64,000 bases of DNA, taken from positions 1-64,000 of the forward strand of contig SBGP01000043.1 in NCBI GenBank assembly GCA_006226595.1, in the 5' to 3' direction. The DNA is from Deltaproteobacteria bacterium (GTDB taxonomy: Bacteria > Myxococcota_A > UBA796 > GCA-2862545). This document shows, in pieces, positions 1 through 64,000 of the stretch (positions within the stretch are counted from its first letter, which is position 1; each line of letters starts with the position of its first letter). The notes under the pieces were generated by a model, which did not search any database, was not told the DNA's origin, and saw only the letters and a program-made list of their open reading frames with translations. Both the position numbers and the translations under genes were made by a program.

Positions 1-195
1 GGTCGCGGCCAGCGCCCACGGCGCCCAGGCGCGGCGGGCATGAAGCCGGGCGGCGACGGCGCGCGCGGCGGCCTCCACCTCGGAATCGGGAACATCGACG
101 GACAGTGTCTGGACCATGCGATCCACCTCCTCTGCAAGCGGGCCCGCGGTGGACCCGAGGAGCACGTCCATCAGCTCATCGTCGTGGTCCTTCAT
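1..195 (-). CDS. Probable anti-sigma-type regulator (partial, runs off the left edge)
   Basis: The frame is open from an ATG at 195 to the window edge, giving 65 N-terminal residues. They form an acidic, helical segment (MKDHDDELMDVLLG) and end in an Ala/Trp-rich stretch (RRAWAPWALAAT) that looks like the start of a membrane helix. The start lies inside the last codons of the sigma factor gene, a 20-nt overlap that suggests translational coupling. A short cytoplasmic region followed by a membrane helix, right behind an ECF sigma gene, is the usual layout of an anti-sigma factor. That role is inferred from context: no zinc-binding HxxxCxxC motif is visible. Confidence 0.55.
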   Translation of the reverse strand, partial: MKDHDDELMDVLLGSTAGPLAEEVDRMVQTLSVDVPDSEVEAAARAVAARLHARRAWAPWALAAT

Positions 196-706
196 GGTCG
201 TCCACCGTGTAGAAGTCGCGGGGCGCGAGGCCCCATTCGGAGGTGAGTGCGTGCACCTTGGCCTTGAGCCGGCGCTTCGCGTTGTCGTACTCGCGGACCG
301 TCAGCCCGGCGGCGCGTGCAGCGGCCTCGGCGTCGTAGTGACCGCGGGGGAGGTGTCGCTGCAGGGCCCAGGCGGTGAACACCGCGCGCTCCTCGACGTC
401 GAGGGCCTCGAGCAGCCGTCTCTGGTTCGCCTCGGCCCTCGCTTTGTGGGCGGCGGTCGAGAGCGGCGCGACCACCATGCTCGGCAAGGGCTCGCGCCGG
501 CGGGCTCGTCGCCACCAGCTCACCGCGTCGCGAAGCACGATGCGCTGGAGCAGCGCCGCGAACCGGCCACGCGAGGGCTCGTAGGACTGGCTCGCCTTCT
601 CCCATGCGTCGACGACGAGGTCCTCGGCATCCGCGCGGGGAACGCCGCGGCGCATGGCGCTGTGCACCAGCTGGCGCAGCTCGTCGTGGGTGGGCTTGGT
701 CGTCAT
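176..706 (-). CDS. ECF-type RNA polymerase sigma factor
   Basis: This 176-residue protein has the two helical domains of an ECF sigma factor. Region 2 (about residues 8-70) contains the aromatic/basic DNA-melting stretch SWWRRARRRE. Region 4 (about 95-160) has a helix-turn-helix with DAEAAARAAGLTVREYDNAKRRLKAK. It would recruit RNA polymerase to stress-type promoters. The gene is translated from ATG at 706, 75 nt downstream of the Rieske gene on the same strand. Its end overlaps the next gene, a likely anti-sigma partner. The linker between regions 2 and 4 is short. The exact ECF subgroup cannot be told by eye. Confidence 0.85.
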   Translation of the reverse strand: MTTKPTHDELRQLVHSAMRRGVPRADAEDLVVDAWEKASQSYEPSRGRFAALLQRIVLRDAVSWWRRARRREPLPSMVVAPLSTAAHKARAEANQRRLLEALDVEERAVFTAWALQRHLPRGHYDAEAAARAAGLTVREYDNAKRRLKAKVHALTSEWGLAPRDFYTVDDHEGPRR

Positions 707-781
707 CGTCCCGTCTACGCGACCGACCCCGCTATTTGCGATCGGGTCCGCACTTTTCTCGTCGATGCCGATGAAAGGCGG

Positions 782-1849
782 CTACGCGTCGTGCTGGTGC
801 GTGGTCGACCACCGCGACACGGGCAGGCGGTTGGTCCACGAGATGTACTTGGCCACGGCCTTGTCGATCGGGAGCAGCGCGCCGTTCTGGAAGCGGATGT
901 TGCTGTAGATCGCGCCGTCCTCGTCCTTGAGGAAGTAGTACCCGCGCTTCTGGCCGAAGAGCTGGAAGCGCGACACGAGCTGCTCGCGCAGGCGGGTGCC
1001 CTTCGGGGCGACGTAGATCGGCTGGACCCGCGTCTGGCCCTCGGCGAGCGGCGTGAACGCGAAGATCATGCGGAATGCGGGCACCGGGGGCCCGTTCGGA
1101 CCGATGCGCGCCTCGAGCCCGGTGGTGAGCAGGCCGACCGTGCCGTCGACGTAGCGCATGCGGTACGCGTAGTGCGCGCCGAACAGGCGGCGAAGCATGC
1201 GCTCGCGACGGGTCTCGTCGCTCCACTGGCCGCGCATCAGGTAGTCGACGATGCGTCCGTCCGAGCTCTCGTCGATGTCGAGCTGCATGTCGACCGCGAG
1301 GTTGTGGACCGTGCGCAGGTGCTGGGCGTCGATGCCGTTGATCATGCACACGTGGTGGTGGCACGGGTAGTACGTCGGTCGGCCTGCCTCGAACACGACC
1401 TCCTGGCCGGCGAGCTCGGGATACTCGGGCACGCCCTCCGGCGCCTCGACCTCGGGCCACACCCAGATGAAGCCGTACTTCTCGTCGGTGGCGTAGCCGT
1501 GGGTCCGCGCCGCCTCCGGGCGGTGGTCGGTGCACGGGATGTCGACGCAGGCGCCGCGCCCATCGAACCGCCACTGGTGGAAGAAGCACTGGATGCTGTT
1601 GCCGACGACCTTGCCGATGCCGAGGTCGGTCCCCATGTGCGGGCAGAAGGCGTCGACCGCGCGGACCCGGCCGTCCTCGCCGCGAAACAGGGTCAGCCGC
1701 TGGCCACAGAGGTCCACGCTCTTCGCGGCCATCGGGCCAACATCCGTGGACGGGCACACGAGGTACCAGCCCTTCGCGACCACGTCCCAGTTGTTGAACA
1801 CGCGGTGGGACTTGAAGGGCTGCGTGCCGCTGTTCTTGAGGCGATTCAT
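782..1849 (-). CDS. Rieske [2Fe-2S] non-haem iron oxygenase
   Basis: The 355-residue protein has a Rieske cluster motif with C69-x-H71 (CPHMG) and C88-x2-H91 (CFFHQW). A C-terminal catalytic domain follows, with D174-x2-H177-x4-H182, the usual mononuclear-iron facial triad pattern. Such enzymes take electrons from a reductase and hydroxylate or demethylate hydrophobic rings such as sterols. The phrase NNWDVVAKGWYLVCPS near the N-terminus is typical of the single-component steroid/cholesterol group, so a sterol-like substrate is possible but unproven. No ferredoxin or reductase gene lies beside it. I chose ATG at 1849, behind GGGGTC; an ATG at 1876 in the same frame would add nine residues. 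Confidence 0.85.
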   Translation of the reverse strand: MNRLKNSGTQPFKSHRVFNNWDVVAKGWYLVCPSTDVGPMAAKSVDLCGQRLTLFRGEDGRVRAVDAFCPHMGTDLGIGKVVGNSIQCFFHQWRFDGRGACVDIPCTDHRPEAARTHGYATDEKYGFIWVWPEVEAPEGVPEYPELAGQEVVFEAGRPTYYPCHHHVCMINGIDAQHLRTVHNLAVDMQLDIDESSDGRIVDYLMRGQWSDETRRERMLRRLFGAHYAYRMRYVDGTVGLLTTGLEARIGPNGPPVPAFRMIFAFTPLAEGQTRVQPIYVAPKGTRLREQLVSRFQLFGQKRGYYFLKDEDGAIYSNIRFQNGALLPIDKAVAKYISWTNRLPVSRWSTTHQHDA

Positions 1850-2037
1850 GCGAGACCCCAGCCTGCGCGCCTTCATAGCGCTGTGAGGCGCCTCGCGACA
1901 AACGGCGGCGGGAGGCACCGCTTGCTCGGCTCACTCTGGTGGGCGCCTCGGTCGTCGCGATCGCGGCCAATGCCACAGCGGCAAGAGGGCCGCGCGCCCG
2001 GGTGTCGGACGGCGGCCCTCGCGTCGGTCGCGACGGA

Positions 2038-4446
2038 CTAGCGGCGGCGGCGGAGCACCGTCAGCGCCGGCAGGAGCATCCACAGGGCGGCCCCGGTCGG
2101 CACGACGCTGCAGTTGCAGCCGCCACCGGGCTGGACCTCGTCCCCCGGCGCGGTGTCGAGGCCCGTGTCGAAAGTGTCCGTGTCACTGTCGGCATCGGTG
2201 TCTGCGTCGCTGTCGGCGTCCGCGTCGCTGTCGGCGTCGGCGTCGGTATCGCTGTCGGCATCCGCATCGGTGTCGGTGTCGGCCTCACCGGTCCACGTGT
2301 CCATCGCGACGTTGTCGATGTACACGTTGTTGCCGTAGTCGTTGGTGAGCTTGAGGGCGATGGTGGTCGACGGCTCGCCCGCGTAGTCGGTGAGGTCGAC
2401 GCCCATGCGGCCCCAGTCCGAGCTCCGGCGCGGCGCGGTCCAGTTGTTGCCCGAGGTGGTGGCGAGGTTGGTGCCGCTGCGCGACCACACGGAGGTCCAG
2501 GTCTCGCGGCAGTCGGTGGACACGAGCACCTCGAGCTCCTCGGCGCGGTTCTCGTACACCGCGTAGGACACGTCGAAGGTGAGCTGCGCGCCGTCCACGT
2601 CGGACAGGTCGAACTCGGGACCGACGAGCAGGTCCGTGTCGCCGAGAAGCTCGTTGTCGTAGCCCGGGTACATGTAGAACGCGTCGCTGCTGCCGGCCGA
2701 GCCGGTGCCGGTGGCCGGCGTCCACGTGAGGCCGCGGCTGTCGTGCACGACCGCCCAGCCCGGAGTGAGGCCGCCGTCGGTGAACGTCTCGAGGTACGGC
2801 GGGACGATCGCCTGACCGGGGACCGGCGTCTCGTCCACATCGTTGCCCGGCCGCTCGTCGGTGCCGCCATTCGGGTTCACCAGCCGCACCTCGAGCAGGT
2901 CCGGCGAGGCGGGGGCGGTCATCTCCGACAGCGTGACCGTGGTCGACGCCTGGGTCGCCAGGGTGCCGGTCCACGTCATCGCGCTCTGCCAGCTGCCCGT
3001 GCCGATGCGGTACTCGACGTCGACGGAGGTCAGCGGTGCCGTGCCCTGGTTGCTCAGCCGGAAGCTCGGCGTGAACGCCCCGCACACGCCATCCGGTGTG
3101 GTGGCGACGAGCGCGGCGATCGAGGCGTCGAGGTCCACGGTCTCGCCGCGGGTGCCGTCGAGCGTGGTCGCACCGCTACCCGTCGGATCGAGCCAGGGCT
3201 CGAGGCGGGCCGTGTCGGAGTCCGAAGAGGTTCCCCAGCTGCGCTCGAACGCACCGTAGTCGTCGGTTCCACCGCGGCAGGTGGCGTCGCCGCCGTACAG
3301 CTGGCCGATGATGCGGTGCGTGTCACCGTCGAACAGGGGCGAGCCGCTCGAGCCGGGCTCGGTCGTTGCCAACTCCCAGTCGACCTCCCACACCTGCGCG
3401 CCCGACCACGAGGTCCGCACCGGCGGGTCGTTGTCCTGCGAGTACTTCATGACGTCGCCATCGGGGTGGTGGATGCCCGCGGTCCAGGCCGGTGCGGTGC
3501 CCGTCGCGTCCCATCCGGCCCAGAACAGGTTCCAGTCGGCGGGGATGGCCTCGGAGAGCTCGACCAGCGCGAAGTCACTGTTGCGGCTGTTCGCGACCGC
3601 GGTCATGCCGGTGATGCTGTAGGTCATCGCCGGGGCGCGGCCGTCGCCGGCGCAGGTCTCGTCCTTCCACTTGAACACGGTCACGACCTGGTCGAGGCCG
3701 CTCGCGCCCCGCACGAGCCCGCAGTGGTTGGCGGTGAGCACGTACGGGCGCTGGTCCTGGGCGGTGTTGTTCACGAGGGCGCCGGTGCACATCGCGTACC
3801 CGCCCTCGATGAACATCGCGACCGCGTCCTTCTCGTTGTCCCAGCCATCGGCCTCGGGACAGGCGACGTTCACCTCGCAGGAGCCGCTCGTGCCGTACTC
3901 CTTGAACCGGTCGCGCAGGTCCACGTTGCCGACGTACACGGTGCCGATGTGCAGATCGCCCATGTCCTCCCTGTCGTCGACCTGGAGCTCCACGACGAGG
4001 TGGTCGGTGAACACGGGGGCGACGGCGAGCCGACCGGGGTTGCCGGTGAACGCGCCGAGTCCGCTCTGATCCGGGGCGTGCAGCCACACCTTGCCGCCGG
4101 CGGGCAGCGCGAAGCGGTCGAAGTCCACGTGCATGCTGGTCGCGCCGTCGGCGACGAGCTCCAGGCGCCACAGCCAGGTGCCGTCGGCGAGCTGGTCCCA
4201 CTGGCCGTGGGTCGCGGGGGAGAGGTCTGCGTCGATGGCGTCCGCAAAGCGATAGGCGGAGGCCGGCATCGCCGCCGGCTTGATGCCGCGCGGGCGGCCG
4301 AGGCTGGCGACCGCGAGCTGCGGGGCCGAGGGGAGAGCCTCGGAGAGGGTGACCGGCTCGGTGCCGTCCGGAATGGCTGCGGAGGCGAGGGGAGCGAGGA
4401 AGAGTCCGAGCAGGAGCCCGGTGAGACGAAGGGGACGTCGATGCAT
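2038..4446 (-). CDS. Secreted lysyl-endopeptidase-like serine protease with Asp-rich linker and C-terminal anchor
   Basis: The 802-residue product starts with a signal peptide (RRPLRLTGLLLGLFLAPLASA). A propeptide of about 180 residues follows, then a chymotrypsin-fold protease domain with H241 (TANHC), D291 (NSDFALVEL) and catalytic S367 (EPGSSGSP). Many cysteines and the order SGSCEVNVACP then TANHC fit the Achromobacter lysyl endopeptidase group. Residues about 430-700 are beta-rich, adhesin- or CARDB-like modules. A repetitive linker of Asp with Thr, Ala and Ser follows, and the protein ends in CNCS, a hydrophobic helix and RRRR, which is MYXO-CTERM style. It is likely displayed on the surface and then shed. 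ATG at 4446 is preceded by GAGG; an ATG at 4470 is a weaker option. Confidence 0.85.
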   Translation of the reverse strand: MHRRPLRLTGLLLGLFLAPLASAAIPDGTEPVTLSEALPSAPQLAVASLGRPRGIKPAAMPASAYRFADAIDADLSPATHGQWDQLADGTWLWRLELVADGATSMHVDFDRFALPAGGKVWLHAPDQSGLGAFTGNPGRLAVAPVFTDHLVVELQVDDREDMGDLHIGTVYVGNVDLRDRFKEYGTSGSCEVNVACPEADGWDNEKDAVAMFIEGGYAMCTGALVNNTAQDQRPYVLTANHCGLVRGASGLDQVVTVFKWKDETCAGDGRAPAMTYSITGMTAVANSRNSDFALVELSEAIPADWNLFWAGWDATGTAPAWTAGIHHPDGDVMKYSQDNDPPVRTSWSGAQVWEVDWELATTEPGSSGSPLFDGDTHRIIGQLYGGDATCRGGTDDYGAFERSWGTSSDSDTARLEPWLDPTGSGATTLDGTRGETVDLDASIAALVATTPDGVCGAFTPSFRLSNQGTAPLTSVDVEYRIGTGSWQSAMTWTGTLATQASTTVTLSEMTAPASPDLLEVRLVNPNGGTDERPGNDVDETPVPGQAIVPPYLETFTDGGLTPGWAVVHDSRGLTWTPATGTGSAGSSDAFYMYPGYDNELLGDTDLLVGPEFDLSDVDGAQLTFDVSYAVYENRAEELEVLVSTDCRETWTSVWSRSGTNLATTSGNNWTAPRRSSDWGRMGVDLTDYAGEPSTTIALKLTNDYGNNVYIDNVAMDTWTGEADTDTDADADSDTDADADSDADADSDADTDADSDTDTFDTGLDTAPGDEVQPGGGCNCSVVPTGAALWMLLPALTVLRRRR

Positions 4447-4636
4447 GGTGGCCTCGTGTGGGGCCGGCATCTATGCCTGGGATTTTCCCCTCCGCTGGCG
4501 CCTCACAAGCCGCTTGCAAGCGGTCGCGTTTGCTGACGTGCGTGTGTGAATGTGGTCGAGGCGAGAAGTGCGCTGCAATCAGCATCCTTGGGTGTGAATG
4601 CGCCTGTGGCGAGACTTCGCAAGGAAATTGTCTGCG

Positions 4637-5038
4637 CTATCCGCCCAGGATGGGCTCGATGTGGCCGTCGATCACGAGCACGCAGCCCTCAGCGAACAGC
4701 GTCACCCGCGCGGGGTAGGGCGTGTCGTCCGTGTGTTCGAGGTCGACCTCGGCGTCGATGCGGTCGAAGCCGAGCTCATCGGCGAGGTCGAAGGCGGTGC
4801 CGACGAAGTGCAGGGGAGAAGCACTCGTCGACGACAGCCACCCGTCGAGGCCGTGCATGCGGAGCACCCACGAGCGACTCGCCGTCGGCTCCAGGGTCAC
4901 CGCAGCGCGCCACGCGCTCGGCAGGTCCGCGCGGGCCGGACAGCTGTCGAGCTCGCCGATGAACACGCCGTTGGCGGTGCCGTTGTCGTGCGGGGCGCAC
5001 GACGCGAGCAGGCAGACGAGCACGAGTCCTCTACGCAC
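4637..5038 (-). CDS. Small lipoprotein, fourth of a tandem set
   Basis: I start this 133-residue protein at GTG 5038, whose eight bases to 5031 overlap the stop of the previous gene (GTGCGTAG). This gives a clean lipoprotein signal, VRRGLVLVCLLASC, with the lipobox LASC. The mature part has one Cys near the start (DSCPAR) and one near the end (EGCVLVIDG), the same spacing pattern as the three genes upstream. No known domain is recognised. The role is unknown; it is presumably anchored to the outer or inner membrane and folded with one disulfide. Confidence 0.7.
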   Translation of the reverse strand: MRRGLVLVCLLASCAPHDNGTANGVFIGELDSCPARADLPSAWRAAVTLEPTASRSWVLRMHGLDGWLSSTSASPLHFVGTAFDLADELGFDRIDAEVDLEHTDDTPYPARVTLFAEGCVLVIDGHIEPILGG

Positions 5039-5447
5039 CGGGCACCTCGTCGAGCCGGCGGAACACGAGCTCCGCCTCGCGCTGGCACTCGTCCGTCGCC
5101 GTGCGCACCGTCGAGAACAGGGGGGTGGTGAAGCTGTCGCCGGGGTCGAGCGGCAGGTCGAGCTCGTGGACCCAGGCGCGCCGCTCACTGCCGTCGGTGA
5201 GGTCCTCGGCGCTCACTCGCACCGGGTCGCCGTCGCGCTCGCCAAACAGCGCCACCGGCAGGAACTCCGGGTCGAAGGCGACGACCACCGCCTCGTCCGC
5301 GTAGATCTCGGCGCTGCTCGGGGCGATCAGCTCGGTCCCGCACGGAGATGGCGTGAACAGCGCGATGTCCACGAACCAGCTGCCCGCGACGGGTGCTGAG
5401 TCGGCGCATCCGGCGAGCAGGACCGCGAAGATCAGCGACCGAGCCAC
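5031..5447 (-). CDS. Small lipoprotein, third of a tandem set
   Basis: The product has 138 residues if read from GTG at 5447, where the signal VARSLIFAVLLAGC with lipobox LAGC begins. The start overlaps the stop of the preceding gene by 16 nt. The mature region begins AGSWFVDIALF, has an early Cys (SPCGTEL) and a late Cys (DECQREAELVF), and is otherwise beta-rich and acidic. It shares the GSW/GAW/GTW opening and the two-cysteine layout with its neighbours. No family is recognised. Confidence 0.7.
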   Translation of the reverse strand: MARSLIFAVLLAGCADSAPVAGSWFVDIALFTPSPCGTELIAPSSAEIYADEAVVVAFDPEFLPVALFGERDGDPVRVSAEDLTDGSERRAWVHELDLPLDPGDSFTTPLFSTVRTATDECQREAELVFRRLDEVPGA

Positions 5448-5872
5448 TGGACCTCCAGGTCGGTGAACCACTCGCACCGGTACACCAGGGCCTCGGCGAT
5501 GATGCCGTACTCCAGCAGATACGACTGCTGCCCACGCCCGTCGTGGCGCAGCTCGACCATGGTGTGGAAGTGGCGGTGGAAGCCGTAGACCTCGTAGTCC
5601 GTGGTCTCTTCCCACCACTCGGCCTGCAGGACGAGTGCCTCGTCGTTCGCCTCGCCCTCGATCAGCGCCTGTCCGTCCTGCATGAGGAAGTAGCGCTCCT
5701 CGTCGCGGGCCACGGTGAGCACCTCGCTGATCAGCCCGGGGTCGGGGGTGCAGGTCTGGATGCCTGCCGACGGCTCGACGTACGTGACCGGCTCCGGGCT
5801 GTGGATGTGCCAGGCGCCGACCCACGGGTCCGCACAGGCGGCGAGCGCGAGCAGGGGCCACACGCGAGTCAC
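5432..5872 (-). CDS. Small lipoprotein, second of a tandem set
   Basis: The gene reads from GTG 5872, which overlaps the upstream stop in a GTGA junction. It encodes 146 residues with a lipoprotein signal (VTRVWPLLALAAC). The mature part starts GAWHIHSP, has Cys in IQTCTPDPG and again in YRCEWFTDLEVQW near the end, with many Glu, Tyr and Trp residues between. It is probably a paralogue of the flanking lipoproteins, although pairwise identity is low. Its function is unknown. Confidence 0.72.
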   Translation of the reverse strand: MTRVWPLLALAACADPWVGAWHIHSPEPVTYVEPSAGIQTCTPDPGLISEVLTVARDEERYFLMQDGQALIEGEANDEALVLQAEWWEETTDYEVYGFHRHFHTMVELRHDGRGQQSYLLEYGIIAEALVYRCEWFTDLEVQWLGR

Positions 5873-6291
5873 AGACGACCCGCTTCGAGGTCGAAGGTCA
5901 GCGCACACCGCGCGCTGGTGAACGTCCACGTGCCGGCATGGGGCTCGGCTCCCGCGAGATCGATGTCCATTTCCTGGAGCACGCCCGCGGGCTCGCCGCC
6001 GTCCGTGTGGCGGCGGTCACGGACCAGGCGCAGGTGGTCGTCCTCGTGGGTGACCTCGAAGGTCTCGTTGGCCAGCAGGGCGGAGAGACCCGAAGCGGTG
6101 TGGACGACGCGAATGCCCGAGTGGGACGCGCCTCCGCTGCGCAGCACGTAGGCCTCGCCGTTGGCGACGCACTCCTCGGCGAGGGACGGGCTGTCGCCGT
6201 CGTATGGAAAGCGCACCCACCACGTGCCGAGCACGGCGTCGTGAGGGCCGCAGCTGGCGAGGAGGAGCAGGAGCGCGGAGATGCGACGCAT
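5869..6291 (-). CDS. Small lipoprotein, first of a tandem set
   Basis: This 140-residue protein starts at ATG 6291 with MRRISALLLLLASC, a textbook lipoprotein signal with lipobox LASC. The mature chain begins VLGTWWVRFPYDG and has Cys residues in AEECVANGE and SARCALTFDLE. It is the first gene of a four-gene leftward run in which every junction overlaps. It lies back to back with the CRTAC-like gene, 99 nt apart, so a shared divergent promoter is likely. No known domain is recognised. Confidence 0.75.
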   Translation of the reverse strand: MRRISALLLLLASCGPHDAVLGTWWVRFPYDGDSPSLAEECVANGEAYVLRSGGASHSGIRVVHTASGLSALLANETFEVTHEDDHLRLVRDRRHTDGGEPAGVLQEMDIDLAGAEPHAGTWTFTSARCALTFDLEAGRL

Positions 6292-6390
6292 AGGGCTCCA
6301 TACGCCAGCGGGTGGGCGCCAGCCACCGGTTCGCTCGGAGGTGTACAGGGCAGACCCTCGCTGATAGCCTGGGCAAAGCGGAGGTTTCGC

Positions 6391-8304
6391 GTGCGTAGCC
6401 GGTTCGGTCTCGCTCTGGTGCTGCTCGCGGGCTGCCCGAGAGCCGAGGACACAGGCGAGTGGCTGTCGGAAGAGGTGCCGTACCCACCGGGTGCGCCGAT
6501 GGTGCCGTGGTTCGAAGAGGTCACCGCGAACACCGGCGTGGACGCGACCCACGAGCTCGCCTCCGACGACCCGGTGGCCCGCCTCTCCGGCGCCGGCGTG
6601 GCAGCGGGAGATGTCGATGGTGACGGTCTCGTCGACCTGGTGGTTGGCCGCGGTACCGCGGCGCCGGCGCTGTTCCTGGGACAGGGCGGGCTGCGCTTCG
6701 CGGCGAGCCCCGGGGCGTTTTCGGGTGCGGCGGGCGGGGCGGTGGCGTTGGTCGACCTGGACGCGGACGGGGCGCTCGATCTACTGCTCGGGAGGGACGA
6801 CCCGTCGGTGGCGCCGGGCGATGCCACCCTGGCCGCGTTCCTCGGCGACGGAGAGGGCGGCTTCCGAGAGGCGACGAGCGAGCTGGGGCTGACGAGCACG
6901 GATCTGGTGCGCGCCATCGCCGTGCGCGACGTCGACGGGGACGGCCTGCTCGACGTGTACCTGGGCCACGCGAGCGGCGCGCCGACCGAGCTCGACGGCC
7001 GGGCCGACGCGCTGTTCCTCGCCCGCGGTGACGGTCGCTGGGCGCGTGCGGAGGTCCCGGGCCTCGACATGCAGGGCGTGACCTGGGCGGTGAGCCTGTT
7101 CGACGCCAACGGCGACGGCCTGCCCGAGGTGTTCACCGCGAACGACAGCTTCATCGAGGACTACGGCACCCGTCCCATCGAGCCGGCCAGCAAGGCGTGG
7201 GGGCTGGCGGCGGATCAGCTGCTGGTCTCCGGGACGCCGGATGCCACGGGCTGGCCCACGTTCACCCCGGTGGACGACGACGCGATCGCCGAGCTCCGCG
7301 CGACCATGGGGGCGCTGTCCGCGGACTTCGACCGGGACGGGCAGCCGGACCTGTACCTGAGCGACTTCGGGCGCAACGAGCTCCTGCTTCGCGGCGAGGA
7401 TGGCGTGTATGCCGATGCCACCGAGGCCTGGGGCGTCGAGGCCGCATGGCGCGACGATCCAGGCTGCCTTCCGGGCGGTGGCAACCTCAACTGCCTGCTC
7501 GTGAGCTGGGCGGCCGCCTACGAGGACCTCGATCTCGACGGGCACCGCGATCTGCTGGTCGTACACGGGCACATCCAGACGCCGGAGGGGCGCCAGCCGG
7601 TCGCCACCTGGCAGGGAGGAGAGGCGGGGCTCGTGCCGGTGCAGACCGCACTCCCATGGATGGACGCCCGATCGCTGGTCGTCGAGGATCTGGATGGCGA
7701 CGGCGATCTGGACCTGGTGGTCACGACCTGGCGGGGGCCGGTGCGCGTGTTCGCGAACCGCACGCGTGAGGCGAGCGACGCGGGCTTCGCGGTGCTCCGC
7801 CTCGTGGGCACGAGCAGCGCCCCCGACGGGAGCGGCGCGGTGGTTCGGCTGGGGGACGAGACCTACGAGCTCGGCACGGGGGGCCTGCCGTTCTCCTCGC
7901 CCCCGGTGCGGCTGCACGTCGGCCTCGGCGGCAACACCGAGGCAGAGCTCGACGTGCGCTGGCCGTCGGGCGTCGAGCAGCGCCATCGCCTCGCCGTCGA
8001 CGAGATCCGCACGGTGGAGGAGCCGCTGACGCTGGCGGTGAGCCATCGGATCGCTGCGGCGGACGGGGCCACCGAGGTCACGCTGACCGTGACCCCACGG
8101 GGAGACGACGGCGCGCCCCTCGGAGCGGGGCAGGCCGTGGCGGTCTCGGTGAGCGCGGGCAGCCCGGTCGGAGGGGTCCGTGACCTCGGGGACGGGCGCT
8201 ACCAGCAGGTGATCCGCGCGCCCGATGCGCCAGCGGTGGCCGTGTGGACGGCGCGCGTGGACGACGTGGAGCAGCCGCTGCGGCTTCGCACGCGCTTCGA
8301 GTAG
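6391..8304 (+). CDS. CRTAC-like lipoprotein with FG-GAP/VCBS repeats and ASPIC/UnbV domain
   Basis: The gene starts at GTG 6391 behind GGAGG and encodes 637 residues with a lipoprotein signal (VRSRFGLALVLLAGC). Several beta-propeller FG-GAP repeats follow, each with a calcium-binding DxDxDG loop, for example DVDGDGLVDL, DLDADGALDL, DVDGDGLLDVY and DLDGDGDLDLV. Near the C-terminus, GSGAVVRLGDE to LDVRWPSGVEQ matches the ASPIC/UnbV module of CRTAC1-like proteins. It is probably an exported calcium-dependent adhesion or carbohydrate-binding surface protein. The last 90 residues look like an additional Ig-type beta domain. No enzymatic residues are recognised. Confidence 0.85.
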   Translation: MRSRFGLALVLLAGCPRAEDTGEWLSEEVPYPPGAPMVPWFEEVTANTGVDATHELASDDPVARLSGAGVAAGDVDGDGLVDLVVGRGTAAPALFLGQGGLRFAASPGAFSGAAGGAVALVDLDADGALDLLLGRDDPSVAPGDATLAAFLGDGEGGFREATSELGLTSTDLVRAIAVRDVDGDGLLDVYLGHASGAPTELDGRADALFLARGDGRWARAEVPGLDMQGVTWAVSLFDANGDGLPEVFTANDSFIEDYGTRPIEPASKAWGLAADQLLVSGTPDATGWPTFTPVDDDAIAELRATMGALSADFDRDGQPDLYLSDFGRNELLLRGEDGVYADATEAWGVEAAWRDDPGCLPGGGNLNCLLVSWAAAYEDLDLDGHRDLLVVHGHIQTPEGRQPVATWQGGEAGLVPVQTALPWMDARSLVVEDLDGDGDLDLVVTTWRGPVRVFANRTREASDAGFAVLRLVGTSSAPDGSGAVVRLGDETYELGTGGLPFSSPPVRLHVGLGGNTEAELDVRWPSGVEQRHRLAVDEIRTVEEPLTLAVSHRIAAADGATEVTLTVTPRGDDGAPLGAGQAVAVSVSAGSPVGGVRDLGDGRYQQVIRAPDAPAVAVWTARVDDVEQPLRLRTRFE

Positions 8305-8383
8305 CACCGAGTTTTCCATAGGCGGTGGTCGTGGACTTGGGGTTCCGAGATCTGGGTTGAACCGATGCTTTGGGAGTAGATGA

Positions 8384-8395
8384 TTGACGCGTCAA
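8384..8395. promoter_or_regulatory. Perfect 12-bp palindrome in an AT-rich promoter zone
   Basis: TTGACGCGTCAA is a perfect inverted repeat 82 nt upstream of the kinase-ATPase gene. It sits at the edge of the most AT-rich stretch of the neighbourhood (8375-8425). The left half could serve as a -35 box, with TAAACT 15 nt downstream as a weak -10. A symmetric site overlapping a -35 box suggests a repressor or activator operator. This is sequence inference only. Confidence 0.35.
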
Positions 8396-8476
8396 TACTA
8401 TTTCTAAACTTATTCCTCAGGGTTATCCCCACCCGCGGACAGCTCATCCGGTCGGCGCGCGGTAGGCTGAGGGCCC

Positions 8477-11400
8477 GTGTCCGACTTGCCCTCCACCATC
8501 GGTCCCTACGAGATGCTTCGCGTCGTCGCGACGGGCGGCATGGGCACGGTGTGGCACGGCACGCACGCGGAGGATGGGCACCACGCGGCCCTGAAGATGG
8601 CCCCCTCGCGGCGCAAGGCACACGTCGAGGCGCTGAGACGCGAGATCGCCGGCCTCCGCGGCCTTCGCCACCCGGGTCTCGCCGAGCTGCTCGGCGAGGG
8701 CGAGCACGAGGGGGACCCGTGGTACGCGATGCGCTGGGTGCCGGGCGAGACGCTTTCCCAGCGGTGGTCCGCTCACCGTGTCGCAAGCTCCACCTCCAGC
8801 GGCGCGGACGCGACCTTCGCCTTCGACGACGCTCCCCTCGTCACCGACGAGCATGAGGTACAGCTGCTGCCGGAGGCCGTGTGGCGCGAGCGGCTCAGAC
8901 CGCTGGTGAAGCTCGCCTCGACCCTGGCATGGCTTCACGGCGAGGGGCTCGTCCACTGCGATGTGAAGCCGTCGAACGTGGTGTTCTCGGCGCGCGACGA
9001 ACCGGTGCTCGTCGACTTCGGCGTGCTCGGACGAACGGGAGGCAGCGCTGGGCGCGAGCTGGGGGCGAGCGGCCTGTCCAGAGGGGGAACGCCCGCGTAC
9101 ATGGCACCCGAGCAGCAGCTCGGGGAGCTGGTGGACGCGCGAGCGGACTTCTACGCACTCGGTGCGCTGGTGTTCGAGGGGCTCACCGGCGCGCCGCCGC
9201 TGGCGGGAAAGCGGGTTCCCAGGCTCGAAGGCGTTCCGTCGGCCGTGATTGCGCTGCTCGAGGGTCTGCTCGCCGAGGAGCGCGGTGCGCGAACCACCCA
9301 GCCCGCCGAGGTCGCGCGGACTCTTGGAGAGCTCCTCGGGGAGGACCCGGCCTGGGAAGGGGCGCCGTCCACCCGGCCGACGCTGTTCCGCCCGGCGTGG
9401 GTAGGGGACGAGCCGCGCCTGGGCCGCATTGCCGCGCGACTGGCCGATGGCCACGCCGTGATCGTCGGGCGACGCGGTGTCGGGCGCAGTCGCGCTGCTC
9501 TCGAGGTGGCGCGCGGGCTGCACCGGCGAGAGCTGGTCGCGCTCACGGCCTCGGATCCCGCCTCCTGGACGGGGGTCTTCGGCGAGGAGTTGCCGACGGA
9601 GGCCCCGTCGCGCGCGGCGCTGGCGTATCGCTTCCTCCGTGAGCGCGGCGGGCCGGTCGTGCTGTGGATGGATGACCTCGAGCTCGGAGACGACGCGTCG
9701 CAGCTGCTCGCCCAGCTGGTCACGGCCGAGGATGGTCCGGTCCGCCTGCTCGCGGCGTGGTGCGACGACGATGCGCCGCTGCCGCCACACCTGGAGCTGT
9801 TCGCCGTGCCGCTGGAGCCGCTGTCCACGGTCCATCTCGGGTCCATGCTCGCCGACCTGCTCGGTGCGGCACTCGGAGAGCTTGGGCAGGTCGGACGCAT
9901 GCTGTCGGCGCGAGCCGAGGGCTTGCCGCAGCTGCTCGTCGAGGATGTCGCCAGCGCCATCGACGAGGGCTGGCTGGTGCGGAACGACGGGCGCTGGCAG
10001 CTTCACGGCAAGGCGCTCTCCGGGGTCGAGTCCGGCGATCTGCCGCCTCCCCGGGGGCTCCGAGGGCACGTCGAGCGTCGTGTGCGCGCTCTCCCCGCGG
10101 ATGCTCGGGACGCGCTGGGGCTCATCGCGACACTGGGACGCGCGATGCCTGCCGCGGACATCGCCCGAGAGGCGGGCCCTGTCGAGCGCTGGCTGCCGGT
10201 GCTGCAGCGGGCTCGACTGGCGACGCGCGATGCCGCGGGCGTGCGCCTCTCCCACGGCCAGATCGCGAAGGTCGTGCTCGAGGGGCTCGGCGACGACGCC
10301 CGGCGAAGCCTCCACCGACGGGCAGCCCAGGTATGGCTCGCACGCGAGGCGCGCGATCCGGCCGAGGTCGCGCGACATCTCGACGGACAGGGCCTCGCCG
10401 CGCAGGCCGCGCCGTGGCACCGCGAGGCGGCGCTTGCTCATGGTCAGGCAGGGGCCGCGAGCGTCGTGATCGAGCACTGGGAGCGTTGGCTCGCACACGC
10501 CGGTGACGCGGCCACGGCTGCGGACCTCGTGGCCGCCGCGTCGGCGGCGCGTCGGCTGCTGCGACCCGAGCAGTCGGCGCGTCTCGCGCGACGGGCCCTG
10601 GCGTGCTCACCCACGGTCGACGAGCGGGTGGAGGCCGGGCTCCTGCTCGCCGATGCCGCACGGCGCGAGGACCCCGAGGCGGGTGTCGCGGTGATGCGTG
10701 AGCTGCTCGAGCAGCCGCTCCCCGCCCACCTCGTCCTGCTCGTGCGTAGCTCGCTGGCCTACGACCTCGCCCACCTCGACCCACCCGAGGCGCGGCGTCT
10801 CGCCATGCAGGCCCGCAACGCACTCGAGGCGCAGGCGGACCTGCCGGCTCGAGTGTTGAGCTCCACGTGGGCGAACATCGGTGCCGTCGCGTACTACGAC
10901 GGGCGCCTGGACGACGCGGCGACGGCGTGGGCGCGGGGGGCGGAACACGCCGAGCGCCCCCTGGCGCGGGTCAGGCTGTCCCTCAACGCCTCGGCCGTCG
11001 AGATGGAGCTGGGCCAGGCGCTGGTGGCACGGCCACGCCTGAGGGCGATCATCCCGGAGATCGAGCGACTCGGAGCACTGGGCATGCTCGGTACCGCCGA
11101 GCTCAACCTGGGCCTGATCGAGCACGTGCTCGGACACGCTGAGGTCGCGCACTCGATGCTCGCGCGCGCGGTTCGGCGCTCGCAGCGCATCGACGACCCG
11201 GAGACAGCGGTCATCGCGCTGCTCTCGCTGGGCGTGGTCGAGCGCGATCTGTACCGGCTCGACGCCATGGAACGCTCGATCGCTCGGGTGCGGGAGCTCG
11301 GTCCGGTGGTCGGCGACCGGCGCTGGCGGGTCGGTCTGGCGCTGCTCGAGTCGATGTCGCTCCGCGCGGCGGAACGCCATGGCGAGGTGCTCACCCACGT

Positions 11401-11701
11401 CGGCGTGTGGGCGGCGCGCGCGGCGGAGGACGACCAGCACTCGTTCGCCGCCCGACTGACCGTTGAGGGCCTGCTCTCGGCGCTCGCGTCGGGGGTGGCG
11501 ACCGCCGAGCTGGAGGCCCAGCTCGCCCGGGCGCTGTCCCACCTCACCGACGCCGAGAAGGTGGGACACACCTACCTGGCCGATGCGCTGCGGCAGGCCA
11601 CGCATGCTCTCGCCGCCCAACGGCGGGGCGAGCCCTTGTCGCCGTGGGGGTGGGCCTGGGAGGACGTGCCGATGAGCTGGCCTCGCGAAGGTCAGGCCTA
11701 G
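8477..11701 (+). CDS. Ser/Thr kinase-ATPase-helical-repeat signalling protein (PknK/MalT-like layout)
   Basis: This protein of 1,074 residues starts at GTG 8477. Residues about 8-280 are an STK catalytic domain with glycine loop ATGGMGTVW, ATP lysine in AALKM, a catalytic loop HCDVKPSN around residue 160, DFG and GTPAYMAPEQ. The usual HRD is HCD, so it is a non-RD kinase. Around residue 331, GRRGVGRSR is a P-loop-like site opening an ATPase domain, followed by about 500 residues of TPR-like helical repeats. This is the layout of large myxobacterial STK-ATPase regulators. It probably phosphorylates partners in response to signals bound by the repeats. It stands alone between an AT-rich promoter zone and an inverted repeat. 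Confidence 0.88.
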   Translation: MSDLPSTIGPYEMLRVVATGGMGTVWHGTHAEDGHHAALKMAPSRRKAHVEALRREIAGLRGLRHPGLAELLGEGEHEGDPWYAMRWVPGETLSQRWSAHRVASSTSSGADATFAFDDAPLVTDEHEVQLLPEAVWRERLRPLVKLASTLAWLHGEGLVHCDVKPSNVVFSARDEPVLVDFGVLGRTGGSAGRELGASGLSRGGTPAYMAPEQQLGELVDARADFYALGALVFEGLTGAPPLAGKRVPRLEGVPSAVIALLEGLLAEERGARTTQPAEVARTLGELLGEDPAWEGAPSTRPTLFRPAWVGDEPRLGRIAARLADGHAVIVGRRGVGRSRAALEVARGLHRRELVALTASDPASWTGVFGEELPTEAPSRAALAYRFLRERGGPVVLWMDDLELGDDASQLLAQLVTAEDGPVRLLAAWCDDDAPLPPHLELFAVPLEPLSTVHLGSMLADLLGAALGELGQVGRMLSARAEGLPQLLVEDVASAIDEGWLVRNDGRWQLHGKALSGVESGDLPPPRGLRGHVERRVRALPADARDALGLIATLGRAMPAADIAREAGPVERWLPVLQRARLATRDAAGVRLSHGQIAKVVLEGLGDDARRSLHRRAAQVWLAREARDPAEVARHLDGQGLAAQAAPWHREAALAHGQAGAASVVIEHWERWLAHAGDAATAADLVAAASAARRLLRPEQSARLARRALACSPTVDERVEAGLLLADAARREDPEAGVAVMRELLEQPLPAHLVLLVRSSLAYDLAHLDPPEARRLAMQARNALEAQADLPARVLSSTWANIGAVAYYDGRLDDAATAWARGAEHAERPLARVRLSLNASAVEMELGQALVARPRLRAIIPEIERLGALGMLGTAELNLGLIEHVLGHAEVAHSMLARAVRRSQRIDDPETAVIALLSLGVVERDLYRLDAMERSIARVRELGPVVGDRRWRVGLALLESMSLRAAERHGEVLTHVGVWAARAAEDDQHSFAARLTVEGLLSALASGVATAELEAQLARALSHLTDAEKVGHTYLADALRQATHALAAQRRGEPLSPWGWAWEDVPMSWPREGQA

Positions 11702-11751
11702 CAGGATGCTGAAAGACTCTCCCGTCGCGCCGACTGTCTCAGCAGCCTGCT
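11700..11751. repeat. Inverted repeat joining two convergent stop codons
   Basis: AGCAGGATGCTGA (11700-11712) pairs with TCAGCAGCCTGCT (11739-11751) with one mismatch in 13, around a 26-nt loop. Each arm includes bases of a stop codon, one for the gene on either side, so both genes end inside the palindrome. There is no T-run. It may be a bidirectional terminator. From memory, similar GCAGG.TGCTGAAA palindromes are dispersed in other GC-rich genomes, so it may instead be a REP-like element. Confidence 0.6.
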
Positions 11752-12970
11752 AGGGCGCCGCGAAGGGCACGGCCGCCTCGGTCCGCTCGCCAGTGGACAC
11801 GACCTCGCATCGCTGCCAGTCCGAGAACCACGGCGCACCGGCGCTGTTCGCGCACAGGTCCGCGGAGACCTCGATGCCGCGGTCCACGTGTGCGTCGGGG
11901 TGCGCGAACTGGAGCACGGTCATGCCGATCTCCACGCTCACCCCAGTGCCGGCCACCGTCTTCGGCAGGAAGATGCCGCCGGCGTGCCCGAGCTCGAGGG
12001 CGCCATCGTCCGGGTCGTAGGCGACCGCGCCGACCCTTGCACCCCAGCCACCGACGTAGCGCCCGCGATGGCGGCGCTCCTCGCCCTTGCGGGTGGGGAA
12101 GAACTCGAAGCCGAGTGCGTGCAGGCCGACCGCGGCGTTGGGAAAGCCCTGCGGAAGGCCGCGGATGGGGAGCTGCTGAGGGGCTGCCACGATCTGCGAG
12201 GTCGAGGCGAGTGCGTTCTCGAAGAGGATGGGGTGCGCGAGCAGCGAGGAGTAGGGGCCCGAGAGCGCGACCCAGCCGACCTCGACGTCGAGGCCCATGC
12301 GCTGGTTGATGGGCTTCGTCTCGATGCCACGCACGCCGCCGTGATGCGGCGTCCACGCCCGCCCGACCTCGACGGTGATCGGGCACAGCGCCTCGTCTTC
12401 GCGCAGCGTGCACTGGGCGAGCACGACCTGGAAGCGGTACGGCCAGATGCCATCCGAGTTGCACGCACTCTCGCCGTCTTCACAGCGCGAGGTGAAGCGC
12501 AGTCCCTGGAGGAGCACCACGCTCGTCCACAGCTCCGGGTCGGCCTCCTCGGGTACCGGGAGCACCAGTACCTCCTGGAAGCGTGCCAGTGCTTTGGGCG
12601 TGTCCCCGGGGTCGACGAGGTCCACCGCGGCGAAGCGCACCGAGCCGCGCGCCATGTGCACGTCCGGAGACTGCACGCGGGCCGCGAAGCCCCGAGCCGT
12701 CATCCAGTCGCCATCGACGCCGGTGGACTGGGCGAAGGCGAAGGTCGCCGTCGACGCGTCCTCGGTGTGGACCGCATCGACGATGCGGCTCTCGAAGCGA
12801 CTCACGCGGTGCGGTACCGAGAACAGGCCCAGCGCCTTGCGGGTCCAGTCGTGCTGAAAGCCCTGCCACAGCCACGCCGTGTGCGCGGACGCGGGCTCGG
12901 CCGGGGGCGTGGCGTAGTCCTCCGGCAACGGGTCGTGGGCGAGAGCAGCGGTGAGAAGGAGCGTCAGCAT
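11750..12970 (-). CDS. Secreted protein of unknown function
   Basis: The 406-residue protein starts at ATG 12970, preceded by GGAGG at good spacing, and has a short signal peptide (MLTLLLTAALA). The body is beta-rich with a few paired cysteines (SRCEDGESACNS, AQCTLREDEALC, ADLCANS, WQRCEVV), suggesting disulfides in the periplasm or outside. I recognise no domain. Glycine-rich strands near the C-terminus (YVGGWGARVGAVAYDPDDG) resemble outer-membrane barrel hairpins, but this is weak. It is convergent with the kinase gene and upstream, on the same strand, lies another secreted-protein gene 61 nt away. Confidence 0.7.
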   Translation of the reverse strand: MLTLLLTAALAHDPLPEDYATPPAEPASAHTAWLWQGFQHDWTRKALGLFSVPHRVSRFESRIVDAVHTEDASTATFAFAQSTGVDGDWMTARGFAARVQSPDVHMARGSVRFAAVDLVDPGDTPKALARFQEVLVLPVPEEADPELWTSVVLLQGLRFTSRCEDGESACNSDGIWPYRFQVVLAQCTLREDEALCPITVEVGRAWTPHHGGVRGIETKPINQRMGLDVEVGWVALSGPYSSLLAHPILFENALASTSQIVAAPQQLPIRGLPQGFPNAAVGLHALGFEFFPTRKGEERRHRGRYVGGWGARVGAVAYDPDDGALELGHAGGIFLPKTVAGTGVSVEIGMTVLQFAHPDAHVDRGIEVSADLCANSAGAPWFSDWQRCEVVSTGERTEAAVPFAAP

Positions 12971-13031
12971 CCCTGGCCTCCACCCTCCACGTTCACACGC
13001 GAGAGGGGTGGGAAAGGCCATGCTAGGGCGT

Positions 13032-13871
13032 CTACTCCGGCGTTTCCAGGTACCAGCGAAGAAGCTGCGGGCGCGCCTGGGGCAGGTGGAAGATATCCAT
13101 GCTGATACCCCCGGAACGCGTGGTCTGCTGGCGGTAGAGCAGCAGGGACTCGTCCGGAAGCGGCTGCAACTTGTGCACGGCCATCGGGAACTGGGTGGTG
13201 CGTTTCTCGAACGAGCTGACGCTCATCGAGCCGAGGTCCGTGGTTCGCGCGGTAATCGTCTTCGTGAGCTCCCACTCGCTCTGCCAGCCGGAGTACTCGG
13301 TGGGTCGCTCCGCCGGCTCCAGCGCACCCGTGGGCTCGACGCGCTCGAGGGTGAGCACGTCGCGCACGACGGCTTTCGACGACTTCCACGACTTGGCCAT
13401 GCTCACTTGCGAGCCGTCTGGCGACCACCGCCAGTCGGCGTGGCTGACGGCACCGGTCAAGCGGCGAGCCTCGCCGGACTGGACGTCGACGAGCACGACC
13501 TGGTCGCCGTCGTCCCAGCCTCCGACCAGCACGTACGCGCCGTCTGGCGACACGGCCATCTGCACGAACTGGACGCCGGTCTCGATGTCGTGAATCGTGC
13601 CGGTCCACGGATCGATCAGGTGGATCGCCGTCTCGCGGTCGTTGGCGTAGGCGATCGCCTTGCACTTGCCGATGACCAGCGTGTGCTTGCCGAACGCCCC
13701 GTCGAGGGTCGTGATCTCCGGGCCTCGGGTGAGCGAGGCAAGCTGGAGCGCGGCCCAGCGCCCGTCTTCGAGCAGACAGTGGGCGCGCACCCGGCGACCC
13801 TCCGAGGACCAGACGAGCTCGGGTTCGGGAAGCGTGGCGAAGGCGAGGCTGGCGAGGAGCAAGGCGAGCAT
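13032..13871 (-). CDS. Secreted WD40/TolB-like beta-propeller protein
   Basis: Read from ATG 13871 the gene gives 279 residues with a signal peptide, MLALLLASLAFA. Repeats of the form VSPDGAYVLVGGWDDGDQVVLVDVQSG and RWSPDGSQVSMAK are typical of TolB or WD40-type propeller blades. The protein probably has four to five blades. No Shine-Dalgarno sequence is obvious upstream, and the frame stays open to 14120, but the upstream part is low-complexity and overlaps the start of a divergent gene. It may act as a periplasmic scaffold. Its substrate or partner is unknown. Confidence 0.7.
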   Translation of the reverse strand: MLALLLASLAFATLPEPELVWSSEGRRVRAHCLLEDGRWAALQLASLTRGPEITTLDGAFGKHTLVIGKCKAIAYANDRETAIHLIDPWTGTIHDIETGVQFVQMAVSPDGAYVLVGGWDDGDQVVLVDVQSGEARRLTGAVSHADWRWSPDGSQVSMAKSWKSSKAVVRDVLTLERVEPTGALEPAERPTEYSGWQSEWELTKTITARTTDLGSMSVSSFEKRTTQFPMAVHKLQPLPDESLLLYRQQTTRSGGISMDIFHLPQARPQLLRWYLETPE

Positions 13872-13956
13872 CGCGAGGAGGGTAGCGCATCCTCGGCGAT
13901 GCGTGTGTCGCGCGCCCGTCGGTCCGCGTGTCGAGCGCGTGTGCGATGATCCCCGC

Positions 13957-14520
13957 ATGCGCCCACTTCGCCGTCGCGACTTCCTCAAGTGGTCCGTGCT
14001 CGCCGTTGGCGCGGCGGCCACCGCCAAGATCGGTTCCCGAGCGTTGCTCGGCGTGACCATGCCCTCCCGCACGCTCCCCGAGCTGCGGCACCTCTCACCC
14101 CGGCAGGCGGCGACGGTCACCGCGGCCGCCCTCGCGATGGTCGGTCCCGCGGGCGAGCGCGCCTACGAGGCTGGCGAGTGGGAGCCCGCGTTGGGCGTGG
14201 ACGACATGCTCGGCGGCCTCGCGGCGGATCAGCGCGATCAGCTCGGCGTCGCGCTCGTCCTCTTCGAGGAGTGGGCGGTGGGTCCGACCGGCTTCTCGTC
14301 GTGGACGCGGGAGGCGCAGCGCGCGCGCCTCGCGGCGTGGCGCACCTCCTCGCTCGGCCTGCACCAATCGGTGTGGGGCTTCCTGCATGCGGCGACCACC
14401 TCGTCCTTCGGCTTCTCCGAGGCCGGGTGGCGGCGCATGGACTACCCGGGGCCCTGCGTCGGCACCAGCCGTGCGCCGGGCCAGACCGCGACCTTCGAGT
14501 GGGACGAGGCGGTGCCATGA
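13957..14520 (+). CDS. Tat-exported small subunit, gluconate 2-dehydrogenase subunit 3-like
   Basis: The 187-residue protein begins with a twin-arginine signal, RRRDFLKWSVLAVGAAATAK, which predicts folding and cofactor assembly before export. The helical remainder has the FxxWxxxxxQRxxLAAW style of small subunits that accompany GMC-type dehydrogenases. The stop overlaps the ATG of the oxidoreductase gene (ATGA), so the two are translationally coupled and probably form a heterodimer. The small subunit carries the Tat signal that the large subunit lacks, as in known gluconate/sorbitol dehydrogenases. Confidence 0.65.
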   Translation: MRPLRRRDFLKWSVLAVGAAATAKIGSRALLGVTMPSRTLPELRHLSPRQAATVTAAALAMVGPAGERAYEAGEWEPALGVDDMLGGLAADQRDQLGVALVLFEEWAVGPTGFSSWTREAQRARLAAWRTSSLGLHQSVWGFLHAATTSSFGFSEAGWRRMDYPGPCVGTSRAPGQTATFEWDEAVP

Positions 14521-15896
14521 AGCGCTACAAGGCCATCGTCATCGGTACCGGTGCGGGCGGCGGCCCGGCGGCGGCGGCCCTGGCCGAGGCATGGGGCGAG
14601 GGGGTCGCGATGGTCGACGCCGGTCGCCACCTCCAGGCCCACCAGCTCACGCAGATCGAGCGGGAGATGATCCCGAAGATCTACGCCCAGGGCGGTGCGC
14701 AGGCGACCGAGGACGGCTCGCTCTCGGTGCTTCAGGGACGCGTGGTCGGTGGCAGCACGCTGGTCAACGACGCGCTGTGCTTCCGGCCGCCTCCCGAGCT
14801 CGAGGAGCGCTGGAAGGCCTACGGCGCCGAGCTCGGCTCGCTGGATCCCTATGTGGACCGGGTGTGGCAGGACATGCGCGTGAGCCAGATCCCGCGCGAG
14901 ATGATCAACCGCAGCAACTACCTGGTCGGGCTGGGGGCGGCGCGCCTGGGCTGGGCAGGGGAGAGGCTTCATCACAACAGCGTCGGCTGCGTGCAGTGCG
15001 GCTTTCGTCACCTCGGCTGCAGCTACACGGCCAAGCAGTCGACGAACCTGTCCTACGTGCCGAGGGCGCTGGCGGCCGGGGCCGCGCTGCACAGCGAGAC
15101 CGCGGTGCATCACCTCGAGCGCCGCGACGGTCAGTGGCACGTCCACTCGGACAAGGAAGAGCTCGTCGCCGAGCACGTGGTCCTGTGCGCCGGCATCGTG
15201 CACACGCCGACGATCCTGCTTCGCAGTGGCATCTCCGCCGGCGAGGGGCTGCAGTTCCACGTGCAGACGGTGGCCTGGGGTGACTTCGAGGACCGGGTCG
15301 ACCAGCACGCCGGAATCCCCATGTCCTACGGCGTCATGGAGTTCTCGGACGTTTACGGTCACACCGGTCCCGGCTACCTGATCGAGGGGGTGGGCGTGCA
15401 GCCCGGCTCGTTCTCGGTGCAGCCGCAGCTCGAGGGGGCCGCGCACGACGAGGTCCTCGGGCGTTACCGCCACCTGGCTGGCGCGCTGTCCCTCGTGCGC
15501 TCCACGTCGCGTGGGACCGTGCGCGTGGTCCACGACCGGCCGGCCATCGACTATCCGCTGGTCGCGCACGACCTCGACCGGCTGGGGCACTTCTACGAGA
15601 AGAGCGCCGAGCTGTTCCTCGCCGCCGGCGCCCGCCGCGTGCTGCTCTCGCATCGCGAGCACGGATGGATCGACGCCCCCATGCGGCCCGACATGGTCCA
15701 GGGCAAGTTCTACGTCTACACCGCGCATCCCTTCGGTGGGGCGAACCGCGGCTCCACCACGGATGCGGTCGGCAGGGCCGGCGAGAACCTGTGGGTCCTC
15801 GACGCGAGCGGGATTCCCGAGGCCCTCGGCGTGAATCCACAGGTGACCATCGCCGCGCTGGCGCTGCAGGGCGTCGATCGGCTGCTCGCCGGGTAG
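14517..15896 (+). CDS. GMC-family FAD-dependent oxidoreductase
   Basis: The 459-residue enzyme has the N-terminal FAD-binding Rossmann motif IGTGAGGGPAAAALAE and GGSTLVNDALCFRPP, which fits the flavin-attachment region. A cysteine-rich segment, CVQCGFRHLGC, lies near residues 160-170 and is typical of the dehydrogenase branch that passes electrons to a cytochrome or iron-sulfur partner. The C-terminal GMC block, AHPFGGANRGSTTDAVG and LYVLDASG-like LWVLDASGIPEALGVNPQ, is present. The enzyme oxidises an alcohol or sugar, probably in the periplasm with the Tat-exported subunit. The substrate is not evident, and no cytochrome gene is adjacent. Confidence 0.88.
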   Translation: MKRYKAIVIGTGAGGGPAAAALAEAWGEGVAMVDAGRHLQAHQLTQIEREMIPKIYAQGGAQATEDGSLSVLQGRVVGGSTLVNDALCFRPPPELEERWKAYGAELGSLDPYVDRVWQDMRVSQIPREMINRSNYLVGLGAARLGWAGERLHHNSVGCVQCGFRHLGCSYTAKQSTNLSYVPRALAAGAALHSETAVHHLERRDGQWHVHSDKEELVAEHVVLCAGIVHTPTILLRSGISAGEGLQFHVQTVAWGDFEDRVDQHAGIPMSYGVMEFSDVYGHTGPGYLIEGVGVQPGSFSVQPQLEGAAHDEVLGRYRHLAGALSLVRSTSRGTVRVVHDRPAIDYPLVAHDLDRLGHFYEKSAELFLAAGARRVLLSHREHGWIDAPMRPDMVQGKFYVYTAHPFGGANRGSTTDAVGRAGENLWVLDASGIPEALGVNPQVTIAALALQGVDRLLAG

Positions 15897-15916
15897 AGTG
15901 GCGCTCGGAGGTGTGC

Positions 15917-16435
15917 GTGAGCCTGCTGTTCTTCCTCGCCTGTGCCGGGTCACCGACGCTGGGGGAGGGCTCCGCGTCCCTCGAGCACACGCGCATGGCG
16001 CCGATGCTCGACGCCCACAACCAGACCCGCGCGTTCGCGGATCCGACGCCCGAACCCGCGCTGGCCGACCTCGTGTGGAGCGACGAGCTCGCACACGACG
16101 CGCTGGCGTGGGCGCAGCAGTGTCGCTCGGCCCACGACCCGGACCTCGACGGGGTCGGGGAGTCCTGGTTCGCCTGGTCCGGCGCGGGGGAGGTCGATGC
16201 CTGGGAGGTGGTCGTCTCCTGGGCCTCCGAGTCGGCGGACTACGACTACGAGACCAACACCTGTGCCGGCGTGTGCGGGCACTACACGCAGATCGTGTGG
16301 CGCGACACGACCGAGGTCGGCTGCGCGTTCCAGGCCTGTCCGGACGGGCTGCGCGGCAGCTTTCCGGAGGGCCGTGAGATCTGGGTGTGCCGCTATGCGC
16401 CAGCTGGCAACGTCGTCGGTCAGTCGCCGTACTGA
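15917..16435 (+). CDS. CAP/SCP-domain lipoprotein
   Basis: I start this 172-residue protein at the GTG at 15917, six bases after GGAG, giving a very short lipoprotein signal (VSLLFFLAC). The CAP domain (cysteine-rich secretory proteins, antigen 5, pathogenesis-related 1) is clear: LDAHNQTRA at the start, then NTCAGVCGHYTQIVWRDT and EIWVCRYAPAGN. The conserved His and Glu of the CAP cavity are visible. Bacterial members are exported and of mostly unknown activity. An upstream in-frame GTG at 15911 is too close to the ribosome site. Confidence 0.85.
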   Translation: MSLLFFLACAGSPTLGEGSASLEHTRMAPMLDAHNQTRAFADPTPEPALADLVWSDELAHDALAWAQQCRSAHDPDLDGVGESWFAWSGAGEVDAWEVVVSWASESADYDYETNTCAGVCGHYTQIVWRDTTEVGCAFQACPDGLRGSFPEGREIWVCRYAPAGNVVGQSPY

Positions 16436-16441
16436 GCGCGA

Positions 16442-16504
16442 ACGGCGCCGGCTCGGTGGAGCGGGCGCCGTCGGCGATGGGGTTCGGCTCGCGCCGAGGC
16501 GAAC
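16442..16504. terminator. Two hairpins between convergent genes
   Basis: ACGGCGCC (16442-16449) pairs with GGCGCCGT (16464-16471). A second stem, GTTCGGCTCG against CGAGGCGAAC (16482-16504), has one mismatch and a 3-nt loop. No T-run follows. Their place between two convergent stop codons fits a bidirectional terminator. Confidence 0.45.
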
Positions 16505-16870
16505 TCAGGCCTCGGGCTCGGCCTTCTTCGCCTCGAACTTGCCGAGCTTGCCGACCGCGGCGATGAGCGCGTCGACGTCGGTCTTGTCCGCGTCGTAGGC
16601 GACCTTGGCGACGCCGGTCGCGTGGTCGACGGTCGCGGCGGTCACGCCGTCGACTCCCTTGAGGGCCGCGGTCACGCGGGAGGCGCAGCTGCCACAGGTC
16701 ATGCCGGTCACCGCGAGGGTGGCCTTGGTGCCCTCGGCCGCGTCGACGTCGTCCTTGGCGGTCTCGGTGCTGTGCGAGCCCATCGGGCAGGAGCTGCCGC
16801 AGGACTTGCCGCCACAGGCGAAGGCGGACGGGGAAGCGAGCAGGGCGAAGAGAAGTGCAGTGCGGATCAT
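16505..16870 (-). CDS. Periplasmic heavy-metal-associated (HMA) domain protein
   Basis: The 121-residue product starts at ATG 16870 behind GGAGGT. It has a signal peptide (MIRTALLFALLASPSAFA), a cysteine-rich stretch ACGGKSCGSSCPMGSH that could bind metal, and a C-terminal HMA fold with the copper-binding loop GMTCGSCASRV. The Lys-rich tail is short. HMA proteins of this type carry Cu(I) or Hg(II); here it would act outside the cytoplasm as a metallochaperone or sink. No transporter gene is adjacent. Confidence 0.85.
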   Translation of the reverse strand: MIRTALLFALLASPSAFACGGKSCGSSCPMGSHSTETAKDDVDAAEGTKATLAVTGMTCGSCASRVTAALKGVDGVTAATVDHATGVAKVAYDADKTDVDALIAAVGKLGKFEAKKAEPEA

Positions 16871-16934
16871 GAGTGACCTCCGGAAACGCCTCATACTTCC
16901 CAGGTTCCGGTGTGCAAGGCAAAAACGACAGGTG

Positions 16935-18863
<1,929 letters not shown>

Positions 18864-18914
18864 CGGCGAAGTGTACCCCAGCTTCTGAACGGACCGGCCG
18901 AGCCGCGCGGACGG

Positions 18915-19931
18915 CTAGAGGGCGAGCGTCTCGATGCGCGCGGCCAGCGATTCGCGGGCGTCTTCGAGCTCCGCGACCCTCCGCGACTGCCAGCCGAGCT
19001 CGAGCGAGAGGTCGATGCCGCGCTGGTAGTGGTTGAGCGCTTTGACGAGCACGACTTCCGCCTTTTCGCGCACGGTCTGACGGTACAGATCGTGCAGCTC
19101 CGGGGCGAGCTTCGGCGGCATGCGGGCGGCGAGCAGATCTTCCCCGACCGACGCGTACGCATCGCCGAGGGTGAGCAGGCCGTCGAGCACCCACTCAGGC
19201 TCCTTGAGCAGCGCCACCTGCGTCACCTGGCGCTCGATGGCGATCAGCCGCTCGCCGCGCTCGGTGAGCCGCTTCACCTGCTTGCGTTCGCGGGCATCGA
19301 GGTGCAGGACCTCGGACTCCTCCGCCCACTGGGCGGCGATCGTGGCCCGCGCCTTGGCCTGGTAGAAGGTGACCTCGTCGGGGCCGGCCTCGGAGAGCGC
19401 CGCGGCGAGGACCTTCTTGCCCTTGCGCACCTTGCCGCTGTCGATCAGCCAGATGCCTTCGACCAGGCGGATCTTGATCTGGTCGGCGTGCGGGCGGGAG
19501 TCGAGGTCGGCCAGGAAGGGCGCGAGGCGCTCGAGGGCTTCCTCCGCGCGACCCAGGCCGCCGATCACCTCGGCGCTGCGAAAGCGAAGGTCCTGCTGGC
19601 GGTGGCCGGCGGGAAACTGCTCGAGGGCGGCGGTGTACACGGACAGGGCGGTGCCGTAGTCGCGATCGAGCTCGAAGCTGACGCCTCGAAGGTAGGCGAT
19701 CTCCTCGGCGTCGCTGTCGTCGCGATCGCTTGCCTGGTCGAGGAGCATGCGCGCGCCAGGGTAGTCGGCGAGGCGCAGGCGCCGCAGCGCATCCTCCATG
19801 AGCTCGGCGGTGCTCGCCGCCGTCTCGACGGGCTCTTCGGAGATCTCGGGCGCTTCGGCGGCGGCCGCGGCTTCGGAGGCCGGCAGCTCGTCGGCCACCG
19901 CGAGGGCGAGGAACAGGATCAGGGTGTGCAT
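18915..19931 (-). CDS. Exported TPR-type repeat protein
   Basis: The 338-residue protein starts at ATG 19931 with a short signal peptide (MHTLILFLALAVA) and an Ala/Glu-rich linker. It is then all-helical, with tetratricopeptide-like pairs such as LRRLRLADYPGARMLLDQA, DYGTALSVYTAALEQFPAG and LGRAEEALERLAPFLADL. Such proteins are protein-protein scaffolds of the periplasm or outer membrane. It is read in the same direction as the histidine kinase, 51 nt upstream of it, and might be co-transcribed. The partner is unknown. Confidence 0.75.
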   Translation of the reverse strand: MHTLILFLALAVADELPASEAAAAAEAPEISEEPVETAASTAELMEDALRRLRLADYPGARMLLDQASDRDDSDAEEIAYLRGVSFELDRDYGTALSVYTAALEQFPAGHRQQDLRFRSAEVIGGLGRAEEALERLAPFLADLDSRPHADQIKIRLVEGIWLIDSGKVRKGKKVLAAALSEAGPDEVTFYQAKARATIAAQWAEESEVLHLDARERKQVKRLTERGERLIAIERQVTQVALLKEPEWVLDGLLTLGDAYASVGEDLLAARMPPKLAPELHDLYRQTVREKAEVVLVKALNHYQRGIDLSLELGWQSRRVAELEDARESLAARIETLAL

Positions 19932-20289
19932 GCGGTGTGGGACCTCGCGCGGCGGACGGGGTTCCCCCCTCGGTAGAGGGGGGAAGGTGCCGTCGCAGCC
20001 GTGTGGTCGTCGCCGGTACCCCCTTCCGAAATAGAAGGTGGGTTTCGTTTCGCCGCTTTCCACTTCCCTCTCAGAAGGGCTTGTGTTCCGCGACGAGGGA
20101 CAAATCCCGAAGGATTCTTACGAGGGGGACGCTCTGGCGTGGCCAAGCACGCACCAGACAGCATGCTCAGCGTAGGCACACTTCCTCGGGTTGGCAATGG
20201 CCTTCGCTTACCCGGCGATGGCTCGCGTAACGGCGCGGGCATGTTGCGTGTCCCGAGAGGCGTTATCCGGTCGCAGGGAGACGCAAGTC
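19932..20289. other. Divergent intergenic region with strong hairpin
   Basis: These 358 bases separate two divergent genes and carry no credible gene. TTCCCCCCTC (19962-19971) pairs perfectly with GAGGGGGGAA (19976-19985) around a GGTA loop, giving a 10-bp stem 31 nt upstream of the TPR-protein gene. A second, imperfect stem (ACCCCCTTC against GAAGGTGGGT) follows at about 20018-20044. The stretch 20040-20130 is less GC-rich and probably holds the promoters of both genes, but no convincing -35/-10 pair is seen. Confidence 0.5.
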
Positions 20290-21756
20290 ATGACGTGGGA
20301 GCTCGCGGTCGTCGCGACCTATCTGGCGCTTCTGGTGCCGTGCTCTGCCCTCGGGCTGCATCGGCTGTGGCTCGTGTGGCGGTTCTCGACGCACGTGGCC
20401 CCCGAGCAGCCGCCCGAGCCCGAGGTGTGGCCGTACGTGACCGTGCAGCTGCCTTCGTTCAACGAGAAGCACGTGCTGCGGCGTCTCGTCGAGGCGGCCG
20501 GCGAGCTCGACTACCCGCGCGACAAGCTGGAGATCCAGGTCCTCGACGACTCCACCGACGAGACGCGTGGCATCGCCCGTCGTGCCGTCGACCGGCTGGT
20601 GGAGCAGGGCATCGACGCGGTGCTCATCCACCGTGAGGACCGCACCGGCTTCAAGGCGGGCGCGCTCGAGGCCGGAAAGGCGGTGGCCAAGGGCGAGCTG
20701 ATCGCCGTGTTCGACGCCGACTTCATCCCCACGCCCGACTTCCTCAAGCGCATGGTTCCGCACTTCCGCGATGGCATCGGCATGGTGCAGGCGCGCTGGG
20801 GTCACCTCAACGCCGAGGAGAGCTGGCTCACCCGCGCGCAGGCCACGCTGCTCGACGGCCACTTCGTGGTCGAGCACGCCGCGCGCTTCGCCGCCGGTCG
20901 CTGGTTCAACTTCAATGGCACCGCCGGGATCTGGCGGCGCCAGGCCATCGAGGACGCGGGCGGCTGGCAGCACGACACGCTCACCGAGGATCTCGACCTG
21001 TCGTACCGGGCTCAGATGGCCGGCTGGCGCTTCGTGTACCTGCTCGACGTCGTGCAGCCCGCCGAGCTTCCCGCGGACATGCCGGCGTTCAAGTCGCAAC
21101 AACACCGCTGGGCCAAGGGCACGATTCAGGTCGCGAAGAAGCTCATCGGGCCGCTGTGGCGCAGCGACGCGCCGATCCGCGTGAAGATCGACGCGACCGT
21201 CCACCTGCTCGCGAACCTCGCGCATCCGCTGACCGTCGGCATTGCCTTCCTGCTTCCTCTCGCGGTGGTCGCCCGTGGCATCGAGGGGCTCTCGGCCCTG
21301 TTCCTGCTCGACCTGGTCGTGTTCACGCTCGCGACCTCGTCCTTCGCGATGTTCTACGCGGTGGCGGTCAGCCGGGCCGGTGGCCTGCCCGTCGGGGGGC
21401 GGCTGATCCGGCTCCCGGTCGCGCTGGCGCTGGGTCTCGGGCTCGCGCTCGCGCAGTCTCGGGCGGTGTTCGATGGCCTGTTCGGAGACGTGGGCCGCTT
21501 CGTGCGCACCCCCAAGCGGGGCGAGGCGCGCAAGGGCCTGTACCGCGCGCGGGTGTCGCCCCTGACCGTGCTCGAGATCGGCATGGCCGTGTACCTGTGG
21601 GCGGCGTTCGGATGGGCCGCGATGGAGGGCTACTACGCGTCGCTGCCGTTCCTCGCGCTGTTCGCCGGCGGCTACTCGGCGGTCGCCCTGGATACGGTGC
21701 GCGACTGGCTGCCGACCCGCGACGAGCCCGAGCTCAGCGTCGCCCTCGGCGAGTGA
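20290..21756 (+). CDS. Membrane family-2 processive glycosyltransferase (CESA-like)
   Basis: This 488-residue protein has an N-terminal membrane helix (residues 3-25), a GT2 catalytic domain and four or more C-terminal helices. The conserved residues are all visible: DDS at 86-88, DAD at about 143, TED at about 232 and QQHRW at about 270. The last is the QxxRW signature of processive beta-glycosyltransferases. It would polymerise a nucleotide sugar on the cytoplasmic side and pass the chain across the membrane. Its substrate (glucose, mannose or other) is not clear. The start is ATG 20290. Its end overlaps a convergent glycosyltransferase gene by 23 nt. Confidence 0.88.
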   Translation: MTWELAVVATYLALLVPCSALGLHRLWLVWRFSTHVAPEQPPEPEVWPYVTVQLPSFNEKHVLRRLVEAAGELDYPRDKLEIQVLDDSTDETRGIARRAVDRLVEQGIDAVLIHREDRTGFKAGALEAGKAVAKGELIAVFDADFIPTPDFLKRMVPHFRDGIGMVQARWGHLNAEESWLTRAQATLLDGHFVVEHAARFAAGRWFNFNGTAGIWRRQAIEDAGGWQHDTLTEDLDLSYRAQMAGWRFVYLLDVVQPAELPADMPAFKSQQHRWAKGTIQVAKKLIGPLWRSDAPIRVKIDATVHLLANLAHPLTVGIAFLLPLAVVARGIEGLSALFLLDLVVFTLATSSFAMFYAVAVSRAGGLPVGGRLIRLPVALALGLGLALAQSRAVFDGLFGDVGRFVRTPKRGEARKGLYRARVSPLTVLEIGMAVYLWAAFGWAAMEGYYASLPFLALFAGGYSAVALDTVRDWLPTRDEPELSVALGE

Positions 21757-22987
21757 CGGTCTCGGCGGCGAGCGCGGCGAGTGCCGGGCCCCACGACAGC
21801 CACGCGACCCACGCGCCCTCGTCCCAGCGCCCGGTGCTCACGTCCAGGGTCCCGAGGACCGCGTAGGAGCCCATGAGCGCGGTCGCTGCCAGCGACCAGC
21901 CCCAGCGCCCGAGCACGAGTGACGGGACCAGCGCCCACACCGCATACCAGGGGTGCACCGTCGGCGAGAGCACCAGGAACGCGGTGCCGACCACGGCGAC
22001 GAGCGCGGCGGGGTCGCGGAGTCGCCACGCCGCCCACGCCGAGACGCCGACCCCGGCGAGGATCAGCGCCGGACGCGTGGCCTCGCCGAGCAGGGGCTCG
22101 AGGAGCGGCAGCGCCAGGGCGTTGAAGCGCCAGTGCTGCGTGTAGGTCCCGAAGCTCGCAAACAGATCGGAACCCGCGTCGAGCACGGGCCAGGCACCGA
22201 GCACGAGCAGGGCTCCCGCCACCAGCAGTCCGGGAAGATGCTCACGGACGGGACGCTCGCGCAACGTGGCCGGCAGCGCTGCGACCGGCAGCAGCTTGGC
22301 GCCTGCGCCGAGCACGGCGAGCCCCGTAGCGTGGCGGGGCCAGGCGAGGGCGGCGGCGAGCAGGGACGCGGCGAACAGGTCGACGTGGGCGCCCACCGCG
22401 GACTCGACGGCGGGCAGGGGATGCAGGGCGTAGACCAGGGCGGGCCAGGTGGGCGCGTCACGGCGGCGGAGGGCCGTGAACAGGAAGGCGGCGGTGCAGA
22501 CGTCGACGGCGGCCGTTGCGGCCTGGGCGAAGGTCGCGGTCCCGCCGAGCCCGAGCAGTCGGAACCAGAGCAGCGCGAGCGGCGGGTAGATGCTGGTGTA
22601 GGTAGGGTGGTTGACCTGGGCGCGCAGCGGTTCCGCGAGCCCTTCCAGCGACGCGGGTGCCTCGGTGAACGGGTTGTGGCCGGCGTTCAGCGCGATGCCC
22701 TCGAACACATACCGGTACAGATCGTCCGAGAACAGGGGAGGGGAGCCGATCAGCGGCAAGCGCACCGCCATGGCGGCGAACATCACGGTCGACAGTGCGA
22801 GCTCGGGCTTTCGCAGCGCGGGCGCGGTCGCGGCGAGGCCCCACACCCAGAGAAGCGGTACGAGTGTGGCCGCATCCGGCCTCGACTCCGCGGAATGCAG
22901 CAGGTAGGCGGACAACAGGGAGCAGCCGAGCGGAATCAGTGCCCAGGCGAGCGCGTTGACACGCCATCGATGCGACCATATGGCCAA
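21734..22987 (-). CDS. GT-C fold membrane glycosyltransferase (GT87/mannosyltransferase-like)
   Basis: The 417-residue protein starts at TTG 22987 behind a very strong GGGAGGGGGG ribosome site. It has about ten membrane helices. The first large loop carries SDDLYRYVFEG, the paired acidic motif of polyprenyl-phosphate-dependent GT-C enzymes, and further NHPTYTSIYPP and HPWYAVWAL motifs typical of the mannosyl/arabinosyl group. It probably adds a sugar from a lipid-phosphate donor to an exported glycan or lipid. It is tail to tail with the GT2 gene, and the two may serve the same surface glycan, but this is inference. Confidence 0.82.
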   Translation of the reverse strand: MAIWSHRWRVNALAWALIPLGCSLLSAYLLHSAESRPDAATLVPLLWVWGLAATAPALRKPELALSTVMFAAMAVRLPLIGSPPLFSDDLYRYVFEGIALNAGHNPFTEAPASLEGLAEPLRAQVNHPTYTSIYPPLALLWFRLLGLGGTATFAQAATAAVDVCTAAFLFTALRRRDAPTWPALVYALHPLPAVESAVGAHVDLFAASLLAAALAWPRHATGLAVLGAGAKLLPVAALPATLRERPVREHLPGLLVAGALLVLGAWPVLDAGSDLFASFGTYTQHWRFNALALPLLEPLLGEATRPALILAGVGVSAWAAWRLRDPAALVAVVGTAFLVLSPTVHPWYAVWALVPSLVLGRWGWSLAATALMGSYAVLGTLDVSTGRWDEGAWVAWLSWGPALAALAAETVTRRGRR

Positions 22988-23025
22988 GCTGTCCCCCCCT
23001 CCCGCGGCTCTATCACGGAGCGCCC

Positions 23026-23766
23026 ATGCCCCTCCCGACCCTTCCGCGCGCCCTGCGTTTCACCACGATTCTGCTGCTCACGCCGGCCCTGATGGCGGCG
23101 AACTGCAAGCGGCAGCCCGAAGAAGAGCCCGACAAGGTCGGCGATGGCGACGTCCAGGACGTGGGCAACGAGCTCACGGTGGTCTCCATCGACCCCTCGG
23201 TGGGCAAGGCCGACAAGGCCTTCCCGGCGACCCTGTACGGTTCCGGCTTCGTCGATGGCGCCACGGTGAAGGTCGGTGAGTCCACCGCGAAGTCCAACGT
23301 GCTCGACCCGAACACGATGGATCTCACGGTCCCCGGCATGGCGGTCGGCACCTACGATCTGGTGGTCACGAACCCCAACGGCGCGAAGAGCACCCTGCGC
23401 TCGGCACTGCGCATCGAGGCCGAGTCCAGCGTGGACTGCAGCTTCGCGCGCCTGCACTTCGGCTACGACCAGGCGCAGCTCACGCCCGAGTCGACCAAGA
23501 CCCTCGACACCTACATGCCGTGCTACAGCGCGACCACCGCGCAGATCCGGCTCGAGGGCCACGCCGACAGCCGGGGCACCACCGACTACAACCTCGCGCT
23601 CGGCACGCGGCGCGCCCATGCAGTCGAGCGGCACCTGATCGCTGGCGGCATCCCGGCGAGCCGTCTGAAGAGCACCTCCTATGGCGAGGAGCGGCCGCTC
23701 GACCGCGGCTACACCGAAGAGGCCTACGCCAAGAACCGTCGGGTGGACGTGTATGTCGGCAACTAG
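23026..23766 (+). CDS. pal: Peptidoglycan-associated lipoprotein Pal
   Basis: The 246-residue product has an N-terminal signal ending near LMAANC, which would be a somewhat unusual lipobox, then an acidic linker. Residues about 50-130 form an IPT/TIG-type beta domain (VSIDPSVGKADKAFPATLYGSGF), and the last 115 residues an OmpA/Pal domain with LHFGYDQAQLTPES, GHADSRGTTDYNLALGTRRA and KNRRVDVYV. Pal ties the outer membrane to peptidoglycan in the Tol-Pal complex. The added TIG domain is not found in E. coli Pal. It overlaps cpoB, the usual neighbour. Confidence 0.88.
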   Translation: MPLPTLPRALRFTTILLLTPALMAANCKRQPEEEPDKVGDGDVQDVGNELTVVSIDPSVGKADKAFPATLYGSGFVDGATVKVGESTAKSNVLDPNTMDLTVPGMAVGTYDLVVTNPNGAKSTLRSALRIEAESSVDCSFARLHFGYDQAQLTPESTKTLDTYMPCYSATTAQIRLEGHADSRGTTDYNLALGTRRAHAVERHLIAGGIPASRLKSTSYGEERPLDRGYTEEAYAKNRRVDVYVGN

Positions 23767-24673
23767 TTTCGTCGTGCGCGCGGGTACCCAGCTCGCGCTG
23801 TTCGCCTCGCTGAGCACGCTGCCGGGCTGCTTCCTGCTGCGCAACCAGGCGGCGTCCGCGGAGTACTCCCGCCAGGTCATGGTCGCGTCCTCGCGCGTGG
23901 CCATCCTCGAGGCGCAGCTCGCCGAGGCGCAGGAGCGCGTCGGACAGCTCGAAGAGGCGATGCGCGCCCAGGGCGCGACCGTCGTCGACAAGCTCGAGAA
24001 CATGGACCAGGTCAACGCCGAGGTCGGTCGCCTGCGCGGCGAGATCGAGGTGATCGGCTTCGAGTTGCAGTCGCTGAAGGACGCGCTCGAAGGCGGCGGC
24101 ATGGACCGGGAGCGCCGCATGCTCCACGCCGAGTCCCGCCTCGACCAGGTCGAGAGCTTCCTGGGCATCGACCCTCCGCCTCCGCCGAGCGATGCGGAGC
24201 TCGGGCTCGAGCCGGGTGAGGGGACCACCGATGGCGCCACCGGCGAAGAGGGCGACGAGACGCCCGAGACGGTGAACGTCGGGGAGGACGAGCCGACCCC
24301 GGACGATGCGCAGGGCAAGCTCGACCTCGCGATCGAGCACATGGAGGCCGGTCGCCACAAGGTCGCCCGCGCCCTCCTCGAGAAGGCGCTCGAGGAGCAT
24401 CCCGAGGATCCACTTCGCCCGGAGCTTCGCTACCGTCTGGCCGAGTCCTGGTTCAACCAGGGCAGCTGGGATCGCGCGCTCACGGCGTTCCAGACGGTCG
24501 TCGACACCTACGGGGACACCGAGTGGGCGTCCATGGCGATGCTCCGCCAGGGCGAGTCCTTCGCGGCCAAGGGCCAGAAGGACAACGCGAAGTTGTTCTA
24601 CGAGGAAGTGCTGCGCCTCTACCCGAAGAGCGAGGCCGCGGGCGAGGCCAAGAAGCTGCTCGCCGAGAAGTAG
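23753..24673 (+). CDS. cpoB: Cell-division coordinator CpoB/YbgF-like lipoprotein
   Basis: The gene starts at ATG 23753, 14 nt before the pal stop, and encodes 306 residues. It has a lipobox (TLPGC), a coiled coil of about residues 40-125 (VAILEAQLAEAQERVGQLEE), a Pro/Asp/Glu linker and a C-terminal TPR pair (LELALEHM..., FQTVVDTYGDTEWASMAMLRQGESF). This is the standard layout of YbgF/CpoB, which links peptidoglycan synthesis with outer-membrane constriction. E. coli CpoB is soluble in the periplasm; this one is probably lipid-anchored. TolA, TolB, TolQ and TolR are not in the window. Confidence 0.85.
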   Translation: MSATSFVVRAGTQLALFASLSTLPGCFLLRNQAASAEYSRQVMVASSRVAILEAQLAEAQERVGQLEEAMRAQGATVVDKLENMDQVNAEVGRLRGEIEVIGFELQSLKDALEGGGMDRERRMLHAESRLDQVESFLGIDPPPPPSDAELGLEPGEGTTDGATGEEGDETPETVNVGEDEPTPDDAQGKLDLAIEHMEAGRHKVARALLEKALEEHPEDPLRPELRYRLAESWFNQGSWDRALTAFQTVVDTYGDTEWASMAMLRQGESFAAKGQKDNAKLFYEEVLRLYPKSEAAGEAKKLLAEK

Positions 24674-24686
24674 CCGGGCCCCTCGC

Positions 24687-24715
24687 TTGACCTGGCCGTA
24701 CCGACGAGGTAGGTA
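24687..24715 (+). promoter_or_regulatory. Sigma-70-type promoter of the rimP-nusA-infB operon
   Basis: TTGACC (24687-24692), a 17-bp spacer and TAGGTA (24710-24715) make a good housekeeping promoter. Transcription would begin near 24722 and read straight into the leader hairpin at 24743. Confidence 0.7.
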
Positions 24716-24742
24716 CGGTTCCTCATCGCAACCAACCTCGTT

Positions 24743-24773
24743 GGGAGCGGCCGTCTGGCCGGTCCCTTTTTTT
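24743..24773 (+). terminator. Leader terminator (attenuator candidate) before rimP
   Basis: GGGAGCGGCC pairs with GGCCGGTCCC around a GTCT loop with a single G-G mismatch, followed by seven T residues. This is a complete intrinsic terminator. It lies after the promoter and 10 nt before the rimP start, so it must act on the operon's own transcript unless it ends cpoB. Leader terminators before rimP have been predicted in other proteobacteria (the rimP-leader RNA family in Rfam, from memory). Confidence 0.75.
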
Positions 24774-24783
24774 ATGGCCGAAC

Positions 24784-25302
24784 ATGCACCCCCTCGAGTT
24801 CCGAAACCGCCTCCGCTCGCTCTGTGAGCCGACCATCGACCAGCTCGGCTTCGAGCTGATCGCCGTGGAGGTCCTCGGTGGTGCCGGCGGACGTACCGTG
24901 CGTCTGTCCGTGGACGGTCCCCGCGGGGTCGGTGCCGATGACTGCGCCCGGATCAGCCGCCACCTCGGCCCGGTGCTCGACGAGTCCGACCCGATTCAGG
25001 GCAGCTACCGCCTCGAGGTGAGCAGCCCCGGCATGGACCGCCCGGTCCAGCGGGTGTCGGACTTCGAGCGCTTCGTCGGGTACCGCGCGAAGATCCGCCT
25101 CGTCGAAGGCCCGCCGCGGCGCCGCTACACCGGCACCCTCGCCGGTGTCGACGGCCCCGAGGTCCTCATCGAGTGCGAGGGCCAGACCTACCAGTTCCCC
25201 ATCGACGAGATCGAGCACGCACGCCTCGTGCTCTCTCTCGAAGAGTACGAGTCCCTCGGTTCGGCACCTGGTGCCGGTTCAGGAGAGTCAGATGATCAGT
25301 GA
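24784..25302 (+). CDS. rimP: Ribosome maturation factor RimP
   Basis: The 172-residue protein has the RimP N-terminal domain with [21 protein letters not shown] and the hallmark [14 protein letters not shown], then the Sm-like C-terminal domain ([23 protein letters not shown]). RimP binds the 30S subunit during late assembly. The start ATG 24784 has no Shine-Dalgarno sequence: the ten bases before it follow the terminator T-run, so translation may depend on the leader fold. The gene overlaps nusA by 11 nt. The C-terminus has a 12-residue Gly/Ser/Asp tail. Confidence 0.93.
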
Positions 25303-26590
25303 CCTCGAACGGCTCATCGACACCATCGTCAAGGAGAAGAACCTTCCCCGCGACGTGGTGATCGAGATTGTGGAGAGCGCCATGGTGGCCGCCGCGCGCA
25401 AGCGCTACGGCATGACCAAGGACCTCGAGGCGGAGTACAACGAGGACGCCGGCGAGGTGGAGCTCTTCGAGTTCCGCACGGTCGTCGACGAGGTCGAGGA
25501 CGATGACATCGAGATCACGCTCGAAGAGGGTCGCGAGCTCGACCCGGAGTGTGAGGTCGGTGACTCGCTGGGCCTGGTCATGGACCTCGAGGAGCTCGGT
25601 CGCATCGCCGCCCAGACGGCGAAGCAGGTCATCATCCAGAAGATGCGCGACGCCGAGCGCGAGCTCACCTTCAACGAGTTCAAGGACCGTAAGGGCGAGC
25701 TGATCACCGGCATCGTCGGTCGGTTCGAGCGTGGCTCGATCGTGGTCGACCTCAACCGTGCCGAGGCCATCCTGCCCCGCCGCGAGCAGGTCATGTCCGA
25801 GACCTACCGTCCCGGTGACCGCATCCAGGCGTACGTCGTCGACATCACCCGCGCGACCCGCTCCCCGCAGGTCGTGCTCTCCCGCACCCATCCGGGCCTG
25901 CTCATGAAGCTGTTCGAGATGGAGGTCCCGGAGATCTACGAGGGCATCGTCCGCATCGAGGCGTGCGCTCGCGAGCCGGGCCACCGCGCCAAGATCGCCG
26001 TGTCCTCGACGGACAGCGACGTCGATCCGGTCGGCGCGTGCGTCGGTCTCAAGGGCTCCCGCGTCCAGGCGGTGGTCGGCGAGCTCCGCGGCGAAGCCAT
26101 CGACATCATTCCGTGGCACCCGGACCCGGCCCGCTTCGTGGTGTACGCCATCGCGCCCGCGCAGGTGAGCCGCGTGTACATCGACGAGGCCGCCCACACG
26201 ATGGAGCTCGTCGTCCCCGACGACCAGCTCGCCAAGGCCATCGGCCGTCGCGGCCAGAACGTGCGTCTCGCGGCGCAGCTCACGGGCTGGCGCATCGACA
26301 TCGAGTCCGAGTCCCGGCACGGCGAGAAGCTCGAGAGCGCGCGCGACGAGCTCAGCCGCGTGGCGACGATGGACGAGGATCAGGTCGACCTGCTCGTGCG
26401 CAGCGGCTTCCAGAGCGCTCAGGAGCTCGCGGATGCCGAGCTCGCCGAGGTCGCCGGAATCCTCGGCATCGACGAGGACGAGGCGCAGCGCGTGATCGAT
26501 GGTGCTGACGAGGTCGTCACCGCCCTGATCATGGAAGAGGCCCAGCAGCGTCAGTCCGAAGAGTCCGACGCCGGGACCCTCGAGGTCTGA
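25292..26590 (+). CDS. nusA: Transcription elongation/antitermination factor NusA
   Basis: The 432-residue protein shows the NusA order: N-terminal domain (residues 1-135, binds RNA polymerase), S1 domain (about 138-200, [17 protein letters not shown]), KH1 and KH2 (about 205-350, with [26 protein letters not shown] and [18 protein letters not shown]), and a C-terminal helix-hairpin-helix segment ([15 protein letters not shown]). NusA is known to control its own operon at leader terminators, which is relevant to the hairpin upstream of rimP. The start is ATG 25292 behind AGGAGA, inside the end of rimP. Confidence 0.95.
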
Positions 26591-27151
26591 TTGGCCCGCC
26601 GCACCTGCGCAGGCTGCCGTGAAGAGGCGGACCGGGACGACGAGAGCCTGGTCCGCCTCGTGCGTTCCCCGGACGGGGAGCTGGTCGCGGATCTCCGCGG
26701 AAAGCTCCCGGGCCGTGGGGCGTGGGTGCACGTGCGTCGTTCCTGTGTCGATCGCGTGATCAAGCGTCCAGGTGCTCTTCGCCTCGGAAACGACCTTCGG
26801 GCCGACGCTTTCGAGGCGGGGCTCCGGTCGTTGATCGTCGGTGCGGCCCTCGATGGGCTGTCGCTGGCGCAGGCCGCCGGCGCCCTGGTCAGCGGCTTCG
26901 ACAAGCTCTCCGCCGCGCTCCGGGCGGGGACGATTCACAGCGTGGCTCTCGCCGAAGACGCCTCCGAGCGGACGGTGGGCGAGCTGCGCGAGGTCGCGGG
27001 GCCCACTGTGCGCTTCGCGAACCTGCCGATCAGCGCCGCTGCGCTGGGAGGCCAGATTGGTCGTGGTCCTCGCGCCGCGGTGGGGGTCACGACCTCCCGT
27101 GCGGGAACGCATCTTCGGCGGCAGTTGCGCCGTCTCCACGACCTGGGTTAG
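26591..27151 (+). CDS. ylxR: YlxR (RnpM) domain fused to an L7Ae-like domain
   Basis: This 186-residue protein starts at a TTG that directly follows the nusA stop. Residues 1-80 are a YlxR/DUF448 fold with RTCAGCREE, the LVRLVRSPDGELV strand and the signature GRGAWVHVRRSC. Residues 85-186 resemble an L7Ae/YlxQ-type RNA-binding domain. In Bacillus subtilis these are two genes, ylxR and ylxQ, in the same place between nusA and infB, so here they appear fused. YlxR has been reported to modulate RNase P. The last 40 residues are Arg-rich. Confidence 0.8.
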   Translation: MARRTCAGCREEADRDDESLVRLVRSPDGELVADLRGKLPGRGAWVHVRRSCVDRVIKRPGALRLGNDLRADAFEAGLRSLIVGAALDGLSLAQAAGALVSGFDKLSAALRAGTIHSVALAEDASERTVGELREVAGPTVRFANLPISAAALGGQIGRGPRAAVGVTTSRAGTHLRRQLRRLHDLG

Positions 27152-27222
27152 GGGCACCACCTCTGTAGGGACAAATGCTCGCGGATCGCCGCCGCCGCGC
27201 TTCCTTGTTCCTCCTGACGTTT

Positions 27223-27238
27223 CCTGTCATCCGACAGG
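27223..27238 (+). other. Small hairpin in the ylxR-infB spacer
   Basis: CCTGTC (27223-27228) and GACAGG (27233-27238) form a perfect 6-bp stem with an ATCC loop, 47 nt upstream of infB. The rest of the 134-nt spacer shows only the infB ribosome site AAAGGA. The hairpin may mark an RNA processing or translation control site. Confidence 0.35.
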
Positions 27239-27285
27239 TGGGCGCGATCTGCGCGCTGGCGGCGCGTACGACTGAAAGGAATTCC

Positions 27286-29916
27286 ATGTCGAAGAAGGAC
27301 CTCATCGAGCGACTCTCCACGGACGGACGACGTGCGTCGGCCGGAGGAGAGCCGCCCCGCCGCGACGAAGCCGGTGTCACGACCAAGCGGGTCAGCCGCA
27401 AGGTGGTGCGTCGTCGTCGCAGGGACGAGGATTCCCGGCCTGCCAAGGGCGCGCGCCGCGCGGTCGAGGTCGAGGCCCCCGTGGTTCGCTCGTCCGAGCC
27501 CGAGGACATGGAGTTCGCCGCGGCCGAGCACGAGCCCGCGCCCGAGCCGACCCCCGCGCCCGAGCCGGTCAAGGTCGAGGCTGCGCCCGAGCCCGAGCCG
27601 GCTCCGGTGGTCGAGGCTGCTCCGGTGGTCGAGGCCAAGCCCGAGCCGAAGCCCGAGCCCGCTCCGGTGGTCGAGGCCGCTCCGGTGGTCGAGGCCAAGC
27701 CCGAGCCGAAGCCCGAGCGGAAGCCCGAGCGGAAGCCCGAGCCGAAGCCCGAGCCCGCGGTCGAGGCGGCGCCCGCTGCCGAGGCGAAGCCCGAGCCGGC
27801 GTCCGAGGAGCCTGCCGCTGCTGCAAGCGATGACCGCAAGGGACCGCGTTTCGCGGGCCTCGGTTCTGCCGTCATCGCCCCGCCGCCGGGCTACGACCCG
27901 ACGAACCCCGACGCCTACCGTCGCGTGGTCGATCGCCAGCAGGCCGCGCAGGCCCGCGACACCACGCCCGCTGCACCTGCCGCGCCTCGTCGCCGTCGCC
28001 TCGCCGATCCGGCGGGTGGTCGTCGTGGTGCGCCGGCTGCGGACGCGCGGGGCCGTCGTTCCGCGGGTGGTGGCAACACCCCGTGGGAGGCCTTCCGCAA
28101 GGCCAACCGTCGTCGCAAGACCAAGAAGGGTCCGAGCATTCCGTCTCCCACGCCCAAGGCGCAGAAGCGGAAGATCAAGGTCGACAACGTCATCTCCGTC
28201 AAGCAGTTCGCGCACGAGCTGGGCCTCAAGGCCGGCGTCGTCATCAAGCAGCTCATGGAGCTCGGCTCGATGGTCCGCGTGAACGACATGCTCGACTTCG
28301 AGACCGCGCAGCTCGTCGCTGCCGAGTTCGACTACGAGGTCGAGAACGTCGGCTTCCGCGAGGAGCTCGTTCTCGAGGAAGACGGCGAGGGCGAGGTCGA
28401 CGAGGATGCGATCGGGCGTCCGCCGGTCGTGACCATCATGGGTCACGTCGACCACGGCAAGACCACGCTGCTCGACGCGATTCGCGATGCGCGCGTGGCG
28501 GCCGGTGAGGCGGGTGGCATCACCCAGCACATCGGTGCCTACCAGGTCGAGCACGACGACGAGCTCATCACCTTCATCGACACTCCTGGCCACGCCGCGT
28601 TCACCGCGATGCGTGCCCGTGGCGCCAACCTCACCGACATCGTCATCCTCGTGGTGGCGGCGGACGACGGCGTGCAGCCGCAGACGCGCGAGGCCATCAG
28701 CCACGCCCAGGCTGCCGGCGTGCCGATCATCGTCGCGGTGAACAAGTGCGACAAGCCGGGCGTGAACCCCGATCAGGTCAAGCAGCAGCTGTCCGAGTTC
28801 AACCTCATTCCGGAAGAGTGGGGCGGCGAGACGCTGTTCGCGAACGTGTCGGCGCTCAAGCGCACCGGCATCGACGACCTGCTCGAGCAGATCAACCTCC
28901 AGGCCGAGGTCCTCGAGCTCGTTGCGAACCCCGACCGCCGCGCCGTGGGCACGGTGATCGAGGCGAAGATGGAGCGCGGCCGCGGCCCGGTGGCGACCGT
29001 CCTCATCCAGCAGGGCACCCTGAAGAAGGGCGAGCACATCGTCATCGGCTCGGTGTACGGCAAGGTCCGCAACATGATGGACCACCGTGGCAAGAGCCTG
29101 AAGAAGGCCGGCCCGTCCACGCCGATCGAGGTCTTCGGTCTCTCGGGCCTGCCCGAGACCGGCGACACGCTCACCCACGTCAACTCCGAGAAGGATGCGC
29201 GTACGCTCGCCGAGCACCGCGCGCAGGCCAAGCGCGACGCCGAGATGGCGAAGGTCAAGCGTCAGACCCTCGAGGATCTGATGGCCAAGGCCAACGCCGA
29301 GGAGCGCGAGACCCTTGCGGTCATCCTCAAGGCGGACGTGCAGGGCTCCCTCGAGGCGCTTCGCGGCGCGGTCGAGAACCTCGACGTCGATGGTGCGGAG
29401 GTCCGCATCATCCACGCGGGCGTCGGCAACATCACCGAGTCCGACATCACGCTCGCCGCGACCGACGACCTGATGCTCATCGGCTTCAACGTCAAGGTGG
29501 ATGCCAAGGCCAAGAAGGCTGCGGACGGCCAGGGCGTCGAGCCGCTGCTGTACACGGTCATCTACTCCGCCCTCGACGCGATTCGCGCTCGCCTGCTCGG
29601 CCTGCTCGAGCCCGAGTACGAGAAGGTCTGGCGTGGCGCCGCCGAGGTTCGCGCGGTGTTCGACATCAGCCGCATCGGCCGCATCGCGGGCTCCTTCGTC
29701 CAGGACGGCACCGTCGGCCGCAACCACATCGCTGTGGTCAAGCGGAACGGCGAGGAGATCTGGGAAGGCAAGGTCTCGACCCTCAAGCGGTTCAAGGACG
29801 ACGTGCGCGAGGTCCGCAAGGACTACGAGTGCGGTATCGGCCTCGACGGCTTCGACGGCGTCGAGGTCGGGGACATCATCGAGACCTACGCGCTCGAAGA
29901 GGTCGCCCGCACCTGA
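27286..29916 (+). CDS. infB: Translation initiation factor IF-2
   Basis: The 876-residue GTPase brings initiator tRNA to the 30S subunit. Residues 1-25 are an IF2 N-terminal helix-type segment. Residues about 65-185 are a low-complexity linker of Pro, Glu, Ala, Val and Lys with near-repeats of the [19 protein letters not shown] kind. Then come a second IF2_N module ([21 protein letters not shown]) and the G domain with [20 protein letters not shown] and NKCD. Domains II-IV follow in normal form. ATG 27286 sits six bases after AAGGA. The long repetitive linker is typical of myxobacterial IF-2 rather than the shorter enterobacterial form. Confidence 0.95.
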
Positions 29917-30254
29917 TGGCGGTGTTCGTGGGCGTCTTGCACGCCGAGCTGTACATTCCCGGCGCGCGCACGCTCAAGGAGCGGCGACGCGCCGTGTCTT
30001 CTGTGACCGACCGGGTTCGCCACCGCTTCGACTGTGCGGCGGCGCTCGTCGGCGAGTCGGACAGCCCGCAGCAACAGGCCCTCGCGGTGACGGTCGTCGG
30101 CAACGACGGGCGGCTGCTGGAGTCCGTCCTGGACCAGATCCGGCACTATCTCCAGCGAGATGCAGAAGTTCTGGTGCACGGGGTGGACGTAGACGTCTCA
30201 AGGTGGCATGGTACCTCCGGGTGGTGGTCACAGCAGGAGAACGACGATGGGTGA
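29916..30254 (+). CDS. ylxP: YlxP-family (DUF503) protein
   Basis: The 112-residue protein begins [30 protein letters not shown] and continues with the DUF503 fold (VRHRFDCAAALVGESDSPQQQALAVTVVGND). The ATG overlaps the last base of the infB stop (TGATG). YlxP lies after infB in many bacteria, and the usual next gene, rbfA, is absent here. Its role is probably in ribosome or RNA biology but is not established. Confidence 0.85.
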   Translation: MAVFVGVLHAELYIPGARTLKERRRAVSSVTDRVRHRFDCAAALVGESDSPQQQALAVTVVGNDGRLLESVLDQIRHYLQRDAEVLVHGVDVDVSRWHGTSGWWSQQENDDG

Positions 30255-30870
30255 GCTTGCCCGTCGACGACAGGCCAGAGATCTCTGGATCTCCCACGGA
30301 CACGTGCGTGCAGGTGTCGTGGGCGTCGCATTCCTCCTTCTCGCCTCCTTCGCGGCGGGAGCCAGCACCCAGCGCAGCGAGCCCGTCGTGGCCGAGGCGC
30401 CGCAGTGGATGGACGAGGCCGCCGATACCGAGCTCGTCGAGCTGCTCGCGCGCGTCGATGCTGCTGCCGAGCCCGATGGGGGGCTGTCCCGCCTGACCTT
30501 CCCCACGGCACTCGCCTCGAGTGACGCGGTGCCCGTAGCGCCGCCTTTCGACGGTGCCCGCCCGGTGGCGACGCACATCGACATCGAGGGCAGCGCCGAG
30601 CCGGCGGACAGCGAGCCGTTCGCCGAGGGCTGGGCGGTGGTCCGTGACGTGACCTCCGCGGCCCAGGCCAAGGCGATTGCGCAGGTCCTCCGCGACGCCG
30701 AGGTCGAGGGTGTGGCGATCGAGGAGCGTCTGGTCGAAGGCACGCGCGAGATTCGCGTCGGTGTGGTCGGTCTCGCGTCCAAGGCCGAGGCCAATGCGCT
30801 GCACCTCCGGCTCCAGAACACCGCGGCGGACGAGATGGACGGCGCGCGCGTGACCGAGATCATCCGCTAG
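30247..30870 (+). CDS. Membrane-anchored SPOR-domain-like protein
   Basis: The 207-residue protein starts at ATG 30247 behind GGAG, overlapping ylxP by 8 nt. It has one membrane helix near residues 25-40 (VRAGVVGVAFLLLASFAAGAS), a long Ala/Pro/Glu-rich stretch, and a C-terminal beta-alpha-beta repeat (EGWAVVRDVTSAAQAKAIAQVLRDAEV, TREIRVGVVGLASKAEANALHLRLQ) that matches the SPOR fold. SPOR domains bind denuded septal peptidoglycan, so a role at the division site is likely. Placement at the end of the infB operon may be a lineage feature. Confidence 0.65.
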   Translation: MGELARRRQARDLWISHGHVRAGVVGVAFLLLASFAAGASTQRSEPVVAEAPQWMDEAADTELVELLARVDAAAEPDGGLSRLTFPTALASSDAVPVAPPFDGARPVATHIDIEGSAEPADSEPFAEGWAVVRDVTSAAQAKAIAQVLRDAEVEGVAIEERLVEGTREIRVGVVGLASKAEANALHLRLQNTAADEMDGARVTEIIR

Positions 30871-30970
30871 CTTCGCTCGCCGCAAGGGTTCGCGAGAAAG
30901 TCCGGAAATCGAGGGGCCGACCACGGCCTTCCGTCGACCTCGCACGGCTAGTCCTCTGTAAGGAGGATGG

Positions 30971-31984
30971 ATGGCGATGAGTCGATGGTGGGCGGGAGCC
31001 CGTCGCTTCGCGCGGGGGCTCGACCTCGATGCGCTTGCGCGCCTGCACGGCGGATTCCAGTCGCTCGAGGCGGGCGGCGTGGACGCGCTGGTCTCCGCTG
31101 GCGTGGACCCCGAACGGGCCGAGGCGTGGGTTCACGCCTCGGTGCCCGCGACGTCCTGGGGGGTGCTCACGCTCGCCGATGCGCGCTACCCACGGGCCCT
31201 GCGCAGTGTCCCCGGCGCCCCACCGGTGCTCGAGTACGAGGGCGACCTCGCCGCGCTGGACGCACCGCGGGTGGCGGTGGTCGGCACCCGCGCGTGTACC
31301 GCGTACGGCGCGGCAGTGGCGCGACACCTGGGGCATGCGCTGGCCTCGGTAGGGGTGACGGTCGTCAGCGGTCTGGCCCGCGGCATCGACGGGCATGCGC
31401 ATGCGGCGGCGGCCGAGGCGGGTCGCACGGTGGCAGTGGTGGCGCACGGACTCGACCATACGGCGCCCGCGACCCATCGGCGACTGCGCAGCCGCCTCGT
31501 GGCGCGCGGCGGTCTGGTGCTCTCGGCCTGGGCAGCCGACGTAGAGCCTCGACCGTGGCGCTTTCCGGTGCGCAACCAGTGGGTAGCGGCACTCGCCGAG
31601 GCTGTCGTCGTGGTCGAGGCACCGCAGCGCTCCGGGGCGCTGATCACGGCAGCCCGCGCCGCCGAGCTCGCTCGCGACGTGGTCGTGGTTCCGGGGCGCC
31701 TTGGCGATGCGGCGAGCCTTGGCTGCCTGCGGCTGCTCGCCGAGGGCGCCGAGCCGATCGAGGACGTGGAGCGCTGGGTGGCGGAGCGCTTCGGGCGCCG
31801 CAGACCTCGCCGCGAGAAGTGGCTGGAGCAGCTGTTCGCGGGGCACACGGTGTCCGAGGTCGCCCGCTGGGCTGGGTGTTCTGGCTCGGACCTGCTCGCG
31901 GAGTTGTCGCGGCGCGAGGTCGACGGTGAGGTGGTTCGACTGCCTGGGCAGCGATATTCCCCGGGCAGCAGGAGTCCCACATGA
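30971..31984 (+). CDS. dprA: DNA-processing protein DprA/Smf
   Basis: The 337-residue protein has the Rossmann-like DprA core with VAVVGTRACTAYGAAVAR, VVSGLARGIDGHAHAAA, the FPVRNQWVAALAEAVVVVEA region and SGALITAARAAELARDVVVVPG. A C-terminal winged-helix segment (residues about 285-330) is present, but the N-terminal SAM domain is short. DprA loads RecA on single-stranded DNA taken up in transformation. AGGAGG precedes two candidate starts, ATG 30971 and ATG 30977. It overlaps the next gene with ATGA. Confidence 0.92.
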   Translation: MAMSRWWAGARRFARGLDLDALARLHGGFQSLEAGGVDALVSAGVDPERAEAWVHASVPATSWGVLTLADARYPRALRSVPGAPPVLEYEGDLAALDAPRVAVVGTRACTAYGAAVARHLGHALASVGVTVVSGLARGIDGHAHAAAAEAGRTVAVVAHGLDHTAPATHRRLRSRLVARGGLVLSAWAADVEPRPWRFPVRNQWVAALAEAVVVVEAPQRSGALITAARAAELARDVVVVPGRLGDAASLGCLRLLAEGAEPIEDVERWVAERFGRRRPRREKWLEQLFAGHTVSEVARWAGCSGSDLLAELSRREVDGEVVRLPGQRYSPGSRSPT

Positions 31985-32229
31985 ACGCCAAGCGCACCCG
32001 AGTGAGCGGAGCCGGTGCCCGGCTGATCAGCCTACTGGTCGATCTGGGGCACATCGACATCGATACCGCCGACGAACTCGTGCTCGCGCTCACCGACACG
32101 GCGAGCCCCTCGGGCCGTATCGCGGTGGACGAAGTTCGGCGGATGCTCGCCGCGCACTTGTGGGATTCCCCCTCGCTGAAGGACAATGAAGGCCCCCTGG
32201 CTCAAGACTGGGCCCTCTTCTTCGGCTGA
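31981..32229 (+). CDS. Small conserved-context protein between dprA and xerC
   Basis: This 82-residue protein starts in the dprA stop (ATGA) and ends 2 nt before xerC. It is mostly helical (ARLISLLVDLGHIDIDTADELVLALTD) with an acidic end. In gammaproteobacteria the gene after dprA is often smg (DUF494); the first helices here are loosely similar, but the protein is only half that length, so I do not assign it. Tight coupling makes it a real gene. Confidence 0.65.
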   Translation: MNAKRTRVSGAGARLISLLVDLGHIDIDTADELVLALTDTASPSGRIAVDEVRRMLAAHLWDSPSLKDNEGPLAQDWALFFG

Positions 32230-32231
32230 CC

Positions 32232-33107
32232 GTGCCTCCCACCGACCTCCTCTCTCGCTTTCTCGACACCCTTCGCGCCGAGCGCGGTGCCTCCAAGCAC
32301 ACGATTCGCGCGTACGAGGGCACGCTGACCCGTCTGCAGGCGATGCTCGCCGAAGACGATCTGACGCTCGCGGACGTGACGCGCCGCGAGCTGCGGGCGT
32401 TCTTGTTCCAGGCGGGGCGCGGACGCTCTCCGGCGACGCTCGCGCGCCACGTGTCCGCGATCAAGGCGTTCTATCGGTGGGCGCTCAAGCTGGGCTACAT
32501 CGACCCGGACCCGGCTGATGGCCTGCGCCCGCCCAAGGTGGGACGGCGTCTTCCCCGCTTCCTGTCCATCGAGGAGGCGAGTCGGGTGTGTGAAGAGGGA
32601 GCCACGGCCTCCGAGCACTCGCCGCGGGATCGGGCCGTGGTCGAGCTGCTGTACAGCTCTGGCCTACGTGTCAGCGAGGCCGCGTCGCTCGATCGGGCGG
32701 ATGTGGACCTCGAGCGCGGCATCGTCATGGTCCGGCAGGGCAAGGGCGGCAAGGAGCGGCACGTTCCGCTGGGCTCGGCGGCCGCCGAGGCGCTCCGTGA
32801 CTATTTCGCGACGACTCCTGGGGCCGACCCGGTGTTCCTCAATCACCGCGGGGGACGCCTGTCGACGCGCAGCATGTACGACATCGTGCGGCGAGCCGGA
32901 GAGGCCGCCGGTGTGCCTCGCGTGCACCCACATGCGCTCCGCCACTCGTTCGCGACCCACCTCCTCGACAGCGGTGCGGACCTGCGTGCGATCCAGGAGA
33001 TGCTCGGCCACTCGAGCCTGTCGACGACCCAGCGATACACGCACGTGAGCGTCGACGCGCTGCTCCGCGTGTACCGAGACGCGCACCCCCACGCCCGCGA
33101 AGACTAG
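32232..33107 (+). CDS. xerC: Tyrosine recombinase XerC
   Basis: The 291-residue recombinase has an N-terminal SAM-like core-binding domain (residues 1-95) and a catalytic domain with the conserved R in SSGLRVSE, K in GKGGKERHV, HxxR in HPHALRHSF, and H with nucleophile Y in LGHSSLSTTQRYTHV. XerC resolves chromosome dimers at dif. Length, start and position next to dprA are those of the housekeeping enzyme, not of an island integrase. The start codon is GTG at 32232. Confidence 0.9.
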   Translation: MPPTDLLSRFLDTLRAERGASKHTIRAYEGTLTRLQAMLAEDDLTLADVTRRELRAFLFQAGRGRSPATLARHVSAIKAFYRWALKLGYIDPDPADGLRPPKVGRRLPRFLSIEEASRVCEEGATASEHSPRDRAVVELLYSSGLRVSEAASLDRADVDLERGIVMVRQGKGGKERHVPLGSAAAEALRDYFATTPGADPVFLNHRGGRLSTRSMYDIVRRAGEAAGVPRVHPHALRHSFATHLLDSGADLRAIQEMLGHSSLSTTQRYTHVSVDALLRVYRDAHPHARED

Positions 33108-35978
<2,871 letters not shown>

Positions 35979-35979
<1 letters not shown>

Positions 35980-37643
35980 CACTCGGCCAGCTCGATGCGG
36001 TAGGGGTAGCCCTGCTCCGAGAGGAAGCGCTGGCGGCGCTCGGCGTACTCCTGCTCGCGGGAGTCCGCGGTGACCAGCGTGTAGAACAGCGCGGTGTTGT
36101 CGCCCTCCTTCGGGCGAAGCACGCGTCCGAGGCGCTGAGCCTCCTCCTGGCGAGAGCCGAAGGTGCCGGAGATCTGGATGGCGACGCTCGCGGTGGGCAG
36201 GTCGACGGCGAAGTTGCCCACGCGGGACAGCCCGATCACGCGGATCTCGCCCCGGCGGTACTTCCCGAACAGCTCATCGCGCTCGGCCATGGGCGTCTGG
36301 CCGGTGATGACCGGGAAGCCGAAGCGACGCGCCAGCCACTGGAGTTGGTCGAGGTAGGTGCCGAGCACGACCACCGCCGCATCCGGGTGACGGGCGAGCA
36401 GCTGCTCGACCACCGCACCCTTGCGCGGGTTCATCGAGGCCATACGCGACTGGGCCTTGGCGGTGGCGGTCGCGTAGTGGGCGCGCTCCTGGTCGCCGAG
36501 CGGCACGCGGATCTCGATGCAGGTGGCCTGGGCGATCCAGCCTTCGTGCTCGAGGCGCTTCCACGGCATGTCGAAGCGCTTGGGACCAACAAGAGAGAAC
36601 ACGTCCGCCTCGCGGCCATCCTCGCGCACGAGGGTCGCGGTGAGCCCGAGGCGCCGGCGAGCCTGCAGATACGCCGTCTCGCGGAAGATGGGGGCGGGCA
36701 GCAGGTGGACCTCGTCGTAGATCACGAGGCCCCAGTTCGCTTCGTGGAACAGGCGGAAGTGGGCGGGCGGCGCGTTCTTCTCGGGTCGCCAGGTGAGCAG
36801 CTGGTACGTGGTGAGTGTGACGTCGCGCAGCTCCTTGTTCTGACCGGTGTACTCGCCGACCTGGTCCTCGGTGAGGGTCGTGTGGTCGAGCACGTGGCGC
36901 TTCCACTGGAGCAGCGCGGTGTGGCCGGTGCACAGGATCAGCGTGCGCATGCCCAGACGCACCATCGCGGCGATGCCGACCAGGGTCTTGCCGGCGCCAC
37001 AGGGAAGCACGACCACGCCGCTGCCGCCGCCGGTGCCCTCCGAGAACGCGTCGACCGCGGCGAGCTGGTAGTCCCGCAGGTGCCAGCTGCTGCCGTCGGG
37101 GAGGGTGGGGGAGAGCGCCATGGTCAGGGGATCGCCGTCCTCGTAGCCGGCGAGATCGGCGACGGGATGGCCGAGGCTCGTGAGAAGCTGCTTGAGCTCG
37201 CCGCGGTGGCGCGGACTCACGCGGGTCGCGCAGTCGTCAAGGGCGTGGGGAAGCAGCCCCTGCACCGTCTTCAGGTGCCGGATCTCCTTCATGCGCAGCG
37301 GGTCGTCCGCTTCGAGACGCAGCCACTCGCCATCGCGGACGAGGCGCAGGGAGCCGTAGCGGCCCATCTTGTCGCGGATCGAGACCGGGATGTGCTCGGG
37401 GACCGGGTACTTCGCGAGGCGGGTGAGGGTATCGATGACCTCGTCGGCCGTGTGGCCGGCGGCGGCGGCGTTCCACAGCGACAGAGGAGTGATGCGCCAC
37501 GTGTGGATGTACTCCGGCGACTTCACCAGCTCGGCGAAGGCGAGGAGCGCGTCGCGAGCCTCGTCGAACCGCGGGCTGTGCGTCTCGAGGAGGACCGTGT
37601 GATCGCCCTGCACGATGAGGGGATTTTCCGGAACGTAGTGCAT
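35979..37643 (-). CDS. xpb: XPB-family DNA repair helicase
   Basis: The 554-residue SF2 helicase is like the bacterial XPB proteins of actinobacteria. It has an N-terminal MTF-like domain beginning NPLIVQGDHTVLLETHSPRF, the Walker A motif CGAGKT (GVVVLPCGAGKTLVGI), the DEVH box (VIYDEVHLLPA), GLTATLVREDG, and QRLGRVLRPKE as motif VI. The thumb and damage-recognition segments fall between, as in archaeal and human XPB. It probably unwinds DNA in repair or transcription-coupled removal of stalled complexes. The start is ATG 37643, with no clear ribosome site. It reads away from the tRNA promoter 62 nt upstream. Confidence 0.9.
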
Positions 37644-37704
37644 CCGGTCCGGTAACCCGGGCCGTGCCGCTTTCCTGCCCGCTCCGCGAACGAACAATCT
37701 CGCG

Positions 37705-37733
37705 TTGACTGTCCGGGGAGCCACGGTTAGACG
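37705..37733 (+). promoter_or_regulatory. Promoter of the tRNA-Lys/tRNA-Glu unit
   Basis: TTGACT (37705-37710), a 17-bp spacer and TAGACG (37728-37733) give a strong housekeeping promoter. The start would be near 37740, a few bases before tRNA-Lys, as is common for stable RNA genes. Confidence 0.75.
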
Positions 37734-37743
37734 TGCGTCGGCT

Positions 37744-37819
<76 letters not shown>

Positions 37820-37826
37820 CCCTCAC

Positions 37827-37901
37827 GACCCCATCGTCTAGTCAGGTCCAGGACACCGGGTTTTCATCCCGGCAACACGGGTTCGAATCCCGTTGGGGTC
37901 A
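37827..37901 (+). tRNA. tRNA-Glu (anticodon TTC)
   Basis: The acceptor arm is GACCCCA with TGGGGTC. The anticodon loop TTTTCAT gives UUC, and the T arm contains GGTTCGAATCC. No CCA is encoded. Accessory DNA begins directly after this gene, so its 3' end is a candidate integration site. Confidence 0.95.
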
Positions 37902-37930
37902 CTCTCTCCGCGAAAGCGCAGAAATACTAG

Positions 37931-37970
37931 GCTCCCGGCGATTGCAAAATCGTCGGGAGCTTCTGGTTTT
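37931..37970 (+). terminator. Terminator hairpin after tRNA-Glu
   Basis: GCTCCCGGCGATT (37931-37943) pairs with AATCGTCGGGAGC (37948-37960), 12 of 13 positions, around a GCAA loop. TTCTGGTTTT follows. This should end the tRNA transcript. Confidence 0.75.
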
Positions 37971-38001
37971 GGGTCCAATTCGGCCGATTTCGGTGGGTCA
38001 T

Positions 38002-38279
38002 GGTGCCCATATGGTGCCCAAGGACTCTGGCGTGGTGCCCAGGGCATGCGGGTTGGCGAGCCTTCTCGAAAGCCGTGGTGCCCAGATGTGGGGCTCGGCG
38101 TGCGTTGGCGCCATGTGGCCCCATGCCCGAGGGGATCCTGGTGCCCAGCATGCGCCATGGTGGCCATGGTGCCCCGCATGCGTGCGTGGTGCCCAGGCAT
38201 GGTGTCCGCGGCGCCCAGGCATGGTGCCCACGGTGCCCAGGCATGGTGCCCAGCATGCGCCATGGTGCCCATGGTGCCC
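38002..38279. repeat. Array of GGTGCCC repeats at the start of the accessory region
   Basis: Twelve exact copies of GGTGCCC lie within 278 bases, most as ATGGTGCCCA, with further variants such as GGTGTCC and GGCGCCC. Some copies are in tandem at a 9-nt period (38264-38285). A 23-nt block beginning GGTGCCCAGCATGCGCC occurs at 38140 and again at 38245. Frames that cross the array give low-complexity peptides and no believable protein. The whole 37,902-38,407 stretch holds no gene. It does not have the repeat-spacer regularity of a CRISPR array. Confidence 0.8.
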
Positions 38280-38407
38280 ATGGTCCAGACATGCTGCCCC
38301 AGGTGTGGGAGGGCAGGGGGGGACTCACCGAGAGATTCGCTCGGGGCTGCGCGATCCTCGTTGAAACAACTCCCGCCAGATGACGTACCTCCGTGGGAGG
38401 GTTGTCG

Positions 38408-38947
38408 ATGCTCAATGCGAAGAATCAGGTTCAGGAGCTGCTCCAGCGCCGGGGGTTCCCCGTCAACTGGGGGGCAATGCTCACCACCAGACCGTTCCCC
38501 GGGGGTGGTTTCGTGTCGAGGCTTCGTCACGAGCTCCCGACGGGCGAAGTGCTTGAGGGCGAGGCGCGGGCCCCACGGGCGACCGCCGCGACGATCGCGG
38601 CGTGTGAGGACGCCCTCAGTCGCTCCTCGTTGGGACTGGATGCTGGTCTGCAGGCCGATGCGCAGGCGGGCGACGCCCTGATCAAGCTCACCGCCTATGC
38701 CCTCCTCGGAGAGGGACCGTCCGAACGGTCGCGATGGCTGCAACGTCATGAATCAGACGCGCACCTCGCAACGGTGTTCGAGCGCTGGTGGCACGCGGAG
38801 GACGCCGAGGTTCGTCAGTACGGGCTGGCGCTCGGGAAGAAGGCCCGGGCGACCATCGTCGAGGCGCTGATCTGGCGTCGGTTCGGGCCTCAGCTCCTCC
38901 GCGGTGCGCCGCTCGGCGAGGTCTTGGACGTGTTGAGCCAGGAGTGA
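38408..38947 (+). CDS. Unknown protein with a possible dsRNA-binding-like N-terminus
   Basis: The gene starts at ATG 38408 behind GGGAGG and encodes 179 residues. Residues 1-70 follow the helix-three strands-helix plan of a double-stranded RNA-binding domain: LNAKNQVQELLQRRGFP, then strands ending in GEVLEGEA, then ATAATIAACEDAL. The usual KKxAK RNA-contact motif is missing, so RNA binding is uncertain. The rest is helical, with AEVRQYGLALGKKARATIVEALIW. No function is recognised. It is the first gene of the accessory region. Confidence 0.6.
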   Translation: MLNAKNQVQELLQRRGFPVNWGAMLTTRPFPGGGFVSRLRHELPTGEVLEGEARAPRATAATIAACEDALSRSSLGLDAGLQADAQAGDALIKLTAYALLGEGPSERSRWLQRHESDAHLATVFERWWHAEDAEVRQYGLALGKKARATIVEALIWRRFGPQLLRGAPLGEVLDVLSQE

Positions 38948-39040
38948 GGCGCATTGCAAGGAGGGCTGGGAGCACCGGCCGCGCCTCCGCGGGGGTTCGG
39001 CGGTACAGTGCCTCTATTCGCCGTCGGGCGCGGAGGTTGG

Positions 39041-39733
39041 ATGGCGCTTGGATTCTGTCGGACTTGTCAGAGACCCTTTCGCCCTCGGCGGAAGGCCCTC
39101 GTCAACGGGGACCTCTCGTGCCCTAGGTGTGGCGAACAGGGCGTGCTCAGGCAGGAGGAGCGGACCCCGCCCCCGCCGCCTCGCACCTCTCAGCAGCTGG
39201 AAGTCCGGGCCCCGATAGTCCCTGCACTCCCGCCTCAACCCGAGGTGCTTGCGGGGGCGCTTCGCGAGGCGGGGCTGCGACTGTCGGAGGCGCCCCGCCG
39301 CGATGCCATCCACCTCGAAGAGGTGCGGCTCTACTCGCACTTCGCCAACGGTCCCGACGCCTCGCAGTGGGCGGTCTGTGGGCCCCACGCGCTGCGGCTG
39401 CTCATCTCGCACCCGTACTTCGCCGAGAGGGGGTGGACGTGTTCTCTGTTCGTCCGGCAGGACGTACCACGAGGCCTTTCGCGGGTAGCGGAGGCGGCAA
39501 TCGCAAAGGACCTCGAGGACAGGGGCCGACGCAAATACGAGCCTCGCGGCTTCACGCTGGTGGGTCCGGTGTACTTCGAGAACGCTCTCATTGGCGAGAA
39601 CACCTACGCGGTCGCACAGTTCCAGGCGAACCATCTGGAGGCCTCGACCTTCGCGCGGTGGATTTCCACCGTGTGGCGACTCGACGCGAGCTTTCCACCC
39701 CCGAATGCGCCCTCGGACAACCGGGCCGACTAG
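39041..39733 (+). CDS. Unknown protein with N-terminal zinc ribbon
   Basis: This 230-residue protein starts at ATG 39041 behind GGAGG. It begins with two CxxC pairs (CRTC and CPRC), a zinc ribbon, then a Pro-rich linker. The body of about 150 residues (VRLYSHFANGPDASQWAVCGPHALRLLISHPYF, ARWISTVWRL at the end) has no recognised fold. Its stop overlaps the convergent ATP-grasp gene through CTAG. It may be a partner of the neighbouring system but is transcribed toward it. Confidence 0.65.
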   Translation: MALGFCRTCQRPFRPRRKALVNGDLSCPRCGEQGVLRQEERTPPPPPRTSQQLEVRAPIVPALPPQPEVLAGALREAGLRLSEAPRRDAIHLEEVRLYSHFANGPDASQWAVCGPHALRLLISHPYFAERGWTCSLFVRQDVPRGLSRVAEAAIAKDLEDRGRRKYEPRGFTLVGPVYFENALIGENTYAVAQFQANHLEASTFARWISTVWRLDASFPPPNAPSDNRAD

Positions 39734-40617
39734 CGAACCAGGGTATCGAGCATGCGGCGGTAGAGCCGCCTCGGGTCCATGGTCTCCGGCAGTGTGGCGC
39801 AGCCGCCGTCGTTGATCTCGATCACCGTCCAGCCTCCCTCGGCGAGGCGGGCCACGTCGGCGACGAAGAAGCTCGACTCGACGGCCTCGCCGATCCAGCG
39901 CATCTGATCCGCAGGCAGCGTCGACCCCTCCTCATCGAAGTACGGGGCGTGGGCGACGAGGCGCCCTTCGTAGAACACCAGGCGGTGCTCGTCCATGGCC
40001 TCCCTTGCCTCCGTGCGAAAGCCGATCGGGGCGAGGTCGACGAACCTTCGCACCACCAGGCCGCGCTCGAAGCGGTCACCACGTATGTCGACCAGTGCCT
40101 CGCAGATCTCCGCGAACCTCGCCTCGTCGCACCCCTCGGGCACGAAGCACGCCGCTTGCCACCGCTCCTTGGCCGACTTCACGTGGTCCTTGATGACCCA
40201 TGGAGGAGGGCCGAGCTCCTCCATGGCGAGCGTCCAAGCCTCGCGGGCATCGCTGTCGTCGGTCCAGACACTCTCGGGTGTGTGAGAGCCGAGTGCCTCG
40301 ATCCAGAACGGAGCGTAGAGCGCCTCCTCGAACTCGGTTGGCGTCACGACGAGCTGGTCGCCGCGGTCAGAGACGGCCTCGTAGAGCGCTTCGTACTCGT
40401 CGAGGGAGAGCAGCCAGCCACGGTAGAGCCAGCGGCGTCCCCGGGCTGGAGGAAGGGCTGCGAGCGCCCCCTCCGTGTCCCCGTTCACCAGGTCGTCCAG
40501 CGCGACCATCGCGTAGGGGACCCCGAGCTCCTCGAGGGCGTCAGCCTCGATGTCGAGGCGGTCGTCGGCGGACCACGTTCCGCGGGCGCGTCCGAAGAGG
40601 ACACCGTCGAAGCTCAT
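39730..40617 (-). CDS. ATP-grasp enzyme (R2K/DUF4343-like)
   Basis: The 295-residue protein has an ATP-grasp core: PPWVIKDHVKSAKERW with the nucleotide-binding lysines, RGLVVRRFVDL with EHRLVFYEGRLVAHAP after it, and VADVARLAEGGWTVIEINDGG, whose E and N are the metal-binding residues. This order fits the R2K group of ATP-grasp proteins, some of which are linked to phage and peptide-ligation systems. It would form an amide bond between an acid and an amine. It ends the eight-gene leftward operon, five bases after the radical-SAM gene. Confidence 0.7.
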   Translation of the reverse strand: MSFDGVLFGRARGTWSADDRLDIEADALEELGVPYAMVALDDLVNGDTEGALAALPPARGRRWLYRGWLLSLDEYEALYEAVSDRGDQLVVTPTEFEEALYAPFWIEALGSHTPESVWTDDSDAREAWTLAMEELGPPPWVIKDHVKSAKERWQAACFVPEGCDEARFAEICEALVDIRGDRFERGLVVRRFVDLAPIGFRTEAREAMDEHRLVFYEGRLVAHAPYFDEEGSTLPADQMRWIGEAVESSFFVADVARLAEGGWTVIEINDGGCATLPETMDPRRLYRRMLDTLVR

Positions 40618-40622
40618 CTCGC

Positions 40623-41186
40623 CTACTCCATGAGGCGGGGATCGGTGGGGAAGCCGGTGATGGTCATCGTGCCGTCCGCCGCAAGGTGGACCTCCGCCTC
40701 GGGAGCGCCGTTCATGTCTTTCGGGCCGTAGCGCCCCGACAGGAAGTGGACGCGCTGGTTCACAGAGCCTCGCCAGGCAAGACCCGTGGTGCGCTCTCGT
40801 TCCAAGTAGCGGCCCGTCACCAACACGTCCGTCGTCGCGAGCAACGCGGCGTGCTCTGGACGGGTCAGCTCCTCCAGGTCGTAGCCGGTGAACACGAATA
40901 CCGACAGCCCTGCGGTTTGGAGTCTCGCCGCGACGGCCGCCAGCGCTCGGGCTTGCGCGAACGGCTCGCCACCCGTGAGCGTCACCCCCTCGATCCCTGG
41001 TGTGGCAAGAATGGAGTCGACCAGTTCGTCGACCGTGCGCAGATCTCGCTTCTCGAACGCCCACGTGTCCGGGTTCCAGCAGCCTGGACAGGCGAGGGGA
41101 CAGCCCTGCACCCAGACGACGAAGCGCTCCCCTGGTCCGTTGGCCGCGCTCCGCTGAAGGGCATGGGAGATGTTGACTCGCACCAT
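40623..41186 (-). CDS. Radical-SAM activase-like protein (NrdG type)
   Basis: The 187-residue protein resembles NrdG-type activating enzymes. C-x3-C-x2-C is in VQGCPLACPGCWN, GVTLTGGEPFAQ is the SAM-binding GGE motif, and VFVFTGYDLEEL follows. Such enzymes use a 4Fe-4S cluster and S-adenosylmethionine to make a glycyl radical in a partner, but no glycyl-radical protein lies nearby. NrdG-like proteins beside DUF1257/DUF2997 genes recur in bacterial genomes as far as I recall. The start, ATG 41186, shares TGATG with the DUF1257 stop. Confidence 0.8.
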   Translation of the reverse strand: MVRVNISHALQRSAANGPGERFVVWVQGCPLACPGCWNPDTWAFEKRDLRTVDELVDSILATPGIEGVTLTGGEPFAQARALAAVAARLQTAGLSVFVFTGYDLEELTRPEHAALLATTDVLVTGRYLERERTTGLAWRGSVNQRVHFLSGRYGPKDMNGAPEAEVHLAADGTMTITGFPTDPRLME

Positions 41187-41668
41187 CAGTAGGTCCGCTT
41201 CACGAGCACCAGTCGGATGGTCTCGCCCTCCCGGGTCTCTTGGACGCGGTATCCGAGCTTCTTGGCTCGCTCGTGGACGGCTTGTCGTTGGGTCTCGACA
41301 AGGTGCCTGCGCTCCTCCTCGAGTCGCTCGCGTTCTGCTGCGGCGATGCGTGTTTGCTTGGCGCTCCACGCAGTCTGGTAGGCGCCGGTGATTCTGGAGA
41401 GCCAATCCGGACCAAATCTTGCGTGGTCGTCGCTCAGGATCGCGGTGTAGCCGGTTGGGCCCCGCAAGAAACCAACGTCGTTGTAGGCGTCGCCGGTGTG
41501 CTCCATGCGGAGCACGATGTTCGCTTGGCGGCCCCCTTGCCAACCCCGGAGTGGCACGGGCTGCTCCGAGCGTATGAGGTTTGCCTCGTCGAATCCCTGG
41601 GCGACGATCGCGGCGACAAGGGAGTCCTCGTCCAGCATTGGGGTGAGCAGGGTGATGAAGGCACTCAC
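41186..41668 (-). CDS. DUF1257 (Ycf35-like) protein
   Basis: The 160-residue product opens MSAFITLLTPMLDEDSLVAAIVAQGF, matching the MS-x-F start of DUF1257. The middle has DVGFLRGPTGYTAILSDDHA, and the C-terminal half is a helix plus LGYRVQETREGETIRLVLVKR. In plastids and cyanobacteria the family is Ycf35. Its function is unknown. The GTG start at 41668 overlaps the upstream stop as GTGA, so it is co-translated with DUF2997. Confidence 0.78.
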   Translation of the reverse strand: MSAFITLLTPMLDEDSLVAAIVAQGFDEANLIRSEQPVPLRGWQGGRQANIVLRMEHTGDAYNDVGFLRGPTGYTAILSDDHARFGPDWLSRITGAYQTAWSAKQTRIAAAERERLEEERRHLVETQRQAVHERAKKLGYRVQETREGETIRLVLVKRTY

Positions 41669-41874
41669 GACTTCTTCCCCAGGCCCTGAGTGCGGACGGT
41701 GGTGGTACGCGACGTGCCGGCATCCGGCTTGCGGTCGACTGCGGCGGTTCCGGGAGACAGTCCGTCCAACAGACGCTCGAGGTCGCGCAGGCATGTGTCT
41801 CCCGTGAATCCGTGGGCGTCCGCCGTGATTCGACCCTCTTCGTCGATCTCGATGGTGATCCGCTGTTCCTTCAT
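41665..41874 (-). CDS. DUF2997 small protein
   Basis: This 69-residue protein has the DUF2997 pattern: MKEQRITIEIDEEGRITADAHGFTGDTCLRDLERLLDGL, in which a beta hairpin with a GF-x-G-x-x-C turn precedes a helix. It lies between the coiled-coil gene and DUF1257, with ATGA overlaps on both sides. DUF2997 and DUF1257 genes are commonly neighbours. Its role is unknown; the size suggests an adaptor. Confidence 0.75.
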   Translation of the reverse strand: MKEQRITIEIDEEGRITADAHGFTGDTCLRDLERLLDGLSPGTAAVDRKPDAGTSRTTTVRTQGLGKKS

Positions 41875-43847
41875 GCGTCCTCCGGCCCGACCAGCGCGGC
41901 GGAAAGCCGGGTGGCCTCCCTCTCGCCTGCCTCGAGCTCGCTCCAGGTCTCGATGACGAGGAAGCGCTCACCCTTGTGGCGTCGAAGTGCACCCACCTCG
42001 GGCAGCGCCTCCGTTGGCACGCTCGTCTGGGGCCGAGCGGAGGCCGCTTGGGGGACGAACCGTCCTCCGGTTTGGGAGCGCCTGGGCGCTGACGGAGCCG
42101 GTCGAAACTCGAACGGCTCGGCTGCGGTCTGCTCCATGGCGGCGACCTCGCCCCGGAGCCTTCCGATTTCCCTGTTCACTCGCGTCAGTTCGTCGGAGAG
42201 CCGGCGCTGATTGGCGGTGAGGTCCCGGCGCGCCTCCTTGCTCGCGGCTCGAAGACCTTCTTCCAGCTCTCGGAGCTGCTCTGCGATGTGGTTTCGTCGG
42301 CCCTCTGCCTCCTCGACCGCCTCGCGCCGATTGGGAAGCTCGCGCTGCGCGGTGTCGACTCGAGCCTGCCATGCATCCCGCTGCCGGTCCCGCTCCTCGT
42401 CTTCCCGCGCCTTTCGCTCGGCCTCCTCGAGGTCGAGCTGGAGCTTGCGCGCGCCCTCCTCCAATTCTCCGAGGTGGGAGAGGAGGGCCGGAGCGTCAGC
42501 GGGTCCTGCTTCGGAGGGCCGCTGCGCCGCGAGTACCTCTGCCTGGGCGAGGAGCCCGCTCTCGGTGCGCTGGAAACCCAGCATGGCGCTGACGAGCCGC
42601 GAGAATGCACCCCCCAGACGGCCGCGCTCCCCCTCGGCGGCGGTCAACGCTTCGCGTACCTTCGCGAGGCGGGTGGCCCAGTGTTCGTCGACGGTCCGCC
42701 AGCTGCGCACCAATGCGTCTTCCTCGGCCCCTGTGGGGACTCGCGGAGGAAGCACAGTCCACTGGTAGCACACCGCCAGGGCGAGTGGCTGCGCGGGCGG
42801 CAGGGTGGACGGAGTCGTCTCGAGAACCGTGCGCAGGGAACTCGCCTGCACCGGGGGGAGCTCGATGTGCTGCTCGTCTTCGAGGCCGCGTGAGGCTTGC
42901 TCGCCAGACAGCCAGAAACGCGCCTGTCGGTGATTCGCATCGCCGAGACGAACGCGGGTAGAGAACCGCCACGCCGATGGAGCCCGCAGCAACTGGGCAA
43001 GCTCCTGCGCCTGTGGTGCGGTGAGCCGGAGTCGCAGGCGTCCTCGCGTTCCCGGCAGGAGGACCTCTCCGCCACCAGAACTCACCTGGATGTCGGGGAG
43101 ACCTCTGTCCGACCAGACGACTTCGACGCCGGCGTCGGCCAGCTGCCCGAGCTGATCATGATGGTCGGCGCCGGCAGGGAACCACAGCCTTGGAGCGGCC
43201 TTCGCTGGAGGCCGTCCGTTGATGACGTGCAGTGCCAGCGCCCGGGAGTCTGCCTCCAGACGGGCGTCCGACGGCTCCCATCGAACCGAGGCCGACCCAG
43301 GCACTTCGGGGACGTCGAAGGGGCGTTCACTCGCTCGCCTCCAGGAGAACTCACGGCTGCCAGACCAGGCTTCTTCCGTCGCCTCGTGCCAGAACAGGCG
43401 CAGGAAGGTCTGCCGGAGCGCTTCGCGCTGGACGCTGTCGAGCCTGAGCGCCAGGCCGCCCCCCATCCAGACCCACGCGTCGCTCGCCACCATCACGCCG
43501 GAGGCCGGAACCTCGGGAATGCGACGAACAAGCACCCGCTCGGCGCGGAGTAGCTCGCCGTCCACCCGACCCTTACCCCAGTCTGGACCCACGAGAACGT
43601 AGGTCCGTGCGCCGGACATGGCGTGTGCGAGCAGCTCGGCGCGGACGGCGTCGGGACCACTGCCGAGGAGGACGAGTACGGGAGCGTCGCCTCCACGTTG
43701 CAGCCCTTTGGGTGCCTGAGTGACCCAGGCGCCGTCTAACGCGGGTGGGGTCGGTTCAGCCCCCTCGATCCAGGCCGTGGAGAGAAGAGCGTCCTCCCGG
43801 GAGTCGACCCGGTGCTTCGGGACACGTCGGATGGGTCCCTGCATCAT
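41871..43847 (-). CDS. Large coiled-coil protein of unknown function
   Basis: The 658-residue protein begins at ATG 43847, which overlaps the upstream stop. The N-terminal 400 residues are mixed alpha/beta, with VLVLLGSGPDAVRAELLAHAM and TYVLVGPDWG suggesting a Rossmann-like part. Residues about 425-590 form a long charged coiled coil (KLQLDLEEAERKAREDEERDRQRDAW and similar). A Pro/Ala linker and an acidic end follow. No family is recognised. Its place in the operon suggests a structural bridge between the ATPase and the smaller subunits. Confidence 0.7.
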   Translation of the reverse strand: MMQGPIRRVPKHRVDSREDALLSTAWIEGAEPTPPALDGAWVTQAPKGLQRGGDAPVLVLLGSGPDAVRAELLAHAMSGARTYVLVGPDWGKGRVDGELLRAERVLVRRIPEVPASGVMVASDAWVWMGGGLALRLDSVQREALRQTFLRLFWHEATEEAWSGSREFSWRRASERPFDVPEVPGSASVRWEPSDARLEADSRALALHVINGRPPAKAAPRLWFPAGADHHDQLGQLADAGVEVVWSDRGLPDIQVSSGGGEVLLPGTRGRLRLRLTAPQAQELAQLLRAPSAWRFSTRVRLGDANHRQARFWLSGEQASRGLEDEQHIELPPVQASSLRTVLETTPSTLPPAQPLALAVCYQWTVLPPRVPTGAEEDALVRSWRTVDEHWATRLAKVREALTAAEGERGRLGGAFSRLVSAMLGFQRTESGLLAQAEVLAAQRPSEAGPADAPALLSHLGELEEGARKLQLDLEEAERKAREDEERDRQRDAWQARVDTAQRELPNRREAVEEAEGRRNHIAEQLRELEEGLRAASKEARRDLTANQRRLSDELTRVNREIGRLRGEVAAMEQTAAEPFEFRPAPSAPRRSQTGGRFVPQAASARPQTSVPTEALPEVGALRRHKGERFLVIETWSELEAGEREATRLSAALVGPEDA

Positions 43848-45514
43848 CGCGCACTCCCCACCAGCCACTGGCGTAGGGCCGGCTGAAGCTCGTCCGCAGT
43901 GACTCGGGTTGCCGCGAGGTCCTTCCACCGTAGCGCCGTATCCGGACCGGCATCCTGGACATCCGCGCGGGCGTGAATCGGGCTGTTGCTCATGTGCCAG
44001 CCGAAGCCTGGGCCTTGGGTAGGGAGCACGATCAGGTAGCGGTCGTGGGGCCAGCTGCGGCCGAAGACCTCGCGGTAACTCCGGGGGGATGTACCAGTGA
44101 GGGCCTGGACTTTCTTGAAGTCAGCCTCCTCGTCGCCGGTCCACACCTCGACACCGACGCTTGGGGCGATGGCCCGAACCGAGTCGATGAGCAGCCCGAG
44201 GGACTGGAGGTTGTCGTCGCCACGCACGTAGCGGTCGCAAAGCAGGAGGCGCCGAGGAGCCACCCCCGCCATGAGCCGGTCCACCAGCCGCCGCATGGAC
44301 CAGCCTCCGCGGTAGGGGACGCGAACCACTCCCGCGGGCTCCACCACCGGCGCGGGGGCGGGGGACCCGATGCGGAGTGCATCGAGCTCCTCGGAGGCAG
44401 GTGGGAACGGGGACAAGTCCACCGGAGCGGCAATGGTCCAGAACCGTTCCGGGTTCTTCGCAGCCCGTGCCAGCAGGTCGCTGTGCGAGGGCAGAGACGG
44501 GGCGAAGGACTCGAGTGGCGTGTCCTCGGTGAGCTCTGCGAAACGCTCTCGGAGCGCGCTGCGGCTTCGGTAGCCGGGCTTGTCGGATAGGTCGCGGTCG
44601 AAGCGGGCCATCGCCCATCGCTGCGCTTCCTGTCCAGACGTTGGTCCGATGGGGACGTCCTCCAGGGTCACGTCCTCGAACGTACCCCTGCCAGGGATCT
44701 CGACGCGTCGAAGTGGGAGCGACTTGCGAAAGTTGGCGACCTCACCGTCCGAGAGGTCGTCGAATTCGACGGCCAGTCGTCGCTCGCCGGCTTGCCACCG
44801 ACCGAACGCCGAGAGCGGCCCCGTGGCCCAAGTTTCCGCCAGGCGCCAGAGGTCGAGTCCGTCGGACTCTGGCTCGTGCTCCATGCTCCGCATCGCATTG
44901 CTGCCCTGCTGTGGTGCCTCGATCATCCCGTCGAGCTGCCATTGGTCCCGGGACTGGCCAAAGTCGAGGGTCCAGCGAAGGCGACACGTCGCTCGGGTGT
45001 CACCAGCCAAGGCCCCTAGCTGTCCGTGGTTGCTGGGAAGATCACGGACGACGAATCGTTCCTTGGCGTCGAGCATGGAGCGAAAGACCCGCCCGCGGTC
45101 AGGCTCGAATGCGAGCGGTCCAATCGACTCGAAGCGCGGGTCACGCTTTGAAGCAAGGCGTTCAACCGCCAGGACCCGACGCCCCATGACGGGGTGTTGC
45201 GCGAGCCAGAGTCCGTATACGCCCTGCTCCGGCACCGGCGCTTCGTTGGATTCTGCGACGTCTGCTCCCAGTGCGGTCAGCCCGCCGTGTGCGTCACACA
45301 GCCCCAGCGTGCGACACCAGGCGATCACGTTGTTCGCTCCTGCGTCTCCCAGGCCCGGGAGCACGGACTGGACCACGGCAGCCGTGATGCGGTTGTCCTG
45401 TTCTCGGCCAGCGCGGCAGAGCAACCCCAACTCCGGTCGACGCTGCATCCAGGCCATCTCCGCAAACACCGCGACCCGACTGACGGGGATCTCGGTCGTC
45501 AAGACACATCTCAT
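43844..45514 (-). CDS. Unknown protein with PLD-like C-terminal segment
   Basis: The 556-residue protein starts at the ATG overlapping the helicase stop (ATGA). The first 350 residues are unassigned. The C-terminal part, from CDRYVRGDDNLQ (about residue 420) through PHDRYLIVLP (about 489) to GWHMSNSPIHARAD, has the strand and HxR layout of a phospholipase-D-like fold often seen beside defence helicases. Only one such half is visible, so activity may need dimerisation or may be absent. A structural search would settle this. Confidence 0.6.
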   Translation of the reverse strand: MRCVLTTEIPVSRVAVFAEMAWMQRRPELGLLCRAGREQDNRITAAVVQSVLPGLGDAGANNVIAWCRTLGLCDAHGGLTALGADVAESNEAPVPEQGVYGLWLAQHPVMGRRVLAVERLASKRDPRFESIGPLAFEPDRGRVFRSMLDAKERFVVRDLPSNHGQLGALAGDTRATCRLRWTLDFGQSRDQWQLDGMIEAPQQGSNAMRSMEHEPESDGLDLWRLAETWATGPLSAFGRWQAGERRLAVEFDDLSDGEVANFRKSLPLRRVEIPGRGTFEDVTLEDVPIGPTSGQEAQRWAMARFDRDLSDKPGYRSRSALRERFAELTEDTPLESFAPSLPSHSDLLARAAKNPERFWTIAAPVDLSPFPPASEELDALRIGSPAPAPVVEPAGVVRVPYRGGWSMRRLVDRLMAGVAPRRLLLCDRYVRGDDNLQSLGLLIDSVRAIAPSVGVEVWTGDEEADFKKVQALTGTSPRSYREVFGRSWPHDRYLIVLPTQGPGFGWHMSNSPIHARADVQDAGPDTALRWKDLAATRVTADELQPALRQWLVGSAR

Positions 45515-48500
45515 CGGTTGGCACTCCTCCGGTGGCGCTTTCGCTCGTGCAGGGGCGTTTGGCCTGCGAGGGCCTCGAGTTCGGCCGTACGGCAGTCACA
45601 GAAGTACGGGTGGTTGCCGACCACCACGAGCTGCTGCCGCGCGCGGGTCACGCCGACGTTCAGGCGGTTCGGGCTGTCGAGGAAGCCGACGCGGCGTGTG
45701 TTCCGCATCGACAGCATGACGAGGTCCGCCTCGCGACCCTGGAAGCGGTCCACCGTGCCGCATACGACCTCGACCGGGGCGTTGCGAACGATGAATCTCG
45801 TCTTTCGGTCATCCTGGGTGACCTCGCGCAGCATGTCCGAGATGGCGCGTTCCTGCTTCGAGTAGAAGCAGAGGCACGCAACCTCCCAGACCTTCGGACG
45901 ATCCCGGTCGGGGGGCCCCTTCTTCCGCGCCCAGGCGATGAAATCGCGCAGCAGACCGGCCATGACCCCAATCTCGTCCTGGTTGATCCCCCCTTGCTCC
46001 CGGCCTTCGACGTGGACCCACACACGCCGGGCAGGGAACTCGCCCCAGTCCCAGCCGAGCTTTGCGTCTCGGAGCTGGATGGTGTTCGCGTCGCTCAGCG
46101 CATGGCCGTCGTAGACGACCTTGCGGGGAAACGAGGCGATGTCCGGATGCATGCGGTGCTGGAAGCTCAGGCTCTCGAACCGCGCAGCGAAATCCCGTGG
46201 GCAGCTGCCCCTCAGGCCCGCGGTCAGCGCGCTGCGCCGCTTCGCTCGATCTACGCCGATACCTTCCTGGAGTACCTCTAGGATGCTGGGAAGCCCGATG
46301 TCCTCGATCTCGGCAACGGGCTCTTCGATGCTCGACGCCAGCGGCTGGAGATAGCCCAGGTCCTTTCGGAGTCGCTCGCGCTCTCGTCCGTTCCGACTGT
46401 GTCGCAGCTCGTGGAGGCGCGTCAGCCGCCAGGCGAGTTCCTGGGCCAGGTCGCGGCGCAGCAGCCAGTCCACCTCGCATGCTTGAGCGTCAGCGAAGGA
46501 CGTGACCGGTTCCCGACGGAACTGTCGTTCCTGGTAGGAGCGCGGGAGTTGTCCGACGCGTTGGAGCCACCACGCCTGCCTGGTGAGCAACACATCGCCC
46601 TCTGCGAGGGGCCCCCCCGTTCCGGCGACGTCTTCCGCGAGGAGCAGATTGGACGGCAGCCACTGCGAGACTTCCCGAATGAGGTCATCCCCCACGAGTA
46701 CCCAGTCCGCCGCCGCGAGCTTCAGAGCGGACGCGTGGCCCTCGCGAAGCTCAGTGACGGTGACGGAGTCCACTGGGCCGACGGAGCCGCCTCGCTTGGC
46801 GACGACCCGCACGACATGCGGCTCCTGCGTTCCTCGGGCCACCAGCTCCTTGGCGATCCATCCGAGCACACCCGGTCGTTCGACGAGAAGCCAGCGCATG
46901 CCGGGCTGGCGCAGTCGCCCTAAGGTCAACCGGAAGAGGAGCAGACATGCACGCTGATGGTCTGCGGGAAAGACCGGTTGGTCCTGCTCGTCCACCAGGT
47001 CGCGGAGGTTTGCCACGATGTCGGCTCGGTCTGCGAAGGGCGGCAGCTGTCGCACGTCACCCACCACCATCCACCGCTTCGCCATGAGCGCGGGGACCAT
47101 GAACTCCTGGATGAGCGTCTTGCTGGCTTCGTCCACGATGAGGACGTCCCAGTGAGGCATCGTGGTGATCGGACGCTCCCAGACCTTCAGGTCCTCGTCT
47201 CGCCCGCGGAACAGGGGGTGGTTGACGATGCCCATCGTCGTTCCGCAGGTCAGGTTGGCCGCCATGATGACGGCCCGTTCGGCCATCTCGTACAGCTCGG
47301 CGTCGCCATAGCCCCGCATCGCTGGTTGCCGCTGCCAGGCGGAGACCAGGGCCTCTACGCGCTCGTCGAGCTGCGTGGTCTGGACCTTGTCGTCGACCTT
47401 GTCGAGCTTGCCGATGCGAACCGCATGGATGGGAGACGAGGACTCGAGCAGTCGCTCCAGCACGTTGTCGATGGCGACATGCGTGGAGGCGCAGAGCAGA
47501 ACTCGCTGGCCCTGCTCTACGAGTTGCTGGACGATCTCACAGATGGCGGTCGTCTTGCCCGAGCCCGGAGGCCCCTCGAGAAACGCGAAGTCGGGGCTGC
47601 CGAGCGCCTTCTGCACGAAGGTGCGCTGCTCGTCGGTGCCATTGCGACTGACATCCGTCAAGGCTCGCCACTCGCCTTCGGGCACGTCGACGGGGGTGAC
47701 CCTCGGCCAGCGCGCATGTTGGGGATCCTCACACAGCCGCAGCAGTCCCTGATGGTGGGGTAGGGGAGCCTCGGAGAGCTGCCTCAGGGCCCGCTGCTGC
47801 AGGTACAGATTCCTCACGTCAACCGGGAGGTAGAGTGTCGTGTCCGCTGGCGGATAGCGGTCGAGCAGCAGTTGGTATCGGTCGGGATCGACCTTGCGCA
47901 CCTTGTAGGTGCTGTCCTGGCGGTGGCGCGCTTGCGTCCAGATTTCCCGCACGTCGCCTTCGCAGAACGCGGCCCTAGGGTCGAGGAACTCCTCCGCCTC
48001 GGAGGACTCCGGCGGGAGTAGTTGGACCCAGCACCCGCGGCGCCCGCCGGAACCCAACTCATGCCAGCGGAACCGCACGCCGTTGTCTCCCCTCAGCGAC
48101 CCATCGGCCGGTGGCTCTTCGACTCGGAGCATTCCGCCGCTCACCTCGAACGAGGTGCCCTTGGCGTCCACCGCACGCCGGAGGCCCTCGAATGCTGGCA
48201 GCGCTTCCGCCTCGACCTCGTCGCCGTCCACGAGGAGGTCGCAGTCACCTACCTGGCCCTCGACGACGAGCAGCCAGTGACGCTCGTCGTCGGTGACTCT
48301 CGGCGGTGAGCGGAGGGACAGTGCGTGTCCATGAAGGTCCACGACCTGACTGGGCGGCGGGGGGGCTGCCTCGAGCTCCACCGAGCACTCCTTCAGGCAC
48401 CAGAGCACTCGGTCGCCCGGGAGCAGCGGGACATTCGTGCGCACTCGGAGCCCGGTGGCGGTCGGGGTGGCGCTCTCGAAACGGACGGGGACACCCCGGT

Positions 48501-48798
48501 TCATGACGAAGCCCATCTGGCCCAGATCGGGGTGTGTTCCAGATGGCCAGCCCGTCAGTACGACGCCGGGTGGGGGACGTGGAACCCGCAGAAGACTGTC
48601 GACAGCTTCGAGTCGGATGGTGACGAGGTTCCGTACTCGCTCCCAGGGAAGCTGGTAGCGGGTCTGGCGCTGCTTGGCCGTGTGGATGGCCTGCCCGAGG
48701 AATCGGTTGAAGGGGCGGAGAACGTTCCCGGCCTGACTCATCAGCGGTGGTGCCACCTTCGGGTGCCCTGCAGCTGCGTGGAAGAACAGGACCTTCAC
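45511..48798 (-). CDS. UPF1/DNA2-like superfamily 1 helicase
   Basis: The 1,095-residue helicase has an N-terminal region of about 380 residues without a recognised domain, then SF1 motifs. These are GPPGSGKTT (Walker A, about residue 408), DVLIVDEASK (motif II), GDVRQLPPFA (motif III), QHRMHPDIA (motif IV, about 879), VDRFQGREADLVMLSMRN (about 1019) and NVGVTRARQQLVVVG (motif VI). This is the NAM7/DNA2/UPF1 class, acting on DNA or RNA. It starts at GTG 48798, overlapping the AAA+ stop as GTGA. The large N-terminus could hold a nuclease or binding module. Confidence 0.88.
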   Translation of the reverse strand: MKVLFFHAAAGHPKVAPPLMSQAGNVLRPFNRFLGQAIHTAKQRQTRYQLPWERVRNLVTIRLEAVDSLLRVPRPPPGVVLTGWPSGTHPDLGQMGFVMNRGVPVRFESATPTATGLRVRTNVPLLPGDRVLWCLKECSVELEAAPPPPSQVVDLHGHALSLRSPPRVTDDERHWLLVVEGQVGDCDLLVDGDEVEAEALPAFEGLRRAVDAKGTSFEVSGGMLRVEEPPADGSLRGDNGVRFRWHELGSGGRRGCWVQLLPPESSEAEEFLDPRAAFCEGDVREIWTQARHRQDSTYKVRKVDPDRYQLLLDRYPPADTTLYLPVDVRNLYLQQRALRQLSEAPLPHHQGLLRLCEDPQHARWPRVTPVDVPEGEWRALTDVSRNGTDEQRTFVQKALGSPDFAFLEGPPGSGKTTAICEIVQQLVEQGQRVLLCASTHVAIDNVLERLLESSSPIHAVRIGKLDKVDDKVQTTQLDERVEALVSAWQRQPAMRGYGDAELYEMAERAVIMAANLTCGTTMGIVNHPLFRGRDEDLKVWERPITTMPHWDVLIVDEASKTLIQEFMVPALMAKRWMVVGDVRQLPPFADRADIVANLRDLVDEQDQPVFPADHQRACLLLFRLTLGRLRQPGMRWLLVERPGVLGWIAKELVARGTQEPHVVRVVAKRGGSVGPVDSVTVTELREGHASALKLAAADWVLVGDDLIREVSQWLPSNLLLAEDVAGTGGPLAEGDVLLTRQAWWLQRVGQLPRSYQERQFRREPVTSFADAQACEVDWLLRRDLAQELAWRLTRLHELRHSRNGRERERLRKDLGYLQPLASSIEEPVAEIEDIGLPSILEVLQEGIGVDRAKRRSALTAGLRGSCPRDFAARFESLSFQHRMHPDIASFPRKVVYDGHALSDANTIQLRDAKLGWDWGEFPARRVWVHVEGREQGGINQDEIGVMAGLLRDFIAWARKKGPPDRDRPKVWEVACLCFYSKQERAISDMLREVTQDDRKTRFIVRNAPVEVVCGTVDRFQGREADLVMLSMRNTRRVGFLDSPNRLNVGVTRARQQLVVVGNHPYFCDCRTAELEALAGQTPLHERKRHRRSANR

Positions 48799-50375
48799 GA
48801 GCGGGACCCCGGAATGAAGGGGTTCCGCGTTGCTTCCTGGCGGAGCCGAGGTGCCGCAGCTTCCGGGTTGTCGGCAGGTAGGACCTCGGGTGGTTCGCCG
48901 GCTGCGAGCCGGGCGCGGACCTTCGCCCAATGCCGCAGGCTGTCGATCTGGTCGCGCATGGTCCGTGAGAGGGGGAACGTCTTGTCGAGCGCTCGTGCGA
49001 TGTGATCGGAGCTCAGCTCAAGGCCCTCGGCGAAGGCGTCGTACATGCCTTCGCGGACCGCTTCCTCCAGCTCGGCGCCCGAGAATCCCACGGAGCGCTC
49101 GGCCAGATCGGCGAGCGCGAAGTCCTTCGGGTCCCGACGCTTCCTCTCCAAGTGGATGGCGAGGATTTCCTCGCGCACCGCGCGCGTCGGCAGGTCCACG
49201 AAGAAGATCTCATCGAAGCGCCCCTTACGGAGCAGCTCCGGCGGGAGCATGTCGATGCGGTTGGCGGTGGCGACGACAAAGACGGGGGCCGTCTTCTCCT
49301 GCATCCACGTGAGCAGCGTACCGACCACACGTGCGGTAGTGCCTCCATCCGTCTGATCCGAGCTGCCCATACCCGCGAGGCCCTTCTCGATCTCGTCGAT
49401 CCAGAGCACGCATGGGGCCAGAGCCTGGGCTACCTGGAGGGCCGTTCGGATGTTCCCCTCGGACTGGCCGACGATGCCGCCGAACACCTTGCCCATGTCG
49501 AAGCGAAGCAGGGGGAACTGCCAGGTGGCGGCCACGGCCTTCGCGAGCAGGCTCTTTCCGCAGCCTTGTACGCCCAGCAACAGGACGCCCTTGGGAGCGT
49601 CCAGGCCGAAGTCGCGGGCGCCCGCTCCGAATGCTCGGCCGCGGCGGTCGAGCCACTCCTTGAGCTGGTCGAGTCCCCCAACGTCCGTCATGCGCGCATC
49701 AGTGGGGTAGTACTCCAACACCTCGCTCTGCTTGATGATGCGTTCCTTCTCCCGCGCGACCAGCGGTACGGATGCGTGATCCAGCCGTTCGAGCTCCGCG
49801 GCAGCCTTGCCGAAGGCCAAGCGCGCTTCCATCACCGTCAGACCTCGCGCGGCGTCCAGGAGCGCCTCGTCCGCGGAGGCCCGGACTCCCATGGCCGCGG
49901 CGGCGTCTTCGAGAACGACCCGCAGCTCGTCCACGCCGGGGAGATCTAACTCGACAGTCGGGATCTCCTTACGTAGGTCCAGGGGCAGGACGGGGAGAGG
50001 CGTAGAGAGGACCACTATCTTTCGCGGGGATGCCGGAAGCCGCGCGAGTTCCCGGAGCCAGCGGAGGATAGGGTGGTGCTCTTCCCGGAGGAACGGCTGG
50101 AAGTCCTCCAAGAGCCAGATGCCGGGCTCATCACCGCCATGGATGTGCTGGAGCAACTCCATTGGGTCGGTGGCGGCGTCGTCCTCGATTCGGAGGTCGC
50201 CATGCTCGTTGCAGGCGAGCAGCCCGGTGGACTGGCTCCAGACGTGGAGCGGGAGGTCCAGTTTGTTGGACAGGCCGATGGCCAGGCCGCGAACCCGCTC
50301 CCATTCGTAGGACGAGATGTGTAGCAGCGGCGCGCCGGCCTTGGACAGGTACAACAAGTGTTCGTAGGTGCTCAT
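48795..50375 (-). CDS. Ycf46-like AAA+ ATPase
   Basis: The 526-residue protein starts at ATG 50375 behind GAGG. The N-terminal 235 residues are the inactive ATPase-like domain seen in Ycf46 proteins (SYEWERVRGLAIGLSNKL, IWLLEDFQPFL). The AAA+ module follows with GVLLLGVQGCGKSLLAKAVA (about 260-280), CVLWIDEIEKGLAGM (about 325), FVVATANRIDMLPPELLRKGRFDEIFF and the FSGAELEEAVREG sensor-2 helix. All catalytic residues are present. Ycf46 is known from plastids and cyanobacteria, where DUF1257 (Ycf35) also occurs. It heads the leftward operon and is its likely motor. Confidence 0.88.
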   Translation of the reverse strand: MSTYEHLLYLSKAGAPLLHISSYEWERVRGLAIGLSNKLDLPLHVWSQSTGLLACNEHGDLRIEDDAATDPMELLQHIHGGDEPGIWLLEDFQPFLREEHHPILRWLRELARLPASPRKIVVLSTPLPVLPLDLRKEIPTVELDLPGVDELRVVLEDAAAAMGVRASADEALLDAARGLTVMEARLAFGKAAAELERLDHASVPLVAREKERIIKQSEVLEYYPTDARMTDVGGLDQLKEWLDRRGRAFGAGARDFGLDAPKGVLLLGVQGCGKSLLAKAVAATWQFPLLRFDMGKVFGGIVGQSEGNIRTALQVAQALAPCVLWIDEIEKGLAGMGSSDQTDGGTTARVVGTLLTWMQEKTAPVFVVATANRIDMLPPELLRKGRFDEIFFVDLPTRAVREEILAIHLERKRRDPKDFALADLAERSVGFSGAELEEAVREGMYDAFAEGLELSSDHIARALDKTFPLSRTMRDQIDSLRHWAKVRARLAAGEPPEVLPADNPEAAAPRLRQEATRNPFIPGSRS

Positions 50376-50563
50376 GGAACCTCGGCTGACAACGCAGATG
50401 CCGACTCGAGTTGAGGCTGGGCCGGCGCTGTGGCAGCGTACGACACGACGGGCGAGGACGGAAGTCAGGTCCGCCTGTAGACGCGGGCGTACCGGTCGGT
50501 CGCACAAATCGAGTTCCACATGAGTCCGCGCCAGAGGTGCTTTGGCGGCGCTCGGGGGTAGGA
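50376..50563. promoter_or_regulatory. Divergent promoter spacer between the two accessory operons
   Basis: These 188 bases lie between the AAA+ gene and the first rightward small gene and must contain both operon promoters, unless one reads through from elsewhere. No clean -35/-10 pair is seen on either strand; TTGAGG near 50413 is a weak candidate. The leftward start has GAGG five bases upstream, the rightward one GGGGTAGGA. Confidence 0.45.
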
Positions 50564-50887
50564 ATGAGTTTCAAGAACTGGACACGACTCGGGTACACGA
50601 TTGACGGCTACCGGGCTCGGCACGGCTCATTCCCGACGATCGTGCTGGCGGATGCCCACATGCACGCGTCGGTCGTCCAAGCGCTGTCCAGCATTCAGCT
50701 TCGTCGACTCAATGCGCTTTGCCCCGTGGTCGCCTGCCGTCACCTCTCCGATGGCGTCGTGCTGATGGCGCTGGGTGCGGAAGGTGAGCAGCACCTGTAC
50801 GGAGAGGACACTGTCGCGCTTCCGGAGGGCAGTGCGACCGTGTTCCAGCTCGTTGGGCTGGGAGAGTCTGACCAGTCTGGCGAGTGA
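50564..50887 (+). CDS. Small unknown protein at the head of the rightward operon
   Basis: The 107-residue protein starts at ATG 50564 behind GGGGTAGGA. It opens FKNWTRLGYTIDGYRARHG and is mixed alpha/beta, with LADAHMHASVVQALSSI and GVVLMALGAEGEQHLYG, and ends in a short acidic tail. No domain is recognised. It is separated from the next gene by 292 bases, so it may have its own terminator or promoter. It could be a regulator of the cluster. Confidence 0.55.
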   Translation: MSFKNWTRLGYTIDGYRARHGSFPTIVLADAHMHASVVQALSSIQLRRLNALCPVVACRHLSDGVVLMALGAEGEQHLYGEDTVALPEGSATVFQLVGLGESDQSGE

Positions 50888-51179
50888 AGGGCGAAGTTCC
50901 CGGAGGCCGCTCTCCCCCAGCTTCCGGAGCCCCCCATGTTTCCGACTGGCACCAGCTTGGACGGGGTCGTCAGCAGGGTCGCCGTTCTCACCGCCCACGT
51001 AGACCGCGTCGAGGTCCAGGTCTGCACGATCGAGCTTTTCGAACGGAATGGTATTGTCCTTCACGGTAGCCCGACTCCTGGTTGCGGACGGAATTTGGCT
51101 GTGCCCCGTGCGAAGGTACCTGTCGATGGCGGTGCCGGGGTACTCCTGGACCGCTCTAAGACTCGGAACGGGGGAATCG
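50888..51179. other. Gene-poor 292-base gap
   Basis: Frames here are short and unconvincing, and no clear terminator stem with a T-run is seen. Its less GC-rich stretch (about 51030-51070, around GGTATTGTCC) is the best place for a promoter for the downstream genes. Confidence 0.4.
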
Positions 51180-51554
51180 ATGGAGCTGAAGGCCTTCCGA
51201 CAGGCGTTGTGGGATTTGGGACTGCGACGCTGCGGGTTGAATGCGGACTGGTCCGTCGAGGCGTGGCACCTGGGGCAGGGCAAACCAAACGTGCGTGGCG
51301 GCGACGTGTACGTGCTGGACGATGAGATGGACGACGGAAGCTGGGGGATCGTGCAGCGGTGGCATGTCGACGATGACTACTCTCCGCTTACGCAGCAGCA
51401 GCAGCTGGAACTTGGCGTGGACGGATTGAACGACCACATCGAGGAGATCCTGGTGATCCAACCGGACGGCGCAGGGCTGGAGGCGATCCGTCGTATCTCG
51501 AGCGCCTTGGTAGCGGACCACGGGGTCCTCCTCGAGCTCGGATTCGTCCGGTGA
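51180..51554 (+). CDS. Small acidic protein of unknown function
   Basis: The 124-residue protein is read from ATG 51180, five bases after GGGGGA; an upstream start at 51048 in the same frame has no ribosome site. It is acidic (VLDDEMDDGSWG, VDDDYSPLTQQQ) and mixed alpha/beta. The low pI resembles immunity or DNA-mimic proteins, but there is no specific match. It lies 58 nt upstream of the methyltransferase gene. Confidence 0.6.
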   Translation: MELKAFRQALWDLGLRRCGLNADWSVEAWHLGQGKPNVRGGDVYVLDDEMDDGSWGIVQRWHVDDDYSPLTQQQQLELGVDGLNDHIEEILVIQPDGAGLEAIRRISSALVADHGVLLELGFVR

Positions 51555-51612
51555 GGTCGGTGCCAGTTCTCGGAAGCGAGATATCGGACGTCGTCACCCG
51601 ACCGGAGTCCCC

Positions 51613-52920
51613 GTGGAAGTAGCCGCCCAACCGCACCTCCCGTTCGAACCGAGGCCCGAAACGAGTTCACGGAATGTGGTCTCGCTATTCGCCGGCATCG
51701 GCGGACTGGAGCTTGGACTGCATCGGTCCGGGCTCTACCACACGGAGGTCGCGTGGGAATTGATGCCGGAGGCCCGCGCTTGCATCTCGCAGCACTTCGG
51801 CCTGAAGGAAGGAAGCGACGCTCTGGCTGATGTGACGGACTCTTCCTTCGCAGGGCGCCTTCCCGAGCGCATCAGCCTCCTGACTGCTGGGTTCCCTTGC
51901 CAGGACTTGAGCCAAGCGGGCAAGACGGCAGGTATCAGCGGGGCTCGCTCGGGGCTGATTCTCCATGTGCTGGACACACTGGCCGCGCGCCCCGCCGCAA
52001 ACCGCCCGGACTGGCTTCTCCTCGAGAACGTGGCCTTCATGCGTCACATCGGCGGGGGAGAGGCGATGAGGATCGTGCTCTCCAGGTTGACCGAGCTGGG
52101 CTATGCGTGGGCGTATCGCCAGCTGGACACACAGTCGTTCGGGCTGCCGCAACGCCGCAAGCGAATCTACTTCGTGGCGTGCAAGTTTGGGCACGGAGAC
52201 CCGCGAGCTGTGCTGCTTTCCGACGATGCAAAGCGTCCGACGGTACCGTCCGGCCCTGGTTGGAAGAACGGCGTGGCTTGTGGCTTCTACTGGACCGAGG
52301 GAAATCGTGGGGTGGGGTGGGGGTACGACTGCGTTCCCGCTCTGAAGGGGGGATCGACTGTCCAGATTCCTTCGCCGCCGGCCATCCTGCATCCGACCGA
52401 AGGGCTGGTCACTCCCACGATCGAGGACGCAGAGGCCCTGCAGGGCTTCGACCGCGGATGGACTCGGCCAGCGATCGGTCAAGGGGACGACCGGAACGGA
52501 CGTATGCGGTGGTACCTGGTGGGCAACGCCGTGTCGGTACCGGTCTCCCAATGGGTTGGGGCGCGTTTGGCCAAGCCCGTCACATACCCGGAGGCCCGCA
52601 TCGGGCGCGCCCGTCCCATCGAAGGAGACCGATGGCCGACGGCGGCTTGGCGTGTCGAGCCCGATGTGGCCGCGGTCGCGAGCCCAGAGTGCGACTGGCC
52701 GTTGGACGTCCAGACACGGGACGCACTTGGCCTTCCAACGCGCTCGCTGACGGAACTCCTGGCCGAGGGAACCAGCAGCCGGCCTATGCTTTCGAGACGA
52801 GCAACCGCGGGATTCCTGACCCGTTTCGAGCGGAGCAGCCTACTCGCGAAAACGGACACCGAGCTGCGCGAGGCGCTAATCGAGGCTCTCGAGGGACGAC
52901 TCGCGATGGATTCCGAGTAG
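51613..52920 (+). CDS. DNA cytosine-5 methyltransferase
   Basis: The 435-residue enzyme shows the ordered 5mC methylase motifs: I (SLFAGIGGLELGL), IV with the catalytic cysteine (GFPCQDLSQAG), VI (LLLENV), VIII (QRRKRIYF) and X (GNAVSVPVSQW). The target-recognition region between VIII and X is about 120 residues. It transfers a methyl group from S-adenosylmethionine to cytosine C5. The C-terminal 90 residues beyond motif X are unusual and may contact the other system proteins. The start is GTG 51613. A Vsr gene for T:G repair is at the far end of the operon. Confidence 0.92.
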   Translation: MEVAAQPHLPFEPRPETSSRNVVSLFAGIGGLELGLHRSGLYHTEVAWELMPEARACISQHFGLKEGSDALADVTDSSFAGRLPERISLLTAGFPCQDLSQAGKTAGISGARSGLILHVLDTLAARPAANRPDWLLLENVAFMRHIGGGEAMRIVLSRLTELGYAWAYRQLDTQSFGLPQRRKRIYFVACKFGHGDPRAVLLSDDAKRPTVPSGPGWKNGVACGFYWTEGNRGVGWGYDCVPALKGGSTVQIPSPPAILHPTEGLVTPTIEDAEALQGFDRGWTRPAIGQGDDRNGRMRWYLVGNAVSVPVSQWVGARLAKPVTYPEARIGRARPIEGDRWPTAAWRVEPDVAAVASPECDWPLDVQTRDALGLPTRSLTELLAEGTSSRPMLSRRATAGFLTRFERSSLLAKTDTELREALIEALEGRLAMDSE

Positions 52921-52966
52921 TCCTCCGTCCGTGGTAGGTTTCCAGCCCACGTGAGAGAGGGCTGGC

Positions 52967-55555
52967 TTGACGTTCGCAGAACTACTCCGCTCCCATCTTG
53001 TCGCCATCGACCTGTCTTCAAAGAGCGCGTCGAAGTTCCGGGACTTGACCGAGGCAGTCGAGGCCTTTCTTGGTGTCGAAGGCTTGGTGATCAAGGCCCT
53101 GGCGGCTCCGAAGAACTTCGGCAATCGAATCTCGGAAGCCACGGCGGATGGTCGTGCGCTGATCGTCGTCGCCGAAGGCGATGTCGACCTCGATGCCCTC
53201 GAACGTGCCTATGTGGGACGGGCGCTCAATCATGTGCCGATGTTGCTCGTTTCGGCCGCTACGGGAGACGATTGGCATCCCAGGGCCGTTTGGACTGCGG
53301 GTGAACAGAACCCGTTTCCGGCTGACATCCCCACGTTCGTGCTGGACCTACAGGTGGACGGACCACGACTGGATGGAGAGGGCGTCCAGGCGGTCGTCGA
53401 GGCCGTACGACGCTGTGACGGAAGCGATTGGGATGCGGGTGTGGCGTCACTGCTTCAACTCGCCGAAGGGTCCAGCGGGCTTGCCGCAAAGTTCGTTGGC
53501 GATGCGAAGAACGCACACAACCGGGTCCGGGAGGCCATGGGGAGGCGCCCAGGTGTCTTCGTGGCCATCGGCGACCACGCATTGAAGGAACAGCTTTCGA
53601 GATCGGTGGAAGCCAACAAGGAGCTCACCGGATGGGGATTCTTGGCCCTTCAGCGGGAAGGCCGGCTGGAGCTGATCGAGGTGTCCGCCCCAACGGAGGA
53701 GGAGATTCAGATGCAGGGCAGCGATGAGCTCGATGAATACGAGCCCGGCGGCAGCGACGACGCCGTCGAGGAACTCCAGTATCAGGTGAACGCCACCGTA
53801 GCGGACCTGACTCGCTACCTGCCGTTCGATGCCACTGCTGGGAACCTATATGAAGAACACATCAGCTCGAGTCAGAGGCTGGAGTTCGACACCTCCGCAC
53901 TTGGGTTCATCCACGCGCTGGTGAAGGACCCCGAGGTGTCGATGGTCGTACTGACCGGCAACGCCGGTCACGGCAAGACGCACCTGTGTCGTCGGCTTCT
54001 AAGCGAGGCAGGGCTCAAGCCTCGCGAGGCGATGGCGGCGATGAGTGGGGACCTCCGAGGCGAGTCCCCAATCGAGCTTCCCGGGCTCCCCCGGCGGATT
54101 CGCATCCTGAAGGACCTCTCCGAGATCGAGCCCGTGGCGTCTGCGGCGGAGAGGCTGGTCGAGCTGCTCGAGGACACCGACACACTGGCCATCGTGTGCG
54201 CGAACGAGGGGCGTCTGCGTGCGGCGGTATCGGTGAATCCGGGTCGGCTCGGCCTCCTGGTGCGCACGCTGGAAGCAGGCATCCGTGACGGGGCGACCTG
54301 CATCGAACCGACGGTGCACGTGGTGAACCTGAACTTCCAGGCGGTCGCACCTACGAGAGGTGAGGCGTTCCTCGACTTCGCCCTCGACCACTGGGTCGGC
54401 CACAAGAATCGATGGAAGAAGTGCGAGAGCTGTCTCGCCGGGCCAGACTGTCCCATCTTGGCCAATCGCACGGCACTGTCGCTGAGCCCCGAGACGAGGC
54501 AGGCGGCGCGGCCGGTGCGCGACTCGCTCACGCACCTCGTACGGCTGGCCGAGCAGACCGGCTACGTCCTGACCATTCGAGAGGCGCTGATCTTGGTAGC
54601 CTTTCTCGTTACCGGCGGCCTCGACTGCCCGGCAGTACATGGGCGTCATCGCCTTGGCGACCTCGATGGGTTTGGCTACCTGGACTCGCTGTTCGAACGG
54701 CAGCTGCCGGATACGGATATGTCCCAGCTCGGTGTGCTCGAGCGCATCCGGCGCTTCGATCCTGGCCGCGTGGCAATGCGCTCTGTGGACGAACGGCTCC
54801 ACGAGGAACTGGAGCGGTCGGGGGCGTTTGGGTCGGAGGTCTTGGAAGTCGGGGCACGACCGCCGAGTACAAGAGATCAGCTACGTCGTGAGCAGATGAC
54901 GCACTTGGACTCCCTAAGGCGCGCGCGTCGAAGGGATTTCTTCACGCACGTGCCGGAGGAGCTTGGCCGTTCGACGAGGCTCGGCCTGCGCTTCCATGAC
55001 GACTTCCTTGCCCTCCAGAGCCACTCGCTCGACGACGCGAAGATGTTGGCTATCCTGGAGCGCCTGGTCGCGGGCCTGCATGTCGTTCAAGGCGTGCGCA
55101 CGTCCAGCCAGTCCGCGGGTTTGCTGTACCTCGTCGACCCGGCCTTTTCGCGTAGTTCAAATCGCTCCGCCGTGATTGCCCATCAATTCGACCAGACCAA
55201 CCTCGAACTGGTTGGCGAGGCACAGTTCTGGACGGAGACGGACGGAGAACCGCAGCTGCTCGAAGCCGTGGATTGGCTGGATCGACGAGTCGTGTTGGCG
55301 CACCGCGAGCAGCTCGGCTCTCCCCCGGCCCCCATTCTCGATTTCGACCTCCTCCAGTTCGAGTTCGTCATGAGATCGGCTGCTGGAGTCGTGTTCAACG
55401 AATTCAATGCGGCGGAGCGGAAGCGCATCGTAAGCCGGCTCGCGCGGATTGCGGAGGAGCGGAAGAGCCCACGCGACATCAAGGTGATGGAGGGGGGCCG
55501 ACTGCGGCGCCTGATCCTAGAGCGGGACAACAGTTTCAGGGTGGCGAGCACGTGA
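52967..55555 (+). CDS. P-loop ATPase with cysteine motif (DptF-like)
   Basis: The 862-residue protein starts at TTG 52967 after GAGAGAGG. Residues 1-300 are unassigned and alpha/beta. Walker A GNAGHGKTHL is near residue 330, followed by TLAIVCANEGR, which could be Walker B and sensor 1. Around residue 485, KCESCLAGPDCPILANR has a Cys pattern (C-x2-C-x5-C) like that I recall from DptF, the ATPase of phosphorothioation-dependent restriction. The rest is helical. Its order before the next two genes also copies dptF-dptG-dptH. The DptF relation is inferred; no dnd modification gene is in the window. Confidence 0.6.
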   Translation: MTFAELLRSHLVAIDLSSKSASKFRDLTEAVEAFLGVEGLVIKALAAPKNFGNRISEATADGRALIVVAEGDVDLDALERAYVGRALNHVPMLLVSAATGDDWHPRAVWTAGEQNPFPADIPTFVLDLQVDGPRLDGEGVQAVVEAVRRCDGSDWDAGVASLLQLAEGSSGLAAKFVGDAKNAHNRVREAMGRRPGVFVAIGDHALKEQLSRSVEANKELTGWGFLALQREGRLELIEVSAPTEEEIQMQGSDELDEYEPGGSDDAVEELQYQVNATVADLTRYLPFDATAGNLYEEHISSSQRLEFDTSALGFIHALVKDPEVSMVVLTGNAGHGKTHLCRRLLSEAGLKPREAMAAMSGDLRGESPIELPGLPRRIRILKDLSEIEPVASAAERLVELLEDTDTLAIVCANEGRLRAAVSVNPGRLGLLVRTLEAGIRDGATCIEPTVHVVNLNFQAVAPTRGEAFLDFALDHWVGHKNRWKKCESCLAGPDCPILANRTALSLSPETRQAARPVRDSLTHLVRLAEQTGYVLTIREALILVAFLVTGGLDCPAVHGRHRLGDLDGFGYLDSLFERQLPDTDMSQLGVLERIRRFDPGRVAMRSVDERLHEELERSGAFGSEVLEVGARPPSTRDQLRREQMTHLDSLRRARRRDFFTHVPEELGRSTRLGLRFHDDFLALQSHSLDDAKMLAILERLVAGLHVVQGVRTSSQSAGLLYLVDPAFSRSSNRSAVIAHQFDQTNLELVGEAQFWTETDGEPQLLEAVDWLDRRVVLAHREQLGSPPAPILDFDLLQFEFVMRSAAGVVFNEFNAAERKRIVSRLARIAEERKSPRDIKVMEGGRLRRLILERDNSFRVAST

Positions 55556-56937
55556 TCAGTCGACGGGAGCAAGGAAAACGGACGGTTCAACACACCTTCG
55601 GTGGGGTGCTCTCACAGCAAGGCAGAGGCTTCTACACTGCGCTGGAGCTGTTCGCGATCTTGCGGGGAGAACACCTGCTCGAGAAAGCAGAGGGAGAGCT
55701 CGGGCTCGACTCGACCGCGCCGCGTCTTCTGCCGACCAGTGATGAGTGCCTCTACCTACGGCCCAGTCATGACTTCGCTCGACGGCTGATGGCGGGGGAT
55801 CCACGCGTGAGTGGACACGAGAAGCTGAAGGGCCCTGCGACCGAGCGCACGCTTCGTGCCCTGCTACGCGGGTTGGAGAACCCTATCCCTGGGGCGAGGC
55901 AGGCTCCGAAGAACTGGAGCTCTCGACACTTCTTCCCGTTCCCTGGAGAGCTGGCTCACTACGACGCCGTTTATCGCGGACGAGGCGCAAGTCGGAAGGT
56001 TTCCACCGAGACCTACATCTTCAGAGGAGGGGGCGGGCTCGCGCACAAGATCTTGCGGACGGACCCTGATGCGGACCGCCTCGCTCGGACACGTGATGGG
56101 TTTCGGCGCCTGGTGTCGGACTCCGGTAGCACCGTGGGTCGCATCGCGTCGGCACTATCGAACCTTGATGATTCCAAGGCCTATGACTGGTCCGACCCGT
56201 CGGAGGAGGCCCTGAAGACGGCGAGTTTCCGCGACCAGGTGGAGGAGCGAAGCTGGGCGGATGCAGACCGGCAGGAAACACGCTGGTTCGAGTTGCTGCG
56301 GGATGGCGTGAGCCGGGTTCTACGACGGAAGGAGCTAACGGAGTTCCATCGTGTCGAAGTGCTGATGCATCTCGTTCCTTTCTGCCTGAGCATGCATCAG
56401 CTCGCCATGGCTTGGCGTGCCCTGGGGCGCGATGAGAACGGATCGCTGGTGCTTGACGCGGGTCACGGGCCAGGTGCCGTGCGCGAGCTTGCTCGGCAGC
56501 ATCTCAACCAGTGCTCCGGCGCCATTACTGCGGCGCTCATGCATCGCGCCGGTGAGATGGGCTACGAAGAGCTAGGCACGGGGCGGACAGCTTGGCGGGA
56601 CGGGCCGCGAACGTTCTTCACCGCGACGATGTACGCCGTTGGTGCAGTGAACGCGCCAACCGGACGGCGCTTCCTGGCGGTGAGGCCGGCGCTGCTCGAG
56701 ACGCTGGTCGCCGCGTTCGTCGACGGTCACATTCCGTTCTCGACCTTCACCCGGGACATCCTGTGTGGGCGCCTCGGGCTGGTCACCGACTACCCGTCCG
56801 CCCAGGCGGCCGGAGGCTTCGACCTCGACAGGGCCGATCTGGATGAAAACCGCCGTCACCTGGGAACCAGGTTGGCGGGACTCGGACTCCTTCAGGAGTA
56901 CTCGGACGCGACCAAGATGGTGGGGATTGTGCAATGA
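55552..56937 (+). CDS. Unknown helical protein (DptG-like position)
   Basis: The 461-residue protein starts at GTG 55552, overlapping the ATPase stop as GTGA, and its own stop overlaps the next ATG (ATGA). It is mostly helical. Near the end, PALLETLVAAFVDGHIPFSTFTRDILCGRLGLV followed by LGLLQEYSDATKMVGIV resembles the C-terminal style of DptG-type proteins that sit between DptF and DptH. Sequence support is weak, so the assignment rests on gene order and size. Confidence 0.5.
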   Translation: MISRREQGKRTVQHTFGGVLSQQGRGFYTALELFAILRGEHLLEKAEGELGLDSTAPRLLPTSDECLYLRPSHDFARRLMAGDPRVSGHEKLKGPATERTLRALLRGLENPIPGARQAPKNWSSRHFFPFPGELAHYDAVYRGRGASRKVSTETYIFRGGGGLAHKILRTDPDADRLARTRDGFRRLVSDSGSTVGRIASALSNLDDSKAYDWSDPSEEALKTASFRDQVEERSWADADRQETRWFELLRDGVSRVLRRKELTEFHRVEVLMHLVPFCLSMHQLAMAWRALGRDENGSLVLDAGHGPGAVRELARQHLNQCSGAITAALMHRAGEMGYEELGTGRTAWRDGPRTFFTATMYAVGAVNAPTGRRFLAVRPALLETLVAAFVDGHIPFSTFTRDILCGRLGLVTDYPSAQAAGGFDLDRADLDENRRHLGTRLAGLGLLQEYSDATKMVGIVQ

Positions 56938-59900
56938 ACTCGACTGAAGCCATTGCTGGCGTCGCTGCGGCACGCGTTCGGGACCTCTTCGCCGAGGGGT
57001 CCGCGGGGGCCATGCTTCGAGTGCGTGGCCTCGACAAAGAGGAGATCACAGCTCTCGTCGAGAAGTTGGAGGGGTGGAGTCCTACGGCCGGTGGATCTCT
57101 GCTGCAAATCGTCGTTACGACCACGCAGGCCTGGCCCGGGCTGCCTTCGAAGTGCGTCTTGCCACCGGACGCCAGCTCTACGACCTTCCGCAACTCTTCC
57201 GACCCCGTACTCTTCGTGGAGTACGAAGAGTACAGCGACGCCCAGGGACTCCGGAACGTGCGAGCGATCACCGACCGTGAGCTCATCTCGGAGTCGGCGG
57301 GCCGACGACGTCTGACATCGGGACTCCGCGGTGGACTCGGCGAGTCGAGCATCCTGGACCAAGCGCTCGAGCGCGTGTTTCGGGCGTTCCGTCAGGCGGG
57401 GAATCGCGCGACGCCGCCCATGCGTCGCTGGACGGCACTGGTGGCGGAGGTCTGCCGCGTCCTTGCCTCCGCTCGGGCGTTGGATTCTCAGTCTGTTTGG
57501 ACAGCCGTCGGCGATGGCCTCTGGGCTGGCGGGCTCTTTCCGGACACGCGGCTACCTGCGGCGAACGAAACCGAGCGCGACCGTTGGTTGCGCAGAAACG
57601 TCGACCAGGTCGCCCGGCTCACCGCCAACAGCCGTGGTCGGGATCTGGATGAACTGTACGAGAAGGTCCAGTCCGTCCAGTTCACCGAACTCGACGGCAG
57701 TGAGACCCCGGAGGCGCGTGCGAGCGAACTGCGGCGTGAGTTCTCCGAGATCATCCGAGCGGACCGACGGCATACCTTCGAGAAGGTGGAGCTTCGATAC
57801 TGGGAGCAGGTAGAGGCACGTCAGACGGATCGCAAGGGACTTGGCGATCGTGTCCGCGAGCAGATTGCCGCAGCGGACCCGGACCGGGAATTCGAGCTCC
57901 CGGAAGAGCTGATCGATGGGTTGAATGCGGGCGATGCCGAGTCGGCAGTCGAGTTTCTGGATCTCGAGCCGGCGGAGGGACAGACGCAGCGGTTGTCCAT
58001 GCTTCTCGATCCGAAGCTGCGCGGGCGACTGGAGAAGGTGGCGGATCCGCCGCAACGCGCCACGAGAGCTCCGCTGCGCAAGCTACTGGCGGAGTTGTAC
58101 TCGGTCGTGTCGGATGAGGACGAGGAGCTAGGCGGGCTACTGCTCGAGCGGCGTCAACGAAAGACGGATGACGACCTCTCCGCGGCGCTGTTTGCTTGGG
58201 TCTACGGCCCGACACTCAGGCGGGTTTCGGAGGCGACTGCGGACCGCGCCGTGTCCCTTCTGGTCAACGACGAGCTCCTAGACACCTCGGCGCTCGCCAA
58301 GTTCATCGAGCAGGCGGAGTCGGGGAAGGTGGCGGACTCTCTGGAGCCAAACTGGGCCGACCTACGGCTGCAGGTCCGTTTGGAGGGCAAGAAGTCGCCG
58401 CTGGTCTCCTTCGAATGGCGACCCCGAGAGATTCCAGGATTGCTTGCCCTCGCTCGGCAGGTCTGGCGCGCGGACGCGGCCGTTTGGAGTGGGCCGGAGG
58501 AGTCCAACTATGACGACTGGGTCCGCTCGGCTTTCGAGGCCGCTCCGCTCCGTGATGGAACACAGGCGGGGTCAGATGGCTTGAAGGCCTGGGCCGACAT
58601 TCGGACGGACCACTTGCTGGCACTGCGGAGTGGCTTGGACGGCAGTGCGATGCTCCACTACGCCTCGCGGTTCGAGTCGGAGCTTGGGCGCGTGCGCGAG
58701 GAACACGTTCCTCAAGGTGTGCGGGACGAGGTGGTGGGTGAGCTGCTGCGACTGGACACCTTTCGATCCGACGATGGCAGCGAAGTGGTCATGCTGGCGA
58801 CCCATCCGATTCGACAGCGATGGGTGGGAACCCACTTCGCCGAGATGGAGCGGCTGCTGCGGGACTGCCTCGAGGGCAGCCTTCGCCTAAACCCCATCAA
58901 TGACGGCGCACTCTTCTTCGACCACATCGAGAAGGTGAGTCCCCACGCTCAGCCTCCAGTGCTGGTCAACGGCGACGAGCAGCTTCTCGCGGTTCGCGAA
59001 CAGGATTGGGCAGAGCACTTCGAGGTGCTCCAGGATCAGAAGGCGTCCCGGAAGGAGTGGCTGGCTGGCCTTGACGACGGAGCGATCGACGAGGTTGCAG
59101 ACGTCGTGGCCCGGTATGTCGCTGCGTATCCGCACAAGGTGGACGGCCTTCATCTCCTGTTCATCGTGAGGAGGCGTGGGGCGCGCAGCCTCGAGCGGTT
59201 GGTCGCTCGTGTCCGGAAGCTCTTGAAGAAGTCGCTTGGCGAGGACGCGACCATCAGGCTCTCCCTGGTTGTCGAGCCGCTTGAGGTGCGGGAGGTCGAG
59301 CGCGTGCTTCAGCAGTTCGACTCCTCCGACAAGCGAAACAGCTCCGACTTCCCGGAACTCGATGTTCGGCTTCATGAATGGGACGTCGAGACCCACACGT
59401 CTCCGCCACTGGACGAGATTTCCAGCGAAGTGGACATCGTCGTGGTGCCGAACTTGTTTGGCGCCGAGACAGTGACGCGAGAGGCCACCGTCAGTTCGTC
59501 GGGGATCCGTACCCAGTTCTCACCTTGGCTCGACGAGCCGACGCGAATCGAGTCCGCGGACAGCAAGAGCGCAACCTCCGTGAGCCGAATCCTGCTTCCT
59601 TCGGGTGGTGACGTGCTGCTCGAGGCGTGGTCCACCATCAACACCCGTCAGTTCCGGCGGCGACCGGTTGGTAGCGACCCGACGCCAGATGACGTGGACT
59701 ACTTCGAGCTCCAGGTGCCCTTCGGGGAGAGTGCTGGGTTCTTCAAGGAGCTGCACAAGCTGGCCCACTGGGTTGTCACCGTGGACGCCTTCGTGGGCCG
59801 CGAACAGGTGGACGGGCTGAAGGACGGACCGGACGTGATCCTGGTCAAGACGGGCGTAGGCAGCAACGATGGCTACCGGATGGTCGTGAGTTCCGAATCG

Positions 59901-62708
59901 GGCCGCGATTTCATCGTCCGACGGCTGCAGCGACGCCTCCACGACCAAATGCCCGACGATGGCACGTTCGACTTCGGCCAGGTCGCGCACCAGCTCTACG
60001 AGCGAGCGCGCTATCTGGTGCCTGGAATCGTGCTCAGGTCGCTGGGACTCGGGCGCACGGCGGCCGAGATGGTGGGGCTGGTATGTGCAAGGGCTCGGGT
60101 GGCCGAGAAGCACCCCGTGGATCTTCAGGGGCACGGCTTCGAGGCCTGGATCAGCCTCGACGAACACGCCGAGTGGCTCGGGGGCGTACGACGCTCGCGC
60201 GCTGACATGGCTCGGTTCGTCGGGCGATGGACCGGGAAGACCTTGGAGCTGGAAGTGCTCGTCGTCGAAGCGAAGATGAGGCGATCGGTGGACCTCTCTC
60301 GGGCCGACGAGCAGATCCAGCGGTCCGTACAGCTTCTCGACGCGGCACTGTCCAGCGAGGACAGCGACGAAGCATTCAAGGACGTGGCGTTCTGGCGGCG
60401 GGAGGTCCTTCGGGCGATCGAGCAAGCAAGCGTGGCACCGGAGGACCTTCGAGCCGCGTGTCGTATCCACGTCGATGGAGAGGTTCGAGGCGCGCTGGAT
60501 GATGCGCATCGAGCTTCGATTCTCTCAGGTCGGTTCGAGCTACGCTCCGTCGAAGGCGTTCTGGTGACCCTCGCCGACCATGGGCACGTCGACGACCAAC
60601 GGACTCCCGCAGGCTTCGAGTGGCTCCGTTTGAACACGCGTGAGCTATCGCATCTTCTCGCCCGGCTGACCCGCGAGAACGAGTGGACGGATGTGCCCAC
60701 GCAACGTCCTGCACCTGCGCCGACGGAGACGCCAGAGCCGACCGGACAGCGAACGAGCCCGACTACGGCACCCGCCGAATCCGACCAGGCGCTGAAGCCT
60801 TCAAATCGGGGAGGGGAGACTCCCAGAGCCTTGCAGCGGTACCAACGGGTTCTGGATGTGCTGAGCGAGCACAGGGTCGGGGTCGTCGCGCTGCCGGACG
60901 AGCCAGCGGTGGAGGGGCCTGGTTTCTATGTCTTCCGGGTTGGCCTGGAGAGTGGCCAACGACCGGCGTCGGTCTACAAACTCGGCGAGGAGCTGAAGTA
61001 CGGGCTTGGGCTGGACGCCGGTCATGAACCACGCTCCTTTGCCGACCGCGGTGCTGTGGTCATCGAGGTCCCGAAGCGTAGCGACGAACGCTACTACGTG
61101 GACGCGGCGCAGCTCTGGGCCATTACTGAGTGGCCAGAAGGGAGGCTGTACGCGCCCCTGGGAGCTGACGTGCGGGACGAAGTCGTAGGAATCGAGTTCT
61201 CGTCGTCCCGGTCGCCTCATCTCTTGATCGGTGGCATGACCGGCGGCGGAAAGTCCGTCGCTCTGGAGACACTCCTTTGGGGCCTCGCCCAGCACTACCC
61301 CCCAGAGGAGCTCGAGCTTTGGCTCGTCGATCCTAAGGGCAACGAATTCGTGCAGTTCGAGCAACTCCCCCACGTCCGCCAGCCCATCGGAATGGATGCG
61401 GACGATGCCATCGAGATGCTCGAAGAGGCCGTCGAGGAGATGGACCGCAGGTACCGGCTCATGAAGGACGCCAGCCGAGCGAGGCGGAGCCGCGTGGCCG
61501 ACCTCGCCGGCTACAACCAATTGGTCGGGAAGGGAGAACGGTTCGCTTGGATTGTCGTTGTCCTGGACGAGTTCGCTGATCTGACGGCGGAGAAGGAGTC
61601 GCGAAAGACGATCGAGCTGCTGCTTCAGCGCCTTGCCCAGAAGGCACGAGCGTGCGGCATCCACTGCGTGGTCGCGACCCAGAAGCCCTCCGCCGAGGTG
61701 ATCAGCACGACCACGCGTTCGAACCTTGGTGCGCAGCTAGCGCTGCGGGTGCGGAGTGCCGTCGACAGTCGAGTGATCATGGAGACCACTGGTGCCGAGA
61801 GCCTCGCTGGAAACGGAGACGGCTTCCTGCGACTGTCTGGAGAGGAGCCCATTCGTCTCCAATGCGCGAAGGTCTCGGACGAGTCCCGTGAAGCGGCGCA
61901 GGCGCGCTGGGGGGGGGAGCCAAGTCTCCCCGAGGACTCCCCGGATGTGGATGAACCGTTGCCTTCCAGACTGGTCCTCTACGAGCGCTACGAAGTGATC
62001 GCGGAGATCTCTGGTGGCGCCATGGCCCAAGCGTACAAGGTGCGGGACAAGGAGTCCGGGGACGATGTCTTCCTCAAGCGTGCGGTGTTGGACGGCTCGT
62101 TCAACGGCGACGCCATGATGCGGGAGGCGAACATCTACCAGAAGCTCCAGCGCGCCTACGCGAGCGGGGTCATGGACGTCAGGGACGTTCAGTCGGACGG
62201 CAACAGCATGGCGATCATCACGGATTTCGCCGATGGTGGGACGCTAGAGGCACACGTTCGTCGGCAGGAACGAGGCTTCTTGACCGGAACGGAAACCAAG
62301 CAGATCGCGCTCGAAATCCTGGAGGGGCTGCGCAGCCTCCATGGCGTGGAGGTCATCCATCGAGACCTGAAGCCCGCCAATATCTTGAGGCATCAGCAGA
62401 GCTGGAAGCTTGCCGACTTCGGCATCGCCAAGAACCTCCGGCGCCTGATGACGCAGCGGACCTTCCAGCAGGCTGGCACGAAGGGCTACGCGCCCCCAGA
62501 GCAGTACCAAGGTGCCGAGGCGCACGCGTCCGCAGACATCTATAGCTTTGGGAAGCTGATCACCTTCATGCTCACCGGTGGCACCGACGTAGACACGATT
62601 CCGTCCGATGTCTGGGGAAGGCTCGTTCGCCGTTGCACGGAGAGGGACCCTTGGGAGCGGGCCGACCTCGAGGAGGTTGAGAAGGAGCTGAAGAGACTGC
62701 CCATCTAG
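56934..62708 (+). CDS. FtsK/HerA-type DNA motor fused to a Ser/Thr kinase (DptH-like)
   Basis: The 1,924-residue protein begins at the ATG overlapping the upstream stop. Residues 1-1,400 have no recognised domain. An FtsK/HerA-type ATPase follows, with IGGMTGGGKSVAL near 1,433, WLVDPKGNEF, WIVVVLDEFADL near 1,540 and VVATQKP. From about 1,680 to the end is a complete protein kinase with EISGGAMAQAY, VFLK, HRDLKPANIL near 1,809, ADFG and GTKGYAPPEQ. Both parts keep their catalytic residues. The fusion suggests that DNA translocation or restriction by the complex is controlled by phosphorylation. DptH itself, as I know it, has no kinase. Confidence 0.8.
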   Translation: MNSTEAIAGVAAARVRDLFAEGSAGAMLRVRGLDKEEITALVEKLEGWSPTAGGSLLQIVVTTTQAWPGLPSKCVLPPDASSTTFRNSSDPVLFVEYEEYSDAQGLRNVRAITDRELISESAGRRRLTSGLRGGLGESSILDQALERVFRAFRQAGNRATPPMRRWTALVAEVCRVLASARALDSQSVWTAVGDGLWAGGLFPDTRLPAANETERDRWLRRNVDQVARLTANSRGRDLDELYEKVQSVQFTELDGSETPEARASELRREFSEIIRADRRHTFEKVELRYWEQVEARQTDRKGLGDRVREQIAAADPDREFELPEELIDGLNAGDAESAVEFLDLEPAEGQTQRLSMLLDPKLRGRLEKVADPPQRATRAPLRKLLAELYSVVSDEDEELGGLLLERRQRKTDDDLSAALFAWVYGPTLRRVSEATADRAVSLLVNDELLDTSALAKFIEQAESGKVADSLEPNWADLRLQVRLEGKKSPLVSFEWRPREIPGLLALARQVWRADAAVWSGPEESNYDDWVRSAFEAAPLRDGTQAGSDGLKAWADIRTDHLLALRSGLDGSAMLHYASRFESELGRVREEHVPQGVRDEVVGELLRLDTFRSDDGSEVVMLATHPIRQRWVGTHFAEMERLLRDCLEGSLRLNPINDGALFFDHIEKVSPHAQPPVLVNGDEQLLAVREQDWAEHFEVLQDQKASRKEWLAGLDDGAIDEVADVVARYVAAYPHKVDGLHLLFIVRRRGARSLERLVARVRKLLKKSLGEDATIRLSLVVEPLEVREVERVLQQFDSSDKRNSSDFPELDVRLHEWDVETHTSPPLDEISSEVDIVVVPNLFGAETVTREATVSSSGIRTQFSPWLDEPTRIESADSKSATSVSRILLPSGGDVLLEAWSTINTRQFRRRPVGSDPTPDDVDYFELQVPFGESAGFFKELHKLAHWVVTVDAFVGREQVDGLKDGPDVILVKTGVGSNDGYRMVVSSESGRDFIVRRLQRRLHDQMPDDGTFDFGQVAHQLYERARYLVPGIVLRSLGLGRTAAEMVGLVCARARVAEKHPVDLQGHGFEAWISLDEHAEWLGGVRRSRADMARFVGRWTGKTLELEVLVVEAKMRRSVDLSRADEQIQRSVQLLDAALSSEDSDEAFKDVAFWRREVLRAIEQASVAPEDLRAACRIHVDGEVRGALDDAHRASILSGRFELRSVEGVLVTLADHGHVDDQRTPAGFEWLRLNTRELSHLLARLTRENEWTDVPTQRPAPAPTETPEPTGQRTSPTTAPAESDQALKPSNRGGETPRALQRYQRVLDVLSEHRVGVVALPDEPAVEGPGFYVFRVGLESGQRPASVYKLGEELKYGLGLDAGHEPRSFADRGAVVIEVPKRSDERYYVDAAQLWAITEWPEGRLYAPLGADVRDEVVGIEFSSSRSPHLLIGGMTGGGKSVALETLLWGLAQHYPPEELELWLVDPKGNEFVQFEQLPHVRQPIGMDADDAIEMLEEAVEEMDRRYRLMKDASRARRSRVADLAGYNQLVGKGERFAWIVVVLDEFADLTAEKESRKTIELLLQRLAQKARACGIHCVVATQKPSAEVISTTTRSNLGAQLALRVRSAVDSRVIMETTGAESLAGNGDGFLRLSGEEPIRLQCAKVSDESREAAQARWGGEPSLPEDSPDVDEPLPSRLVLYERYEVIAEISGGAMAQAYKVRDKESGDDVFLKRAVLDGSFNGDAMMREANIYQKLQRAYASGVMDVRDVQSDGNSMAIITDFADGGTLEAHVRRQERGFLTGTETKQIALEILEGLRSLHGVEVIHRDLKPANILRHQQSWKLADFGIAKNLRRLMTQRTFQQAGTKGYAPPEQYQGAEAHASADIYSFGKLITFMLTGGTDVDTIPSDVWGRLVRRCTERDPWERADLEEVEKELKRLPI

Positions 62709-62748
62709 TCAGCGCTGCGGGCGTGCTGCCTCCAGTAGAGGAGTTCAG

Positions 62749-63309
62749 ATGGCGGGCATGAGCCGGTCAGAACAGATGGCGCGGGTGCGGGGGCGTGACA
62801 CGAAGCCCGAGGTCCGCCTCCGGAAGGCGCTTTGGGCGGAGGGACTCCGATATCGGATCGGCACGAGGGTGGAGGGGGTTCGGCCTGACCTCGCGTTCAT
62901 CGGGCCTCGGGTGTGCGTGTTCGTGGACGGGTGCTTCTGGCATGGATGCCCGCATCATTATGTGCGGCCGCGTACAAGGGAGGCGTTTTGGGCGGGGAAG
63001 CTGCGGGCCAACAACGAGCGAGATCGCGAGCAGACCAGACGCCTGGAGTCCAGGGGCTGGAGGGTGGTGCGCATCTGGGAGCATGAGGTCGAGCAAGACC
63101 TCGAGGGTGTGGTCGCACTCGTTCGGGCGCAGCTTGACGGCCAAGCTACAGTCGTCAGACAGTGGCGGGTGGTGCAGGTCATACCGCTTGACGACGGGTC
63201 ACGGCACGAGCGTCGGCTGATGGAGCTGTTGAGGTCGCCGGCTGAAGGCTTCGCGTATGACGGGCCACGCAACTCGCGGACGAGGATGCTGCCCTTGGAG
63301 CTCACATGA
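62749..63309 (+). CDS. vsr: Very short patch repair endonuclease Vsr
   Basis: The 186-residue protein matches Vsr: MSRSEQMARVRGRDTKPEVRLRKAL, RPDLAFIGPRVCVFVDGCFWHGCPHH with the catalytic acidic residue and zinc ligands, and RRLESRGWRVVRIWEHEV. Vsr nicks T:G mismatches left by deamination of 5-methylcytosine, and so protects sites methylated by the enzyme earlier in the operon. It is about 40 residues longer than typical Vsr at the C-terminus. It starts at ATG 62749 behind AGAGGAG, 40 nt after the kinase fusion. Confidence 0.92.
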   Translation: MAGMSRSEQMARVRGRDTKPEVRLRKALWAEGLRYRIGTRVEGVRPDLAFIGPRVCVFVDGCFWHGCPHHYVRPRTREAFWAGKLRANNERDREQTRRLESRGWRVVRIWEHEVEQDLEGVVALVRAQLDGQATVVRQWRVVQVIPLDDGSRHERRLMELLRSPAEGFAYDGPRNSRTRMLPLELT

Positions 63310-63443
63310 TTGCGAAGCACAGGTCGGGTCGCCACCCGTCATTTCAAGTCATCAGACCCAGGCTCCGGTGGGCCGATCCTGGCCGGAACCGGGGTTGGTA
63401 TCCTTGGAACGTCGTGGTTCATCCGCCGAGGTAGGCGATCGCC

Positions 63444-64000
63444 TCATTGACCCTCTTCTGGTTGAAGGGCTGGTGGGCTTGGGCGCCAGACAGATGAGTC
63501 AAGAATCCGCGTGAGCCAAAACGTACCCGTGGGTTTGACGTTCACCGCACGGAACACCTCTGGGACCAGGGCGAGCACTTCCCCACCGCCACGCGCAACG
63601 GAGGCCAGCACCATCGCGCATCCGTGCGACTTTGTCCCGGCGGCGAGGTAGCGGAGGTTGCTGTGTGCTGGGAACGATCTTGAGTGGCGGATCAGGACCA
63701 AGAAGGCGTCCTCAACGCTGCCTGCCGCCGCGGTGAGGACGTCGTCTTGCTCGACGTGAAAGCGCTCCTGCAACTCGGACAGGATCGCTCGCGCCCTGCT
63801 CGTGTACTTCGGCTCAAACCCGGGTTCAGCCAGCAGCACAAGGAGTCGGTCGGGCTCTACATCTCGCAATGCCTGGAACGTTCGGGCTTCCTCGAAGCCG
63901 AGCGACAATGCGTAGGGGAATGGTTGGCTTTCGTCCGTGCGAATGACCGTCCCTGGGATGGCCACTCGCCGCCGACGCCCGTAGCCGAACGAGCTGTCCC
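63444..64000 (-). CDS. Partial gene, CARF-like Rossmann-fold C-terminal region
   Basis: The frame is open to the window edge, so the gene starts beyond it; 185 codons are visible, ending at TGA 63444. The visible part has YALSLGFEEARTFQAL, DRLLVLLAEPGFEPKY, a helical middle and LRYLAAGTKSHGCAMVLASVA near the end, which is the order of strands and the GTK-type loop seen in CARF-family sensor domains. The last 40 residues are variable. A GTG at 63965 could be an internal start, but the frame upstream is also open. It faces the Vsr gene and may belong to another defence gene. Confidence 0.4.
   Translation of the reverse strand, partial: DSSFGYGRRRRVAIPGTVIRTDESQPFPYALSLGFEEARTFQALRDVEPDRLLVLLAEPGFEPKYTSRARAILSELQERFHVEQDDVLTAAAGSVEDAFLVLIRHSRSFPAHSNLRYLAAGTKSHGCAMVLASVARGGGEVLALVPEVFRAVNVKPTGTFWLTRILDSSVWRPSPPALQPEEGQ

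Follow-up and report, generated by a model that had tools for sequence, protein, structure and literature searches.

Several described systems come close to the locus analysed here. In SspABCD-SspFGH, the SspFGH module damages host DNA and impairs growth when the mark is missing and suppresses T4 DNA replication when it is present (PMC8092258). DndFGH (dptFGH) is a three-gene restriction module which Rakesh et al. argue to be stand-alone, without a built-in modification module; its DndH subunit combines a dead methyltransferase-like domain, a restriction endonuclease (REase) domain and a HerA/FtsK motor (PMC10853773). MADS, the methylation-associated defence system (Maestri et al. 2024, as cited in PMC12904381), is classed as methylation-guarded, and its methylase is taken to provide the self mark; a 2026 review lists its restriction mechanism as unknown (PMC12904381).

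The window, the whole stretch of 64,000 nucleotides analysed here, contains an operon of five plus-strand genes at 51613-63309 in the order C5-cytosine methyltransferase – F – G – H – Vsr (Table 1). Overlaps of 4 bp join F to G and G to H. As the five genes recur in two other bacteria (see below), the operon looks like a genuine and so far undescribed form of a known type of antiviral system. A preliminary description of this DNA had claimed a five-gene rightward operon, overlapping junctions within its central trio, an ATPase with a Cys motif, a DNA motor fused to a kinase, and a link of the trio to a 5-methylcytosine (5mC) methyltransferase and to a Vsr gene at the operon end. All of these are present, and the five genes lie where that description placed them. 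The extent it gave, 50564-63309, takes in at its left edge two small ORFs without a match in Pfam or PADLOC, for which the relatives of the operon showed no counterpart. Membership of the two ORFs in the system is not supported.

Table 1. Positions in the window of the operon genes, of the domains and motif within H, and of the upstream ORFs
Feature	Position	Strand	Evidence or remark
Two small ORFs, unknown nature	50564..51554 (50564-50887, 51183-51554)	+	Upstream of the methyltransferase
C5-cytosine DNA methyltransferase, 435 aa	51613..52920	+	Pfam DNA_methylase 3e-37; predicted self mark
F: SspF-type P-loop ATPase, 862 aa, Cys motif	52967..55555	+	PADLOC SspF 1.4e-38
G: SspG-type subunit, 461 aa, GTG start	55552..56937	+	PADLOC SspG 1.2e-18
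H: SspH-type giant subunit, C-terminal kinase	56934..62708	+	PADLOC SspH 6.6e-95
H aa 688-989, methyltransferase-like Rossmann domain	58995..59900	+	Model m8a7cf3270fad
H D1091...E1112-x-K1114, predicted PD-(D/E)xK nuclease motif	60204..60275	+	Motif conservation
H aa 1398-1586, FtsK/SpoIIIE motor domain	61125..61691	+	PF01580 (FtsK_SpoIIIE) 7e-40
H aa 1686-1884, Ser/Thr kinase domain	61989..62585	+	PF00069 (Pkinase) 1e-33
Vsr-type very-short-patch repair endonuclease, 186 aa	62749..63309	+	TIGR00632 2e-36

The G+C content of the window is about 0.70 over most of its length and about 0.64 over 50-64 kb. A further cluster lies leftward of the operon on the minus strand (39730-50519), near tRNA-Lys and tRNA-Glu genes (37744-37902). 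Besides ATP-grasp (R2K) and radical-SAM frames, it contains two unknown proteins of 685 and 556 aa, an SF1 helicase of 1139 aa that resembles IGHMBP2/MkoA, and a CDC48/IetA-like AAA+ ATPase of 574 aa. The frames of the two unknowns, the helicase and the AAA+ ATPase touch or overlap; these four genes may be another uncharacterised defence-like cassette.

F carries the Walker A motif GNAGHGKT and the Cys motif CESCLAGPDCPI, and aligns with SspF over 526 columns in profile-profile comparison (hhalign, 99.95%, E 1e-37). A fold search with the F model (m5f3f05a947a7) returns generic AAA+/ORC-type P-loop ATPases for the core (aa 270-596), with a best Z of 9.8; no DptF structure is listed among the matches. 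The first 269 residues (52967-53773) are modelled at low confidence. They have a homologue in none of the other F proteins found and match only KaiC, weakly. Codon-position G+C is 0.72/0.43/0.71 in this segment and 0.70/0.44/0.78 in the rest of F, and by this measure the segment looks coding overall; it may be an N-terminal domain that varies, like the one reported for DndF. G has no match in a Pfam search. Its PADLOC SspG match covers the C-terminal part of the protein, and 397 columns align with SspG in hhalign (99.3%, E 3e-20).

H is a single uninterrupted frame of 1924 aa and aligns with SspH over 1570 columns (hhalign, 100%, E 2.6e-74). The modelled fragment spans aa 575-1260 (mean pLDDT 77), and the Rossmann methyltransferase-like domain in this predicted model scores a VIA-align Z of about 14. 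The [NDS]PP[YFW] motif is absent from it; going by motif and model, the domain is degenerate (dead), as for DndH (PMC10853773). Since the fold search covered the methyltransferase-like domain only, the REase assignment rests on conservation of the D...E-x-K motif. The columns of this motif are invariant in ten sequences, for E and K including a MADS protein, and the motif is kept in 18 of the 19 members of a second set; the remaining one comes from a truncated frame. The motor domain matches solved FtsK structures. The methyltransferase has no type II restriction endonuclease gene beside it in the operon, where the H motif and Vsr are the only nucleases among the genes.

The kinase motifs of H are intact (HRDLKPAN, DFG and PPE). 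Fusion of a kinase to H is seen in the window only. Three relatives described below (L098 in genome G359, L013 and L012) have an H protein without a kinase, so the fusion does not characterise the 5mC lineage. Kinases accompany the FGH core in other ways too. For the fusion, seen in a single window, this makes a role in control likelier than chance but does not establish it; the repeated linkage of Ser/Thr kinases to the core suggests that phosphorylation controls it. Separate protein kinase genes are found just 3' of H on a Pseudanabaena plasmid (L005, 15816-16697, after a DUF262 gene) and in a Gracilibacteria locus (L082, 9981-10664).

The C5-methyltransferase has intact FAGIGG, GFPCQ, ENV, QRRKR and GNAV motifs. 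Pairing of such an enzyme with a Vsr gene is shared with Dcm/Vsr type pairs. Unlike those, the pair encloses an FGH module in the window and in G359. In four other genomes of the phylum (L115-L118) such a pair, with a methyltransferase of the window's subfamily, occurs without FGH. Methyltransferase and Vsr are therefore an autonomous module. In the window an ordinary module of this kind appears, by sequence comparison, to have been joined to FGH.

Conservation of the genes in other genomes had been set beforehand as a test of the proposal, and it is observed in two genomes, in the same order in one and as the same set in the other. The former, G359, was found by screening the window's phylum with a G profile; this 10.75-Mb genome from another family has exactly the order methyltransferase-F-G-H-Vsr, and its F/G, G/H and H/Vsr junctions each overlap by 4 bp. 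A Sandaracinus MAG (L039) falls in the family of G359, which suggests that the phylum is Myxococcota. Its methyltransferase is 48% identical to that of the window and occupies the same operon position. The latter, Desulforhopalus singaporensis DSM 12130 (L013), has F-G-H-Vsr-C5-methyltransferase in one operon. Its Vsr, like that of G359, aligns with the window Vsr; its methyltransferase (24% against the window enzyme) belongs to another subfamily, and the 5mC link has thus either survived exchange of the marking enzyme or arisen again after it. The five genes occur together in at least three genomes of two phyla, in complete loci with two methyltransferase subfamilies and two gene orders. Given the identical order in a second genome and the presence of the set in a third, the five-gene set is not due to chance.

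A Planctomycetota MAG (L012) contains the closest F among the matches listed. The contig ends just upstream of F; there is no Vsr downstream of F-G-H, and a methyltransferase of this kind was not found in the MAG assembly. The F-G-H genes are followed at 9826-10648 by a small HTH (excisionase-like) frame and an integrase-like frame, both read by eye, which suggests that they lie on a mobile element. The F, G and H proteins of the window, G359, L013 and L012 form one clade (SH-aLRT 99, 100 and 100, respectively), which stands apart from the phosphorothioate-linked Ssp sequences; the tree program warned of long branches, and the three proteins agree nonetheless.

A scan of GTDB genome contigs with the F sequence alone gave no relatives, while a scan with an F alignment gave at least 80. 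The alignment scan used one short peptide pattern, which would miss the F of G359 (GDAGHGK); rarity is therefore overstated and more loci may exist. No relative turned up in the viral contigs and phages searched. The plasmid FGH loci inspected are phosphorothioate-linked or MADS; for G of L098 and of L013, a search of plasmids gave no match.

F, G and H of the window are homologous along their length to those of SspABCD-SspFGH (PMC8092258) and have the same order; H shares the nuclease motif and the FtsK part. The comparison set consists of plasmid trios, nearly all of them next to phosphorothioation genes. In contrast to that system, the marking module in the window is a C5-methyltransferase with Vsr, H carries a kinase, and F, G and H fall in a separate clade. 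DUF4007 (SspB) was not found in the window genome (G000), G359 or the Desulforhopalus genome (G238); the same search gave 5.7e-72 in the phosphorothioate-linked control genome G345. DndC was not found in the first three genomes either, a result that speaks for Dnd alone, since the DndC model also gave nothing in the control genome, which has an SspD. Absence of phosphorothioation therefore rests mainly on SspB, and without this companion gene the operon is not classed as an Ssp system but as one with an SspFGH-type module. Besides the window, 91 loci with F were examined. Homologues of sspB or sspD lie nearby in 63 of these, an N6-methyltransferase in 15 and a C5-methyltransferase with Vsr in two; the remaining 11, several of them short or cut, have none of these.

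The trio had been called DptFGH-like. Its homology to a phosphorothioate-type restriction module is upheld, as is the three-gene arrangement shared with DndABCDE-DndFGH, and H has the domain plan described for DndH, the REase by motif only. By model matches, the closest described trio is SspFGH and not DptFGH. DptF and DptG were rejected as nearest relatives since no Dpt or Dnd model matched and the SspF, SspG and SspH models did. No Dnd/Dpt model of NCBIfam matches F, G or H of the window at E <= 0.1; in PADLOC, such models match neither F nor G, and none appears for H among 25 of its 42 matches. Lack of these matches and of DndC separates the window from the Dnd/Dpt systems.

The preliminary description also knew of no named system with this composition. 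No description of FGH with a C5-methyltransferase and Vsr was found in the literature searched; FGH with base methylation does have a precedent in MADS, which has 6mA and kinases. As a whole, that interpretation is partly supported. Proteins of the plasmid locus L007 are called mad2 to mad8 by PADLOC, and other loci with an N6-methyltransferase were assigned to the MADS type by similarity to L007 (MADS-type loci: L007, L059, L061, L062, L066, L067, L071, L073, L083, L086 and L088-L091). The L007 MAD6-type protein consists of a NERD domain, two kinase domains and then an F part (hhalign with F, 99.65%, E 5e-25). MAD7 of this locus matches the SspG model and the NCBIfam MAD7 model recognises an SspG; against the 5mC-type G, only 86 C-terminal columns align (hhalign, 94.5%). 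The MADS H protein (MAD8) aligns with H over 591 columns including the nuclease motif (hhalign, 98.7%), and that of L007 matches PADLOC DndH. By these profile comparisons F is homologous to the C-terminus of MAD6, G to MAD7 and H to MAD8, a kinship of which no statement was found in the literature searched. The homology suggests a nuclease for MADS.

The window operon therefore has, like MADS, base methylation as its predicted mark, an FGH-type core and a fused Ser/Thr kinase. The two differ in several respects. MADS has an N6-adenine methyltransferase, an HsdS-like specificity subunit and MAD3/MAD4; neither the mad2 N6-methyltransferase nor the mad5 specificity subunit is in the window operon, which has a C5-methyltransferase instead and no HsdS-like gene. 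The MADS kinases are fused to F together with a NERD domain, whereas the window kinase is on H. The FtsK/HerA part of MADS H did not align with H of the window lineage, and MADS F proteins form a distinct clade.

We consider it likely that the operon is a restriction-modification system with 5mC as its self mark and the SspFGH-type complex as its restriction machine. The C5-methyltransferase, whose motifs are intact, would methylate a target sequence in host DNA, and Vsr, by its family, would repair the T:G mismatches that arise when 5mC is deaminated. By analogy with SspFGH and DndFGH, and from the conserved motifs, F, G and H would form a complex. G and the dead methyltransferase-like part of H may read the DNA for an unmethylated site, F would bind nucleotide and gate the complex, and the FtsK domain of H would move along the DNA. 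The predicted D...E-x-K nuclease of H would then nick or cut unmarked DNA. The least certain step is that of the H kinase, which probably turns the response on or off by phosphorylating either one of the subunits or a target in the cell.

The methyltransferase-Vsr pair and a stand-alone FGH might instead share an operon without functional coupling. As has been proposed for DndFGH, FGH would then sense other cues (nucleotides, or intermediates of replication or transfer), and the methyltransferase would serve otherwise, for example by shielding against a different restriction enzyme. Such independence is consistent with the methyltransferase-Vsr pairs of the same subfamily that exist without FGH, with the stand-alone view of Rakesh et al. 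(PMC10853773) and with L012, where FGH of the same clade occurs in a MAG in which the methyltransferase was not found. We regard it as unlikely, however, in view of the recurrence of the five genes across two phyla (three genomes), in different orders and with methyltransferases of different subfamilies, the location of FGH between methyltransferase and Vsr in the window and G359, and the toxicity of unguarded SspFGH in E. coli (PMC8092258).

It is quite improbable that the kinase is the effector, with FGH sensing unmarked or moving invader DNA and triggering abortive infection with little or no cutting. The kinase motifs of H are intact, and kinases accompany FGH cores in MADS, L005 and L082; yet L098, L013 and L012 lack the kinase and keep the nuclease motif, which rules the kinase out as effector of the whole lineage. 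We give very little credence to a type IV-like system, in which FGH would attack DNA with hypermodified cytosine, or with 5mC outside its proper context, while methyltransferase and Vsr had a regulatory or immunity role. This would be compatible with Vsr and 5mC biology; against it, unmarked DNA is what the homologous SspFGH attacks (PMC8092258), and the MADS methylase is regarded as a self mark (PMC12904381).

Under the restriction-modification reading, FGH appears to be paired with three marks: phosphorothioate in Ssp, 6mA in MADS and 5mC in the window lineage. It is possible, and we propose it tentatively, that FGH is a mark-agnostic engine which has come to use phosphorothioate, 6mA or 5mC through exchange of partners, and that the motor-fused kinase of the window adds control by phosphorylation. 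The 5mC lineage, with its two methyltransferase subfamilies, and the homology of MAD6, MAD7 and MAD8 together suggest one engine and three chemically different marks. How FGH reads the mark, and whether MADS restricts with the same nuclease, can now be tested; the finding also bears on the published view that DndFGH-type modules have no built-in modification module (PMC10853773).

Follow-up and report, generated by a model that had tools for sequence, protein, structure and literature searches.

The gene at 56934–62708 encodes a 1,924-aa protein that, judging from its sequence, serves as H subunit in a restriction module of the SspFGH/DndFGH type, and a Hanks-type Ser/Thr protein kinase has apparently been added to its C-terminus. 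The module is paired with a C5-cytosine DNA methyltransferase and a Vsr-type endonuclease, and our preferred reading, to which we give a probability of about 0.5, is phosphorylation of the FGH complex in cis by this kinase, which would most likely act as a brake.

A five-gene operon encoding F, G and H subunits

In the window (the whole 64-kb stretch of DNA that was analysed), the operon runs in the order C5-methyltransferase, F, G, H and Vsr. Its genes are listed here together with an extension of F that is absent from the corresponding protein of G354, a genome of the same phylum.

51613–52920, + strand: C5-cytosine DNA methyltransferase, with which the conserved block begins (Pfam DNA_methylase, E 3.2e-37; NCBIfam dcm above cutoff)
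52967–55555, + strand: SspF/DndF-like F subunit, a P-loop protein of 862 aa (PADLOC SspF, E 1.4e-38)
52967–53773, + strand: N-terminal extension of F, about 270 residues, absent from G354 F
55552–56937, + strand: G subunit, SspG/DndG-like (PADLOC SspG, E 2.7e-18, for the longer ORF 55273–56937)
56934–62708, + strand: SspH/DndH-like H subunit of 1,924 aa, bearing the kinase at its C-terminus
62749–63309, + strand: Vsr-type endonuclease (Pfam Vsr, E 1.6e-21; TIGR00632 above cutoff)

The PADLOC matches to SspF, SspG and SspH fall in order on consecutive overlapping genes, which thus appear to form the three-gene F-G-H operon of SspFGH/DndFGH. The initial annotation had overlooked this SspH/DndH subunit in its five-gene operon, for which the three PADLOC models and the flanking methyltransferase and Vsr genes are the evidence. 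The most likely start of G is GTG 55552, overlapping the F stop (GTGA), and SspG matches best towards the C-terminus of the protein (465–547); the H ATG overlaps the G stop in turn (ATGA). F contains a Walker A motif, GNAGHGKT, at residue 331 and a Walker B motif, VCANEG, at 410, a predicted DndF-type combination in which Walker A is intact and Asn replaces the Walker B Asp. Its N-terminal extension had no match in plasmids or the PDB, gave one sub-threshold KaiC match and no recognisable family in Pfam, and was modelled by AlphaFold with a pLDDT of 51.5. The C-terminal part of the Vsr-type endonuclease resembles DUF559/MTES_1575. None of 4 genomes, this one and G354 included, gave a match to DndC (TIGR03183), the only phosphorothioation marker sought, and by this marker the genes of a phosphorothioate-based SspFGH appear to be lacking. 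On the opposite strand of the window (45511–50519), an SF1 helicase gene (PADLOC MkoA-like) adjoins and overlaps an AAA ATPase gene (PADLOC IetA-like), a pair that is possibly another defence operon beside the FGH block.

Domain content of the H protein

H is read as a single open frame from ATG 56934 to TAG 62708 without interruption, and GC by codon position is coding-like over the whole ORF, including motor, linker and kinase. A reading of 56934–62708 as an opposite-strand or chance frame was rejected, the opposite strand being full of stops. The domains and motifs of H are as follows.

56934–60935, + strand: DndH/SspH core, residues 1–1334 (PADLOC, hhalign)
60159–60275, + strand: putative REase active site D1076...E1112-A-K1114, invariant with G354 and aligning to DD..EAK of the SspH of genome G340
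60936–61874, + strand: FtsK alpha/beta motor, residues 1335–1647 (Pfam FtsK_SpoIIIE)
61875–61979, + strand: motor–kinase linker of 35 residues, acidic/proline in composition, absent in G354
61980–62705, + strand: Hanks-type Ser/Thr protein kinase domain, residues 1683–1924 (Pfam Pkinase; PADLOC; catalytic residues)

The 1,400 N-terminal residues, previously described as unassigned, appear to be largely the SspH/DndH core. The PADLOC model SspH PDLC02803 matches residues 566–1144, a profile built from H together with its closest relative aligned by hhalign to the full SspH of G340 over residues 720–1647 (864 columns, probability 99.9%), and the region is 35.5–37% identical to the syntenic H of G354. 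Residues 1–216 were weakly collinear with the SspH N-terminus (P 0.008, probability 5%, a weak match), and the DndH models of PADLOC were absent among the best 25 matches for H. D1076...E1112-x-K1114, a REase-type motif, would provide the catalytic residues of a REase domain with putative activity.

Regarding the C-terminal half, Pfam FtsK_SpoIIIE covers residues 1398–1586 (E 6.9e-40), and the solved FtsK 2iuu is the best match of the H profile that includes the motor region (E 1e-57). Pfam Pkinase covers residues 1686–1884 (E 1e-33). This agrees with the initial description of an FtsK motor and a Ser/Thr kinase in one uninterrupted 1,924-aa chain. Motor residues K1440 (Walker A), D1545/E1546 (Walker B) and Q1583 (the ATQ glutamine) are present, as are kinase residues K1715, E1731, D1811 (HRD), N1816, D1828 (DFG), D1868 and R1909. 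The claim that the catalytic motifs are intact therefore stands for the catalytic residues of both halves, including the canonical Lys, Glu, HRD Asp and DFG Asp of a Hanks-type kinase, but not for the glycine loop (ISGGAMAQAY), in which GxGxxG is reduced to the middle one of its three glycines. The kinase matched the PADLOC models mad6 and PD-T4-6; since the same models match an ordinary chromosomal kinase of the same genome more strongly, the resemblance is non-specific. A single-sequence AlphaFold model of the linker–kinase piece had a pLDDT of 37.2. Codon usage was also examined for signs that the kinase had been captured from the host chromosome, but proved uninformative: the kinase is only mildly host-like, and its value is reached by 8 of 112 operon segments.

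Relatives of the operon and absence of the kinase

G354, whose genome is a single contig of 10.75 Mb, keeps the order methyltransferase, F, G, H and Vsr, with identities of 43.5% for the methyltransferase, 41.8% for F from residue 270 on, 44.6–47% for G, 54.7% for the H motor and 48.8% for Vsr. Its H is a protein of 1,674 aa that ends with QCAKVRSP-stop directly after the motor, and both linker and kinase are absent. The possibility that G354 encodes the kinase as a gene of its own next to the operon was rejected, with 0 kinase matches in the surrounding 34 kb. Compared with G354, the present lineage thus seems to have two additions, the 270-residue extension of F and the kinase on H.

All four SspH relatives whose H tail is complete (G354, G340, G489 and G201) lacked the kinase, a count of four H proteins from which G236 (L045) was left out for a DndH cut by the contig end and G490 (L072) for having no H match to the queries. 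Because these relatives lack it, the kinase is, by this comparison, an accessory C-terminal addition to H. Among 52 scanned loci, many of them short and hence with limited flank at some C-termini, 40 ORFs besides the present gene (36 distinct genes) matched the motor and none of them also matched the kinase. In plasmids, 1,222 records matched the motor–kinase half, of which 0 covered 80% of it in one place. The suggestion that the fusion is unusual is borne out by all three sets (4 of 4 complete-tail relatives, 36 of 36 other FtsK-type genes and 1,222 plasmid records).

The N-terminal part of H was detected in 1 of 58 relatives (the present genome only) and in 2 of 282 genomes of the phylum (the present one and G201), and the G-subunit profile in 4 of the 317 genomes that belong to the class of G354 and in 2 of 71 from the present genome's class (the present one and a marginal match, E 6e-4). 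For the G subunit, 0 of 32 pattern stretches were confirmed in viral contigs and plasmids gave no match; a genome-contig scan gave 1 weak locus. Two other loci were noted. G056 encodes a 1,673-aa protein (L043:961-5979) with a C-terminal FtsK motor 32.5% identical to that of H and an N-terminus without a match to SspH/DndH models, possibly another FtsK-capture system, and G354 has adjacent ORFs of 1,796 and 1,432 aa (L053:719-10404) at most about 25 kb from its methyltransferase-F-G-H-Vsr block.

Proposed mechanism

We propose that F and G would recognise the DNA and its mark state, that the H motor would translocate DNA while the H REase domain nicks or cuts it, and that the tethered kinase would phosphorylate the FGH complex in cis and set its activity. 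The likeliest sign would be that of a brake, which keeps a self-damaging nuclease quiet until an infection cue. Domain content, operon, synteny and the lack of the kinase in relatives were observed directly; complex formation, restriction activity, the C5 mark as self signal, the kinase substrate and the sign of regulation are inferred. In view of the absence of DndC matches in the four genomes and of the synteny of the block, which is that of two genomes, the self mark probably comes from the C5-methyltransferase instead of phosphorothioation.

Gating of an FGH machine by phosphorylation is plausible because a phage kinase has been reported to inactivate DndFGH: the N-terminal kinase of the phage protein JSS1_004 phosphorylates DndFGH and thereby inactivates it, phosphorylation alone being not enough in vivo (PMC12345140). 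All three genes are reported to be needed for SspFGH, which is toxic to cells without the mark when unrestrained (PMC8092258), and Pgl reportedly requires the kinase activity of PglW (PMC4365076). A brake acting by cis-phosphorylation is suggested by these reports taken together, its sign being drawn from a phage kinase that acts in trans, whereas the Pgl kinase is needed for resistance and so has the opposite sign. Also weighing against the brake are that this is a single case, no relative with the same fusion having been found, that a nine-base G tract (G9) in the linker makes the in-frame state fragile, and that the glycine loop retains one of three glycines.

Alternative readings of the kinase and of the joint

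The main functional rival to the cis-phosphorylation brake, which we consider rather unlikely, holds that the kinase does not regulate FGH but is a backup effector, freed when restriction fails, that phosphorylates cell proteins and stops growth. An analogous role has been proposed for kinase, HEPN or NERD domains attached N-terminally to DndF, where Rakesh et al. (PMC10853773) describe fused S/T/Y kinases along with other effectors and read them as co-effectors. The likeness of the H kinase to the defence kinases PD-T4-6 and mad6 and the unmatched 270-aa N-terminal extension of F point in the same direction, but the former is discounted by the stronger match of the ordinary chromosomal kinase, and a local substrate is favoured both by the position of the kinase on H beside the motor and by the fact that DndFGH itself is known to be phosphorylated. 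Other rivals to the brake concern the joint between motor and kinase, which could be a fixed fusion, a phase-variable one, or the product of an indel that joined two genes, and in which two features matter.

61909–61917, + strand: G9 homopolymer in the linker
61947–61954, + strand: candidate latent gene joint, at which an in-frame GTG (V1672) overlaps TGA (61952–61954)

G9 is the only G or C run of at least 8 in the window. The genome (7.23 Mb) has nine distinct G/C tracts of at least 9 (from 12 overlapping pattern matches) and 45 of at least 8 (from 57), and about 1.4e-4 tracts of at least 9 are expected in the 105-nt linker, a value that overstates the surprise, as linkers favour Gly/Pro codons and the tract had been seen before the test was chosen. 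Since G9 sits in the linker, the in-frame fusion is run-length-sensitive; lengths of 7, 8, 10 and 11 would give H of 1672, 1687, 1673 and 1688 aa, respectively, with the motor intact and the kinase lost. It is rather unlikely that H and a free kinase are two adjacent genes joined by a one-base assembly error or a recent indel in the tract. G9 lies exactly at the joint, H with 7 or 10 G would be close in length to the kinase-less H of G354, and TGA 61952–61954, read only with these two lengths, would overlap GTG 61947, which has GAGGA 10 nt upstream, so that the joint resembles the tight F/G and G/H overlaps; the genome is also a 117-contig draft. On the other hand, the assembly reads 9 G, codon usage from the tract to GTG weakly favours the fused frame (density ratio 2.5 versus the 10-G frame and 7.5 versus the 8-G frame), and a start codon near a purine-rich site is, by rough estimate, not rare by chance. 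Slippage of the tract could instead toggle individual cells between an H that bears the kinase (at 9 G) and a canonical H (at other lengths), which we regard as quite unlikely. The scarcity of such tracts in the genome, the intact motor at all four alternative lengths tested and the G-tract of the Pgl defence system in a GC-rich bacterium, which is reported to contract and expand (PMC4365076), support such phase variation, whereas the Gly/Pro-codon richness of linkers, the location of some other tracts in linkers or gene ends and the post hoc choice of the test argue against it; our literature search on poly-G phase variation in anti-phage defence found none. More doubtful still is a contingency switch between a self-phosphorylating and a canonical kinase-less motor, by which a population would hedge between regulated and unregulated restriction.

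The initial annotation had named a frameshift or assembly error, and absence of the fusion in close homologues, as observations that would count against it. These are borne out in part: the closest homologue does lack the fusion, and a frameshift-prone tract does lie at the joint. The data thus support a lineage-specific or tract-dependent fusion rather than an ancient design.

Three other nine-base G/C tracts of this genome were inspected. A C9 tract (L066:3011-3019, contig C103) lies 10 nt past the likely GTG of the best-matching other Ser/Thr kinase and before its domain, a possible second phase-variable kinase. Another (L063:3644-3652; contig C41, 97143-97151) falls within the gene of a dpdE-like helicase (PADLOC DpdE, E 1.5e-198) located 35 kb downstream on the same contig as the FGH block, which hints at a large defence island. 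The third lies in the Pro-rich linker of a 961-aa frame on the minus strand (L061:936-3818, contig C30), in which aldo/keto reductase is joined to polynucleotide-kinase/phosphatase-like domains.

Comparison with known systems

How DndFGH-type machines spare their own genome is a standing question, and phages have been reported to disable them by a kinase. The H kinase, absent in relatives, suggests that such a machine may be switched by self-phosphorylation, and its fusion to H would allow a one-protein test of cis-phosphorylation gating both motor and nuclease. The operon also adds a C5-methyltransferase- and Vsr-partnered branch of FGH, seen in two genomes of the phylum, and a run-length-sensitive site where one base gains or loses a domain.

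The module shares with SspFGH (Wang et al. 2021, PMC8092258) the F-G-H triad and the FtsK-like C-terminus of SspH, and the three PADLOC models match in order. SspFGH as published is paired with SspBCD phosphorothioation, whereas here a C5-methyltransferase and Vsr flank the operon and H bears a kinase. With DndFGH as described by Rakesh, Aravind and Krishnan 2024 (PMC10853773), it shares an F in which Walker A is canonical and Walker B has N for D, and an H with a REase followed by HerA/FtsK; the kinases of that system lie on the N-terminus of DndF, whereas here the kinase lies on the C-terminus of H. SspFGH/DndFGH systems are further characterised by an inactive SF2 helicase lobe, HTH, beta-sandwiches, TRD and inactive DAM in the N-terminal part of H, and by a G that is a triple winged-helix protein. 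A C-terminal kinase on DndH/SspH is not described in the available portions of PMC10853773 or PMC12839542. Likewise, a search of the literature on DndH, SspH or FtsK with a kinase, most subscription papers lying outside it, found no C-terminal H kinase.

MADS combines a methyltransferase, a kinase and an FtsK-like protein as separate genes. Its mad6 is the best kinase model for H after SspH, and mad8 matches the H motor (PADLOC), whereas here kinase and motor are in one H chain; membership in MADS was rejected, NCBIfam MADS6 scoring 88.2 bits against a cutoff of 460. JSS1_004 (PMC12345140) is likewise a protein kinase reported to act on an FGH-type complex, but it is a phage protein that disables the defence in trans, whereas the kinase here belongs to the defence protein. 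Pgl (BREX type 2) resembles the present system in having a kinase, PglW, in a methyltransferase-based defence and in its G-tract variation, and differs in having no FtsK motor fusion and other core proteins. In this comparison, the present genes appear to have the F-G-H operon, the F Walker motifs, the H REase domain and the H motor of the FGH family, and what would be new is the kinase on the C-terminus of H and the pairing of FGH with a C5-methyltransferase and Vsr.
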